NCBI RefSeq assembly: GCF_001411555.2
Contig: NC_049912.1
Span: 19,452,341 to 19,516,340 of the forward strand
Length of the DNA: 64,000 nt
Source of the DNA: Juglans regia
Lineage: Eukaryota > Streptophyta > Magnoliopsida > Fagales > Juglandaceae
Reading direction: 5' to 3'
Numbering within the stretch: position 1 is the first letter of the stretch; every line of letters starts with the position of its first letter. The notes under the pieces were generated by a model that was given only the letters and a program-made list of their open reading frames with translations, searched no databases and was not told where the DNA came from. The translations under genes and the position numbers were made by a program. Shown here in pieces: positions 1 to 64,000 of the stretch.

Positions 1-345
1 ATCTGGGCTAGCTAGCTGTTTCCAATTTCATTGCAATTACAATAATATATGTCGATTGTTAAAACCCTAACCCTAATATTAACTGATCTGCATGCCCTCA
101 ATTAATTGCAAGTACGTACTCATGTTTCTAATTAAGTCTGTTAGTTTGCATGGAGTAATATATTTATATATATATTAATTTGCGATTCAAATTAAATTAA
201 GAATGTTAATGTATTGATCAATTTTCATATATATCATGATGCCATGAGTCTTTGGCTTACTACCTACCTACTAAAAGTAATAATACTCGATCAATTAAGC
301 AGCAACTTGTATAAAGGTTATGAGAAATGTGTAATTATATATAAG
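1..345. other. AT-rich flank, no gene seen
   Basis: No coding region is supported here. A telo-box-like run (AAACCCTAA followed by CCCTAA) lies at about 62-74. Such boxes occur in promoters of plant ribosomal and translation genes, but no adjacent gene is visible, so no role is assigned. The short ORF at 214-438 has no recognisable protein character and overlaps a MITE. Confidence 0.5.
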
Positions 346-566
346 AGTAATGTTAGATATAGTAATATTAGGATGTATAAGTCTCGTGCATTCTATTTAA
401 AAATTTTAAAATGTGCAAGTCTCATGCATTCTATTTGAAAAATAAATTATCTACTATTAAAAAAATGATATTTTTATATAGGTCCTAAATTTACTTAATT
501 TTTTTAAAGAAAATGTACGGCATTTGCACATATTAAAATTGCAAATATAATTTCTCTATGTATAAA
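346..566. mobile_element. MITE-like short repeat (family with GTGCAAGT core)
   Basis: The segment starts near gagtaatgttagatatag and ends near a matching inverted tail, aaatataatttctc. It contains repeated 'gtgcaagtct..tgcattctattt' units. Related sequence appears at 61,499-61,610 and, inverted, at about 1,920-2,040, so this is a dispersed family rather than unique DNA. The termini are not exact and no target duplication was verified. The DNA superfamily is not assignable by eye. Confidence 0.4.
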
Positions 567-2200
567 TTAGTAGAAACTTACAAGTTTCTAGCTAGCTAGT
601 TTTACTTTTGGTACTACTAATTAAGTAACTAGGATCCATGATGTCCTGGTTAATTATAAATTAGTTCCCATTTTGCTAACTTCCATGTAACCTAGTCCCA
701 TTCCTCGTAATGGTTCACAAACTAATGCCTTAACTCTTACTACTATATGGGATCAACCCCAAATTATTACCCAAATCAATATGCTTGAACAAACAAGAAA
801 AAGAAAAAGAAAAAGAAAAGCCCTTTTCTTCATTGATCTTATATAGAGAGTTAAGCTAATGATTATAAAACACATTACTTACTGAAAATTTATTATAATT
901 ATTAAAAAAAATATTTTTTTGTACTAATTGATGTTAAAGGCTTTTATATTAATTATGTGTTAATAAACAAAATTATGAATAATTTTTTTATAAAATGATA
1001 TAGCTAGCAACTGTATTTATTTATAGACATAATGTTATGTATCATTCACTATTTATTTCTACATCTCACACTTATAATTTTTTTGTAGGGTGTGAAGATA
1101 TTTCTCATAAGATATAGAGTGTGAATGATGAATAGTAATTAATAAGATAAATTTTTCTTATTTATATGTGTATATATATATATGTATATATGTATATATA
1201 TAATATTTTGCTGTCCATCATGTTATCATAGCGCATTAAAAGATATTATAATTAATCATGCAAGGAAGAGAAATTCCAAAAAGGGGTAAGTCGATTCAAT
1301 CACGAGAAAAGATTTTGGGGATGGATACCATTGCGTACGTGTTATTCAACATAAACTAGGTCTTTGAAGAAAATTATGAAGGTAGACTTTACGTGAATGA
1401 AATAAACTTTTACCACGATATGCGGCCCATGGTCCCCGTTGTCCGATGTGGGAACAATTCCCTTTTCACACGTGTATATATATATATATCATCCACTCCC
1501 TCCCTTTTATATCGTACGTCTTTCAATGCTTTCTCAGCCGCACGTATCAAATCGAATGGCTGCCTTTTCTTTCTTTAATCTATCTTTCATTCAACAACAT
1601 ATCCTTTTACGCCGTTTTAGTATATCGTACTATTGCTTACAATACACGCCCTCTAGATCTTTGCCTCTCTCTCTCTCTCTCTCTCTCTCCATTCATTTTC
1701 TTTCCAATCAAGCTTTCAATATGTAATCATGATCAGAGAGGTGACAAGTTTGGGGATATCGATCGAGTACACCTGATCTAGTCTTGCTTTGGCACAACAT
1801 GTTCTGTAGTAATAGTAATTACTAGTATTGCAGTCTGAACAAGTACTCGGTATTATATTAATATTTTGTGTCCTAAAATTTTTCATTTATCATCCCAAAC
1901 ATCAAACATTATTTTCTAATGTGCATATATTTGATTATTTTCTAACGTGAATTTAAGATTTATTTATTTTTAAATAGAATATACAAAACTTGCACAAGAG
2001 TGTAAATATCATTTTTCTAAAGTCATATTTAATTATTTTCTCATCAAGGTATTGTTATTCTAAAATTTTTACACCACATATTATTTATATGACATAATTT
2101 AATTTAAAAAATAAATTTTAAATTTAAATCTTATAAATTAAATATTTTAAATAATATATATATATATATATATATGCATATATAACGTGTTTTACAGATT
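567..2200. other. AT-rich intergenic DNA
   Basis: No gene is supported. The stretch contains a purine run at about 793-818, a weak inverted repeat around 1,035-1,140, (TA)n at 1,171-1,202, (CT)n at about 1,664-1,690, and a partial copy of the GTGCAAGT MITE family at about 1,920-2,040. ORFs across the CT tract are low-complexity artefacts. Confidence 0.5.
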
Positions 2201-2210
2201 ATCTCAATCC

Positions 2211-2440
2211 TCAAAAACTTTTAATATTCCTTTCACATGTTACTTCACGTGGCAAGTACTGGGCATGTGGCTGGCACCTAATTGATTTCGGCCCTCGGTG
2301 AAGTACCCCACGCTCTACAGTAGCGCTTGGCTCTGATGTGACCGAGGCTTTTGAGTCTCGCACGGAACCGGCCGATACGTTGCTGTATGGGGATCCGAAG
2401 TTCTGAAACACAATGGTCAAAGGTCAAAGCTTTGAATACT
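2211..2440. other. GC-richer unassigned segment with a G-box
   Basis: This block is clearly less AT-rich than its surroundings and holds a CACGTG G-box at 2,246-2,251. A 69-residue minus-strand ORF covers it but shows no recognisable domain. It could be a piece of a promoter, an old exon or a transposon fragment. I cannot choose between these. Confidence 0.3.
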
Positions 2441-2604
2441 TAACTTGTTTATTCAGCGACACCAAACATAAAAAATGAAAAAATAAATAAAGAAGGGATA
2501 TTTACAAGTCGGTGGGCTTAATTTTTATCTTTTATCTTTTATTTTTCCTTTCCAAAATAAAGTTATAAACGATGGGAAATACATAAAAGGTAGAGATTAA
2601 GACC

Positions 2605-2770
2605 ATGAACAAATCAATTTTTTCTGTAAAAATTATAATTTTTTTAAATTTTTACATAAAATATAATAAATAATTCTATTTTTTTAAAATTTTAAAATAA
2701 TAATAATTAAAAAATAATAATTTAAAAATATTTTTTTAATTTTAAATTTTCATCTCAAAACTATCTAAAT
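2605..2770. mobile_element. Decayed Tourist-like MITE
   Basis: The internal text (aatttttacataaaatataataaataatt, then poly-A/T with taatatt-like blocks, then tttcatctcaaaactatcta) matches the better preserved Tourist-like copies at 60,340-60,525 and 59,021-59,230. The terminal GGCTTCGTTTGG motif is lost here, so the limits are approximate. Confidence 0.35.
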
Positions 2771-2775
2771 CTTCT

Positions 2776-3671
2776 GCGTCGGATTTTCACACTAATGGGT
2801 TGGGTTGGGTTGGTTTGGTTTACCGAGGGTTAATGAGCAGGCACAAGGATGGGCATTGGCCATGATTGTGCTACACTACCTTAGCCTATGGGGGGCAAAG
2901 GCTACAAAAATCTTACCCATAACCTCAGTATGCTCAGGTTGTACTCTGTAACACAATTGATATAAGGTTTCTATTCCTGCTATTATGCAGAGCCACATCC
3001 CCTAGCGCTCTCTCTCTCTCCATCATCAATTACACGCGACTGTGTAAGAGAATTAGTAATTGCTTCTTTTATCTTTATCTTTATCTTTTATCTTTTATAT
3101 TTATATAATATATTTTTAAATTCATCTATAATAACTTATATATTTTTAAATTTTTACATAGTACTTTTTCAAATACTATTCATTATACATCTCTAAATTT
3201 TTTCATAACTTGAAGAAGTACTATTCACTCTTTAAATATTATTTTTAATATTTTTTCTCTCTCATTCTCATTAAAATCAATTTTATAAAATTTTTACTCA
3301 ATAATTTTGATATATGAAATTTGTATGAAGTTGATGATATAAAATATTTTTTAATACATATTAATATTTATTAATAAAATTGGTCATTTTGATATATAAA
3401 ATTAGTAATATTTAGATATATGTTGCTAATTGTAAAATATATAAAAAATAATAATTTAAAAATAATAATAATTAAAAAATAATAATAATAATATTTTTTT
3501 ATTATTTAGTTTAAAAATAAAATTTTTTTTTATATACAAAATCAATCTTCAAAATGTGATTTTAAAGATGTATATGGAAAAACCAATACTAATGGTCCCC
3601 CCTCCTTCTCTCTCTCTCTACATCATCTACATCATTTACACTACCCTAGCTGTCTATCTCTACATCCCATT
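2776..3671. other. Spacer, no gene seen
   Basis: AT-rich with short GGTT-type repeats at about 2,797-2,822, (CT)n near 3,008 and 3,608, and poly-A/T blocks. I see no coding potential or recognisable element. Confidence 0.5.
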
Positions 3672-4075
3672 CTCTTCGTCGGTAGGGTTTTTCATAAAAA
3701 AAAAATGATAAATACACATAATTTTTTATAACATATTACACAGTTATATTTTAAAATAAAAGATAATTTAATAAAATATTTTATAAAAATAATACTACTT
3801 TATAAGAATATATATCCTCACTTTAAAAATATGTTATGAAATATATTATAAAATATATTCTATATATATATATATATATCATTGCTCTTTCCATAAAAGA
3901 GTATTAATTTAACATATAACTTTTATGCAGAGATAGTATTTTTAGAAATTAAATTTTTTTTTTATTATTCTTTCATCATTTTATGATATGGATATATAAT
4001 TTTCAAAAATGCTATCTCTGCTTAAAGTTATACGTTAAATTATTACTCTTTTATGGAAAACCTACAGACGAAGAG
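3672..4075. mobile_element. Outer MITE with long inverted repeat, interrupted by another MITE
   Basis: The terminal sequence CTCTTCGTC.GTAGG at 3,672 is mirrored as CCTACAGACGAAGAG ending at 4,075. The inverted match continues inward on the far side of a 189-bp insertion: cataaaagagta, then gcagagatag, pairs with ctatctctgc, then ctcttttatgg (about 3,891-3,955 against 4,000-4,060). The arms total roughly 90 bp with about 88 percent match by eye. No ORF is present. The long inverted arms could fold as an RNA hairpin if transcribed. Confidence 0.6.
3699..3887. mobile_element. Inner MITE nested in the outer MITE, 9-10 bp target duplication
   Basis: It interrupts the left arm of the outer MITE. 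The target text TTTTCATAAA (3,689-3,698) is repeated as TTTCCATAAA (3,888-3,897), matching at 9 of 10 positions. A 9-10 bp duplication is the size made by Mutator-like transposases, so a MULE-derived MITE is the best guess. A second family member lies at 59,887-60,045. Confidence 0.55.
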
Positions 4076-5086
4076 TTTCCTCTTCTTCCTCGAATGAGAT
4101 GGATGATTTTGCAAACTATTTTGCAGTAGGGATGCATGCATCGATGTTTGCACGTAGTTGGCCAGCCTTTTAGACTAGCTAGAAAAATTGGTATAGACAT
4201 AATTATTTTATAATCTTTAAACAGATCTTCAATAAAATATTATTTTTAAAATTTTGTTTCACTTTCAATGAATTTATATTCAACAAATAATAATAATTTT
4301 ATTGAAGAGTCTAGTAAAATTAAGTACTTTGACAACAATTGTACGTCAATACAAGAAATTTAACTTTTAAGAATGAAATTTGTTAAAAACGAATTAAATT
4401 TCGATTCTAAAAGTTATTTTTGGAGACGAAATATTTCATCTCTAAAAATGCTCGAGGTACTAAATTCGTTCGAACGGAAAACTATCCATTTGAACAAGAT
4501 ATTTTGTGATGAATAAAATCGTCTCAAAAAAAGAAAACAATTTGAACGGAACAAAATAAATTCGAACATGGAATTAATGTCCATTTAAACAATATATAAT
4601 ATGTTCGAATAATAATATTAGCAGAAAATTAATTTATTTTTCCTGAAAAAAGTTAATAATCATTCGAACTTAAATTTATTTGTTCAAACGGAAATTTTTT
4701 CAATTAATTTTTTTATTAGTATGGATTTGTGCATATATTTTTTCCATTAAAGTAATAAATATTTTTCCATTAATTTTTTATTATTTTCAAAATATTAAAA
4801 TGTGTATATATTATATATTATGATTTACAGTGAGTTAAAATATTTATAAATTCATAAATTAATTTTATGTAATTAACTTCAAAACTTTATAGTGATTTTT
4901 TTTATGTTAAATTTATATAAATATAACTTTAAAGATAGTATCGTTTTTTATATTATCATGAACGGCAAGTAAAATAAAAAAAATAAACAAAGTAGTAAAC
5001 ACGAAAAATATAATAAATACATTAATTATATATCAAATATATAATGTTTAATACAACATAAAAAAGTAAAATAATAACTAAAATGA

Positions 5087-6166
5087 TCATTGGGTCCTTA
5101 GTAGATCAACATCATCTTGCAACACTTTAATAGATCCTTCCAGATCCCTAAGCTTCTTTATAATGGGCTCAACGAACTCCACAAACAGAGCTCGTGCCTG
5201 ATCCAGAGTAGCCCCAGGAGGCTGTCTCTCAATAGCAGCAGCACTACTAGAAGCTGGATCTGTGGGAGGATTACTAGGCTGTTCTGGTGCAGTCTTCCGC
5301 AAGTGTCCCTTGCTCTTGCTGAATGTGATCTTGTTAAGAGGCCCCATTTGTGGTAACCTCCGCTCAGTGTCCAATATTGTAACCCCCGATTGGAGTAGGA
5401 TGTTAGATATCAGCAGTGCAAATCGTAGACTACCTCCACTGGAAAATCGTGACTTTGATCGAATGCGGAGGAATAAATACAATGCTAGATCAATGGGATC
5501 CCCTCGTGCTATCCGCAACAAAAATCTGGCTAGATCGATCTTGAAATCAGTCTTGTGTTTTTTCGGATTGATAATATAGCCAACAATCAAATTAATCATT
5601 CTAAAAAATACTATACAATCGGCCTATCGGATCACCTTGCTCCCATCATATGGAGGAGCCAATGGGTCTCGCACTAGCTGACGTACCTGATCGTCTATGA
5701 GACCATCATCAGGTAGATCCTCATCCTCACAACCATCCGAATCTACATTCGAGGCTAGCATGGAGGATGCGGCCGGTGTGTTGGAATCAGATGGTGTAGC
5801 CGCTGCAGGATATGCGTCGGCCATGCGTGGGATGTCAAGGAACTCAACAATAATGCGGGAAGAAAAATGAATACTCACTCTCCGGACTGATAGGATGTAG
5901 AATAGAGCATCACCGCTAAGTTCTCTCAAGGCACGGTAGAACTCATCGACCATCTCTGGATATGCAGTCCCTTGCTGCTCACAGATCGATATCCATCTCC
6001 GCTCGGTGAAGATGGACTATATGCTTCGTTCCTCCCATAAAAGATCGGAGAAGTCAGACAAAATGACTAGACGCTCGACAAGTATAGGTCTCGTCTCTTG
6101 AGCATGAGCTGCTCCACTATTTTGACTGGGCTTATCTTTTGCACGTTTTCTTCCATTTGATGCCAT
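5087..6166 (-). pseudogene. Plant-transposon-associated protein, CACTA-borne copy 1
   Basis: Read on the minus strand from an ATG at 6,166 this is about 360 codons ending at 5,087. It opens with a basic MASNGRKRAKDK-like N-terminus. A middle region (about residues 80-190) contains FYRALREL and FLDIPRMADAYP. A conserved core beginning INLIVG follows, then an acidic, coiled C-terminal tail (LRDLEGSIKVLQDDVDLL). Two in-frame TAG stops are visible, near 6,018 and 5,629. It aligns throughout with the plus-strand copy at 11,432-12,480. The pattern resembles the plant family annotated as 'putative plant transposon protein'. Its biochemical role is unknown to me. Confidence 0.6.
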
Positions 6167-6170
6167 TGAT

Positions 6171-7289
6171 ATACTGTTTAACCATAAGAAAAGTAAGAAT
6201 ATATTTAATCATAATATTTATATTAAATTATTGAAAAATTATAGTATATTGAAATGAATTAAAATAATTCGTTCGAACAGAACATATTCTGCTCGAACTA
6301 GTCAAATCTATTCGAATGGACTGTTCTGTTCATTCGAATAGAAAATATTTGTTCATTCGAACGAATTTATTTTGTTCGAACATAAATAATGTTGTTTGGC
6401 AACTAAGCTTTCGAACGGACTAGAGTTAGTTAGAACGAGAAGAAGCCAAACAACCATGGTTGAGTCGACTCAGCCCCGAACTGAAAAACTTCCTATCTAG
6501 ATGTTATCATTTCTTTTAATCGATATAAATGATTAAGGAGTGAAGCCTAATCATTTCTACCGATTATTTTGATGTTATTTCTACGGAATACACCAAAATG
6601 GGTGGATTTTGGATTCGAAATCCATACCTCCCAAACACAACCCATTTGTGCAAGAAAACTAAACAATAGAGGTGGAGAGTTGACCCATACCTCTTAGAAG
6701 TTCAAATATGGGGCTGCTACGGCGGTTGAGTGGCAGTTTTCGCGACGGAGATAAGGGGCGAACTCGGAGGCTCTCGGCGATTGCTGGTTTGAATGAGAGA
6801 GTTTTGTGGAATTGTTTTTGAATTAAGTCTATAATGACGGTGGTGTCTCGTTCGAATTGGATAAATATCCGTTCAAATGGTTATTATATTAATATATTTA
6901 TAATTATATTACTAATAGTAGTATATAATAATACTAATATTACAAAGTACAAAAGTATAAAAATAAAACTTATAATAGTATTATAATACTTTTAATTAAT
7001 ATATTTAATATATTATTTGTAAATATATTTATTATATTATAACACTAACTGTAGTCACTAGTTATATAACTGCAGTATAAGTATTATATATAGTTACTAT
7101 ATAGTAGTTATTAACTATAGTAGTTATTAGTTATATAGCTACTACAGTGTAAGTATTATATATAGTTACTATATAGCTATATGTGGTCTGTAAGTTTCTT
7201 GGCCCATTATTAGGGCTGACGACTTATCGTGACTAACATACTTGGAGAATTGTAGGAAAATGCTGTTAAAATTTGTACTAACATTAGAG
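6171..7289. other. Internal CACTA spacer with subterminal-type repeats
   Basis: Contains repeated TTCGAAC/GTTCGAA motifs at 6,260-6,450 and a promoter-like stretch between the two divergent element genes. At 7,068-7,185 there is a short tandem duplication built on gtaagtattatatatagtta units. No gene was recognised. Confidence 0.45.
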
Positions 7290-8690
7290 TTTAAGATTGA
7301 GTATATATGCGATAAAGATGATAGTCTCTCGAACGAGATATAAGCAACTACCTTATAAAAGTTGGATGTTTTTTTATAGTGTTTATCCCATGAATTTGGT
7401 GTTTCTTGATAGACGTCTAACAAGTAATGAAAATACAATAGATAAAAGTTGGATGCTATTGGGAGATAGACTCAAGCGAGACTATAAGGAGTATGCACAA
7501 GGGGTGAAGTTTTTTATAGAGTTTGCTCGCATAAGTGTTGACAGTTGAGGATTTATAAGATGTCTGTGTAAGAAGTGCAAAAATCTTAGTTCTTATAATT
7601 TGGTGGTAGTGGAGGATCATTTATTTGTAAATGAAATTGATCCTAAATACTCACGTTGGGACTTACATGGCGAACCATTTTTCAAAGGAGTTAGATTTAG
7701 CAGTCAGACTAATTAAATGGAGGAGGGTAATGAGATCGACATAGACGACATTAATGTAGATGATCCTGATGACAATGATGATAATTGAGAGGATATCACT
7801 GAGATGTTAGGTGATCTGGGGCATGAATATTTGGGATGAGGGATGGAGAAAGAACATTTGCAATATCATTTGAGAGAAATGATAATTTTGTAAGACTGTG
7901 GGAGGATGCACAAAGACAGTTGTACGAGGGGTGCACTCGTCATAACAAGTTGTCTTTCACGGTGAGGTTGCTTCATATTAAGTCTATTTGTCGTATTTCT
8001 GTCAAGGCTATCGACATGTTGCAAGAATTATTTAAAGAGGCTCTTCATCAAGATAATGTAGTACCCCGTAATTTTTATGAAGCGAAGCAATTGAAGCGAG
8101 GGTTAGAATTTAATTATAATATCATCCACGTTTATGCAATGATTGTGTTCTCTACTAGCAGCAATATGCAAAATTTGACTCATGCCTAGTGTGTCATGAG
8201 TCAAGATGGACATCCGATAAAAATAATGTACCCCAAAAAGTGTTAAGACATTTTCCGTTGATTCCTCGACTTCAAAGATTGTTTATATCCATGTTGACTG
8301 CCAAAGATATGTCTTGGCATCACCCAGAAAGAGTAAAAAATGAAGACTTCCTCTCAGATCCTGTAGATTCCTTACAATGGAAGAAATTTGATGTCGAGTA
8401 TCCATGGTTTGCTGAAAAACCTCGCAATGTACGTCTTGGTTTAGCAACGGATAGTTTTAATCCATTTGGCAACATTAGCACTTCTCTTAGTACTTGGCCT
8501 GTCATATTAATGCCCAATAACTTGCAACCTTGGAAGTGTATGAATGATCCATATTTTATGATGACTCTACTGATACCAAGGCTAAGGTCACCAGGAAATG
8601 AATTAGATGTATATCTGCAACCACTAATTACAGAGTTGAAAGAGTTGTGGGATCGGGATTCTTCCATTCACGCATGTTTTTGCACTTAAT
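7290..8690 (+). pseudogene. TNP2-like CACTA transposase remnant
   Basis: Translation in shifting frames gives the N-terminal transposase-associated domain, with DKSWM at about 7,443 followed by a cysteine pair region (CLCKKC) and a WDLHGEPF segment. It then gives the transposase body: RHFPLIPRLQRLF at about 8,245, SWHHPE near 8,310, and SFNPFGN followed by WPVILMPNNLQPW. These are hallmarks of the plant En/Spm TNP2 transposase family, which cuts and rejoins CACTA ends. Several stops and frameshifts break the reading frame (for example near 7,546, 7,716 and 8,187). The DDE catalytic portion beyond 8,690 is absent. It is therefore a dead fragment, roughly half of a normal TNP2. Confidence 0.7.
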
Positions 8691-8693
8691 ATA

Positions 8694-8969
8694 TTAAAGG
8701 AAGTATCAAAAGCTTTTAAGGCTTGGTTTATTTTTACAAGGAAAAGTCTTCTTGTAAGCTATTTCGCGAACCCAGTTGCGCACTAGTATTAAATGTAAGG
8801 TATTGGTTTAATGAAACAATGTGAATTGAAAATAAAAATAATTTTCGTGAGACAAAAGGCCTTATTCTTCTCTCAAAAATGTTTTTTCTTTTATTTTTTT
8901 TTTGTAATAAAAAAGCTATGTGAGTGTAAGCAGTTTGGTGTGCCAAACCGCTTGTACCTAATTAGTCCT
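8694..8969. other. Spacer between two CACTA elements
   Basis: AT-rich, no coding signal. It separates the truncated first CACTA element from a small MITE and the second CACTA element. Confidence 0.45.
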
Positions 8970-9104
8970 TTTTCATAAGCTATCTCATCTCAATTAGTCA
9001 TTATAATTTTTTCAAACTTCTAAATAAAAAATAAAAAATAATTCATTTTTTTCTAATTTCAAATTTCATCTCATCTCATCTCATTTATATAACTAAACGA
9101 AGCC
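8970..9104. mobile_element. Tourist-like MITE (5' end degraded)
   Basis: The right end reads TAACTAAACGAAGCC followed by TAA, the complement of the GGCTTCGTTTGG terminus seen at 60,340. Upstream are repeated CATCTCATCTCATCTCAT and a poly-A/T core as in the other family members. The left terminus is not recognisable. Confidence 0.5.
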
Positions 9105-9401
9105 TAATTCTTGCAGCAAGTTTGTTTTCTATATGCAGGCTAGGCCAGCTTTCTGGCCAACTCACTACAAGAAAATGAGTTTTTTGCGACGAACAATTTC
9201 ATCCCAAAAAATACCATTTTTCGTCCCAGAAGGTTGTTAGAGATTAAAACTTTTTGTCTATAATTCATCTCAAAAAGTTCATCTTGAAAAGTTTTTGAGA
9301 CAATATTTTTTTCTTTTAAGAAAAATACTTTTAGGGATGAAATGTGGCTTGCCCATTAGAATGAAATTTTTTTTGGGGACGAAATGATTTCATCCCACAA
9401 T

Positions 9402-9870
9402 CATGTTCGAACAATCGGGTTTCTATTCGGACGTCACAGAAATTTAATTTGAACAACACAAATTTATTTGATCATGTTCGAATGAAGAAAGTGTTCGAAC
9501 GCTTTACGTTTGTTTGAACAACTCAGTTAGTATTTGAACATAAATAATCCGGTCGAACGTGCTTGAGAAACGTTTGCATTAAAAAATTTGTTCAAACATT
9601 TAGTTCGACCATCTTTGTTCGAACGGTTCATTTTTCATTCGAACGATGAAGAATTTGTTCGAACATAATAATATGTACACGAATGATAAAAAGTGCAGAG
9701 TGTTCAAACCTACATTAATCTATTCGAACTGAAGAAATGATTTTCAGTTTCATTCGAATGGTTTTGGGTTGCTCATTCAAACAATGGTGAAAATGTGTTC
9801 AAACAGTAATAAATAGTAATTTCCTATTCGAACTTAATATATTACATTCGAACGGTAATCATGATATAGG
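9402..9870. repeat. Left subterminal repeat block of CACTA element
   Basis: About a dozen degenerate copies of GTTCGAACG in both orientations occur within 470 bp. In En/Spm-type elements such subterminal motifs bind the TnpA-like protein and set transposition and epigenetic state. That is family knowledge; binding here is inference. Confidence 0.6.
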
Positions 9871-9991
9871 AAACCACAAATTTAAAATAAGAAAATCATA
9901 TATAAATATTTTAATTAAAACATCACAATTATTCAAATGTTGCATTAAGGCAAAATAAATCAAAAGATATAAAGTTATGGGCCGACATCAT

Positions 9992-11150
9992 TTACTGCAT
10001 CCGTTCGAACATTTTTTGAGATTGAATCTCCATATTCTTTTGCATCTTTTGCTCCAATCGTGCCTCCATATCCATTGCCTGATGTAATAATTGAGCCTCC
10101 AACTCTCGTTGCTTGGACCTCAACTGTTCGATCTCGAGCCTTGCATCTTCTAACTCCCGAGAGTTGTTATTCAATCTGGCTTAAGAAGTGGATGATGTTG
10201 AGGAAGGCTTCACACAACATCCTAAACCTCTCAAATATCCATAACGGGGTCTAAGAACCTGAGAAAAGATCTCTGCATCGTTAATAGGAGATTCATCATA
10301 TGTAGCAACATTTTCTCGAAGTGAAACCATCTTCCCCTAAAAAAAATAGAAAAAAAAAATTATTAGAGATAATATAAATAACATAAATATTATTAGGCAA
10401 TACAAATAAAAAATTAAACTTAACATAATTTTCTTTTGTTTCAAGACTAGTCAAAACACCATCACGATTTGTATGCGACTTAGCGTACAATTGGGCCAGA
10501 TTATACTCCGTAAGACTATCTTGCTCATGCAAAAGGAAAATCTATATTATAACTTCAATTACAAATGTTGATATGTTAATATTTAATGAGGAGTAGTATA
10601 ACGTTACCAATATTTTTGATAGTTAATGAAAAGATCTAGAACCCGCATGATGGTGTATCGTTAAATTTACTTTATTTGCTCAGTTCACAGTACACCGTTG
10701 CTACAAAAAAAGAAACAACATTATTATTATATTTGTTTAATGAATCTAACATATAGAATAAACAAAGATAGTAGTGAAATAACCATATATATATATATAT
10801 ATGCTAGATCTTCAAACATATCACAAAACTTCTCTCATTCGTTTGGTAGCATGTTTTGGAACGGGTTTTGACGCGCCTTTGTTGTACTATTAAACTTTTG
10901 ATAGTGTGCATGACTTCTACCTTTATACTTCCGAAATGCATTTCTCATTAGCTCATCAACCGTTACTCAATACTCTCGCCGGGCAAAATTAAGTTCAAAC
11001 TCATCATTGAAATAATGCGAAACGATTAGTTCAAAAATAAACAAATTATAAATTAAGTAATAATTTAATAAAGTTATTTTAAGTAACTTCCTCACCAAGC
11101 AAAGAGTTTTGATGTGGTCTTTCACATCTTGAGGAACCTTAGCCAAAGAG
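9992..11150 (-). pseudogene. Ptta/En-Spm accessory transposase (Transposase_24-like) remnant
   Basis: On the minus strand, pieces read in order are: FNDEFELNFARREY and AFRKYKGRSHAHYQKF (about 11,020-10,890), FQNMLPNE..KFCDMFED (about 10,865-10,800), LTEYNLAQLYAKSH (about 10,515-10,465), DAEIFSQVLRPRYGYLRGLG (about 10,285-10,215), and a glutamate/glutamine-rich coiled coil ending FERMQ (10,174-9,992). This order matches the plant En/Spm accessory transposase family (Pfam Transposase_24 type), thought to bind element ends. Stop codons interrupt it near 10,970 and 10,200. Gaps at about 10,550-10,790 may be introns or decay. Confidence 0.6.
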
Positions 11151-11431
11151 TTTGACTAAGTTTGAATAGATAAACATTAGTTTGAACGATATCTCATACA
11201 CAGCTCATGTCCGTATGATGATGGCGTTCGAGCTGTATATTTATTTTTTTGAATGAATTTACACCATTCGAATAAAGCCTTATAGTTGTTCGAACGATTT
11301 TATTTATTGTTCGAATAGGTTGCTATTAGTTTGAATTGCATATTTTCTATTCAAACATTACTCAATATAACATAATTACAATTTTTTTTTAATTTATATT
11401 CATTTATATTTGTTTTATGAATAGTAAATTA

Positions 11432-12480
11432 ATGGCATATGTTGGAAGAAAACGTGGCAAGGAGGGGCAACATAGTGGTGAGCCGAGGAGGTCGATATTG
11501 GTTGAGCAAGTGATCATTATAGAGGACTTGTTGATTTTATCTAGGATGGAAGGAGCCTTTTTTCTATAGTTAGCAATAGAGGGTGGAGCCCGATTTGTGA
11601 GTAGAGGGGAGTGGCCTATCCTGATATGGTTGGTGAGTTTTATGGGGCCATAGTAGAGATGGGGGCCGATGAGGACTTCTTCTCTTTCTTTATTCAGGGA
11701 GTCAGTATTACTATTTTAGCAGACAATATTGCTGAGTTTCTAGGGATCCCCCGTGTGGTGGGTGCATACCCTACACAACAACCGGCTATAGGGACAAATG
11801 GTGAAGATGCTATCGAGGATGAGGCTTGAGTAGATGACGGTCCAACGCATGATGAGATTCATCTGTTGATGCATGTCAATTTGGTTCCTCCATATGATGG
11901 CAATAAGGTGATCAAACATGTTGATTGTATTGCTTTTTTTTGAATGTTGAATTTGATTGTCTCACATAATATTGATCTGAAGAAATACAAGACTGATTTC
12001 AGCATCGAACGAGCTCGATTTATGTTATGGATAGCAAGAGGAAAGTTGATTGATCTACCTCTATACTTCCTCATTTGCATCCGATCTGAGTCACGGTATT
12101 TGACTGGAGGTAGTCTATCGTATGCATTGATTATCTCTAATCTCCATGTTAGTTCGGGGGTTGATGTGCTAATGACAGAGCGGATGCAACCACAAATCGG
12201 GCCACTTAGCAAAATCACTTTTAGCAAGAGCAAGGGCCACTTGTAGAAGGCTTGCATTAATGTTGTAGCGGCACGCGGTACTGGCACAGAGTGTGATCTA
12301 GCTTCTATGGATGTCGGTGCTGATATAGAAGCTGCATGGACTACTACAACAGAGATGCGATCCATGCTCAAGGAGCATTGTACACTTTTGATGCAAGACA
12401 TGTAGAGGATCATGGTTCAACTGCAAGAGATTGAGGGACGCATTTCTGTGATGCAAGAGGGCTTGGATAATCTTACATAG
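11432..12480 (+). pseudogene. Plant-transposon-associated protein, CACTA-borne copy 2
   Basis: Begins ATGGCATATGTTGGAAG with a basic RKRGKEGQ N-terminus and ends at a TAG at 12,480 after a coiled tail (ISVMQEGLDNL). It is colinear with the minus-strand copy at 5,087-6,166. Shared blocks are DMVGEFYGAI, EFLGIPRVVGAYP, PPYDGNKVIK, LNLIVSHNID..KYKTDF, IARGKLIDLPLY and GPLSKITFSKSKGHL. Several stops are visible, including near 11,567, 11,827, 11,940 and 12,244, and the total length is not a multiple of three. Its 3' end faces the right CACTA terminus, the same relative placement as copy 1. Function unknown. Confidence 0.6.
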
Positions 12481-12552
12481 CAGTATTATTTTGTATCAAT
12501 CTTTTTGTTTTATATTGAACGTTGTCACTTTAATTACTATATCGTTTTTTTA

Positions 12553-12559
<7 letters not shown>

Positions 12560-12604
<45 letters not shown>

Positions 12605-12605
12605 C
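12560..12605. repeat. (TA)n microsatellite
   Basis: An uninterrupted TA dinucleotide run of about 40 bp inside the CACTA element, followed by gctagctt. Confidence 0.9.
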
Positions 12606-12957
12606 TAGCTTGTTTGTTATAAAAAATTAGTTTTCTTATTTTACTTACCATTTGGCATTATAAAAAATGACATTCCCTAGAAGGAAATTTCTTTTTTAAT
12701 TGAAAATTCTTATTTACCATAAAAGAAGCATTAATTAATTTTTAAATTAATTATATAAATTTTTTAGGACGGCATATATGATACATTTTAATTTACCATA
12801 AATAATAATTAATCGGTAGATTTTTCATCTTTTGAAAATGAGAATTAATAGAATCAAATAAGAATTATTGTTAAAATATTTGAATGTCTTTCAATAATTT
12901 TCTATAACTAAATTTATTTTGATTTTCTACGTCAAACTTTGAACCAATTATATGAGC

Positions 12958-13275
12958 ATTCGAACAGTTTATAAATTCGTTCGAACGTAAAATTACTATT
13001 GGAACAAGATAGCAAGCATTTCCACTAGATTTATTTATAACTTTCCACCAAAACAATAGTTCGAATGCTTGGATATACATTCGAATAAAAAATTGCATAC
13101 CATCAAACGGTCTCAAATTGTGTTCGAACAAACATATTATGTTGGAATGGTTTCTAATTTTCTCCGGCCACAATTATGTATAGTTTCCCACCACGAATAT
13201 TATTCAAACAATTATATCAACATTCGAATGTGAAATACAAAATTGTTCGAACGTGTTTGTGATCATTTGAACGGT
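12958..13275. repeat. Right subterminal repeat block of CACTA element
   Basis: Several degenerate GTTCGAACG motifs (for example 12,958-12,985, 13,120-13,135 and 13,240-13,270) mirror the left block. They support the assignment of both ends to one element. Confidence 0.55.
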
Positions 13276-13471
13276 TTTCTTTTTTGAGAAGCTATATTTC
13301 ATCTAAGAAATTCTTGTTTGAATAGATATTTATCTATTCGATCGCATAAAAAATTGCTTCTATATTTGAAGATGAAATATAATTTTTGTCAGAAATAACT
13401 ACTTTTAGGAATGAAATCTAATTCACCACTAAAAGATTTTATCCCAAAAAATAAAATTTTTTGTAGTGACT

Positions 13472-14471
13472 GCACCATTTAATTCTGTCAAAAAATAAAA
13501 CCCAGAAACTTTATATTCTAATGTTTATTATATTCGAAGTGAATATTTGAGAGTTATAATTAGTTCATGCAGTTTAATTTTTTCCCCTTTTAGGGGACCA
13601 CGCAGGCATGGGCTATCCTTTTTAATTATATGGTACTGAAAATGCACCATGATCTTATTAATCTATCGAAATAGAAATAATTAAAAGAAAAAAAAAATGT
13701 AGTGCATTAACCGACAGTACCCTCGATCCAATGAAGACCAATGTTTTAAATATCTCACTGACATGATATATCATCAATCAGCTACTTGTGGATCCATATC
13801 CTCCTTATAATCCGTCAGGTTTCTTTATTTCAAGACTGTCATGCATATATACACACATCGTTGCAGGCCGCATATTCTAGGCGTGCAGAGGCTCGTTCAA
13901 GTACTCATACGTGTTTCACGAATAACCATATGATTTTGGACAGTACTTGAGTATATTAAAAATAAAAGATAAGATATCTAGTCCTTGTTTTTCCATTGAC
14001 TAGTAGTACTACTTCTGCTGTATCTACAACAGAAAAATGGTTTTTTTTTTTTTTTTAATTATTTGCGACGAATTTTCTAAATCATTGGAAATGAACGCGA
14101 ACGCATGTTTTGTAACGTCGAGTTTTCATTTCTTTGCAAATAACAAGTATTTTCATTCGGACTGATCACCGTACGGAAATCCGTTCGGTGCAGTCGGACT
14201 CTTAAATCTCAAATATCATGATCAGTATGTTGCTTTGAAAACGTTTTTGCCCAAATACTAGTTGGTTTAATCCACCTAATTAAAATAAGCTGGCCGGGGT
14301 CGATGTCATTCCACCAAAGTAATTACTACTTATTTATTGCTTCTACCTTCTTATTTAATTTGTGTTATGAAAATAAAGTGAGGAATCTAGTCATGAACAA
14401 CCACTTATTCCTTCCTACAATATGTTTATTATATAGACAGGCCGATTCTGCAAGCAGATTCTCCTAATTCA

Positions 14472-14506
<35 letters not shown>

Positions 14507-14583
14507 ATATTAACTATCTCAATATTGTTTATACATTGTTTCCATAAGCTTTTAGACTTGAACTTATCATGCAATATCATATA

Positions 14584-14619
<36 letters not shown>

Positions 14620-15371
14620 TCTTTAAAACTGTATAGTTTATTGGCCTCACAGTCAATCCAAGCACCTTAATTTGACAAGCAGAACTAGTCCACGGGAGTG
14701 TAAATATTTGGACCCAATCAATAAGTTAGGCTAGAAACCGTTTGAAAACGTTGTTATTATTCTAATTAACAAGGTGGTCTGGGCGTTATAGAAAATTAAG
14801 AACAATTCAGGGAGGTTTCTTAATTTCATAGATTACATATATACATATATATATACATACATATATATATATATATATCTCTCTCTACGTGTTCAAAGTA
14901 TATGACTACAGGTGTTGAACTTAGCTTGAAGAATTGGTTTGGTACTTCTAGAAAAATTAAGATCAGATTCGACCAAATTCAACTCAAAACCGAACCATAT
15001 CTCATTGATCATTGATATTAGAGAATCAATCAACCCAAATATCTTTAATTGGGTTGGCTTTTTGTGCTAACACGTTTCTGTTCTTTTATCAATTAGCACC
15101 CATAATATATATATATATATATTTATATATATTACCCTACTCAATCCTACAATCTAGAGATCAATGACATGTGAAAAGTAATAATTATAAGATAAGGTAC
15201 AATGTTTGGCGAGGCATAAGATTCTTTGCACATTGATAAGTGTGGTAGGTCTCTCATTTTTACGAAGATTATGCATGCGAAACTTTGCTCAGATTAGATT
15301 GAATGACTCAGAGCCCCACATGATTCAGAATTCATGCGATGTGTTTTAGGTGAACTCTGTTGACAAATTCA

Positions 15372-15406
<35 letters not shown>

Positions 15407-15885
15407 TTATATAAGTTTGACAAACGAATACAACCAAACCAGCACCGATGATTGCGGTATTTCGAAGTTAATCTAGTAATCTTGACAGATTCCTTTTATA
15501 CATAACAATGAAAAGCGAGACTCAAATCCTCATACATTATTATTCTTGGGACTACATCTTGAGGTCGAGCTACAAATCATGACATACATCATGAGTCAAA
15601 GTCAAATATTCTCACCTTTCTCTCTCTCTAGAGAGAGAATATATAGTATATATATTTTGTTATTGTGACGCCTAAAAAAGGCGTTATAACACAAGCGGAC
15701 AAGGTAGGCCCAATTTACCAGGCAACGAGGACAAAGACAGCATTCGGTTTCGTGCACGTCTACGAAAACACTTGGTGATTCTATATCGTTCTCCACACTT
15801 TCTAGCCATGATTGCATGAAAGCAAGAGGGTACGTCCGTCCTCTACCTCACGCAGCGGTCCCTTCAACTAGGGTCCGGCACATTA
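13472..15885. other. Intergenic spacer, microsatellite-rich
   Basis: No gene is supported. It contains a poly-T tract at 14,040-14,056 beside a ctacaacagaaaa / gcgacgaa segment that resembles a decayed CACTA end. It also contains (TA)n at 14,470-14,503, (TC)n at 14,586-14,617, (TA)n near 14,860 and 15,105-15,120, and (CT)n(TA)n at 15,371-15,405. A 71-residue minus ORF at 15,602-15,817 has a cysteine cluster but no recognisable family. Confidence 0.5.
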
Positions 15886-15888
15886 TTA

Positions 15889-16441
15889 GAGCATTCTCGT
15901 TAAATTGATTAAATGTATCTTTAAATTTTAATTAATATCATATGAATTTATTTTATTTTATTTTATTTTATTTAAATTTAATTTTTATATTAAATTATCT
16001 ATTTATTCTTTATATAATAATAAAATATTATTATTTTAATAATTAATTAATTAATTTTATTTTTATCACATTTTATAATTCTACTAATTAAATGTTAATA
16101 ATAATTATATTCTAATTAAATTAATATTAAAAAAATTAAATTAATAATAATTAATATTCTAATTAAATTAATATTAAAAAAGTATTATTAAATGTTAATA
16201 ATAATTATATTCTAAATGTTAAATATTAATTATATTCTAATTAATTTAATTTGTTTACTTGGAGTGAGAAACTAATATTTTAATGTTTGATAAAGCAATT
16301 GTAGTTAGTTATATTTGATGAAGTACTGTAACTGAAATCCAAATTATTATAGAGATGCCCAATTCAATGTGAAGTTTTTTTGACACATATTATTTAAATT
16401 TTAGCCATCTTTTAATTTTGGCCAAGCCAATGAGGATGCTC
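15889..16441. mobile_element. PIF/Harbinger-like MITE, 553 bp, TTA target duplication
   Basis: The left end GAGCATTCTCGTTAAATTGA and the right end TTGGCCAAGCCAATGAGGATGCTC form an imperfect terminal inverted repeat. TTA triplets flank both ends exactly (15,886-15,888 and 16,442-16,444), the 3-bp target site of PIF/Harbinger transposons. The interior is extremely AT-rich with repeated attaatatt blocks and has no ORF. Confidence 0.65.
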
Positions 16442-16444
16442 TTA

Positions 16445-16765
16445 GGGCAGGGCTCTCGGAAAGTCCAAATACTTGGACATCCTAATCCGACTAAACCCGG
16501 AGGTCAAGTTTGACTCCGACTTTGATTCAGAGCAAATTCTAACTCTAATCGGAATTGTCGGATTTGAAGTCGGAGATCGGAGCTCGATTGGAGTTGAAGG
16601 AAAGAAGAAAAAAAAATAGAAAAGAAAATAGGCCATCGCCCAACAAAAAGCATTTCACAACTTGTTTTCTCTCTTGCAACATGATCTCCCAACAGAGAAT
16701 ATGTCACAACAATTATAACATAATACAACTTGTTCTTTTCTGTTTTTTTTTTTTTTTATAACAAA
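16445..16765. other. Spacer with CGGAG-rich cluster
   Basis: At 16,500-16,600 there are repeated cgga/gtcgg motifs (tcggagatcggagctcgatt), echoed at 22,195-22,305 on the other side of the copia element. The remainder is AT-rich, ending in a poly-T tract. No gene is supported. Confidence 0.4.
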
Positions 16766-17092
16766 TATTAGAGCATGTGTACCTGCCTTAGAGGATAACA
16801 CCTCACAAACCATGTCCCCTGTATCCTTGCATATTCTCAATAGAAAGCCACTTCCATTCCATTCGTATCTTACTCTCAACAGAATGCTAAAACCAACTCT
16901 GCTCAATATAGAATATTGTTGACTCTTCTAGAATGATTCCCTTGTAAACTATATATTTCTTCTATAAATATGAGGATCATTGTATTAAGGAAATATTGAA
17001 TACACTGGAAATATATTTGTTCAGACTTAAGGTATCTTTGATGCATTCCTTCAAGCACCTTTGGTGCACTCTATTTTCTTCTAGTTTTAACA
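16766..17092 (+). repeat. 5' LTR of copia element
   Basis: Begins TATTAGAGCATG (a change from the usual TG start, shared by both LTRs) and ends TTTTAACA. A TATA box, TATAAATA, lies at 16,963-16,970 within the LTR and is the likely promoter. Confidence 0.93.
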
Positions 17093-17105
17093 TGGTATCA
17101 AGAGC
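17093..17105 (+). other. Primer binding site (tRNA-iMet type)
   Basis: TGGTATCAAGAGC directly follows the 5' LTR. The usual plant copia site is TGGTATCAGAGC, so one extra A has entered. Confidence 0.8.
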
Positions 17106-17136
17106 TTGATAGGGCAAACACACACTCTTTCCTTCT

Positions 17137-17847
17137 TTGATCATCATGACAACACCCAAACCCACTTCTCCGAATCCCTCCATCACCAATTCAACCGCAC
17201 ATCTCATCACCATCAAACTCTCTACAGATAACTACCTACCTTGGCATGCCCAAATTACCACATTCCTCCGCGGCAACCAACTTTTTGGATATGTTGATGG
17301 ATCCACTCCCATGCTTCCCACCACCATCAACGATGCATCCAACCCAAACTATACCTCTTGGCTTCTTCAAGAACAACTCATAATGTCAGCAATCTATTCC
17401 TCCCTCAGTGATATTGTTCTCTCCCATGTTCTTGATTGCTCCACTTCCCAGAAAATCTGGAAAACCCTTCACAGCCTTTACTCTACTCAGACCACAGCCC
17501 ATCTCATGCTCACAAAATTTCAGCTTGCAACTCTAAAAAAAGGATGTGATTCAATCTCTACCTATTTTCACAAAGCCAAGGCCTTGTCTACATCCCTCAA
17601 TGCCGCAGGCTATCATCTCCCTGAGTCTGAGTTCATCATTTATTTTATGACTGGTTTAGGATTTGACTTCGAGTCCGTTGTGTCTTCCATCACTACGCGT
17701 CTCGATCCTCTCTCTATTTCTCAGGTCTATAGCTTTCTAGTAAATCACGAATCTCGCCTTGCTCATCAAACCCTATCTCTTATCTCAAACAATTCCTTCA
17801 CTGCTAACTCCACCACTACACGAGGTTCTTTTACTTCTCCTAACTGA
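17137..17847 (+). CDS. gag: Copia gag (capsid) remnant
   Basis: An open frame of 236 residues begins shortly after the primer site. It contains a plant copia gag region (LSTDNYLPWHAQITTFLRG, then W..QEQLIMSAIYSSL, then FQLATLKKG) that builds the particle. The frame is lost at 17,847 in the serine-rich linker, before the CCHC zinc knuckle. A cysteine-bearing stretch around 17,940-17,990 in another frame (CELCNRVGHT..I) is the displaced zinc-knuckle remnant. Start chosen as the first ATG giving the full gag N-terminus; ATG-ATG alternatives lie three codons downstream. Confidence 0.8.
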   Translation: MIIMTTPKPTSPNPSITNSTAHLITIKLSTDNYLPWHAQITTFLRGNQLFGYVDGSTPMLPTTINDASNPNYTSWLLQEQLIMSAIYSSLSDIVLSHVLDCSTSQKIWKTLHSLYSTQTTAHLMLTKFQLATLKKGCDSISTYFHKAKALSTSLNAAGYHLPESEFIIYFMTGLGFDFESVVSSITTRLDPLSISQVYSFLVNHESRLAHQTLSLISNNSFTANSTTTRGSFTSPN

Positions 17848-18053
17848 AGCCGTGGCCGTGGCTTTCGACGTGGATGGGGTGGTCGAAACTTTCTTCGTCT
17901 CCTTCGAATTTCTTTTTCTCTTCTCAAACCAATTGACCCACATGCGAGCTCTGTAATCGTGTTGGTCACACGATCATTTCTTGTTATCATCGGTTTGATC
18001 ATGCATATCAGTTTCCTCCTCCCCCTTCTCTTTCAGCTAATTTCACTAATTTT

Positions 18054-18365
18054 TTGAATATGTCCACTACATCTCCTAATTGGTTTCCTGATACTGCTGC
18101 CTCTACTCATTTCACTTTTGATTTTTCTAAACTTAATCTGAAGTCCACTCCCTATCAGGGGCCAGACCAAGTAACTATTGGAGATGGATCATCCCTTACT
18201 ATTCAAAATTCTGGCTCCGGCTTACTTTTGACACCTTTTGGCAATTTTCTTCTCCAACAATTACTTCGTGTTCCTTTAATTTCTTGGAATTTATTATCTG
18301 TTAGAGAATTCTGTTTAGATAATACAGTTTTCTTTGAATTTAATTCATTTGATTTTTTTTTGTGA
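18054..18365 (+). pseudogene. Copia protease region
   Basis: Contains WFPDTAASTHFTFDFS. DTA occupies the place of the aspartic-protease active triad in copia elements (about residues 10-12), followed by VTIGDGSSLTI and LLTPFGNFLLQQLLRVP. The open frame stops at 18,365 while the polyprotein continues in another frame. Confidence 0.75.
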
Positions 18366-18410
18366 AGGATTTAGATTCCTAGGAGGTACTTCTTCAAGGC
18401 CCCGTTAAGA

Positions 18411-19572
18411 ATGGCTTGTATGTCCTTCGAACTGATGATAAGAATGTCACTCTTCCCTCACGACATGCTTTCATTGGTGAAAGAACCTCATCAAACACTT
18501 GGCATGCTCGTCTTGGTCACCTTTCTCCTCGGATCACTATGTTTACCATACGACATCACAATCTTCCAGTCACTTCCACGTCCATTTCGTCTCCCTACTC
18601 GGCATGCCTTCAAGCCAAATCACATGCTCTCCCTCCCTCACTCTCACATTCTCAATCGGATTTTCCTTTTCAATTGTTAGTTTTAGATGTCTGGGGACCT
18701 ACGTCTGTGCTATCCTCCAGTGGTTTTAGATTTTATTTTTCTATTGTAGATGACTTTACAAAATATGTTTGGTTTTTTCCTTTACATGCAAAATTTGATG
18801 TTTCTCCTCTTTATCTAAACTTCGTTAAATATGTATGTAATACTTTGTCTAGAAATATTATAGTTGTTCAATTTGACTGGGGTGGTGAATTTGATCCCTT
18901 TCGTTGCAAAATCTTGGCATTTCTCATAGAATCACCTGTCCTTATTCACATGCACAAAATGGAAGCATTGAACGACGTCATCGCTATATTGTTGAAACTG
19001 GGCTCTCTCTTTTAACCCAATCTTCAGCACCTACCAAACATTGGGTTGTTGCTTTCCAAACAGCCGTTTTTCTTATAAATAGAATGCCAATACCCATCCT
19101 TCATCATATTTCTCCATTTCACGCTCTTTTTAATTCTCCACCTGATTATAATTTTTTAAGTGTTTTTGGCTCAACCTGTTGGCCTAACTTTCATCCTTTT
19201 CATCATTACAAATTAGACACGCGATCTCAACTTTGTGTCTTAGGATATACCGTTGATCACAAAGGGTATACTTGCTTGCATATTCCAACTGGCAGAATTT
19301 ATATTTCACGTAATGTACGCTTTAATGAAACTCTTTTCCCATACATACCTACTGATTATAATTCTACTCAGGCCCCCTCTTCAGCCCCTTTTCCTTCAAT
19401 GCCCACTTCACCAAATTATTTTTTTCCTTCCTTACCAATTCAGGCCTCCTCTCCAATTAATCAATCTTCCTTCCAGCCCAACCCATCCAAACCCATCTCT
19501 TCATCTCCCACCACGGCTCCCTCACTCAATCTCTTATCTAATACTCCAGCCCATGAGCCCATGAGCCCATAA
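18411..19572 (+). pseudogene. Copia integrase region
   Basis: The GAG-pre-integrase zinc-binding part is visible as TWHARLGHLSPR and CLQAKSHALP. The rve core follows with LLVLDVWGPTSV and FYFSIVDDFTKYVWFFPL, then a frameshift near 18,900 and the continuation HAQNGSIERRHRYIVETG (the conserved glutamate region). After it comes the plant copia insert, FGSTCWPNFHPFHHYKLD and RIYISRNVRFNE. The proline/serine-rich linker to reverse transcriptase follows. Integrase would join element DNA to the genome; the frameshift disables it. Confidence 0.85.
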
Positions 19573-19789
19573 TAACAAAGCCTACTCAATCTTCAGATCC
19601 TTCTCACCCTCCCAAAAATACTCCTACTGCGCTATCTCCTTCAAAGCCTACCTCCCTTCAGCATTTTGCTGCTTCTTCGTCCTCCATCCCTTCTTGCACA
19701 AAGATTCATCCCATGACTACTCGGTCCAAAGCCCTCATCACCCGTCCCTTTCATTGACAAGATGTCACCATTCCATGGCCACCATCGAA

Positions 19790-21330
19790 ACACAGTGCTT
19801 CTCTCACCTCCCATTCTTCCATCCCCGATGAGCCCACCTCCTACACGGAGACTTCCAAATTCTCTGCCTGGCGTACTGCCATGGCCAGTGAGTTTGAAGC
19901 TCTCATTCGAAATGATATATGGACTCTCGTTCCTCCCCATCATTGTCAAAATCTTCTTGGTTCAAAATGGGTCCTTAAGACCAAATAGCTTGCCGATGGA
20001 ACCATTGAGCGGCGCAAGGCTTGTATTGTTGCCAAAGGATTCCATCAACAAGCCGGGCTAGACTACTCAGAGACTTTTAGCCCAGTAGTTAAGCCAGTTA
20101 CCATACGAGTTTTAACCTCTATTACTGCGTCTCGAAAATGGCCTCTTCATAAGTTGGATATATAGAACGCATTCTTGCACAGGGACTTGGAAGAAGATGC
20201 CTTTTTGTTGCAATCAACTGTGTTTGTTCATTCTGATTTTCCTCATTTTGTTTGTAAATTGAAAAATGTCTATCTATGGCTTGAAACAAGCCCCTAGGGC
20301 TTGGTTTGAAAAACTTAGTTCGAAATTACTAGCACTCGGTTTTCAAGCTTCCATTTTATTCATCCCTTTTTATATTTATATCTGCTACTGCTTTTGTGTA
20401 TGTTCTAATTTACATCGATGACATAGTTGTTACTGCCTCAGATTCTTCTCTCATTACTGATTTTATATCCTCTCTGTCCATATCTTTCCAAGTCAAAGAC
20501 CTAGGTTCACTTCATTTCTTCTTAGGGATTCATGTTTGTCGCACGACTAAAGGCCTATTTTTATCTCAGTCTAGTTACATCTCTGATCTATTGAGGAAGA
20601 GTAATATTCATGAGTCCAAAACCATGTCAACACCTATGTCTACATCTGATAAACTTTCAGCCCTTGATGGGTCATCCTTTGAGGATCCTCACCTTTACCG
20701 AGTGTTGTTGGCAGTCTCCAGTACATTTCCTTTACTCGTCCAGATATCTTATTTGCAGTCAATAAAATTTGCCAGTATATGCACTATCCCCGTAACTCTC
20801 ATTGGCAAGCTGTCAATCGCATACTGCGTTATCTCAAACTCACCACCTCCTTTGGTTTATTTTTCTCTTATGCCTCATCTCGAAATACTGTTGCCTCACC
20901 CCTTAAACTAACAGTATTTCGAGATGCTGATTGAGTTGGTTGCCAGGATGATCAGAAATAGACAGGTGGTTTTTGTGTCTATTTTGGGTCTCACTTAGTG
21001 TCTTGGGATTCCAATAAACAACTGACAATAGCTAGATCTTTGACTGAAGCAGAATATAAATCAATTGCAAGTATTGCTTGTGAACTGTGGATACAAGCTT
21101 TGTTTAAAGAATTGAGAATTTTTATTTCTGAAGCACCAGATTTGTTATGTGATAATATTGGTGCAACTTATCTTTCGGCTAATCCTGTTTTACACTCACG
21201 GACTAAACATGTGGATCTTGATTATCATTTTGTATGTGATCGTGTTGCTAACAAAACTCTCACTATCTCCTTTATCTCAAGTAAGAAACAAATTGCAGAT
21301 ATTTTCACTAAGCCACTCTCCTGGGCATGA
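19790..21330 (+). pseudogene. Copia reverse transcriptase and RNase H
   Basis: The RT start is recognisable from AWRTAMASEFEALIRNDIWTL, then KARLVAKGF-like and SETFSPVVKPVTIR text. The catalytic YIDD lies at 20,411-20,422, followed by VKDLGSLHFFLGI. RNase H follows with TGGFCVYFGSHLVSWDSNKQ, SLTEAEYKSIAS and the terminal ADIFTKPLS. Stops are visible at about 19,987, 20,164 and 20,295, and at about 20,932 (a tryptophan position changed to TGA). The enzyme therefore cannot be made intact. Confidence 0.9.
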
Positions 21331-21376
21331 TTTGCACTCCAACATTCAAGTCTCACCATCCTATTGGTGCCACTTG

Positions 21377-21389
21377 AAACACAGGGGGA
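21377..21389 (+). other. Polypurine tract of copia element
   Basis: AAACACAGGGGGA immediately precedes the 3' LTR, the position where plus-strand DNA synthesis is primed. Confidence 0.75.
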
Positions 21390-21716
21390 TATTAGAGCAT
21401 GTGTACCTACCTTAGAGGATAACACCTCACAAGCCACGTCCACTGCATCCTCTGCATGTTCTCAACAGAAAGCCACGTCCATTCCATCCGTAGCTTACTC
21501 TCAACTGAATGCTAAAACCAACTCTGCTCAATATGGAATATTGTAGACCCTTCTAGAATGATTCCCTTATCAACTATATATTTCTTCTATAAATATGAGG
21601 ATCATTGTATTGAGGAAATATTGAATACACTGGAAAAGTATTTGTTTAGACATAAGGTTTCTTTGATGCATTCCTTCAAGCACCCCCGGTGCACTTGTTT
21701 TCTTCTGGTTTTAACA
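21390..21716 (+). repeat. 3' LTR of copia element
   Basis: Same 327-bp length as the 5' LTR with about 30 scattered differences, including small compensating indels. Ends TTTTAACA at 21,716, followed by the ACAAA target repeat. Confidence 0.93.
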
Positions 21717-21721
21717 ACAAA

Positions 21722-22528
21722 TAACAAAAATTATAATAAACAGATCAAAACAGTAGCTGATCGGACTTGGCAACAATGTTCTCTGAATCACCAATGCCCA
21801 ACTTGGGCGGCCTAAGCACTATGCTTCCCCATTCTTGTAACTATCTCACTAGGTTCTTCTAATGATTCTCACCTTCTAGGGTTTCAGATTCCAATACAGG
21901 AATAGAGATAATAGAAAGCTGTCGGTTAAGGACAAGAGAGAAAACAAAGTTTATGAGAAAATGGAGGAAGAGAGAAACAGAGTATGGTTTTGGTTGAAAT
22001 GAAGAGATGAATATATAGGAGGTGTAAACGATGTCGTTTTAAGAGCTTCTAAAAAAAACGTTTGCAAAATACATTATGTCATACGCAGGGGGCTTGAATG
22101 TGGGTTAGCTATTTGCAAAGCGCATACCTGCACCATTAGGCCACTCAATTACCTATTACTTATGTTACAACGTTAAATATATTCAGGCTAAATATTGGAG
22201 TTGGAGTTTGTACGTCGGAGCTTACATCGGCTTCGACTCCGAACTCTGAATTTTCTGACTCCGTTTGAGTCAGTGCGGGTGTCGACTGGAGTCGGAGCCG
22301 CCTGAAGTTTTGCATGACTCTATTCATTATACGTCAATCTGTACGTGGCACCATTTTTTGTATTTATATCCTTTGTTACATGTAATTGTAGATCTAACTG
22401 ACCCTTCAAAAAATTATGCAATACCATTATACACCATTAATGGTCTGAATTTACTTTAATAATTTCCTACTAGTATATTGTTGTACATGGATGGAACAAT
22501 AATCCTTAGTTTTTGGTGTCCTTTTATA
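21722..22528 (-). promoter_or_regulatory. Promoter/5'-leader-like sequence on minus strand (unassigned)
   Basis: Read on the minus strand there is a TATA-like CCTATATATTCATC at about 22,020. A CT-rich leader follows, then a splice-like region and a short coding-like segment (GIGDSENIVAKSDQLLF at about 21,812-21,755) running up to the copia insertion. The copia element may have split a host first exon or an older transposon. A TCGGAG/GACTCC-rich cluster is at 22,195-22,305. Evidence is weak. Confidence 0.25.
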
Positions 22529-23588
22529 TATGGGCATGTTACTTCTTGGGAACATGACCAAAATAATTAGTTACAACTTGGTATTGGAAGTCCATTGTCA
22601 AGAATGAATGGAAGAAATAAAGTCAAAAGACATTGACTAACATACAAAAAAGTGAGATATAAAGCAAAACTCAACTACTTTAAAGAATGAAGAATACCTC
22701 TATAAAAAGAGGGGGGTCTCTACAATTTACAAATGTGTAATACCTCGATTGATACACTCTGTTGGGACTCTATCCAAAAGGATAGCATCTTCTTCAATCT
22801 CTCCTTAACCCTATTTTCTCTAATGTATTGAGAGTTATGTGATTTTTTTCTATTGTATAGAGAGTTATGTGAGGTTATAAGAAACTGTAAAATCACCAAG
22901 CATAGTGAATTTCATTCTCAAATGACCTATAGACGTAGGTTTTATATTAAACCACGTATATCTTTGTGTCACTTTCTTTACTTATATCTTATGCGCTTTA
23001 TATTTTATTTAATACATGGATCAACTTATGAGCATCGGATGAATATCAACGCTATCATCTTAGGCCATACGATCGTGCTCTTGGCCTCTGATCATGTTGA
23101 AAAATTGTATCAACAGTATATATATATATGTGTGTATGTATATATATGTATGTGTATATATATATATGTATATATTAGTAAAAGGGGGTGGAAGCACAAT
23201 AAAATTAGTAGGCGATAGAACCAGCCAATAAGAAATACATCTACGGGTCATTCTCAAATGACCCGAAGACATAAGTTTTATGTTAAACTACGTAAATCTT
23301 TGTATCTCTCTCCTTACTTATATCTTATGCGCTTTATATTTTATTTAATACATGGATCAGCTTATGAGCATTGGATGAATATTAAAGCTATCATCTTGGG
23401 CCATACGATCGTGCTCTTGGCCTCTGATCTCGTTGAAAAATTGTATCAACAATATATATATATATGTGCATATATCCATATGTATATATGTATGTGTATA
23501 TATATATATATGTATGTGTATATATTACTAAAAGGGGGTGGAAGCACAATAAAATTAGTAGGCGATGGAACTAGCCAATAAGAAATAA
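22529..23588 (+). repeat. Copia-type LTR remnant with internal tandem duplication
   Basis: A TATA-like CTATAAAAAGAGG at about 22,701 is followed by text typical of the 3' half of plant copia LTRs (GACGTAGG...ACCACGTATATCTTTGTGTC, then TTATGCGCTTTATATTTTATT). That half is present twice: 22,913-23,250 and 23,251-23,588, about 338 bp per unit. Each unit contains its own (TA/TG)n microsatellite. No target duplication or second LTR is seen, so this is a solo or broken LTR with approximate limits. Confidence 0.4.
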
Positions 23589-23890
23589 AATAAGTATACA
23601 AGAAAGTAGATGATTGGAGTTTAAAGGGACCAGATGACTAGAGTCCAAAGGGACTAGATGACTGGAGTAATGTGCAAATAAGTAAATAAACAAAAAATAT
23701 TCAAAATACTCACAACTTATCATTAAAACAGTTGTGGTTGTTATTCATATGATATGAACAACAATACATGGAAAATATTTAAGAATTACATGGGGTGAAC
23801 AAGAAAGTAGGAGAAGACAAGGGCTCTTAGGGTCTGAAACTGCTAAGGGTTCTCGTAATAAGATCCTCCCTTTTAACAAAGCCAAGCCCC
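23589..23890 (-). other. Putative pararetrovirus leader / unassigned
   Basis: Downstream (minus sense) of the TATA motif at 23,891-23,900. No ORF. Contains a three-fold ~22-bp repeat (agatgactggagt/ccaaagggact) at about 23,608-23,668. It may be the non-coding leader of the integrated virus copy or host flank. Confidence 0.35.
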
Positions 23891-23900
23891 CTTATATAGG
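23891..23900 (-). promoter_or_regulatory. TATA-box of the endogenous pararetrovirus (putative)
   Basis: On the minus strand CCTATATAAG is followed by GGGGGCTTGGC. It lies about 220 bp beyond the end of the polyprotein region, in the intergenic stretch. Caulimovirids carry their single strong promoter there to make the pregenomic RNA. The position is suggestive; activity is not shown. Confidence 0.5.
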
Positions 23901-24116
23901 CAAATAATAGCTTACTAGTACAATAATTCTGGGGATGAATAATTATGAATAATAATTTTGACTATTTTGACTATTCATTTGACCAAAGACAAGCTACTGA
24001 AAGTAGGGGTAAAGTAGCGGGAATTTTTGAATTTGTCAGAACTAGCAGCGAGAATCATGGGTTTTTTTAGCAATAATTGTAATAGTTTTTGTTGGTTGGT
24101 ACCAACGTCAATAATT

Positions 24117-24900
24117 TCATCATCAAAGCAGGAGATCAATCTATAGATATCATTGGAGTGGTTTCTGGATCATGTCCGAATATATCATTATAAGGATCAG
24201 TCTTATCAACAGAGGCTTCAAAGGATGCTTTTGACTCATCATCCTGGAGGGACTTCTTAAATCGATAAATTAAATTTTTTTTCTTCAGTCCTTGGAGAAT
24301 AGACTTCTTCTTAGACTTAGAAGATTTACTTGATTTATCATATAAAGTAGGTCGCTATATCGCCTGAGCAATACAATATACAGGCTCTTGCATCATGGTT
24401 TTAGCAATAGGGAATTCTTCAGTACTTTCCAAATTCGGAGAAGTTAGAGGAAAATCTCTAGTAACATTTTTAATGTCCTACCACTCGACATACCAATTAC
24501 GAACAAGAATAACATTTTTCTTAACATAACTCCACTTTATGATCCAGGGAACCTTATATTTTTTGCCGAAGTGAACAGTAACAGGGATTTTTTGACCATG
24601 TTGGTCAGTTTTGTAGACAATAGCAAAATATTTAATAGCAACATTGAGTTTATTAGGGAAGATTTTCGAAATAGGACCAAATTGTGTCCACCATCTCAGA
24701 AACCAAAGGAGAAATTGGGAATTGGATTTTTTTGTCAAAATTGATGAACTATGAATGAGACATCTCAACATTTTGGAATAACATGAGTTTGAACTAGACT
24801 TCAATGTAATTATAGTAGCAATAGGTAAGATCAAAATTAGAGATCTTTTTGGTAACATAGGAATGGGCTCCCCATTTTTCCTCACTAATTAAACTAATAT
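24117..24900 (-). pseudogene. Pararetroviral polyprotein C-terminal region
   Basis: A 135-residue minus-strand open piece (24,885-24,478) contains a tryptophan-rich stretch (LRWWTQFGPI) and a basic stretch (KKYKVPWIIKW). After one stop the translation continues to about 24,117 with a lysine/serine-rich segment. Such a tail follows RNase H in some petuvirus/florendovirus-like members. I base this on position and weak likeness only; the function is unknown. Confidence 0.5.
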
Positions 24901-25514
24901 GTAAACACTGTAGTAGATCAATTTGATCTTATTGGTTTTATAAAAAATGAGTTTAATTAGAATGGATTGTATTTGAGTGAGAATAGAGGAGTAGTGTTGT
25001 AAGTTCTTCTGAATAAGTTCAGGAACCCAATGAAAACCATGAGAAATAGCCAAAAGCTATTTTGGGGGTGGTCAGTATATATTGACCGATTAGTAAGAAA
25101 ATGGAATAGTAGTATTGTAGGATCTTTTGCTTGTCATTGGTGTTTTGTAGAAATTCACAAGTTAAAAAATCAAGGATAGCATTTTGGTAACCTTTAATAT
25201 ATTCAATATCAAAATAAAAAAATATTTGAAACAACTTGCTATATGGAAAAAATATGTTTTGAGGTAATATTTTCAACATTTTTTTTCTAACACATACTTA
25301 GCACTTTTGCAATCAATGCGTAATAAAAAAATTTTGATTTAATAAATTACTTCGAAATTTGGAAATACATAGTACTATAGATAAAATTTATTTTATAATG
25401 ATACTATAATTAATTTATGCACTATTCCAAGCTCCGGAATAGAATTGAACAATTTGTTCAGACGAGTTTGACTAAATATTTTTTTCAAAATGCCACTATA
25501 ACTATTATCGGAGG
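24901..25514 (-). pseudogene. Pararetroviral RNase H, downstream part
   Basis: Immediately inside the gypsy boundary the minus-strand translation shows a YSGILK-type block, which follows the first catalytic aspartate of caulimovirid RNase H. Near 25,150-25,200 it shows the end-of-domain motif IKGYQNAILDFLTCEF. RNase H would degrade the RNA template during reverse transcription. It is cut from its own first catalytic residue by the gypsy insertion and also carries frameshifts. Confidence 0.7.
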
Positions 25515-26095
25515 TGTAAGGGGACTTTCCTGCCTAGAAAGGCCCATTGGATTTTGGCCCTAATTCAACCCAGCCCACGGATGCCCCAATACGAATAGGG
25601 AATAGGGGGTCTACCAAGGAGGGGCGCCGTATGGGTGACAAGACTGATCAGCCTGACACTCCACGGCCGACTTCAGAACTGGGGGACCTACACAGAGTAT
25701 GGCAAAAAACGCAGAGAGCCTTTGATCTATTGATGTCAGATCATCTACGGCACGCATGTTTTGGACAAAACCAAGAAACCACGCCACATTAAAGGAGGTC
25801 TGACACCCGACGTAGGAAAGATGGCACGGACTTTGTGAAGGAGAATACTATTTGATGCCTTTCCCAGGCCATAGTATAAATAGCTTGTTCTAGGTTCCAA
25901 AAATCTCTTTGATCCCTAGACTCCCTAACTTATTTGCAACCCTCTAAGAATATTTACTAACTTTGGCATCGGAGGTTACCTGGCCCCTAGGCCGCCCTCT
26001 CTAAGTTGCTCATCTCTCCATCTTTTACAGGCCCATTAACGAAGACCTGAGTTGTTGGAGTTTGGCTCAAAGGTGTGCGAAACACAACATTAAGA
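25515..26095 (+). repeat. 5' LTR of Tat-type gypsy element
   Basis: Begins TGTAAGGGGAC and ends ACATTAAGA (the 3' LTR ends GTTAACA). A promoter-like TATAAATAG is at about 25,874-25,882. Text such as GCCCATTGGA, GGGGGTCTACCAAGGA and CACTCCACGG is shared with the 3' LTR. Confidence 0.85.
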
Positions 26096-26096
26096 G

Positions 26097-26113
26097 TGGC
26101 ACCTTCTGTGGGA
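26097..26113 (+). other. Primer binding site of gypsy element
   Basis: TGGCACCTTCTGTGGGA lies one base after the LTR. It resembles the TGGCGCC(G)TCTGTGGG primer region common in Tat-type plant elements. Confidence 0.65.
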
Positions 26114-26196
26114 TCGTAATAGATCTTGCGTGGTTTTCGTGCACTCGAGACAACTCGTTCTAGGCAACTCAGAGATTTGTCGAAGCTATTCGAGAC

Positions 26197-26352
26197 ATGG
26201 AAACACGCCAAGCAAAGAACCAGGCATGCAGGAATGGAAAGGTCGCAATGGGAGAAGACCATGCATACGCAAATGAAGCACGACACACAACAGGGGATGC
26301 TAGCACTCTGCCTCCAGCCCCCGATCGCGCGGAGGTTTTAAGCAAAGCTTGA
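26197..26352 (+). pseudogene. Gypsy gag N-terminal stub
   Basis: A 51-codon frame (METRQAKNQ...) sits where gag should start. It ends at a TGA and is followed within about 50 bases by text that belongs just upstream of reverse transcriptase. Nearly all gag and the protease have therefore been deleted. Confidence 0.55.
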
Positions 26353-26451
26353 GATGAGCAGGAGCTTTGAAAGGCCAAGCCAATCGGTCCCCTAGAACTT
26401 GTCACCCTCCACCCAAATTGACCATAAGCTACGGTAACAATTAGTAGCGAA

Positions 26452-27273
26452 ATGAAGTCCGAGGCTCGAGATGCCATGCAGCGACTCCTCGCTGAAGATT
26501 TGGATGTGTTCGCATCGAACCACAGGGACATGCCCGTGATAGCGCCTGAAATCATATATCCCAGCTTGAGTGTGGATCCAAAAGCGAAAAAGGTGTGGCA
26601 GAAGCGCCGAAGCATCAGTGCGGAAAAGAATGCTGCAATAGCCGAGGAGGTAGACCGACTGTTAAAGGCGGGGTTTATCCGAAAAGCTCACTACTTGGAG
26701 TGGTTTTCTAATGTAGTGCTAGTGAAGAAGCCGAGCGGCAAATGGAGAATGTGTGTCGACTTCACTGACCTCAACAGAGCTTGTCCAAAGGACAGCTTCT
26801 TGCTTCCTCTCATCGACCTCATTGTCGACTCGACGGTGGGTCATCGCATGCTCAGCTTCATGGATGCCAACTCAGGGTATAACCAAATTTGTATGAAGCC
26901 CGAAGATGAGGAAAAAACTTCATTCATCACAGACCGAGGTTTGTATTGCTACAAGGCGATGCCCTTCGGTCTCAGGAATGCGGGGCCCACCTACCAGTGG
27001 TTGGTCAACTGTATGTTCAAATATCAAATAGGAAGAAATATGGAAGTCTTCATGGACGACCTGTCGATCAAGAGTAGAACCTTAGAAAAACATTTGAATG
27101 ACTTAAGAGAAGTTTTGGCGATACTGCGGTAATACCGAATGAAGCTGGACCTGGTAAAGTGCACTTTCGGTGTCGAGACGGAAAAATTCCTGGGATTCAT
27201 GGTTTCCAAATTAGGAATCGAAGTCAATCCCGAGAAGGTGGAAGCCATCCTCAGCATCGTGAAATATAAATGA
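26452..27273 (+). pseudogene. Gypsy reverse transcriptase (Tat type)
   Basis: Shows VWQKRRSISAEKNAAIAEEV, then the RT blocks WFSNVVLVKKPSGKWRMCVD, TDLNRACPKDSF, LSFMDANSGYNQI, FGLRNAGPTYQW and the catalytic box VFMDDLSIKS (MDD instead of the usual VDD/IDD). After the stop at 27,130-27,132 it continues with KCTFGVETEKFLGFMVSKLGI. RNACPKDSF and DA.SGYNQI are typical of plant Tat lineages. The enzyme copies element RNA into DNA; a nonsense codon near its end and the loss of gag/protease make it inactive. Confidence 0.9.
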
Positions 27274-28240
27274 AGTACAACGGCTGGCTGGGCGAGTAGC
27301 CGCCCTCAACAGCTACATCTTAGTATTAATTGACAAATGCCTACTGTTCTTCAAAGTCTTACGAAAAGCGAAGACATGGGATGGTGAGTGTGACTAGGTG
27401 TTCGAAGCCTTAAGAAGTACCTCATGAGCCCTCCGCTTCTTAGTCAACCCAGGTGCGGGGAAACATTGATCTTGTGCTTGGTTGTCTCCCTTTAGGTGAC
27501 TTCTTCAGTGTTGGTACGTGAGGAAGAAGGGATCCAATAGATGGTTTACTACATCAGCCGGGCATATCGGGGACCCGATACCCCTGCATAGAGCAGTTAG
27601 CCAAAGCTCAATGACGCCAATTAAATTGGCATTCAAAACAACAAATAATGAAGCAGAATACAAAGTGCTGCTTTCATGATTACAGGTAGCCAGAGCTCTA
27701 GGAGCCACCGAAATCGAAGTTTGGGCTCTCAAATGGTAGTAAATCAAGTGCGATGGGAGTTTGTTGTGAAGAGTGAAAAGTTAAGGAGATATCTAGCACT
27801 GGTAGAGGCTGAGCGCCCTCACTCCAAATACTTCCAAATTCATCAAGTACTGAGAATGAAAAATCAGAAAGCAGACAAACTGGTGTGCGCAACATCCGGT
27901 CAGGAGAACTCCCCTCCCAAAAAATAGGGTGATTAGAACAGTAGAAGTACCTGCTGTCGAACTCAAGGAAATGGAAGTACAACATGGGACTCCACATTGG
28001 GCAGGGGACATAATTAGGTATTTGGAAACCGGCAAGGTACCTGAAGACCTGAAGAAGGCAAGAAAAGTTAGGAATCGGCACGCCACACAGTGATCGAGGG
28101 GATCCTGTACTAATGGGATCATTCGACACCTCTTTTAAGGTGCATCTCCCCGTAGGGGGCACAATACGTGTTAGTAGAAATACACGAGGGAGGGTAGGCG
28201 CTAGCTGGAAAGGTGATGAAGGCGGGTTACTACTGGCCTC
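27274..28240 (+). pseudogene. Gypsy RNase H and connection remnants
   Basis: Scattered minority frames show the connection region (ALRRFLVNPG-like at about 27,430). At 27,640-27,735 the RNase H signature NNEAEYKVLLS..QVARALGATEIEVWAL appears, then a C-terminal YLALVEAERPHSKYFQIHQVLR..NQKADKLV segment. Multiple stops and frameshifts are present. Confidence 0.7.
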
Positions 28241-29130
28241 AAGCCATGCAAGATACCAAAGATTTTGCATGGAGGTGTTAGAGGTGCCAGGAATACGCCC
28301 GAATCCCCCATCGCCTTGACCGTTTGCCCAGTGGGAAGTCGATTTGGTCTACCCACTTCCCTCGGGCGAAGGAGGAGTCAAGTTTGTGGCAGTGGTCGTG
28401 GACTACTTCACCAAGTGGGTTGAAGCTGAGGCCTTAGCTACTATCACTACGAGCAATATCACGCGATTCCTATGGAGGTCAGTGATTTACAAGTTCGACG
28501 TCCCACACACTATCATCTCGGACAACGGAAGACAGTTCAATTACGACCACTACCGAAATTGGTGTCGAGAATTGGGGGTCAAGTTCTAATACTCATCCTC
28601 GGGACATCCTTATTCCAATGGGCAAGTCGAGACAACCAACAAGATGCTGATGAGAATGCTCAAAAAGTGACTTGAAGACTGAAAGGGAGCATGGGTCGAG
28701 GAGCTCCCCACCGTGTTATGGGCGTATTGGGTCACGATGAAGACACCGATTATGGAAACTCCTTTCACCTTCACATATGGTCATGAGACAATGCCACCAA
28801 TAAAGATTGTGCGCCCCACGTACAGAGTACATCACTTTGAGCAAGAATCCAATAGTGAAAGTCTAGAAGAACATCTAAACCTGTTGGAAGAAGTCTGATT
28901 GGAAGCTGAGATAAGGGTTGCAACCAACAAAAGAAGGGCCGAAAGGTGTCCTTAACAAGTGTGTGCAGTTGAGAACATTCAAAGTCGGGGAACTAGTACT
29001 CAAGGAAAGCTAGGCCCCCGATGGGAGGGCCCCTACATGGTCATTGCCACAAATCAATGGGGCTCCTATCACCTCAAAGACTCCTAGGAAAACAAATCGC
29101 CACACCTGTGGAATGCCTAACATCTGCAGA
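28241..29130 (+). pseudogene. Gypsy integrase
   Basis: The zinc-binding tail WRCQEYA and PSGKS precede the catalytic core. The core runs 28,344-28,589 with VVVDYFTKWVEAEAL and HTIISDNGRQFN, carrying the first two acidic residues of the DDE triad. The region with the third (YPQSNGQVE-like) follows after a stop, at about 28,595-28,640, and then comes LWAYWVTMKTPIMETPF. It would integrate element DNA. Stops break the frame near 28,587 and 28,668. Confidence 0.85.
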
Positions 29131-29259
29131 AATATTACTACTAAGCCGATTTTCTTGTCAAAGTTTTTATGTGTCCTCATGCACTTGTTACTGGCCCTAA
29201 TAAAAATATGTTTTTGTCTTGTCTCAATGATTAATTTTAGGAACATAAGATAATGCACA

Positions 29260-30375
29260 AGGGGAACTCTCTCTCTCGCAAAGCGGTCTACCCCTCAGCA
29301 AAGTCAACTTCATTAAATGAAAACTCCAACAACTTACCTCCCCACGAGACAAAAAGGGAAAGGTAGGCTTGAAAGGTTGCCTTATCCCTCTCATGGAGGA
29401 GTGCGGGTTGGTCCTCGAACACCCGAAGATAGAAATTCACCTTTCTCGTAAACATCAACAGGTGGGAGCGGGTCCAGTAACAGACTACCCGAACGACTTA
29501 CCTCCCTGCTGGAGCCATGAGCGGGAACAACCTCATGGCTCCCCAAATGAATTACCCCGACCTCTGATGCAATGAAGTGTGGGACCAGCACCAGCTTGGC
29601 CCAAATTTACCATTCCCTGTGATATCAACGGGCGAGAGCATGTCTAGAACAAATTTCCCAAACTACTTACCTCCCCACGAAGGATGATAGGCTAGTAGAC
29701 GGCTCAATCTCCTTGTTCGGGATAGTGGGACCAGCCCCAAGGTGGCCCAAATAACTTCTCTTAACCCCCATCATAGTGAAGGAGTGGATCAGCCGCATTG
29801 CAGTTTGGACTACCTCCTAATGGGACAATAGAGGGAAATGTAGGCATAAAAGTTGCCTTATCCTTCCCATGATGAAGTACGAGTTAGTCCTCAGCTACTC
29901 GAAGGAAAAAGCATTTACCTTCCTCGTGAACGTTAACAAGCGGGAGCAGGTACATTAACAAAATATCTCAAACAATTTACCTCCCTCTGGGACACCATAG
30001 GGAAAGGTAGGCCTGCAAGGTAGCCTTATCCCTCCCACAGTGGAGAGCTGGATCAGAAACCCTCCAGTAACAGACCACTCGAATAGCTTACCAACCTGCG
30101 AGATATTATAGGAAAATGTAGGCCTAAAGGTTACCTTATTCCTCCCGCAACGAAGAGTGGGTCCAGCCCCAATGCTACCTAAATGTTTACCCCTACCCCT
30201 GCCGTGGCAAATGAGTGGACCAGTTAAATCACTGTTGGACCTCTCCCTAGTGGGCGAAAGATTGGTTTGGCATGAGACATTCCGACCTCTCCCCAGTGGA
30301 GAGTGGGCCCAGCCCACGGGATGCCCAAACAAGGAAGTAAGGAAGGAGGACATCATCACCACATAGAACGATGGT
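29260..30375 (+). repeat. Degenerate tandem repeats downstream of integrase
   Basis: A recurring block of about 110-165 bp contains cttacctccc, then gggaaaggtaggc, then ggttgccttatccctc. Copies start near 29,333, 29,500, 29,663, 29,808, 29,976 and 30,087, interleaved with gtgggaccagc/gagcgggt text. Such hypervariable tandem repeats are known from the region after pol in Tat elements and can seed satellites. Confidence 0.6.
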
Positions 30376-31099
30376 ATGGGAAGCTCAAGTTTGTAACACT
30401 AATTCCTAGGTCAAAAAGGCAAACATAAGGCCACCATTGGCTCCTAGCGACAACATGAAGAACAAAAATCTAACAAGGAAAATGCTAAAAACTATAGCGC
30501 CACGAACAAGGCCGACAGAAAGAATGCAAGCCGAAAGGCCATTAACTGGCGAGGTCGTCAATTGCGACCAGGCGCTGGCGGGGTGGATCGTGAGAAATGT
30601 CGCAAGACAAGCCCTCACGGCCAAACTCTACCCAAGCTGGCCCATTAAAAGGGGGGGAGAGAAAGAAGAAAGGATACAACGAGAATAGTACAAAAACCAT
30701 ACAGCCGGGTACGATCAATGAAAAATAATTTTATTGATTATCGAGTACTACAAGAAACAAGTTACATTATAAAAGAGTATAAAGCCATAGGACTATAAGG
30801 AACAAGTTATATCATAAAGCTCATGTCTTCAACAAAACAAGTCTCAATGCCCGATTGTACACCTAGACAATAAAACGGCTAGGGCTAACCTAGAAAGACC
30901 CCAAGACCACACTGTTCTCGGACCAATGTAAAACGGGATAAGCCAAAATCCTCCAACAACGAAGAAGATACCGTCAAGAATCGGAACATCTTAGAATTGA
31001 TTTTGACATTGAGAACCACTTACTAGACGAAGGTCGTTCACCACTGCAACCAAGCCTGATCGAATCACTATTCCATGCAAAGCAGTGGGCAAAGGTCTC

Positions 31100-33360
31100 C
31101 ACCATTACGACGTGTCAATAACGCTTGAGGTTACTTCGAAACATCGACAGGGATGTATTGAGGCAACTAATTGAGTCGCATGGTGATTGCATCATCTGAG
31201 AAGCCCCTAAAATAGCCCATCGACTGTGGAGAATGACTTCAAAGTCGAGCCCCATATGCAAAAGGGAGAGAACGAGAACAAGGTATTCGCAACACCAACA
31301 ATGGAGGACTGACAAGGAGATTTGCCTGGAAAACCCACCCTCAACAAGCGGGTTTGTTCCCCGTAGGACTATCACCAAGGCCACTCGGAATTAAACCCTT
31401 CCTAAGAATGTTGTGCCACCATAAGGACTCTTCGTGTAGGGGAAAATTCCCCACGCTCATAGCTCGGAGGTCAAACTGGGGCTTTTTAAGAATGAAGGTC
31501 TTCATCCACTCCAAGCTTTCTGTATAGCCAAATTTCCACGTTTCGTCATGGACCCCACGAACAGAAGATAGCTCATCCCATAAGCTTTGAAGAACAACTT
31601 TGCAATCTTCGAGGACCAGCTTATTCACTTCCAGGGCAGCCTTCGCATCTTTCCTTCGCTGCCTTTCCTCCTCTAGGGTCTTCCTCCTTGTCGTCGCCAA
31701 CTCGTTAAGGTTTTGCACTTGGGTCTTGAGCCATTTGATCGATCGACCATCTGTGTCCCACTGTTGGTGCAGTTCTAGGATATCAGCCTACAATCGCTCC
31801 AGCTTTGACTAGCACTAGTCTATAGATCACTATAGCGTGTCCCTCATCTTGCAAGCAAGCGAGGCCTCAATGTGTACCTCGCCAACCTCCCTTTGGGATT
31901 TGACTAGGTAGGTTAGGGTTTCTTCAGCAGCCTCCTTTTGCTTTCGCTCGGAGGCCGCACAGTCCAAGGCCACCTGAACCAGCGAACGAAGGTCCCGGTT
32001 CTAGTTCCTTAGCACTACTTGGCTCTCCACAATGAAGGCCGCCAGAGGCTCTAACCTCTACTGAAAAAAGCCCGATCAAAAAAAAAAAAAAAAGGAAGGA
32101 AGAAAGTGAGAAGGAGAGAAGAGAGGGAGAGAGAGTCTGAGGAACTGGCAAGCAAGTTTTACCCCTGCAGATAGCCTCCAGATTCTCCCCACCATCCTGT
32201 GGAGACGGTCGGCGCGGCCGTGCAACACGATCATCCGAGGGTCTGCTGGAACTCCTTCAACGGTTCCTCCGCTCGCTCTATCGTCAGGCATACCAGGTGC
32301 CATGATACCCTCGCCCTAAAGAATGGCTTCAGTCGCAGGGGTAGTGTCGACTGCAACTCTTTGAGCCGGCGCCATGGTGCGAGGAGGATTGGCTAATGAC
32401 ACCGTCTTTTCAGGCACTTTTAAGGGTGTCAGGATCCAAAGCACCAGAACGGACAACCCCCAGAAGGAATTGGGGCATTATCAAAGTCGACGGAAACAGG
32501 CGAGGCCCTACGTGGTCTTTTCCCCTTCCATCAATCGGCAAACTCAGGGAACGACTACGAACGGATGGAATAATCGGGTTCATTGGAATACTCGCATCGG
32601 AGCGCAGATTAGTGGGAGGAGCCAAATTCCGACAAAGACAGCCCTCCGTCAATAGAGCATCCAAATAAACATTGCCTGGATGCACCTTCACCCATGCTCG
32701 AACGACCCCCAATCTCAACTTCTCAGCAGGGCTTGGCTCAGGGTGGCTGATAGAGTCATCATTTACAGTACCTCAGTTGGCACGTACGTAAAACAGGCGC
32801 TTAACAATCTGCCCGATCGGGTTCTCCCATCCATCACCCCAAAAAAAGAAGAATCTTCTAGTGTATCCCTTCACAACCGTATGCTGCTCCTCTACCCAGA
32901 CCAGTCCCTGAACCAGCTGGAAACTATAGATGTGCCAACCCTTCTGCACTAGGTTATGAGTAATAAAGAACTCATGGGCTGTGAGGTCAGGGAAATCCGT
33001 TCCAGCCTCCTCCAAAGCGTGGCGCGAAATTACACAACAGAAGATTAGAATCCTCCATGTGTGGGGAAGAAGCTGAGTGAGCGTTAAATCAAAGAAACTC
33101 AGCACTTCAAGCACTTGTCGGCAAAATTGCAACCCCAGGTCACAGGAGAACATGGCGGGGTACACCACCACTTTAGTACCAAAACCTTTAGAATCCACCT
33201 ATCCGTTAGTAGGGGAAGGCATTACGAACTCCATGTTTGAGGGGATCCTGTTGGTCTCCCTCAACTCCTCCAATTCGACCGAGGTAACCACTGATCGCTA
33301 TGAAAATCCAACAAAGTCATCTAGAAGGGAGCCGCCACGGCCGGCGGCAGCTTGAACAGT
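31100..33360 (-). pseudogene. Antisense extra coding region of the Tat element
   Basis: On the minus strand, 33,198-32,773 translates to a segment with LTQLLPHTWRILIFCCVI and ARHALEEAGTD-like text. 31,718-31,341 translates to a coiled, basic stretch (TLEEERQRRKDAKAALEVNKL) followed by GYTESLEWMKTFI. This order (N-terminal helical domain, disordered middle, coiled coil) fits the antisense ORF known between integrase and the 3' LTR in many Tat elements, annotated in databases as gypsy-type or transposase_28-like protein. Stops divide it. The function of this ORF family is unknown. Confidence 0.55.
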
Positions 33361-33795
33361 GCCTGAGGGCCCCACCCATTCAATAGAACTCGAGGATTTC
33401 TTTGGAGCCAAAAAGGACAGAAAGAAATGGAAAGGAACTTTGGAAGAATATAATGGGCTTCTCAACGTGAAAGGGAATCCTTATATAGGCGAGGATGGCG
33501 ATTGCCCTCTCGAGACATCATAACTCCGCATATCTCCTCGTGTCCCTTTCAAGTACCAGAATCCTTCGGCATATATACTGATATAATGTGTGAAATTAAT
33601 GGGTGCGAAACGCAAAATCCTGACGCAGAAGTTGAAGGGGCACCATTCAGTGCAGCAGCGTAACTGACGCTGTGTTTCCATGTATACGAGATGCGAGGGG
33701 TCGTTCAGCGTGCGACAAGGAGGACTGGGAAGTTGGCAGAAAAGTAATAAAAAGAATTCTCCCCGAACTCGCTCGGGAGGAATTGACGGGGTAAC

Positions 33796-34406
33796 TGTAC
33801 AGAGATTTTATTGCCTGGAAAGGCCCATTGGACTTTGGCCCTAATTCAACCCGGCCCAAGGATGCCCCAATATGCATAGGGTATAGGGGGTCTACCAAGG
33901 ACGGGCGTTGTATGGGCGACAAGACTGATCAACCTGACACTCCACGGGTGACTTCAGAACCAAGGGACTTGCACAAAGTATGGTGGAAAATGCGAAGAGC
34001 ATTTTATCTATTGATGTCAAATCATCTACGGTGCACATGGTTTGGAAAGAACCAAGAAACCACGCCACATTTATGAAACCAGGACAGAGCCACGCCGCAT
34101 TAAAGGAGGTCTAATAACAGACACAAGAAAGACACCATGGACTTTGTGAAGGAGAATACTATTTGACGCATTTCCGAGGCCATGGTATAAATAGTCGATT
34201 CCATATTCCAAAAATCTCTATGATCCCTAGACTCCCTGACTTATTTGCAACCCTCTAAGAATATTTACTAACTTTGGCATCGGAGGTTACCGGGCCCCTA
34301 AGCCGCCTTCTCCAAGTTGCACTCTTCTCTATCTCTTGCAGGCCAACTAACGAAAACCTGAGTTGTCGGAGTTTGGCCCAAATGTGCACGAAACACGACG
34401 TTAACA
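33796..34406 (+). repeat. 3' LTR of Tat-type gypsy element
   Basis: Starts TGTACAGAGATT, ends GACGTTAACA. It is 30 bp longer than the 5' LTR. The extra bases lie at about 34,071-34,102, where ccacgcc(a/g)catt is duplicated around aaaccaggacag. Numerous point differences from the 5' LTR suggest age. Confidence 0.85.
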
Positions 34407-34780
34407 TGAGGCATCAATTTCAACAATTTTGAATGATTAACAGTAGGAATACCAAGATAGGGCAGTGTCTTGACATGTGTTTTAATATGTTCAACAAGAG
34501 AAGTATGAATATTAGACCAAGGATGTGGATTAGATTGTAATCGCTCAAATAACGGTTTACAGTGATTCCTTAGGTCGTTGTAAAACTCAACAACATAATT
34601 TAATGACCTAAGAAAATTTTGTATATAACTGGATTTTATCAATGATGACATCATGTAATTTATACACAAATTGGATAGCTCTATTAATAAGACAGATTTG
34701 TCTGTAAAAAGTATCATAACCAAGAAAAGGAATCTTGGTTTAAGATAATTTGATTTTCTTAGCTGAGTCAATAAGACCAT
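34407..34780 (-). pseudogene. Pararetroviral RT-RNase H connection, to the gypsy breakpoint
   Basis: The minus-strand ORF shows FLRSLNYVVEFYNDL, then KPLFERLQSNPHPWSNIHT and KTLPYLGIP, the conserved caulimovirid connection before RNase H. Close to 34,413 lies the codon for the first RNase H aspartate in a GATGCCTC context, and there the gypsy element cuts in. Confidence 0.8.
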
Positions 34781-35350
34781 TTCTTTTGATAATATCTAGA
34801 AATGAATACAAATGTTTCTAGTGTTCATCAATAGATTTAGAATAAATGAAAACATCATCAACGTAAACAATGGTAAAGTGGCTGAATGATGACATCATAA
34901 TATTCTGGAATTCACCAAGCACATTCTTAAGACCAAAGGGAATAACATTTTACTCATAATCACCAAAAGGAGCGGTGACAACAGTCTTATAACTATCAGT
35001 CTCACCAATCTAGACTTGCCAAAAACTAGACTTCACATTAAACTTAGAAAACATTGTAGCATCACTTAACCCATGGATCAAGTTATTATTATTGGGAATG
35101 AGGTACCTAATCTATTCTAACACTTTGTTTAAAGGTTTGTAATTGATGACTAAGCGATATGTTCCTTTCTCAATCTCAACATTTTTCAGAACATAGAAAA
35201 CAGAACACGATCAGGGTGACTTACTATGCCTAATAGTAGGGATATCTTTCTCTAAAAGATATTCAACATTAGGTAAAGTAACATTATGTTTTTTCCTATG
35301 TCAAAAAGCATTTGAAAAATCAAAACAGATATCATCAATTAGTTTTTTTT
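34781..35350 (-). pseudogene. Pararetroviral reverse transcriptase
   Basis: The minus-strand text contains FSKFNVKSSFWQV, then TAPFGDYE, IPFGLKN and the catalytic YVDD at 34,854-34,865. In-frame stops occur, for example one just after the WQV block near 35,012. The enzyme would turn pregenomic RNA into DNA. Identification by motif order is firm. Confidence 0.82.
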
Positions 35351-35479
35351 TGGTTGAAATTATCAATTTTTGACTATAACAGATTATCAAATAACGATTC
35401 AGTAATTTTTTTGTATTTGATTTCTTGCTTTAGAAAATTCAAATATTTACTCTCAGCAAAGATCAAAGCATTCAAACAA

Positions 35480-35900
35480 TCATTAGTGTCAATATCAAAC
35501 TTTGAAGCAAATTTGAATTTTACTTTCTGGCCAAAATGGTCAGTAGTAATACGGTATTACTAATACCATCACGCTCAGTAAGAAATGGGTATAAAGTAGA
35601 AATAAAAGAAATTCCAAGAATCACTTTATCAGCCATATTTTTAACAAAAACAGAAGGAATCTTGAAACATACATTGTCTTGGCAAACATTGGCATTTTTT
35701 AGTTCATATTTGATTTTCATTTGGGAACCACTAGCAGAAAATAATTTTTCAGAAGATTGTTTGTAGTATTGATTAGGTATTATATCTTCTTAAATACAAT
35801 TCATATCAGATCCTGAATCAAAAGAAGCAACAACATTGAATTCAAACTAATGAAAAAGAATAATCTTAACTTTGAAAAACCATTTTAGTGAAATGTGATG
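35480..35900 (-). pseudogene. Pararetroviral aspartic protease
   Basis: The active-site triplet D-S-G is encoded on the minus strand at 35,811-35,819 in a context FDSGSD, and GISFIST-type text follows at about 35,600. It lies between the knuckle and RT as in caulimovirids, where it matures the polyprotein. Frame breaks follow. Confidence 0.7.
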
Positions 35901-36555
35901 ATCAATCAAACAAATTCTATCAGTATCAGAAGGAGGTTCTTGATGATTGGGGTCAGCACCATCATCTCGCTCATCGTTATTGGAAGCATTGTGTTGATCA
36001 AACTGTTTTTCTACTTTCAAAAGTAGTATGTCTTGTTTCAAAGTGTTATTATTAGTTTTGATATTGTTAAACTCACTTTCGAGTTGAACAATTTGTTTTT
36101 TAATAGAAACAATCTTGTGTTAGAGATCATTAGCAAAGATTTCTTTGGATTTATTCTGATTGAATCTTTCTAAAATATCACCAAGGCAAATTTTAATTTT
36201 AACACTCTTATCATGTTTTTCTCGCATCATGGTTTTTCTTGAGTTTTCGAAGATATGCTTCCTTACGCTTAGGATTGATGATTTGTCCTATCAGGGTAAT
36301 CAAAAGATTTTATTGTTTGTCACATTTTGTCATGACATTAACGATTTTACAGCAAGAATCATTGGAACCAATTTTAATATTGGAGGAATCAGATAGATCA
36401 GTAGTAGAATGATAGTCAAAATCACTTGAACTAAATTCATTGATATAAGATGATTAAGAAGATTTCAATTCCTTAATGCGAATCAACTTTTCTTTAACAG
36501 TTTTATCAATGTCTAAATGATTTATGCTACTTTTCATCATGCTAGAATTATTAGT

Positions 36556-36597
36556 ATAGTCTTTACTAAAATGACCATATTTACCACAATTAAAACA
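36556..36597 (-). pseudogene. CCHC-type zinc knuckle with last ligand changed
   Basis: The minus strand encodes CFNCGKYGHFSKDY: C-X2-C-X4-H-X4 with tyrosine where the fourth ligand, cysteine, is expected (TAT rather than TGT). The knuckle at the coat protein C-terminus binds RNA. The change would impair zinc binding and is in keeping with decay. Confidence 0.75.
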
Positions 36598-36639
36598 TTT
36601 TCCTTTAGTAGGAGTTTTAGAAAAACATTTTTTGTAAAC

Positions 36640-37219
36640 AGGTTTCTTTTGTAAAATTCATCATGGTTTTTAAACATGAGTTTTTTGGATTTATAAAATT
36701 TATCAGGGTTTTTGTAAAAAAAGGTTTTTCCTTTTTATACCTAGAATGAGCAACAAGAGGTTAGCCAAATTGTTCACAAAAGTTTCTCATTTCATATTTG
36801 GTTTTTTAGTATTTTTCAACTGTTGACGTAACATTTTTTTGTCATTACACATGGTGATACCCATTTTTTTTTTAATAATACTGATAATGTCACCATCTTA
36901 TCATAATTAATGAAACCAATAGTATCAGTAAGTTCGACTTTTACTTTATGAGGAAAAATGTGAGGTAGTCCGTCAATGAATTTCTCTTTCCAATAAGATT
37001 TCAAACTATCTTCCTGGAACATAACTCTGAAAATGAAAACATATTGATGCCATCTACAATTAGACATAGTAGGACAACGTAAATTATTCAAATAATCACT
37101 AATATGAGTCGTAACTTTAGAAGGAATACCGATAAAATGTTTAATAAAAGTATAAAACAAGTATTAACACCATTAGGGATACCCTGACCAATAGTAGTGT
37201 AAAAAATAGGCATACCATA
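36640..37219 (-). pseudogene. Pararetroviral coat protein, downstream part
   Basis: The 115-residue minus ORF (37,160-36,816) includes YLNNLRCPTMSNCRWH, VMFQEDSLKSYWKEKFIDGLP and FPHKVKVEL. This is the conserved caulimovirid capsid core. It forms the shell around viral DNA. It continues upstream beyond the inserted solo LTR at 37,220-38,658. Confidence 0.75.
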
Positions 37220-38658
37220 TGTAACCCAACAATTTTAAGGTTGAAATATTGATAATTTTTATTAGACCTAAATTATATTTAATGGGAATATTGGATAAGC
37301 CCACAAGTGATAAATTATTGAATTTGATTAGGAGTTTTAATTAGGTTCAATAATTATATTAAATCCCATTTATTATTTATTGAACGAGTTAGACTCCTTT
37401 TAGAATTTAAAGATCGACCATTCAAAAGTTATTTCAATTTAAAATCATTTCCGCTAATCCTACATTGAATGAGTTACTAGATCATATTTTTAAATTCAAA
37501 CTCTCTTCTTGAATGATCGCGATCGGTCCAACTCGAACTCGAACTTGTCAGCACACTCTCCCAAATCTCTATATAAATATCTCAATTCTGTGTTATTTGG
37601 AAAACAAAAATCATAAACCTTCATAAGTGCAGTGACCAAACTCCAAATACCCAGTCCAGCACCGTGCGTGTCCCACGTTCACCACGACAATAGCCAACTG
37701 CCTCATTCCTCTCACAATATCCCTAGCATTTTCTCTCTCCTTCTAGTTTATATGATTGATTTCATCCCGAAAATGTTGGATTAATGCTGCGAGATAAGTA
37801 AATTAATCATAAATTAAGATTCATAAATCGCATTGATACTATACATCTAAATGATTATCTGATTAACTATTCTAAACTTGGATTACACTTGATATTATGA
37901 AACCTTACGCGTCTTATGCAATATAAGATGCATAATATATACACATAACTATAATATGAGGAGTGAAAGGTGATAAATGATGTGCTTGCAAATATCATAA
38001 CATGGATGGTACGTAAACATTGGCTTCTAAAGAACTAGCGTTAATGATAATATATACTAGAATACTATTAGCGGCTCCCCTGTGGTAGCGGGATGTGGGG
38101 CTACTGCACAACCTTTCACACATGGTTAAGTGTGTGTGCCAGCAAGATAAGTATGATAAGTCAGATAAATCATGGCAAGTCATAGCATACATATGAACAA
38201 TCATGATTTTAAGTTCTCAGCGTAAAATATTTTATGAAAAATCTTAAGTTAAGTACATTTACGTTATGATAGGTTTCTTACTGAGTCATCGACTCATTTG
38301 AGTTATTTTATGTTTTTAAACCACCCTAGGTCAGAATATTTATGAAGGTAGAGCTGCAGGACTGGACTTAGTACAAGGAGACGTGACAGTGGCCTAGATC
38401 ATGTACAAAGATTTTAGGTTATGATTTTTATGACACGAACTTTGAGAAATTTTTTATAAAAGCTTCCGTGAACTCTCATTTATGATTTTAGTAGTTTAAT
38501 ACAAAATGATTTTATCTATTCTATTGAATCTTTTGTACTTGGTACTTCCTTTAGAATAAATGAAATTATTTTTAAGTTAGGTTCAATAGTAGCACTCCGA
38601 TTCTTGAGAAATTCTAAAATTGACTTTATTCTTAACTGTGGGGGAGCAGGGTGTTACA
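37220..38658 (+). repeat. Solo LTR (Ty3/gypsy type) inside the coat-protein region
   Basis: Starts TGTAACCCAAC and ends GGGGGAGCAGGGTGTTACA. It is flanked by CCATA (37,215-37,219) and CCATC (38,659-38,663), a 4-of-5 target duplication. It carries a TATA motif (CTATATAAATATC at about 37,569). TGTAAC...GTTACA ends with a G-rich tail are common in plant chromovirus (Tekay-like) LTRs. No internal gypsy genes or second LTR exist, so this is the product of LTR-LTR recombination. Virus reading frame text resumes on both sides. Confidence 0.65.
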
Positions 38659-39100
38659 CCATCATTATGATGCCTAACAACATTTCTGATGGTTTCTCTT
38701 AAATCATTAGTAAGATTTTTATCCCACCAATGATTAAAAGTAACAAAAAACCGAATAGCTAATAGATCAACAATTTCAATATGACTAAGATTATGATTAG
38801 TAACATAAGTACCATAGACATATTATTCATCTTATTAGGGATTTCTTGTTAAGATAATCCATCAATTTTCCATCATACAACTTATCAGCAGAAACATAAA
38901 CTGTGTTTGAAAAACTTGTTCTTCAAAGTGTAAATTAGGAGGAGTAGATTTGGAATACCAATTTTTTGTAAAACTCATGGGATTAGCTTTTCGAGAAAAC
39001 CTTTTTATATCGGGTTTTACTAAATCAAAGTTTCCTAAGTTTTTTTTCAAGTAAAATAATATCTCAATCAATAGAAGAATCATAAGATTTAGTTTCTGAA
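38659..39100 (-). pseudogene. Pararetroviral coat protein, upstream part
   Basis: Minus-strand translation shows a KNWYSKSTPP region at about 38,960 and a HWWDKNLT-DLRE region at about 38,730, typical of the N-terminal half of the capsid domain. It abuts the solo LTR. The frame meets the downstream part at the insertion site. Confidence 0.6.
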
Positions 39101-39955
39101 TCTTTATAAGAGATTACCTTCTTACCTTTACTAGTGATAGTATCTGTAGTGCCCCTATTAAAAGCTTTAGTATTCTCAGTTTTTACTTTTTGTAAATCAG
39201 AAAACATTTGGTCAATTTTTTAGTAGTTTTGGCTTAATTAGTTTTGAGACTTAGACCTTGCATTGTTTCAGGTAAATTGACCAAAGATTTTTCAATCTTA
39301 ACATAAGAAGCAAGTTTTTCAACTTTTCCCTCAATACGGTCTAATTGTTGGCCAATAAAATGCAAAGAGTTATTGTCAAAATTATTTTGTTCAACAATCT
39401 TCTTTGTTTCAACAGAAGTAGAAACATTAAGACTAACAACTGGAATTTTAAAAGAAGCCTTAACCTCTGCTCCTTAATGGTTAATAGTCGTCTCAAGAGG
39501 TGGATGGCTTGACTGAACAAAATCGATTTTGACAAAATTGTTTTTTTCACCATATTTAAAGTATTCTTAGAAATATTTTTTGATAAATAATAGTTTTTAA
39601 CAAAATCAAAAAATAATATATGTTTTCTCATATCATGCATTTTTTCTTTTCATTTCCTTTTAACCAATAGTTTTTCTTTTTCATCAAAAATAGCATGATA
39701 GCATTTTCTTTTTTTCTTTGTTTTTAATAGAAATATACTTTGTATATAAAGAAGTTAAATCAATTTCAAAAGCTCTATTTATAATTGATAACTGGTTGTG
39801 AATAATAGGAGTAGCAAAATCAGAAGCAGTAGGAGACATAGAAGAGGTCTCTTATTCTTCTTTTTCTTTAACAACTTAATATTTTTTTAGATAAATATGC
39901 ATTTTTAGTAGTATAATAAGTCGTGCTAACGTTGGAGGCATTACTAGCAATTCCT
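39101..39955 (-). pseudogene. Pararetroviral linker with coiled coil
   Basis: Between movement and coat proteins, the minus strand encodes a helical stretch with QLDRIEGKVEKLA at about 39,330 and a lysine-rich region. In related viruses a virion-associated coiled-coil segment sits here. Identification rests on position and heptad pattern. Confidence 0.5.
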
Positions 39956-39959
39956 TTTA

Positions 39960-41029
39960 GCTTTACATTAGGCGTAACAGTACTTTCTGAAAATCATTGA
40001 GATCTTAATCTCTCATTACTAGATTTTCTGAAGTAGTAGATACAACTAGATAATTTATTCTTTGATTGATCAATAGAGGCTTATCAACCTTAGTATCAAA
40101 ACTTATTTTAACAGTTCCATCATGATATTGCTGACTATAATCAAGATTAATCTCACCAGAAACAAACTTAACAAACTGAGATTCATGTTCCAATAACCAT
40201 TCATTAGGAAGAGTGATATCTCTCCAATGAATCATTTTTGAAATTTCGATCTTAGCATCAAGAGTAAAACTTTGAATTAGCAAAGTTTTATCAATTGAGT
40301 TTTTTAAAACAGCTTTAGGATTTAAATTAGTTTTCAATACTTTGTAATAAATATGATAAAAAGTGATAATGAGTTTACTCCCTTCATCAATATCATAACT
40401 AGATGTCAAAATATTTAAAGTTAAACAAGGATACTAGGATCATCCAAAGTAAGAGTTAAATCAGAAAAACAATCAAAATGTACAAAATCATTAAACAAAG
40501 ATGACTAAATCATACCGACTATATTAGTTTCAAATTTCTTGACTCTAGCTTCACTTAAACACAAAGCCACAGAATAATGAATTCCCTTGTGGGTAAGAGG
40601 CTTAACGACAACTTGAACCAAGCTGATATATATAAATATATATATATATATTTATATTTATATATATATATGCATGAACTTATAACCTTTAATAAAAAAA
40701 TCATGGATAGATTTTCGGTTAAACAAGCAACATTTTCATGGGTTTTGAAAATAGCATAAGTCTGTTCAACAGTCTTAACATTAAACTCAGTCTTAAAGGA
40801 AGACTGAATCCAACTAATTTATCAATAGCCTTAGCATCAATCTTTTGGAATACTCCATTTATTGAAATCAGGACAATCAAATTCTTCAACAGGATAGTCT
40901 TCCCCATTAATAATATCAATAGGTAAACTAGATCTGAATCTAACAGAAGAATTGGATCTAAACATTCTATTTATCTTAAATCCGTCCAAAATCCTAAGGT
41001 TAACACTCACTTATCATATTTTCAGCCAT
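39960..41029 (-). pseudogene. Pararetroviral movement protein (30K type)
   Basis: Starts at an ATG at 41,029 that is followed by a stop within ten codons. Later frames hold FDCPDFNKW, HYSVALCLSEARVKKF at about 40,585-40,540 and ITFYHIYYKVLKTNLNPKAVL at about 40,380-40,315. IHWRDITLPNEWLLE and YHDGTVKISF then appear at about 40,240-40,100. These blocks are typical of 30K-superfamily movement proteins that open plasmodesmata. A (TA)n-rich insertion at 40,620-40,680 and many stops disrupt it. Confidence 0.75.
40620..40672. repeat. AT microsatellite inside viral movement-protein remnant
   Basis: TATATAAATATATATATATA-type run interrupting homologous text on both sides, followed by gcatgaac. Confidence 0.8.
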
Positions 41030-41542
41030 AGTTCGTAACACATACCTTAACCAACCCTCTACTTCTCTTGCCCTAACGCTCTCTCTGGCTTGATGGGCCT
41101 CATTGTTCAGTTATGGGAATACATTTTACCTTATAAGGTGATGCCAATGGAGACAAGAAATAGACACAACAAAGTAAGTGATAAGAATAGGAGAATAGAA
41201 GATTGGTCAATGAACAAAAAGAGTTGAAACAATAATCTATAACATACATACATACATACATATACACACACATACGATTATGGATTTGTGGAAATGCATC
41301 GGTTCTTCCAAAATGAGGCGCAATCGATGGCAACATTTTGGGTAATTTGCATTTTCATTCTAGAATTCCTTTTTTTATCCAAATTTTTAAACTTGCATCC
41401 TCACAGTTGAGTTTAAGATTCACTTTACATATATATAAAGACCAAATACCGATCACCAATAGTCTTTTATCACTCAATTATCCCATTCCAATGAGCTCAC
41501 AACTTATTGACATTTACAGCTGATCTCAAGAGTGATGATGTT
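41030..41542. other. Spacer between pararetrovirus and LINE
   Basis: Possibly the viral leader for the first part. A (CATA)n run lies at 41,243-41,275. No gene was recognised. The 5' copy of the LINE target duplication is at 41,528-41,542. Confidence 0.5.
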
Positions 41543-41815
41543 GAAGTTGCTACTAAAAACAAGGGGGTGGAGAGTGACAGGAAGGATGGGATGAGGGAGG
41601 AACAGACAAAAAAGAGGGGAGAGTGGAAGAGAAAGGCTAGAGCTAAAGGAAAGCAAATTGGGCTTGTTTCTCTGGAATCTGTTCAGAAGAAAAGAAGGGG
41701 TGATGATCATGTGGAAGAGGAGAGGGAAAGCTCAAGAAAAAAAGGGAGATGGGTCAGGGAAGGAGTCTTGGATGTTGTGGCGGTGGCTGAGTCTCAGCCC
41801 CGCCAATCATTATGA
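41543..41815 (+). pseudogene. LINE ORF1 C-terminal tail
   Basis: A strongly basic/acidic stretch (EEQTKKRGEWKRKARAKGKQ, then GDDHVEEERESSRKKGRWVR) ends VAVAESQPRQSL at 41,815. ORF1 would be the RNA-binding protein; only its charged tail remains. The stop overlaps the ORF2 start. Confidence 0.6.
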
Positions 41816-44800
41816 AAATCTTTAATTGGAACTGTTGAGGGTTGTGAAACTCTCGAACAGTTCAAGATCTCTGCAATATGGCAGAGAAAAATAAACCCAA
41901 CTTAGTTTTTATAATGGAAACTAAGTCTATGAAAAACAGATTGGATTCTATAAAAATAAGGTTACATATGGATGGTTGTTTTGTTGTTGAAGCAATGAGG
42001 AGAGGAGGGGGATTGGTTCTGTTTTGGGACTCAAAGGTGAGGGTGGAATTAGCAAATTACTCTCAAAGGCACATTAATGTGAGGATAGAGGATGAAGGGG
42101 AGAAGGGATGGTTGTTAACTTGTTTCTATGGGCATCCTGAAACTACAAAAAGAAAGGATTCATGGCAGCTACTAAAATCTTTTAAACCAGTAGGTGATGG
42201 AGGGTGGTGTATAGTGGGGGACTTCAATGAAATTCTTACTAATGATGAGAAATGGGGGGGGGGGGGGTGGGGGAAGAGAAAGGCCAGAAAATCAAATGGA
42301 GCAATTCAGGTCAGTCATGCATGAAGGTAATCTATATGATTTGGGTTGGAAATGGGAAAAATTCACTTGGAGTAATTCTCATGGGGATGATTCTTTTACC
42401 AAGGAAAGACTGGATAGGGCAATGACTAATTCAGTATGGTCCACTCTTTACAAAGATACATGGGTGGAGGTGTTGGCAGCAAGAACATCAGATCATAAAC
42501 CCCTATTGATGCACATCCTGAAGCTGAAAGGTAAGAGGTGGGAAAGGAAGAGATGGTTCAAGTATGAGGCAGGTTGGGCACTAGAAGAAGAATGTGAGAG
42601 GATCATAAAGGAAGTATGGGAAAAGAAAGTAACAGCAGCCCCTCAAGCAAGCTCTGTGATGGGTTTATTATAGAAAAGTGGTGTAGCTCTACAGAGATGG
42701 AAAAAAAAAAAGAATAAGCTAGTAGGTGATAAGGAGATAGAAGTTAATACTAAACTGCTATAGAGATTACAAAGTGAGGAAAATGGCAGTAACATCAGTG
42801 AGATAAGAAGGGTAAAAGAAAAGCTGAACCTACTTTTGGAAATGGAAGACCTTAAATGGAAACAAAGGGCTAAATGCAATTGGTATAAGCATGGGGATAA
42901 GAATACAAAATATTTCCATGCTTGTGCCAACCAAAGAAGGAAAAAGAATTTTATTAGCTTAGTGTATGATGAAGACAACAGAAGAATGGAGGGTTTTTCA
43001 GATGTTGAAGCAACTTTTAGAGGTTATTTTGAAAGTTTGTTTCAGTCCTCAGCACCTAGCATGGAAGACATAGAGGAATGTTTGGTTGGGATGGAAGCAA
43101 AGGTTTCAACTGAAATGAATGACTCATTGATGAAAGGTTTCTCTAGAGTAGAGGTGGAAGAGGCTTTAATGCAAATGGCACCTTTAAAAGCTCATGGTCC
43201 TGATGGTTTTGGACCATGTTTTTATCAGAATCACTGGGAAGTTGTTTCGGAGGAAGTGTATCAAGCTGCTCTATCAATCCTAAATGGTAATTCCATGGAT
43301 CTATCTATAAACTATACCCATATAGCCTTAATTCCAAAGTGCAAAGAGCCTAAAAAGTAAGTGAGTATAGACGAATAAGCCTTTGCAACGTAATGTATAA
43401 AATAGTTTCTAAAACTTAGGCTTAAAAAGGTGCTTTCTGTTATAATTTCTCATACTCAAAGTGTTTTTCTGTCAGGAAGATTGATTAATGACAACATTAT
43501 GGTGGCTTATGAATTGTGACATTCTATGAAATCCAGAAAGAGGGGGAAGGTGGGTAACATGGCTATTAAGTTAGACATGTCAAAAGTGTATGATCGAGTA
43601 GAATGAGTCTTTTTAGAGGCTGTGATGAAGAGATTGGGTTTCAATGAGAAATGGGTGGAGTTGATAATGGGATGTGTGAAGTCTGTTTCCTTCTCAATGC
43701 TCATTAATGGCCTTCATGGTCATAAATTCTTGTCTAAAAGGGGTCTAAGACAGGGTGACCCTTTGTCACCTTATCTTTTCATTATTTGTGCTGAAGGTTT
43801 GAGTAACCTTCTGAATTTTTATGAAAACCACTTGTTATTTGCAGATGATTGCATCCTTTTTCGAAGAGCTAAGTTAGAAGAGTGGCATAGGATTCAAGAG
43901 GTGTTAAAAAAGTATGAGAAAGCCTCAGGGCAATTCCTCAATAAGGAGAAGACTTCTTTATTCTTTAGCAGCAACACTAGGGAAGGGGATAGTGGAAGCT
44001 AGAAATTCTATAGCCTATGGCAGCTATGAGAAGTATTTGGGTCTTCCTACCCTTGTGGGAAGATCAAAATTCAATACATTCAGATTTTTAAAGGAGAGAA
44101 TATGGCAGAAAAATTCAAGTTGCAAAAACAATTTCCTTTCCTAGGCTAGGAAAGAAATTCTTATTAAAGCTGTTCTCCAGGCCATTCCAACCTACACTGT
44201 TAGTTTTTAAACTCCCTAAAAAGCTTTGCCTTGATATTAACATGTTGTTTTCAAGATTCTAGTGGGGTAAATAGCAGGGAGATAGTAGTATTTGTTGGAG
44301 GAAATGAGAAAAGTTGGGGGAGCAGAAGAGTAAGGGGGGTTTAGGTTTCAAGGATTTGAAATATTTTAACATAGCTCTCTTAGCCAAGCAAGGATGGAGG
44401 TTGATTAGGAACCCTTTGTCTTTAGCAACTGTAGCTTTTAAAGAGAAATATTATAGATAGTCAAGCTTATTTGATGCAAAGCTGAATTCCCAGCCCTCTT
44501 TAATTTGGAGTATTTGGCAGGCCAGGGAGTTAGTGAAAGATGGTATAAGGTGGAAAGTGGGTGATGGCAGCAAGATTAAAATATGGGGTGAAAAGTGGTT
44601 ACCCTCTCCCTCATCTTTTTCTATACAATCACCTATTTCTGTTTTGTAGGCTGAGGCAAAAGTGGCAGAACTAATTGACAAACAAAATGGAGAATGGAAG
44701 GAAGGCTTGATTCATATAATTTTCTCTTCCAATGAAGTTGAGTAGATTTTGAGTATCCCCTTAAGTAGAGGCTTGGTACAAGACAAGCTGTTTTGGGGCC

Positions 44801-45773
44801 CTTCCAAAAAAGGGGACTTCTCTGTGGGCAATGCATACAACTTGCAGTTAGACAGACTAAAGAGTTTACAAGGTGAAAGTTCAAAGGAAGGGTTTGTGGA
44901 TGAAAGATGGAGCAAGATTTGGAATCTTACAGTTCCTAGTACAGCAAAAATTTTCCTTTGGAAGGCTGGGAACAACTTATTGCCAACAAAGGAGAATTTG
45001 TTCAGAAGAAAGGTAGTGACAGAAAAATCCTACCCAATCTGTTTTGCAGAATCTGAAACCACTATGCATGTTCTTTGGGAGTGTCTAGCAGCTAATGATA
45101 TCTGGGTAGATACAAGATGTGGAGTTCAGAAATGGAATAGAGTAGAAGCTGACTTTATGCTACTATGGGAGAAGATGATAAACAAGTTGAGCAAGAAACA
45201 ACTAGAACTTGTGGCAGTGTTGTTCAGAAGACAGTGGCTAAGAAGAAATCTGTTTGTGTTCGAAATTAAGATAGTTTGCCCCAAAGTATTGCTGCAGAAG
45301 GCAAGTGAATCTTTATTTGACTATAAGGCTGCTCAAGCCCTTCTGAAACAGACAAAACAAAGCCAAGTGGGTGGAAGGGGTGTATTGAAATGGGAAAAAC
45401 TAGCTACTGGTTTGGTAAAGATAAATTGGAATGCTGCTTTGGATGTGAAGGGTAGAAGAATGGGAGTAGGAATTATCATTAGGGATGAGGAAGGGGAATT
45501 TGTACTGTGGATAACCCTATGGTGGCAGAGAGTTATGCTTTGAGGTTGGCTCTAGAACTGTGTGGTGAACTTAATATTCAAAAGGCAATTTTCGAAGGGG
45601 ATGCAAAATCAATGATTATGGCAGTCCAAAGGGAAGCTGAGGAGCTGTCTATGGTGGGTTCTATAGTGGAAGATATAAAGTTTTCTTTTCACAGGAGGCC
45701 TAATTGGCAATTATTTTTTGTTTTTAGAGAGAAAAATACTATAGAACACATGTTAGCTATAGAAAAGCTTTGA
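41812..45773 (+). pseudogene. LINE ORF2: endonuclease, RT, zf-RVT, RNase H
   Basis: The ATG at 41,812 opens MKIFNWNC, with two early TGA codons where conserved arginine and glycine should be. The APE-type endonuclease follows (PNLVFIMETKS, GWCIVGDFNEIL, then RLDRAM and SDHKPLLM). RT blocks include KAHGPDGFGPCFYQNHW, IKLDMSK, KRGLRQGDPLSPYLFI and catalytic FADD at about 43,843. A zinc-binding reverse-transcriptase domain (KIWNLTVPSTAKIFLWKAGN..) lies at 44,910-45,110. An RNase H domain (KINWNAALDVKG..GVGIIIRDEEG) starts at about 45,418 and continues to a stop at 45,773. A poly-G run at 42,255 causes a frameshift. Confidence 0.88.
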
Positions 45774-45891
45774 GTTTTAAAGAAAAATTAGTATGGATAG
45801 AAGAGATGCCAGAATTTATTGTAGATGATCTGGTGAGAGATAGAATTTGTACTTCTTGACTTCTATCAATGAAATATTGAGGTTTAATTTC

Positions 45892-45911
45892 AAAAAAAAA
45901 GAAAAAAAAAA
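45892..45911 (+). other. LINE poly-A tail
   Basis: AAAAAAAAAGAAAAAAAAAA-like tract between ORF2 3' sequence and the target duplication. Confidence 0.85.
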
Positions 45912-45924
45912 GAGTGATGATGTT

Positions 45925-46193
45925 TGGAGATTGTGTCCTCGATCGATCTTATCAAAACTCCTAATTTATAAAATGGCCATTTTGTCCACAATTTCAGTTT
46001 TTTTTCTTCTATATAAAAACCTAAACCCGTGACTTGAAGGCAGATTTCCAGGCTGCAGTGGTCAACCCGACCATCACAATCATAAGGTTTAATTACCAAA
46101 GGTCACTCAAGTTACCTCATTTTTCAATCACATTACAGTGCCATCAGATTGGCACTGTAAAGCCACTCATTCCTATCTATATATCTATATCTA

Positions 46194-46242
<49 letters not shown>

Positions 46243-47725
46243 CAGAATGTCAGAATGAGAGGTGGAAGTTCCACCGTGGAACAGGAAGATTTGTGCTTAC
46301 TTTGCGTTTAGGTCAAGTGTCAAACTCATATAAGCATATTCCATAAATTTCTTCTTTTCTTTAAAAAAAGAAAAAGAAAAGGAAAAACCCATAAAGCCAT
46401 AGTTATTAATTACTAGGGTCCCGTTTCAAGAGTCAACTGTGCGTGCGTGAAATTAGGCTATTGTTGGTTCTCCATAATACTCTTTGAGTCTTGACCACGA
46501 CGATCAGATCCATCCTCAGAAGCAGCTTTCTGATGGTCCACTAGAACAACTTTGTGGCCCGCCACTTCAACAACTTCTTGGCCCACATGAAAAAGCTGTG
46601 GTAGGGCCCTCTTTCAGATTCAGCAATATATATATATATATATATATAGACGTCTCTTCTTTGGTGAGGGCAGGTTGAAGGAGAAATTTAAAATAAAATA
46701 ATGAAACAGATAAAAAGTTGAGACTTTTATTCAAAAGAGCCATTTTATTAAATCTTTTACCAATAGAAATTGGGGGTAGTCCAGTCAACCCAACCATCCA
46801 ATTCTAAGGGAAGATTTTAATGATATACAGCCTCATGAAAACTGTTCTATATGCTTTGCAATTATGAAAAATATAATATTAGACAGTCTCCATCAAATTA
46901 GGCATAACCCAGATTCAGGCATGAGAGTTCCAATTCCATTGTCCTAGGAAAAGTTGGGCTCAAGGAAACAAGTATTGCTCAAGGAAATAAGGTTAGCAGT
47001 AGGGGAGGTTTGGGAATAATCCTGGTTTATAAGGTCTGGAATATGTATTGTGTGTGATAATGGAGGCCCATTACAATTCAACTTCATGCCAAGCTAATAA
47101 AAATAGCGACTGAAACAAAAAAGTTTGTGCAGCCCCTTCTACCTCCTGTATCAGACTCCAAAACATTAGCACAAGTTAATTTAAGAATTCCTAACCGTTG
47201 GATGCTTTTCTTTTCTTAAAAGGCTGATATAGAGGCCTCCTTTTTCAAAAAAAAAAAAAAAGAATAAAATTTTCCAGAAAGAGTATCATTAGGTTAGTTG
47301 ACTAAAGTATACATCAAAGTTAACATCATGTAACTTCTGACCAGTCACGGATATTATATGAGAAACCATCCAGATCTACGGCCCTTTTTAGGAAGGATAA
47401 GATTGGGCTGACATCATTTCAGACCCGGCAAACTTGACGCCTTAGCTTCATTCCACTCATTATCTTCGAATTGGAGCTTACTGGGTCCCATCATTCTCCC
47501 CCCAACCCCACTAAAGCAGAACTTAAAAAACTTAAACCACAGAGTTTGGCTGATCTCTAAACTATATCACTGAGTTTCATGAAGAAAAGCAAGGAAAATA
47601 AAAAAACAAAAACATTTCCATCAACCAAATATTCACGGGCAAAACAAATGTTACAGCTCAAGCCCATTAGTGGTCCTAGTAATATAGCATTTCCCTGCAA
47701 AACAGATAAACCGGGAAATAGATGA
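45925..47725. other. Spacer between LINE and prefoldin gene
   Basis: (TA)n at 46,196-46,240 and 46,625-46,648. At 46,517-46,605 a plus-strand segment has locally repeated ctag/aacaactttgtggcccgcca and aacaacttcttggcccaca units. No recognisable gene. I searched this side for the missing last exon of the prefoldin gene and did not find one. Confidence 0.45.
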
Positions 47726-50606
47726 TTAATCCCCGAAGATAAAGGAAGAGAAACCAAATACCAAAGTCAAGCTATTAAAGAGAGACCAGGACCATGCTCT
47801 TACATCCCAATTATACACACGAGCAATGGTGACCTGCTCAATGGTTGTCAAACTGTAAAGAATCAATAGTAAGTTAAGCATGCCTACACTTACATGGGAT
47901 CATCACATCTCTCAAAGTTCACAATAAAGCCCAAAGATTAAAACACTAACGCCTCCCAGGCTCTCACCCCTGACCCTCGTGCTATATTACCCAGCTTTAA
48001 ACTTAATATTGTCTTTTAGTGCCAACAGGTGCAAGATTCACAGCAAACTAGTATCCTTTGGCACAATTAACTCATTTAATTACCATGCACAGAGAAAGGG
48101 TAACCTTTTCATATTCACACAAATACTACCTGAGTAATGGTCGCTTGATCTCTCAAGAACTGTAGATCGGCATCAACAACTTCTAAACTGGCTTTAGCAT
48201 TGTCCAAATTTTTTTGAAGAAGAGCAGTGGCCTGAACCAAAAAGACCAACAAGCACTCATCTTGAATCCTTAGTGCAGAAGACGCTAACTAAACAGCATC
48301 TAAGATTTGAAAGCAATGAACCTCTTCACATGAATACTCTAACATGACGTTTGCTTCCAGCCATAAACATACTGAGTCATTATCCTCAATGCGAGCCCAA
48401 TAATATATGCCTTCAGAGACTTCAAAATCAGGAAAAATGCCTGAGTTCATAACACAGCCAAACAAAACCCCTTAATCAAGAACAATGAGTAAATCGATAA
48501 TCTATTAATCATTAATAAAGCACTTAAACAGGACTCCTCTAAGAAAAAACACTTCTGGTTAGCAAGTACGCATTTAGCTAAATTAATTTCTTTTTTGAAC
48601 TCTTCTTGGACAATCTAAAATGAAGGCACAGGTCGCAGATGAGGTCTGTCCATGTTGGTATCCATTTGTAGCTTCTTTTAAAATTATATAACTCCATGCA
48701 TGTGGTAATATTTTAGGAAGATTAGAGGTTACAAGAAGGGCATCTGTTTCAGCCCTAGTTTTACTATGAATCATTTAAATAAAATGGAGTGTGGGGATGA
48801 TGAGTAGCAAAACTCATCATCCCCACACACCACACACCACACTTGTTTTTATTTATTTTTTATTTTTTTAGTTTTATTCTTCCTAAACTAATTGAGTTCT
48901 TCTACTCATCATCCATACATCACACATTTGGTAAGAGAAAAAAAAAATTAAACAATTATGTGTGGCGTGTAGTGTAAGGATGATGAGTAGAATTTTTCTA
49001 AAATTTCAAAACTCAATGTCAAACTTTGACCTTTTTCTCATCGAACCCGGATCGTGCAAGTAAGACGAGAGTTGCATGTATAGAATAGTGAAACCAGCAC
49101 CCACACAAACATACAAACCATTATAGTCCTCTTTTATCAGATAATCTCAGTGAATAAACAAACTACATATGGATACATCACGTAATAGTGAGAAAACGAA
49201 CCTCACCAGTACCCTTCTTAGTTTGCAAAGTGGCAACCACATAGAAGCACTTCTCAATGTCAGGGATCCTTGCCTACGACAGCAAGAAATAAAGTGTTAC
49301 CCAAGACCATCATGTATCCAAAATTTAGGATGAAGGTGTTGAACAAGTGGTAAATATTTAATTTACATCAGGTTTAACCACAAAGAGAGGAATTAGAAAT
49401 AAGAAAGATTGTAGAGGACAGATTTTAGAACCCATGGTCAAACGACTCCACATTTTTGTAACTGATATGTTGATCAACATTCATGCCCAAGGTTTTGTGT
49501 TATACCAGTTCAATGGTAATTGATATTAACAAGTTACATTTTTCATATAATATTCCCAAATCCTTCCACCATAATCGCACATATGATACATCTGTGCAGA
49601 GCAACGACTTGGTGAGAGGTTAGAAAGATTTCCATGTCTAACGGAAAATATTAATGTATAAAACAAGAATCCGCAAATCAGAATGCGTGGGAGATTCTTA
49701 AAATTCTAACCATTATTCTCATTTAAAAAGTTCACATTATCACTTTACCATACAAATTAGTGAGATTTTTATTTTTATTTTTTAAAAAAATAAAGTTAAC
49801 AGATCCTCAAGATGTGGCAAATAATGAGATGACGCGATCGACTATCCAATTAAATATATGGCTCCACAGTGCAGTTCCCTTAACTCAAGAAAGTCCTAAT
49901 CTAGAGAGGTGAATCCAGAAATTTCTGCAGCTATACGCAATAAATTGTGGACAACAAATAAACTCCAGTTATTTAGCACAAATGCAGCATTAAGGTTAAC
50001 ATAGGCTAGTGAATTCTCTTCCATTTTAACATTAAAAAAAAAAAAAAAAAAAAGAATACGAAAACATGGAACTCAACAAGTCAAGTCGAATGTGAGTCCT
50101 CAAATCATTTGAAGAAAAAACTAAAAACAGTGTAAGACGCAGGCTAGACAATGTAGAACGAAGGAAATTCAATAAAAACACCTGAATATTCCTTTGCTGA
50201 GCGAGAAGTCTCATCTCAACCAACTTATACTGCTGTAGTCTGCAAGAGATTAGTGTATTGCATACATTCGAAGAAACAAAAGATTAAAATTTGGGAAAGA
50301 AACAGAAAAAAATAACAGGACTCAACAGATTTTTAAGGTTTCATATATGTCGAGTACTATTCCGTCACTCGCAAGGTAAACTTAAAAAGGAAAAAAAGAA
50401 AGAAAGAAAGAAGAAAATAAATTATTAGTGTGGTTTGAGAGAGAAGGAGAGAGATTGAAATTGAAGTAGGGTGACCTTTCAAGGAGGATAGCGAGGGCGG
50501 AGTTGACATTGAGACCTGATTGAGTGAGATAGGTCTGAACGTCTTCAACGAATTCAGCACCTGGTATTCCTCTTCGTTCCGGGACCCCTGGAGTAGACGA
50601 AGCCAT
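47726..50606 (-). CDS. PFD3: Prefoldin subunit 3 (VBP1-like) gene, six exons seen
   Basis: Exons on the minus strand: 50,606-50,476, 50,239-50,182, 49,273-49,207, 48,440-48,322, 48,231-48,130 and 47,833-47,804, all with GT..AG introns and matching phases. The start [19 protein letters not shown] is followed by an N-terminal helix ([20 protein letters not shown]), [54 protein letters not shown] and a C-terminal coiled coil ([20 protein letters not shown]). Prefoldin 3 is an alpha-type subunit of the hexameric cytosolic chaperone that hands unfolded actin and tubulin to CCT. Exon 4 starts unusually (GIFPDFEV). The last exon is not found; reading past the final donor gives 25 extra codons to a TAA at 47,726-47,728, about 194 residues in total. 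Confidence 0.8.
48788..48996. mobile_element. MITE-like inverted repeats in intron 3 of prefoldin gene
   Basis: A perfect 17-bp hairpin arm GTGTGGGGATGATGAGT (48,790-48,806) is followed by its complement within a few bases. About 180 bp later GTGTAAGGATGATGAGTAG recurs, pairing with ctactcatcatccatacatc at 48,900. The segment lies in the 766-bp intron 3 and has no ORF. Confidence 0.5.
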
Positions 50607-50760
50607 AACTCCTTCTATAAAACCTAAGAGAAGAGAGAGAGAGAATCTTGGAGACCTGTAGCACTACACAGTGGTTTGGAAAAGAAGAGGGCGGGCGCCT
50701 GGGTAGAAGAAACCACGTCAAGGCGCAACATGAAGCGCACGTCGTCGTTTTAAGACGGCC
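50607..50760 (-). promoter_or_regulatory. Prefoldin gene 5' leader and core promoter region
   Basis: On the minus strand a CT-rich leader (TCTCTCTCTCTTCTCTTAGG) immediately precedes the ATG, with TTTTATAG close to it. Further upstream is GC-richer sequence with AACGACG-type motifs. Typical of plant housekeeping leaders. Exact start of transcription unknown. Confidence 0.4.
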
Positions 50761-51165
50761 TAAAGTTGGGTCCAATAAACTTGCAGAAAGCCCACGAAGG
50801 GGGAGGCCGATGGAAGTCCATGGACTACTTTCATTCATGGGCCCTTTTTCGTCCATAAGCACTACAAAAATATGGAGTGCAAAAAATGTTGGACCCAATG
50901 TCAATGCTGAACATTATGAAGTGCTGCTTCTGCTACACGTTTATGATTTTATCGCATCCAAAGACGCCTTGGCCTATTCTTTTTCAAGTTCAATGCACAT
51001 TCAAATTTCTTCTTCATGAACTGATATCAATGATCATCATGGTGGTTAGGCTTTCCACTCCCATAACCACATCGTACACGTAGTTGGTAGATGATCACCA
51101 TCTATTCAGATTCCCCCGATCACCGCCCTTGCTGCTTGCTTCTGTTTGTTCTTCCTTAATCCACA

Positions 51166-51201
<36 letters not shown>

Positions 51202-51382
51202 TATATATAAATCCAGGTGGTCTAGCATGTCTGGTTGCAAATTGCAATGCATGTTGGCAATGAATCTTTGTTAATCTAATGTTCCAAGCATGGTACGTAC
51301 GTGCATGTTTTGTTATATATCTCTTCTTTATTGTTGTTGATCATGAGTCGAATCCACACCATGATATATAGCTGAATAATGT

Positions 51383-51446
<64 letters not shown>

Positions 51447-51779
51447 CACTAGTAGTAATGAAACATCCAAGGGACATTTGCCTAGTGGAGACAAAATATA
51501 TATGCTAATTTTATATATATATGAACTATATATAGATAGAAATAAAAATAACACAACTGTATTATAAAAAAAAAAGTATATTTTCTTACAAATCTATGAA
51601 TCATATAGTAAAAAAAAGTTATAACCTAATTGTTAAAATAAAATGAAATGTCAAAGAAAACAAATAATATATGCAACAACCATAGCAATATATATACAAA
51701 AGAAGTTTGATATAAGTTTACAAAATTAGTTTGATTTATAATTGTATTATTCAAATTGAAAAGGTTTAAAAAATGTAAT
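50761..51779. other. Intergenic DNA with microsatellites
   Basis: (TA)n at 51,171-51,205 and a (CT)n run at 51,381-51,426 passing into (TA)n to 51,446. ORFs on the plus strand at 50,648-51,083 have no recognisable protein character and overlap the prefoldin promoter. Confidence 0.5.
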
Positions 51780-54540
51780 ATTATGTTACATTGCCAGATT
51801 CATAAAATGAAAAACTTGAGAAAAACAAACCTTAAAGTAAAACTCCAATGTGAATGCTATTGTTAGAAACCTCATGCAAAATAAAAATAAAAACAAAAAC
51901 AAAAAATTAATCTTACACAATGAATGAAATAAAATAAAAAATAATAATACTTTAAAGCAAAATAAAAAATAAAAATAAAAGTATAGTACATATTAAACTT
52001 TCAAGAATATGAAAGGAAAAAAACCAACATTGCATTACAAAATAAAAAAATGCAACACTGCATTATACCTGAAAAATTAACTTCACACAACTCAAACTCC
52101 TTAGAACAGATTTAAATTTTTTTTATCTATACCAACAAAAACCAACTTTATAGCATCTTTATTTTAGAACAAATAGGATGACAAATGTTATTTTTTATTT
52201 CATTGTAAAAATATATCACATAACAATCATAACATGCAAACAAAAAAACACATTGCACACCATACAACTTCACATTCATATACTTCTTACAGCAAATTTG
52301 GACTTTGATTGCTTTCTTTAAATCTTGTGCAATAAGAAAATGAAGCAATATAATAAAATATGAAATTCAACAAATTTATACACAATAGAGTTCAAAATGA
52401 AAAACAAACAAAAAGTTAATCTTACACAATGAATGAAACAAAAAATAAAATAAAATAAAATAAAAGTATAGTATAGATTAAACTTTCAAAAACATGAAAG
52501 GAAAAAAGCCAACACTACATTACAAAATCAAAAAACACAACACTACATTATACTTGAAAAATTAACTTCACACAACTCAAACTTTATAGAATAGATTTAA
52601 AATTCTTTTATCAATACCAACAAAAACCAACTTTAGAACAAAAATGTACATACAATATTGCATGTGTAAATCACAGAACCAAAAACAAAAACCAATATCA
52701 CATTCTTAAAAAAAAAGACACAACACTGGATCATAAGAAATATTATATTTTCTCACAAATATATGGATCACAGATAATCACAAATCTATACCCAAAACAG
52801 AGGATCCACAAACCAAAAAGATGCCAACAAACATTTAACAGCATAAAAAAAAAATCAACACAAATAAGATATTTTTTTTTAACAAAAAATAGAAAAAACT
52901 GAGAGTATCCAAACCAACAATATACAAACAAATATTTAGTTACATGAGAGAAAATCCCAACACTGGATGATAAAAAAACAAAAAAAAAATCCATCCTTCA
53001 ACAAAAAATACAAAAATTGAGAGTATGTTCAAAATGAAAAACTTGAGAAAGACAAACTTTAAAGTAAAACTCCAATGTGAAAGTTATTGTTAGAAACCTC
53101 CTGCAAAACCAAACAAAAAATTAATCTTACACAATGAATGAAAAAAAAAAAAACTTTAAAGCAAAATAAAAAATAAAAATAAAAGGATAGTACAGATTAA
53201 ACTTTAAAGAACATGAAAGAAAAAAAACCAACACTGTATTACAAAATCAAAACACTGCATTGTACCTGAAAAGTTAACTTCACACAACTCAAACTCCATA
53301 GAACAAATTTAAAATTTTTTTTATCTATACCAATAAAAACCAATTTTACAACAAAAATATAAATACAAGATTGCAAGTGTAAATCACAGAACCAAAAACA
53401 AAAACCAACAACACATTATTAAAAAAAAAAAAGACACGACACTGGATCATAAGAAATATATGGATCACAGATAATCACAAATCTATACCCAAAACAGAGG
53501 ATTCACAAACCCAAAAGATGCCAACAAACATTTAACAACATAAAAAAAATCAACACAAATAAGCTATTTTTTTTAACAAAAAATATCAAAAACTAAGAGT
53601 ATCCAAACCCACAATATACAAACAAATATTTAACTATATGAGAGAAAATCTCAACGCTGGACGAAAAAAAAATCCATCCTTTAACAAAAAATACCAAAAT
53701 TGAGAGTATCTAAACTCACAATATACAAACAAATATTTAGCTGCATGAGAGTAAACCTCATTGCTAGATGATGAAACAAAACACAAACAATCCAACATTA
53801 CATTACAAAAAAAAGACACAACATTGGATTATAAAAAAAAAAAAAAAACTATTTTTTTAAACAGCATAAAAAAAATCAATACAAAGAACATATTTTTTTA
53901 ATAAAAAAAATATAAAAAATTGAGAGTATCCAAACCCACAATATATAAACAAATATTTAGCTGCATGAGAGAAAACCACATCACTGGATGATAAAACAAC
54001 ATTACATTACAAAAAAAAAATACAACCAACCAAACTACAAAAACATCCACAAGATTATACATTTTCTCACAAATGTATACATCACATATAAGTACACAAC
54101 CAAATACAAACTTTACGCTATTGCATTATAAAAAAGATTATATTTTTTTCCCAACATTTAAATCACACATGCAAAAAAAGCTATAACTGAGTTGGAAAAA
54201 GTACAAATGACACAAAAAATCTATCTTTTCATACAAAAAATATAGAAAATTGAGAAAATATAAACCCAAAACCAAAAAAATACAAAAACCCAAAAACAGC
54301 ACCAAAAAGCTATTTTTTTCAGCAAAAAAATACCTACAATCGAGAGTATCCAAACCCACTACATACAAATAAATATATTTAACTGCAAAGAAGACGTAAA
54401 CCTAGAACAAAAAAATATAAAAACTTGACGACTCCCAAAAAAGCAACATAAAGCCACTTGCTCAGCAAAAAAAATACAAAAAATCAAGAGTGTCCAAATC
54501 CAGAACATACAAACAAATGTCTAACTGCATGAGAAAAGAA
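51780..54540. repeat. Complex A-rich tandem repeat array
   Basis: The plus strand is A-rich and G-poor throughout. Longer units recur: caaaatgaaaaacttgag at 51,804 and 53,030 (offset about 1.23 kb), and cttacacaatgaatgaa at 51,912, 52,421 and 53,126. A 60-70 bp block with aattgagagtatccaaaccc, then atacaaacaaatatttagc, then tgcatgagagaaaa recurs near 52,901, 53,595, 53,701, 53,921, 54,341 and 54,486. No real ORF. Copies differ by indels in poly-A runs, so the array grew by slippage and unequal exchange. Confidence 0.75.
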
Positions 54541-55395
54541 TTTAACACAAAAAAGCTAAAATCCATGAGAAATGCGAAAAAGCCAAAATCCGTGAAAAAG
54601 ATACGCAAAAAAAACTAAAATCCATGAGAAAAATATAATTTTTCATAAAAGGTAAAAAAAAATCCAAAACATGCAATCCCATAAAATACAAAAATCTCAT
54701 GGAAACCCATGAAAAAAATACACATTCTAAAAAAAACACAAATCTGAAGACAAAAAATGAACAAAATCACATAAGAAAAAAGCTCAACGTGAAAAAGCAA
54801 AAGTCCATGAAAAGTTACAGTTTTTCAATAAAAATCCAGAAAATGCAAACCCATAAAGCTCAAAAAAACTGATGGAAACCCATGAGAAAAACACACATTC
54901 TCAAAAAAAATGAAAAAAAATACACAAATCCGAAGACAAAAACTGAACAATTCAAAACATACAAACGAAGAACATATCTCCAGATCAGAAGAGAAAAAAC
55001 CAACAAGACCGTGCAAAAACAAATTGACAAAAAATACGAACCCAAATACAAACAACAAAAAATATACAAACCCAAATCATATGAACAACCAACAACAGGC
55101 CCAAAAAAAATCCACAAAAGAAACTGGACGAAAACACAAAGAGAAGAAAGAGACGAAGAGAAAGCGAGAAGAAAGAAGACACCAACAGAGAAAGTGAGAG
55201 AAACCAGAGGGAAAAGGAAGAAAGAGAAAGTGCATAAGAGAAAAAGAGAATAAGATAAAAGAAAGAGAGAGAATATGAAATGGACATAAAAAAGCGGAAG
55301 AAAGAAAAAAAGAAGCAGATAAAGCTGCACCTGACACAATTACACTAAAAATATCAAAATATCTCTACCTAAACGGATACAAAAGAAGATATAAA
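54541..55395 (-). other. T/CT-rich minus-strand leader-like sequence beside the array
   Basis: On the minus strand, 55,390 to about 55,110 is pyrimidine-rich (CTCTTTCTTT-type runs) like a plant 5' leader. T-rich, intron-like text with TTTGTATGTT follows and passes gradually into the repeat array. Long minus-strand ORFs here (54,860-55,339) are phenylalanine/leucine/serine runs caused by composition. This may be the transcribed leader plus expanded intron of a lost gene or a transposon of unknown type. Confidence 0.3.
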
Positions 55396-55611
55396 AAGAC
55401 AAAAATGACAATACACTTTAAAAACGGACATAATACATGGAAGACGACAATTTTATTGTTCACCTCTATCGCCACTTATTTATTCACTATAGATATATGT
55501 ATATATATATATATATATGAGGAAAATGACTATGAGAACGAACGTACATCGACTCTATTATATATATGTGCCATTGATCAATCTATATTAATATATGTTT
55601 TGGTAATTCCT

Positions 55612-58232
55612 TGTAACAGTATAATGGCATGGCATTCGTGATATGTGATAAATAATCATGTACAATAATATGTGACGTGTCATGTCATATTATAAAAAAT
55701 TATAATAAGCATAATAACATGAATATAAAGTGCTTACCACCACACATACATAAAATACCGAGAGTAAGTTAGAAACTAATTTACAGAAATATAGCGTAAC
55801 GTAAGCAAAACGTAATAGAGTGTGAGTTAAAATAAGATACACTGTAGGGTTAGAATATCTTACTTAATCTTCCTAATTACAAAACTTACTAACTTAGAGC
55901 CGAATTTGTAAATTTACAAATTTGACCATAAACTTAAAGATTTTTCAAACGAGTTTCAAAATTTACCAAAATTTACATTTATCATGTAAATTTCATCCTC
56001 AATTCAAATATGAACTTAAAGTTTTACAACTAATCCCAGCCACAAAAACTCTCTCTTGGCCGATTCATGTGTAGGCTAAAATCTAGGATTTTGTTGCTAC
56101 TTGACCATTTAGCACTCTAACTAACATGCTTAAACCGAAAATGAAAACTCTCAAAATCACATTTTTAGTTCTAAAATTATATTAAAACACTAAATCACGC
56201 GTTCCATAAAAATATGGACTCATTACATTAAAGAAAATGCCAAAACATCAAAATTAGGTCAAATAAAACCAACTCTTGATGTTGTTGGTCCAATACTTTC
56301 ATGTCAACTCCAAGGACTCCAAACGTCTATAAATAACTCTTCTAACCTGTTCATTAATAAAAAATAAGTAATAGCATGCTTGACTAGTCAACCAAAAATT
56401 ACAAAACACAACATAGAACACTTGGTTTGCATGAAAACTTAGAAACTGAGCATGCATGCTTTTGGACTTAAAAACAAAGTGAATAGATCCTTGATTTTCA
56501 TGAAATAGGTCTTGAATTAACACAACCATATACCTCATATCCAAGTTCTAACGATCTAGGCTTCAAAACTAGCATGTCATAGCAAACATTTCATCAAAAT
56601 ACATTAGAAAACCCAAGAGTCTCTAGATTAAGTTTAAGACTAACTATTGCATGTTCATCATCATTCCAACAAAGATCTAAATCATATATTTTCAAAAATT
56701 CATTCTAAATCCATATATCAAAGCATCAAGAACAATATTTGTAAAAATCAAAGCTATAGAATCATGATCCTAGAGTTAAAATCACAAACTAAGCCAAACA
56801 AAAATCTATTTTGAACCAATCGGTTTCTAACACTATAAAGATCATGCAAAACTCTTTTTAAAAATCCTAACTTGCTTTGAGTCAAACCATTACTTGCATA
56901 TAATCATATTAACACTTCATCAAATCAAAATCTACCCAATATTTCATCAAAATCTCACAAAAGTTCCAAAGTTCACCACAAATACCAAAAACTATCAACA
57001 CCGAACCTTTCCACCATCAACACCCATTTTTCATCAACACCCAAGTAAACTAGACTCAATGCTAGATAAAATGAAAGAGATTGAAGCTAAAGAAATACTC
57101 GCAAAGGGGTTGGAATGAAGCAAGCAAAAATGCCCAAAAAATTTCCTCTCTACCTCTCTCAGTTTTCTCTTGGAAGAATGATGAAAAATGTGCAAGTGTG
57201 GGAGGCAAATGGAAGAGGGTGTGGGGTAATAGGAAGAGGCTGATTTGGTGGGTGAGTGACTGACATGTGAGGTGAGGTTGGCTTGTGAAAATGGAAGAGG
57301 AAAAGCTTAAGTGTGCAGCTAATTTCTTGCTACTGCTGTTGCCAAGTGGGTGAGGTTGATGTGTGGCCTGTCTGACTTGCCTTCAAGGCACTATTTTGGG
57401 CTAGACATGAGGTGAAGGTTGGAGAAACTTGTTGAAGAAGTTTGAGGAAAAATGTGGTTTTTGCTGGACCAAAAAGGGGCTAACCGAATGAGGTTTCATT
57501 TGGGTTATAGTTAGGGTTTCGATTTGGGTTTGGTTCAAATATAACTTTTCTTGGTCAAATGCAATTACCAAGATGTAAGAGAGTGAGTGAGGGCGTAAAA
57601 AATGTGTACTTGAGTGTTTGGTTGCATATGGAAGTGCTTAACCAAATGAGAAAACACTTAGTCACAACCGACCATGTTTAGTGTTTGGAAACCATTTTTT
57701 TTTTTTGGCCAAATAGTATTTGGTTGGATGGAATAGTGATTGGTGTAAGAGAGCATGATGACAAGCTTGATTCACATTCCATCTCTTACACACTTTGTCC
57801 TCCTGATCTTGGCAAGTGTCCTAGGGTTTCCAAGTGGATGGCTATGATTGTACCATGTGTCCAAATAAAAAAATTTCTAGTGATCCTAAGTGTTTTTAGA
57901 CATCCTACAAGGCGATTTGATGGTTGTTTGAACTAGATGTCATGTGTCTCTCTCCCAAATGGTTACTATTCACCTAAAAAACTCAAAACTTTTTATTTTA
58001 TCATAAAGTCCTAAATATTCATATGAGTCTAATGGTACAATTTGTTTCGTAAAATTCTACTCCTAAGTGTCTTAATTAAATAGAAATGCGATTTTGTCAC
58101 CATAGTGGATTGAGATCCGAATATGAAGATATGATGACGAACTAAAACCTAATTGCCCGCTCGGTGAATTTCATGGCATTTCTAAGCTCTAAAGAAATTC
58201 TTCGTCTATCAAATTTCTTTCGGATCGTTACA
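55612..58232 (-). repeat. Possible degenerate solo LTR
   Basis: Read on the minus strand it begins TGTAACGATCCG and ends ATACTGTTACA, with the TGTAAC...GTTACA termini typical of plant gypsy LTRs. There is no ORF. Flanking 5-mers (TTCCT, ATATT) do not match, so either the limits are wrong or the target duplication is lost. Length (2.6 kb) is long for an LTR. Confidence 0.3.
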
Positions 58233-59020
58233 ATATTTTAGGCCCTAATCCAGGCTACTAGCAAATTTAATGAGTCTTAAGCCGCTAATACTAATAATTT
58301 AGGGCGACTCTATATTCACATTCAAACTCAAGACCTCATACATGTCAAACCATGTGAGAGTAAGCCAAAACATATATAAATAAAAGAAATGTATAAGAAG
58401 AATTAAGTTTAGCTGTCGCCAAAAAATGATCTTAATGTAGTTTAATAATCGGGCATTCGATTTGATAAGAAATTATGGTTTCGTCCCTACTCTTTTGGTC
58501 GGTGGTCGATCAAGTTGCTCTGCAGGGCACTTATATTATTTGTAGTGGACTGCCAACAACTTCATGAGGATTTTACGTAACAGTGATTGATCTAAACTTG
58601 TAAACCCAAAGTAGATTCTAAAAGGCAAGAAGAAGAAACAAACACAAGCACATTTTCTAAAATTGAGACATCCCATTTTCTAAACCACAAAGAGTAATTA
58701 TTTCCTAGAGCAATTTCAAAGTGGGTCGACTAGAGTTTGACAAATAAGGAGAGATAAGCTTTCAACACTTAGCCTTCGATTGGTGACAGATTTTTGGCAA
58801 AGAAGAGGAGAGAAGAGAGGAAGAAACAGGTTTCTTTAGAACTAGAAAGCAAAATGGGTTTTAATTAAGATTTACGGTAGGTTCTTATTATAATAAGATT
58901 ACAATATTTATCTTTTATATTGAGTTTTCAGATATATATCATATCCTAATTTTAAAAAAACCCTAATTTTGAGGCAAACGACAATGCAAATGCAAATTAA
59001 CTACGTGACAGCCTCACTAA
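58233..59020. other. Intergenic DNA, no gene seen
   Basis: AT-rich, with short purine tracts at 58,795-58,835. No recognisable element or coding region. Confidence 0.5.
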
Positions 59021-59230
59021 TGCTTTGTTTGTTTTCTCAAAACTTTTCAGCTCTCTTATTTCATATCATCTAATCATTACAATTTTCTTAAATTATCACA
59101 TAAAATAAAATAAAAAATTTAATTTTTTCAAATTTTAAAATAAAAATAATATTAAAAATATATATTCTAACAATACTTTATTTAATTTTTAACTTTTACA
59201 TCATTTCATTTATAAAAACAATCGAAACGT
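59021..59230. mobile_element. Tourist-like MITE copy
   Basis: Starts TGCTTTGTTTGTTTTCTCAA after a TAA, has the family core (ttttcaaattttaaaataaa, taatattaaaaat) and ends near AATCGAAACG. Same family as 60,340-60,525 but more diverged. Confidence 0.5.
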
Positions 59231-59886
59231 ATAGTATGAAGTGTCTCATTCTTCTTGACCCTTTGTTCACAAAGGAATATAATATATACATTTGGTCAAA
59301 GAATGATTGAAAACCTAGCTAATATCAAACTAAAAAACAAAAAATCTCATTTGGATTTTTGTGATTTAGCGGCACATATTATATTTAATTAATATATATA
59401 TAAATTTATAAAAGCACTGCATGGGAAATGATTTGGGGAAATGGTCATATCATTTGCTTTTGCCTAGAAAACGAAAAGGTAAGTAGCTAGGCCCCTCATC
59501 AGTTATCTTATAGCTACTACCTCAAAACCCTAATATTCTTTGTTTTTTTAGCTACAAAGTTTTTGTCACGATGGAAGAGGACGAACCCCAAATGTACCAG
59601 CCAATTGTTAATATGATATGAAAGAATTTCTCCATCCATTAATAAAGAGTACTGGCCGGTGACCATATGGGATTCCCCATCTACACCACTACCTTTTTAT
59701 TTTATTTTCTCCTTTTTCTTTTACAAATTCTGGAGCTTAATTGACAAACCCCATGACCCCTCCATGTGGTTACACAAACTTTAGGGTTAAATTATTCATT
59801 TTTTCTTTAAAATGCATGTCCTTTTCTTTTCTTTTTTCTTGGCTTTTTGTAGTACATGCGTGGTGCATATGCATATATATGAAAAA
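59231..59886. other. Intergenic DNA, no gene seen
   Basis: AT-rich. A telo-box-like AAAACCCTAA lies at about 59,524. No gene supported. Confidence 0.5.
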
Positions 59887-60045
59887 AGAAAAATGATAAA
59901 ACATACGATACTTTTCATAACATTTTACACAATAATATTTTTAAAAAAAGTTACATATTTTTATAAAATAACATCATTCTATCAAAATATCCTTATTTTA
60001 CAACATGTATTATGAAATATATATATTGTGTATGTATAATTACTC
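59887..60045. mobile_element. Second copy of the MULE-like small MITE
   Basis: Begins aaaatgataaaacatac, contains cataacattttacaca and tgtattatgaaatatat and ends tataattactc. These align with the inner MITE at 3,699-3,887. Confidence 0.45.
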
Positions 60046-60339
60046 AAAAAAAGAAAAAAAAAAGTTTTATATTTCGAAAGGGCTAGCTTATAACTTGACC
60101 AAAAAAAGTGTTGTGCAATATCAATGGTGTTGGGGCGTGCCACGACATATTCACATGTAACTAATGATTTTCATCCTGCGTACAACCATGTTCTTATAAG
60201 AATCTTGTCTAATATATTAACAGTAACCACCCTAGCTAGTCCTCTTTATCTGACTTTTGATATGTTCATTCAGCTGAGATCAGCGGAGCAAGAGAAAGGC
60301 AAACTAGGAAGCAAAATGATGGAATAATAAACCATTTTA

Positions 60340-60525
60340 GGCTTCGTTTGGATCATCAACTTATCTCAACTCATCATTACAACTTTTTCAAATTTCAACA
60401 CAAAATATAATAAACAATTCAACTTTTTCAAATCCCAAAATACTAATAATATTAAAAAATAATATTTTTAACAATATTTTATCATCTCAACTCAACTCAA
60501 CTCACTTCAACATCCAAACTCAACC
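60340..60525. mobile_element. Tourist-like (PIF/Harbinger) MITE, 186 bp
   Basis: Starts GGCTTCGTTTGGATCATC, ends CATCCAAACTCAACC, with TTA before and TAA after (TWA-type target). The interior has ctcatcattaca and a poly-A/T core, with ctcaactcaactca at the end. Best preserved of four family members in the window. Confidence 0.65.
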
Positions 60526-60536
60526 TAAGAGTGTCT

Positions 60537-60674
60537 TGCTACAAGAAAAACGAACTTTTGTAACTATTTGATTATGAATAAAAGATTATTTGTGATTAAA
60601 ACAGACTTATTTTAACTGTAAATAGTCATTTCGTTAGAATTAACTGACTACAAATAAACAGTTTTCTTGTAATA
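60537..60674. mobile_element. Small CACTA-derived MITE
   Basis: The left end TGCTACAAGAAAAACG and the right end CAGTTTTCTTGTAATA are inverted and one or two changes from the CACTACAAGAAAA terminus. The interior (aaaacagacttattttaactg, aaatagtcatttcgtt) is shared with the segment ending at 62,569. Confidence 0.45.
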
Positions 60675-60824
60675 AGCATATTTAAAATCTTTAACAAAAA
60701 ATAAAATAAAAAATGCTTTGGAACTTTACCCTCCAATAATAAAAAAAAAAAAAACCTCAAAGGTAAAGGTAAAAAAACTGAAAGAGTAAATTAATTAGCA
60801 AACAAATTAGTACTTGGCTTCATA

Positions 60825-60874
<50 letters not shown>

Positions 60875-61049
60875 AACAAATTGAGGATAGAAGATATGAA
60901 GAAAAGATGGAAAAAAAAAAAAAAACTATTTACAAGCCTGTTTATTGACACGCCAAATTAAATACACTACTTGTGTATAAATCTGCTACATCAACTAACA
61001 CAAAAAAATTAGTATTTTAACTTTTTTATAACTATAAATTATAAAGTGA
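60675..61049. other. AT-rich spacer with (TA)n
   Basis: Contains poly-A runs and a long (TA)n microsatellite at 60,820-60,871. No gene. Confidence 0.5.
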
Positions 61050-61225
61050 GCAATGCTATCCATAAGTTTTACACTCTGCACACTCACTTAAAAATATATC
61101 ATTTTACTTTTTTATTCTATTTTACTTACAAATATGTCTGGAATTATTTTCATTATATGGATAAAAAAGTAAAATGATATATTCTTAAATAGGTGTATAG
61201 GGTGAGATTTATGTTTAGAGGTTTT
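61050..61225. mobile_element. MITE with hairpin arms
   Basis: AATATATCATTTTACTTTTTTAT at about 61,093 is mirrored by ATAAAAAAGTAAAATGATATATT at about 61,162. Flanking arms match more weakly (ataagttttacactctgcaca against tgtatagggtgagatttat). No ORF; target site unclear. Confidence 0.45.
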
Positions 61226-62408
61226 CTTATAATGAATCACAATGTAAGTTACTTATTTAACACACTGATTTATAAATGAAATAATATATATAAAAAATAA
61301 ATAGCAAGAGAATAGGGGATGATCCATGTTTCAGTTACTTTGGGATAAAGAATTATGCTAGCTCAAGACTGAGTTATAATAAAATATTATGTTTTAGAGA
61401 TCAAACCTGGGCAATCCAACTTAAATTGTTATGACAATAGAAGTATTTTTGCTTAAACAATTAAATTATGCTGCTAAGTGTTGTAATTTATTTATGAATA
61501 ATATTAGATATAATTATAAATTATGCAAGTGTCGTATATTTTTTTTAATAAATAATAAGATATATATCTTTTATTAAAAAATTAATTTTATTTACCTGAA
61601 TGTCATTTTTTTTTATTTAAAAAAAAAAAAAGAGAAATATGAAGGGCTGACGGTAAGTAGCAGCAACAAGTAGCAGTAGCCGTATGAACGGTACCAAACA
61701 CAGAATGCATGCCACATGGCTAAGCACTATCAATATTGATTTGATGCCCCTTGGAGCCGACAGTACCTTTCAATTTAATTTATGACTAGATTTCGTAGCG
61801 TTAGGGCTAAGTGGACTTAAAAATTAAGACACTTCATTGTTTTTAGAGTGTCGACGTCTTGTGTTAAAACTCTATAATGAACATTGGGACCTAATCCAGA
61901 ATAAAGCCATTTGGCCACTATATATGTACTCCGGTCTAGCGAAAATGTCGCAATTATATAATTTTTATAATACCATGAGTGATTATATATATATATATAT
62001 ATATATATAAATATAATGTGGTAGTGCGGTGGGGATGACAGAAACTTTTGATCAAACTTTTGAATGGAGGATGTTTGTTGTTCAAATCTTGAATTGATTA
62101 GCATGTTTCTTGGCTTCCAATCATAGTTTTATATAATCATAGCAGTTGATGGCAGATTATGATCATCAAAATGCAGGCGATTGAGATCGATCCTTTCTTA
62201 TTTTCTTTTTTCTATTATAAATATTCTAGCTACAATATATAAATTAGTTATTAAAATCTTAACCTTTAGTACTTTTAAATTAAAGGGTTAAAATGGACGT
62301 GAGGGTGGAGGAAGTAGATCCCACTTGTAGTTACCCCCACTAGGTTGGTCCATACCTCTCATATAGGCTAAAATTAGCCACTTCAAGACACTTCAACATG
62401 GGCGACAG
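61226..62408. other. Intergenic DNA
   Basis: Holds a partial copy of the GTGCAAGT MITE family at about 61,499-61,610 and (TA)n at 61,986-62,010. The minus ORF at 61,817-62,104 crosses the microsatellite and shows no recognisable domain. Confidence 0.45.
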
Positions 62409-62569
62409 GTCAGAACTAACAAATATTATAAAAAAATTATTTATTTGTTGTTAGTTATTTTTTATAAAAATGATTATTTTCTGTTAAAATAAATCTATTT
62501 TTATCTCAAATATTGATCATTCTCGTCGTAAATAATCTGTCCAAAATACATATATATATTTTTGTAGTG
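62409..62569. mobile_element. CACTA-derived MITE, left end missing
   Basis: The right end TTTTTGTAGTG (62,559-62,569) is a CACTA terminus. The interior gttaaaataaatctattttta and aaaaatgattattttctg matches the MITE at 60,537-60,674 in inverted or diverged form. Confidence 0.4.
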
Positions 62570-63046
62570 AAAGAAGTGGCTCAATTCGCCATAAAAGGAA
62601 TGAGGAAGTATAGGACACATACCCGGCCACTTGAAATTTATAAGCATAATCAATTAAACATCTCATGGTCGACTCAACGAATGATACATATATGTTTTTG
62701 GTGTGCAAATAACGAGACAATTATATGCAAAGAAACATCTTAATATGAGACAAAGAAAACGATTATTTTCTACCAAAACATGTGATATGATATTTGCTCA
62801 TGAAAATATTAACATATGAACAAGAGGCCTCCTAACTATTCATAGCGACTAAACAAATTCAAGCAAGCAACAAATTCTAATTATGAAATAGCGTTTTGCT
62901 CTCATCTCATAAAGGTATGTTTCGAGAATTTGATAAAGGCTTTTCCTTAAAACGTCATAATGATTAATTACTTCTTGAAAATCTTTTAGGTATTTTCAAA
63001 ATATAATAATATAATACTGTAATTTTATCATAATTTATAGAATAAT

Positions 63047-63287
63047 GCTACTCTCACCGCTCTCGGTCCAGCTCCGGGTCCTGGTATATTTTTTTTAATT
63101 TTTTTAATATTTTTTTTACTTAGTGATTAAGTAAGTGTTTTTTAATAATATTATAATTTTTTTTTATTTTTTTAAAAATATTTTATAGTGTTAAAAAAAT
63201 ACATGTATAAAAAAATAAAATAAAAAAATACTATATTTTACACTATGTGTGACTCCTAACGGAACTGGAAGCGGTGGCTGTAAAGCC
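63047..63287. mobile_element. MITE with GC-rich inverted ends
   Basis: The left end GCTACTCTCACCGCTCTCGG and the right end CTGGAAGCGGTGGCTGTAAA are imperfect inverted repeats (core CACCGCT / AGCGGTG). The interior is poly-A/T. The GC-rich ends stand out in the AT-rich background. Confidence 0.5.
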
Positions 63288-64000
63288 ATCCTAATTTATA
63301 TTATATAATAAATAAAAATATTTCTTAATTATTAAGTAAAAAAACACAAATAAGTAAATAACATTTTACATGATAAATCGGGAGTCTGGAGATGATGAAG
63401 ACTGTTTGATCGCATGAGGTTCTGTGCAATGATTGTGAGCATAACATGTGAGATAAGCAAACGCAGGCCAGGAGTGGCAGCCTTCTTTTAAAATCTGCTC
63501 TATCACTCTGTCATTTCATTTGGACAACAATAATTAGGAGTTGAGAGTACGCGGAAAAGATAAACACTAGTGGTAATTCTTCGAACAGTGATCGATCGGA
63601 TTCCACTACAGTCACTGATGCTCTTGGGAAAACTTTAAAATGGAGGGTTTAAATCACCCACATGGTTCCATGTGTTTTGCGCAGTAATTGCTTGCCTGCC
63701 TGATCGAAATGAATGCTACCCATGTGCATGTCTGCTTTTTTCCCCCCATTCCCAGCCGACCCAAATACCCATTTTGACAAATTTTCTAATATATTGAAAC
63801 TGAAGTCAAATTTGTAGAGATTGACATGATATTTTTCAAACAATTTTAAAAAGTAGACATGTTTCTATCACTATCATTTTCATACATATTCATCATGCAT
63901 TACACTGATAGTGATGAAACACGAGCACCCGTGTGCCTTAGTTTGGTCATGCAACCCAAAGCCAGAGGCAGCATCTCGGTAGATTCTGAGAAGCAGGGAA
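63288..64000. other. Terminal spacer, no gene recognised
   Basis: Mixed composition, slightly GC-richer at 63,400-63,780. The minus ORF at 63,649-63,843 is short and has no recognisable family. Confidence 0.45.

What the first reader, a model, noticed from the sequence alone, without database searches (positions are those of the whole stretch)
24117..41029. Endogenous pararetrovirus split by an antiparallel Tat-type gypsy element
The minus strand carries movement protein, coat protein, knuckle, protease, RT and RNase H in caulimovirid order. The virus copy is in two pieces (41,029-34,407 and 25,514-24,117) with an 8.9-kb gypsy element between them. The flanks GGAGG/TGAGG and continuation of RNase H text on both sides show one original copy. 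Together the pieces make about 6.6 kb, close to a full caulimovirid genome. This is a datable insertion stack.
Basis: partly seen in the sequence, partly recalled or inferred. Interest (0 to 1): 0.75.

Follow-up and report, generated by a model that had tools for sequence, protein, structure and literature searches.

The report
Virus fossil split by two retrotransposons
A decayed copy of a plant DNA virus sits in this plant's chromosome and was later broken by two separate retrotransposon insertions; it is an ordinary kind of genomic fossil, useful mainly for putting old events in order.

Summary
The core finding holds. The minus strand carries a decayed endogenous caulimovirid (movement protein, coat, zinc knuckle, protease, RT, RNase H, C-terminal region). 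A plus-strand 8,892-bp Ty3/gypsy element (25515-34406) splits it at RNase H. None of 9 same-genome relatives has the gypsy there; in 7 of 9 the two flanks meet within 20 bases, and in one an open frame runs through. Corrections: (1) three virus pieces, not two: a 1,439-bp LTR-like insert (37220-38658) also splits the coat region; it belongs to a high-copy family, and none of 6 relatives covering the site has it. (3) Virus homology runs on to about 23650-23690 and to 41189, about 7.2 kb. Relatives' RT and RNase H match a caulimovirus-type enzyme better than Ty3; the gypsy RT does the reverse. Gypsy LTR divergence is 0.155, roughly 5-31 million years by assumed rates. Genus is unresolved. A new member of a well-known kind; low interest.

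The parts
23648..25514 (-). Virus piece 3: second part of RNase H, C-terminal region, 3' part
   Evidence: P0001 homologous to 24792-24364; nucleotide homology to relatives down to 23690 (L098) and 23648
25510..25514 (.). Target-site copy GGAGG left of the gypsy
25515..34406 (+). Ty3/gypsy element, Tat/Retand-like, with no room for a normal gag-protease
   Evidence: LTR pair; RVT_1 7.1e-20 and rve 6.1e-15; Ty3 best match of RT
25515..26095 (+). Gypsy 5' LTR
26428..27132 (+). Gypsy RT frame
   Evidence: RVT_1 E 7.1e-20
27652..27927 (+). Possible extra RNase H of the gypsy
   Evidence: RVT_3 E 0.034, below cut-off
28320..28589 (+). Gypsy integrase core
   Evidence: rve E 6.1e-15
32773..33198 (-). 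Antisense frame in the gypsy's pol-3'LTR region, possible Transposase_28
   Evidence: PF04195 E 0.0078, below cut-off
33796..34406 (+). Gypsy 3' LTR
34407..34411 (.). Target-site copy TGAGG right of the gypsy
34407..37219 (-). Virus piece 2: coat C-terminal part, zinc knuckle, A3-like protease, RT, first part of RNase H
   Evidence: coat homologues to 37216; zf-CCHC 36454-36657 above cut-off, Peptidase_A3 E 0.0012 below cut-off; RVT_1 E 0.0017; relatives
37220..38658 (-). 1,439-bp LTR-like insert, probably a solo LTR, TGTAAC...GTTACA, flanked by GATGG/TATGG; its nt 603-837 are inverted relative to 11 of 11 other copies aligned
38659..41189 (-). Virus piece 1: movement protein, spacer, DUF7746/coat N-terminal part
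   Evidence: movement-protein homologues cover 40726-39993; DUF7746 E 1.4e-4, below cut-off; relatives to 41189

Best explanation
A caulimovirid genome of about 7.2 kb was captured in a plant chromosome, probably as filler DNA in break repair near a TA-rich site (inferred from the literature and from simple repeats near both ends). It is one of many related copies in this genome. It decayed by stops, frameshifts and small deletions. Two LTR retrotransposons later inserted into it, each with a near-perfect 5-bp target duplication: a Tat/Retand-like Ty3/gypsy element, antiparallel, inside RNase H; and another element of which one LTR remains, inside the coat region. Shown: that the virus was whole at both points in its relatives and that both inserts are absent there. 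Inferred: capture mechanism, solo-LTR nature of the second insert, Tat lineage. Unknown: which insert came first. The locus is unlikely to have any viral function now.
For: Movement-protein homologues, 5 of 10 matching PF01107 at E <= 0.03 and 3 of 10 above its cut-off; coat homologues, 15 of 16 listing DUF7746 and/or the coat domain; relatives' RT and RNase H nearer the caulimovirus-type enzyme than Ty3. Gypsy site: flanks meet within 20 bases in 7 of 9 relatives, gypsy absent in 9 of 9; L074 frame open across the site. Second insert: homologous proteins run from 38655 to 37216 without a break; of 6 relatives covering the site, 3 abut within 5 bases, 2 keep the expected spacing, 1 has lost about 0.2 kb; none has the insert. 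No integrase match in 19 virus-strand pieces scanned and no LTRs around the virus.
Against: Both target duplications have one mismatch in five. The window's own RT fragment does not separate caulimovirus from Ty3 (22.3 v 22.0 bits); its RNase H pieces and one relative's frame found nothing in solved structures. No tRNA-Met primer site near the virus in the window. Of the 12 slices fetched, L090, L096 and L100 showed no match and L099 only a short one.
Confidence: 0.95

Rival explanations
1. The minus-strand element is an old Ty3/gypsy-type retrotransposon with captured movement-protein-like sequence, not a virus.
For: RT and RNase H of the two groups are related; the window's own RT fragment scores equally with both.
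Against: No integrase match in 19 pieces, no LTRs, caulimovirus coat domain in homologues, relatives' RNase H at 70.3 v 31.7 bits.
Confidence: 0.02
2. The two segments beside the gypsy come from different virus copies that happen to lie side by side.
For: The target duplication is imperfect (4 of 5).
Against: The same two segments are contiguous in 7 of 9 relatives, and one frame is open across the point.
Confidence: 0.02
3. The 1,439-bp insert is a short complete transposon rather than a solo LTR.
For: Among the 40 scored copies I saw no two places within 20 kb except at C12:10.84 Mb, where parts of more than one copy lie within about 3 kb (tables), so no clear LTR pair was seen; 5 of 7 checked copies are 1.5-1.8-kb units with perfect 5-bp duplications of their own.
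Against: TG...CA ends, 5-bp duplications and a TGTAACACCC start are usual for plant LTRs (the last recalled); only 40 of 1,851 first-look candidates were scored, so pairs may have been missed.
Confidence: 0.2

Closest known systems
Endogenous caulimovirids of plants (clade B type polyproteins: petuviruses, florendoviruses)
   Same: Order movement protein, coat with zinc finger, aspartic protease, RT, RNase H as described for florendovirus ORF1 (PMC4241990, passages); many decayed copies per genome; simple TA repeats near the ends (PMC10377300, section 12).
   Different: This copy is broken by two LTR-type insertions. Its genus could not be tested: no reference RT set was on hand, and reading frames are too decayed to tell one ORF from two.
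Retand/Tat Ty3/gypsy elements
   Same: Long region between pol and 3' LTR (about 5.2 kb here; 2,933-6,566 bp in PMC11963269, passages) with antisense frames.
   Different: No room for a normal gag-protease; the Transposase_28 and RVT_3 matches are below cut-off.
Nested LTR retrotransposons in plants
   Same: One repeat inserted in another; 1,491 nested pairs in 12 genomes (abstract of PMC6911290).
   Different: The older repeat here is a virus fossil.

Membership tests
Caulimoviridae | 30K movement protein (PF01107) | tested here: met
   Through homologues: 10 homologues of 40005-40433, 3 of 10 above the PF01107 cut-off; the window piece itself has no Pfam match
Caulimoviridae | Caulimovirus-type coat domain and zinc knuckle | tested here: met
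   zf-CCHC above cut-off, coat domain below cut-off in the window; 15 of 16 coat homologues list DUF7746 and/or PF22909
Caulimoviridae | A3-type aspartic protease | tested here: inconclusive
   Peptidase_A3 18.9 bits against a cut-off of 21.3
Caulimoviridae | RT-RNase H of caulimovirid type | tested here: met
   Relatives: 78.9 v 63.7 and 70.3 v 31.7 bits for 8r0s v Ty3; window fragment itself 22.3 v 22.0. That 8r0s is cauliflower mosaic virus is recalled
Caulimoviridae | No integrase and no LTRs | tested here: met
   No rve match in 19 virus-strand pieces; no repeat pair around the virus
Caulimoviridae | tRNA-Met primer site upstream of the movement protein | tested here: inconclusive
   Absent in the window; 11-of-12 matches upstream of the movement protein in 2 relatives, L093 and L095, no chance control for these
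Petuvirus or Florendovirus | Place in the RT-RNase H tree | not tested
   No reference RT set was available
Tat/Retand Ty3/gypsy | Ty3-type RT followed by integrase, LTRs, 5-bp target duplication | tested here: met
   the duplication has one mismatch
Tat/Retand Ty3/gypsy | Extra archaeal-type RNase H; long pol-3'LTR region; antisense Transposase_28 | tested here: inconclusive
   Length fits; RVT_3 E 0.034 and Transposase_28 E 0.0078 are weak; no lineage tree
LTR retrotransposon (1,439-bp insert) | TG...CA ends and 5-bp target duplication; paired copies around a coding region | tested here: inconclusive
   Ends and duplication met in the window (4 of 5) and perfectly in 5 of 7 copies; no clear pair seen among 40 scored

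The most novel reading that the evidence does not exclude
Endogenous caulimovirid copies in this genome may be preferred landing sites for particular LTR retrotransposons: the 1.4-kb LTR family sits inside two virus copies at different points (window 37220-38658, and about C1:35965394-35967048), and gypsy sequence like that in the window lies beyond the virus end of a third copy (L094). Chance is not excluded: the LTR family is very abundant and only a few virus copies were looked at.
Probability: 0.05. Interest if true: 0.4.

Novelty: new member of a known kind. Interest (0 to 1): 0.15.

Why it matters
It gives one well-bounded locus where the order, virus first and retrotransposons later, is shown by relatives without the inserts, so comparison with related species could bound the age of the viral capture. 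It also shows how an unnoticed LTR can inflate the apparent length of a virus fossil. It changes no general view.

Tried and rejected
Rejected: a gypsy origin of the minus-strand element; two unrelated virus pieces; a segmental duplication between this locus and C1:35.96 Mb (that copy lacks both inserts at these points, has the same LTR family at another point, and in the 40 kb fetched showed no match to the window outside virus and LTR sequence apart from one short inverted match to 22853-23011).

Led nowhere: IMG/VR searches with the C-terminal piece, the coat piece and P0015 (no relatives); a primer-site scan of IMG/VR, 66 contigs, 0 of 66 with a tblastn match (E <= 0.01) to P0001-P0027, the gypsy RT or the 43-residue viral RT piece; solved-structure searches with coat and RNase H pieces of the window (nothing relevant) and with 34412-34795 (caulimovirus-type enzyme best but E 0.49). 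The own-genome search with the gypsy LTR did not complete, so the gypsy's copy number and intact relatives are unknown. The RT query did not complete and was answered in 67; the LTR-insert query did not complete in 71 and was answered in 74. Each time the same request was repeated.

Full report
What was checked. The finding claims a caulimovirid copy on the minus strand, cut in two by a plus-strand gypsy element. The window is C12:19452341-19516340 of a 571-Mb genome held without a name.

The gypsy element. Two direct repeats, 25515-26095 and 33796-34406, are its LTRs. They are flanked by GGAGG (25510-25514) and TGAGG (34407-34411), a 5-bp duplication with one mismatch. On the plus strand between them lie RT (RVT_1, 7.1e-20) and integrase (rve, 6.1e-15). 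The RT's best solved-structure match is Ty3 at 91.4 bits, against 46.9 for chain 8r0s, 'Enzymatic polyprotein' (that this is the cauliflower mosaic virus enzyme is recalled). Only 333 bp separate the 5' LTR from the RT-bearing frame, so a normal gag-protease has no room. About 5.2 kb lie between the integrase match and the 3' LTR, inside the 2,933-6,566 bp given for Retand elements (PMC11963269, passages). Weak matches to Transposase_28 on the antisense strand (E 0.0078) and to RVT_3 (E 0.034) fit a Retand/Tat element; an extra RNase H is reported for plant Tat elements (PMC5348765, passages). Tat-type is likely, not proven.

The virus. Stop-free minus-strand pieces gave a zinc knuckle above cut-off, and DUF7746, Peptidase_A3 and the caulimovirus coat domain below cut-off. 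The piece 40005-40433 has 10 homologues at E <= 1, 9 of them below 1e-16; 5 of 10 match the movement-protein family PF01107 at E <= 0.03 and 3 of 10 pass its cut-off. The piece 36816-37163 has 16 homologues, 15 of which list DUF7746 and/or the coat domain. The C-terminal piece 24478-24888 has one homologue, 54% identical. The window's own RT fragment cannot tell the two groups apart (22.3 v 22.0 bits), and its RNase H pieces found nothing. Frames from same-genome relatives do: RT 78.9 v 63.7 bits (L068), RT end plus RNase H 70.3 v 31.7 bits (L074), caulimovirus-type first in both. A third relative frame found nothing (L076).

One virus, split by the gypsy. Of 9 relatives (L068-L076), 7 show window positions 25514 and 34407 meeting within 20 bases; L076 meets with about 180 bases missing; L070 is not aligned just there but leaves only about 330 bases between its matches. 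None of the 9 has the gypsy. The L074 frame runs open across this point. So the segments were one virus copy and the gypsy came later.

Coat homologues match the window down to 38655 and again from 37216, with their own residues running on (for example P0013 residues 6-56, then 55-79). The stretch 37220-38658 starts TGTAACACCC, ends GGGTTACA and is flanked by GATGG/TATGG. In a scan of 35 by 40 border positions it was the only pair with TG/CA ends and a duplication of at least 4 of 5. It belongs to a large family: 1,851 first-look candidates, 40 scored. Of the 11 other loci fetched, both ends could be located in 7; 5 of 7 have perfect 5-bp duplications, one 3 of 5, one 1 of 5. Its segment 603-837 is inverted relative to 11 of 11 other copies. 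Six virus relatives cover the site: L089, L091 and C1:35967780 abut within 5 bases, L093 and L095 keep the expected spacing with no room for the insert, L097 has lost about 0.2 kb there. None has the insert. A solo LTR is the likely reading.

Ends and size. Relatives carry virus homology to 41189 (L097) and 23690 (L098), and to 23648 at the edge of a fetched slice. Simple TA or CATA repeats lie about 50-120 bases beyond these ends, as is documented for endogenous caulimovirids (PMC10377300, section 12; PMC4241990, passages). No tRNA-Met primer site was found near the virus in the window. One-mismatch sites stand upstream of the movement protein in L093 and L095, and the L093 site recurs at the other end of the same copy (L094), which suggests that the C2 copy is terminally redundant (no chance control). 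An exact site in L069/L100, about 1.3 kb past the RNase H point, is unassigned.

Dating. The gypsy LTRs differ by K2P 0.155 (s.e. 0.018) over 576 aligned sites. With rates from 1.5e-8 to 2.5e-9 per site per year (recalled; host unknown) this is about 5 to 31 million years. The virus is older. The second insert is neither dated nor ordered against the gypsy. The review PMC10377300 (passages) warns that LTR dates can mislead through gene conversion and poor calibration.

Copies. The RT stretch had 363 first-look candidates, of which 40 places, the window's own among them, were scored; the nearest relative is 79% identical over most of it. Such abundance is usual: the abstract of PMC13308828 (section 7 also read) reports 47,135 endogenous caulimovirids across 75 genomes. 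PMC5766536 was seen in passages only.

Verdict. It is a normal kind of plant genome fossil. The paper searches (listings seen) were not meant to show that no such nested locus is in print, and no such claim is made.

Noticed in passing
C1:35965394-35967048 (L103 and L068): Another virus copy carries the same 1.4-kb LTR family, inserted at a different point (beside window-equivalent 36546); a further break of about 5.8 kb lies at window-equivalent 24085.
   Followed up: partly
37220-38658: Nucleotides 603-837 of the insert are inverted relative to 11 of 11 other family copies aligned.
   Followed up: partly
41848-45543: Plus-strand LINE-like relic beside the virus: endonuclease (below cut-off), RVT_1 and zf-RVT matches.
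   Followed up: no
22912-23587: Two tandem 0.34-kb units, 88% identical, each with a TA array, just beyond the virus 3' end.
   Followed up: no
16765-17092 and 21389-21716: Direct repeat of about 330 bp, 91% identical, 4.6 kb apart; possibly the ends of another LTR element.
   Followed up: no
51804-54566: Cluster of overlapping diverged direct repeats.
   Followed up: no
L093:1460 and L094:941: The same primer-site-like 22-mer at both ends of the virus copy on C2, suggesting a terminally redundant or tandem copy.
   Followed up: no
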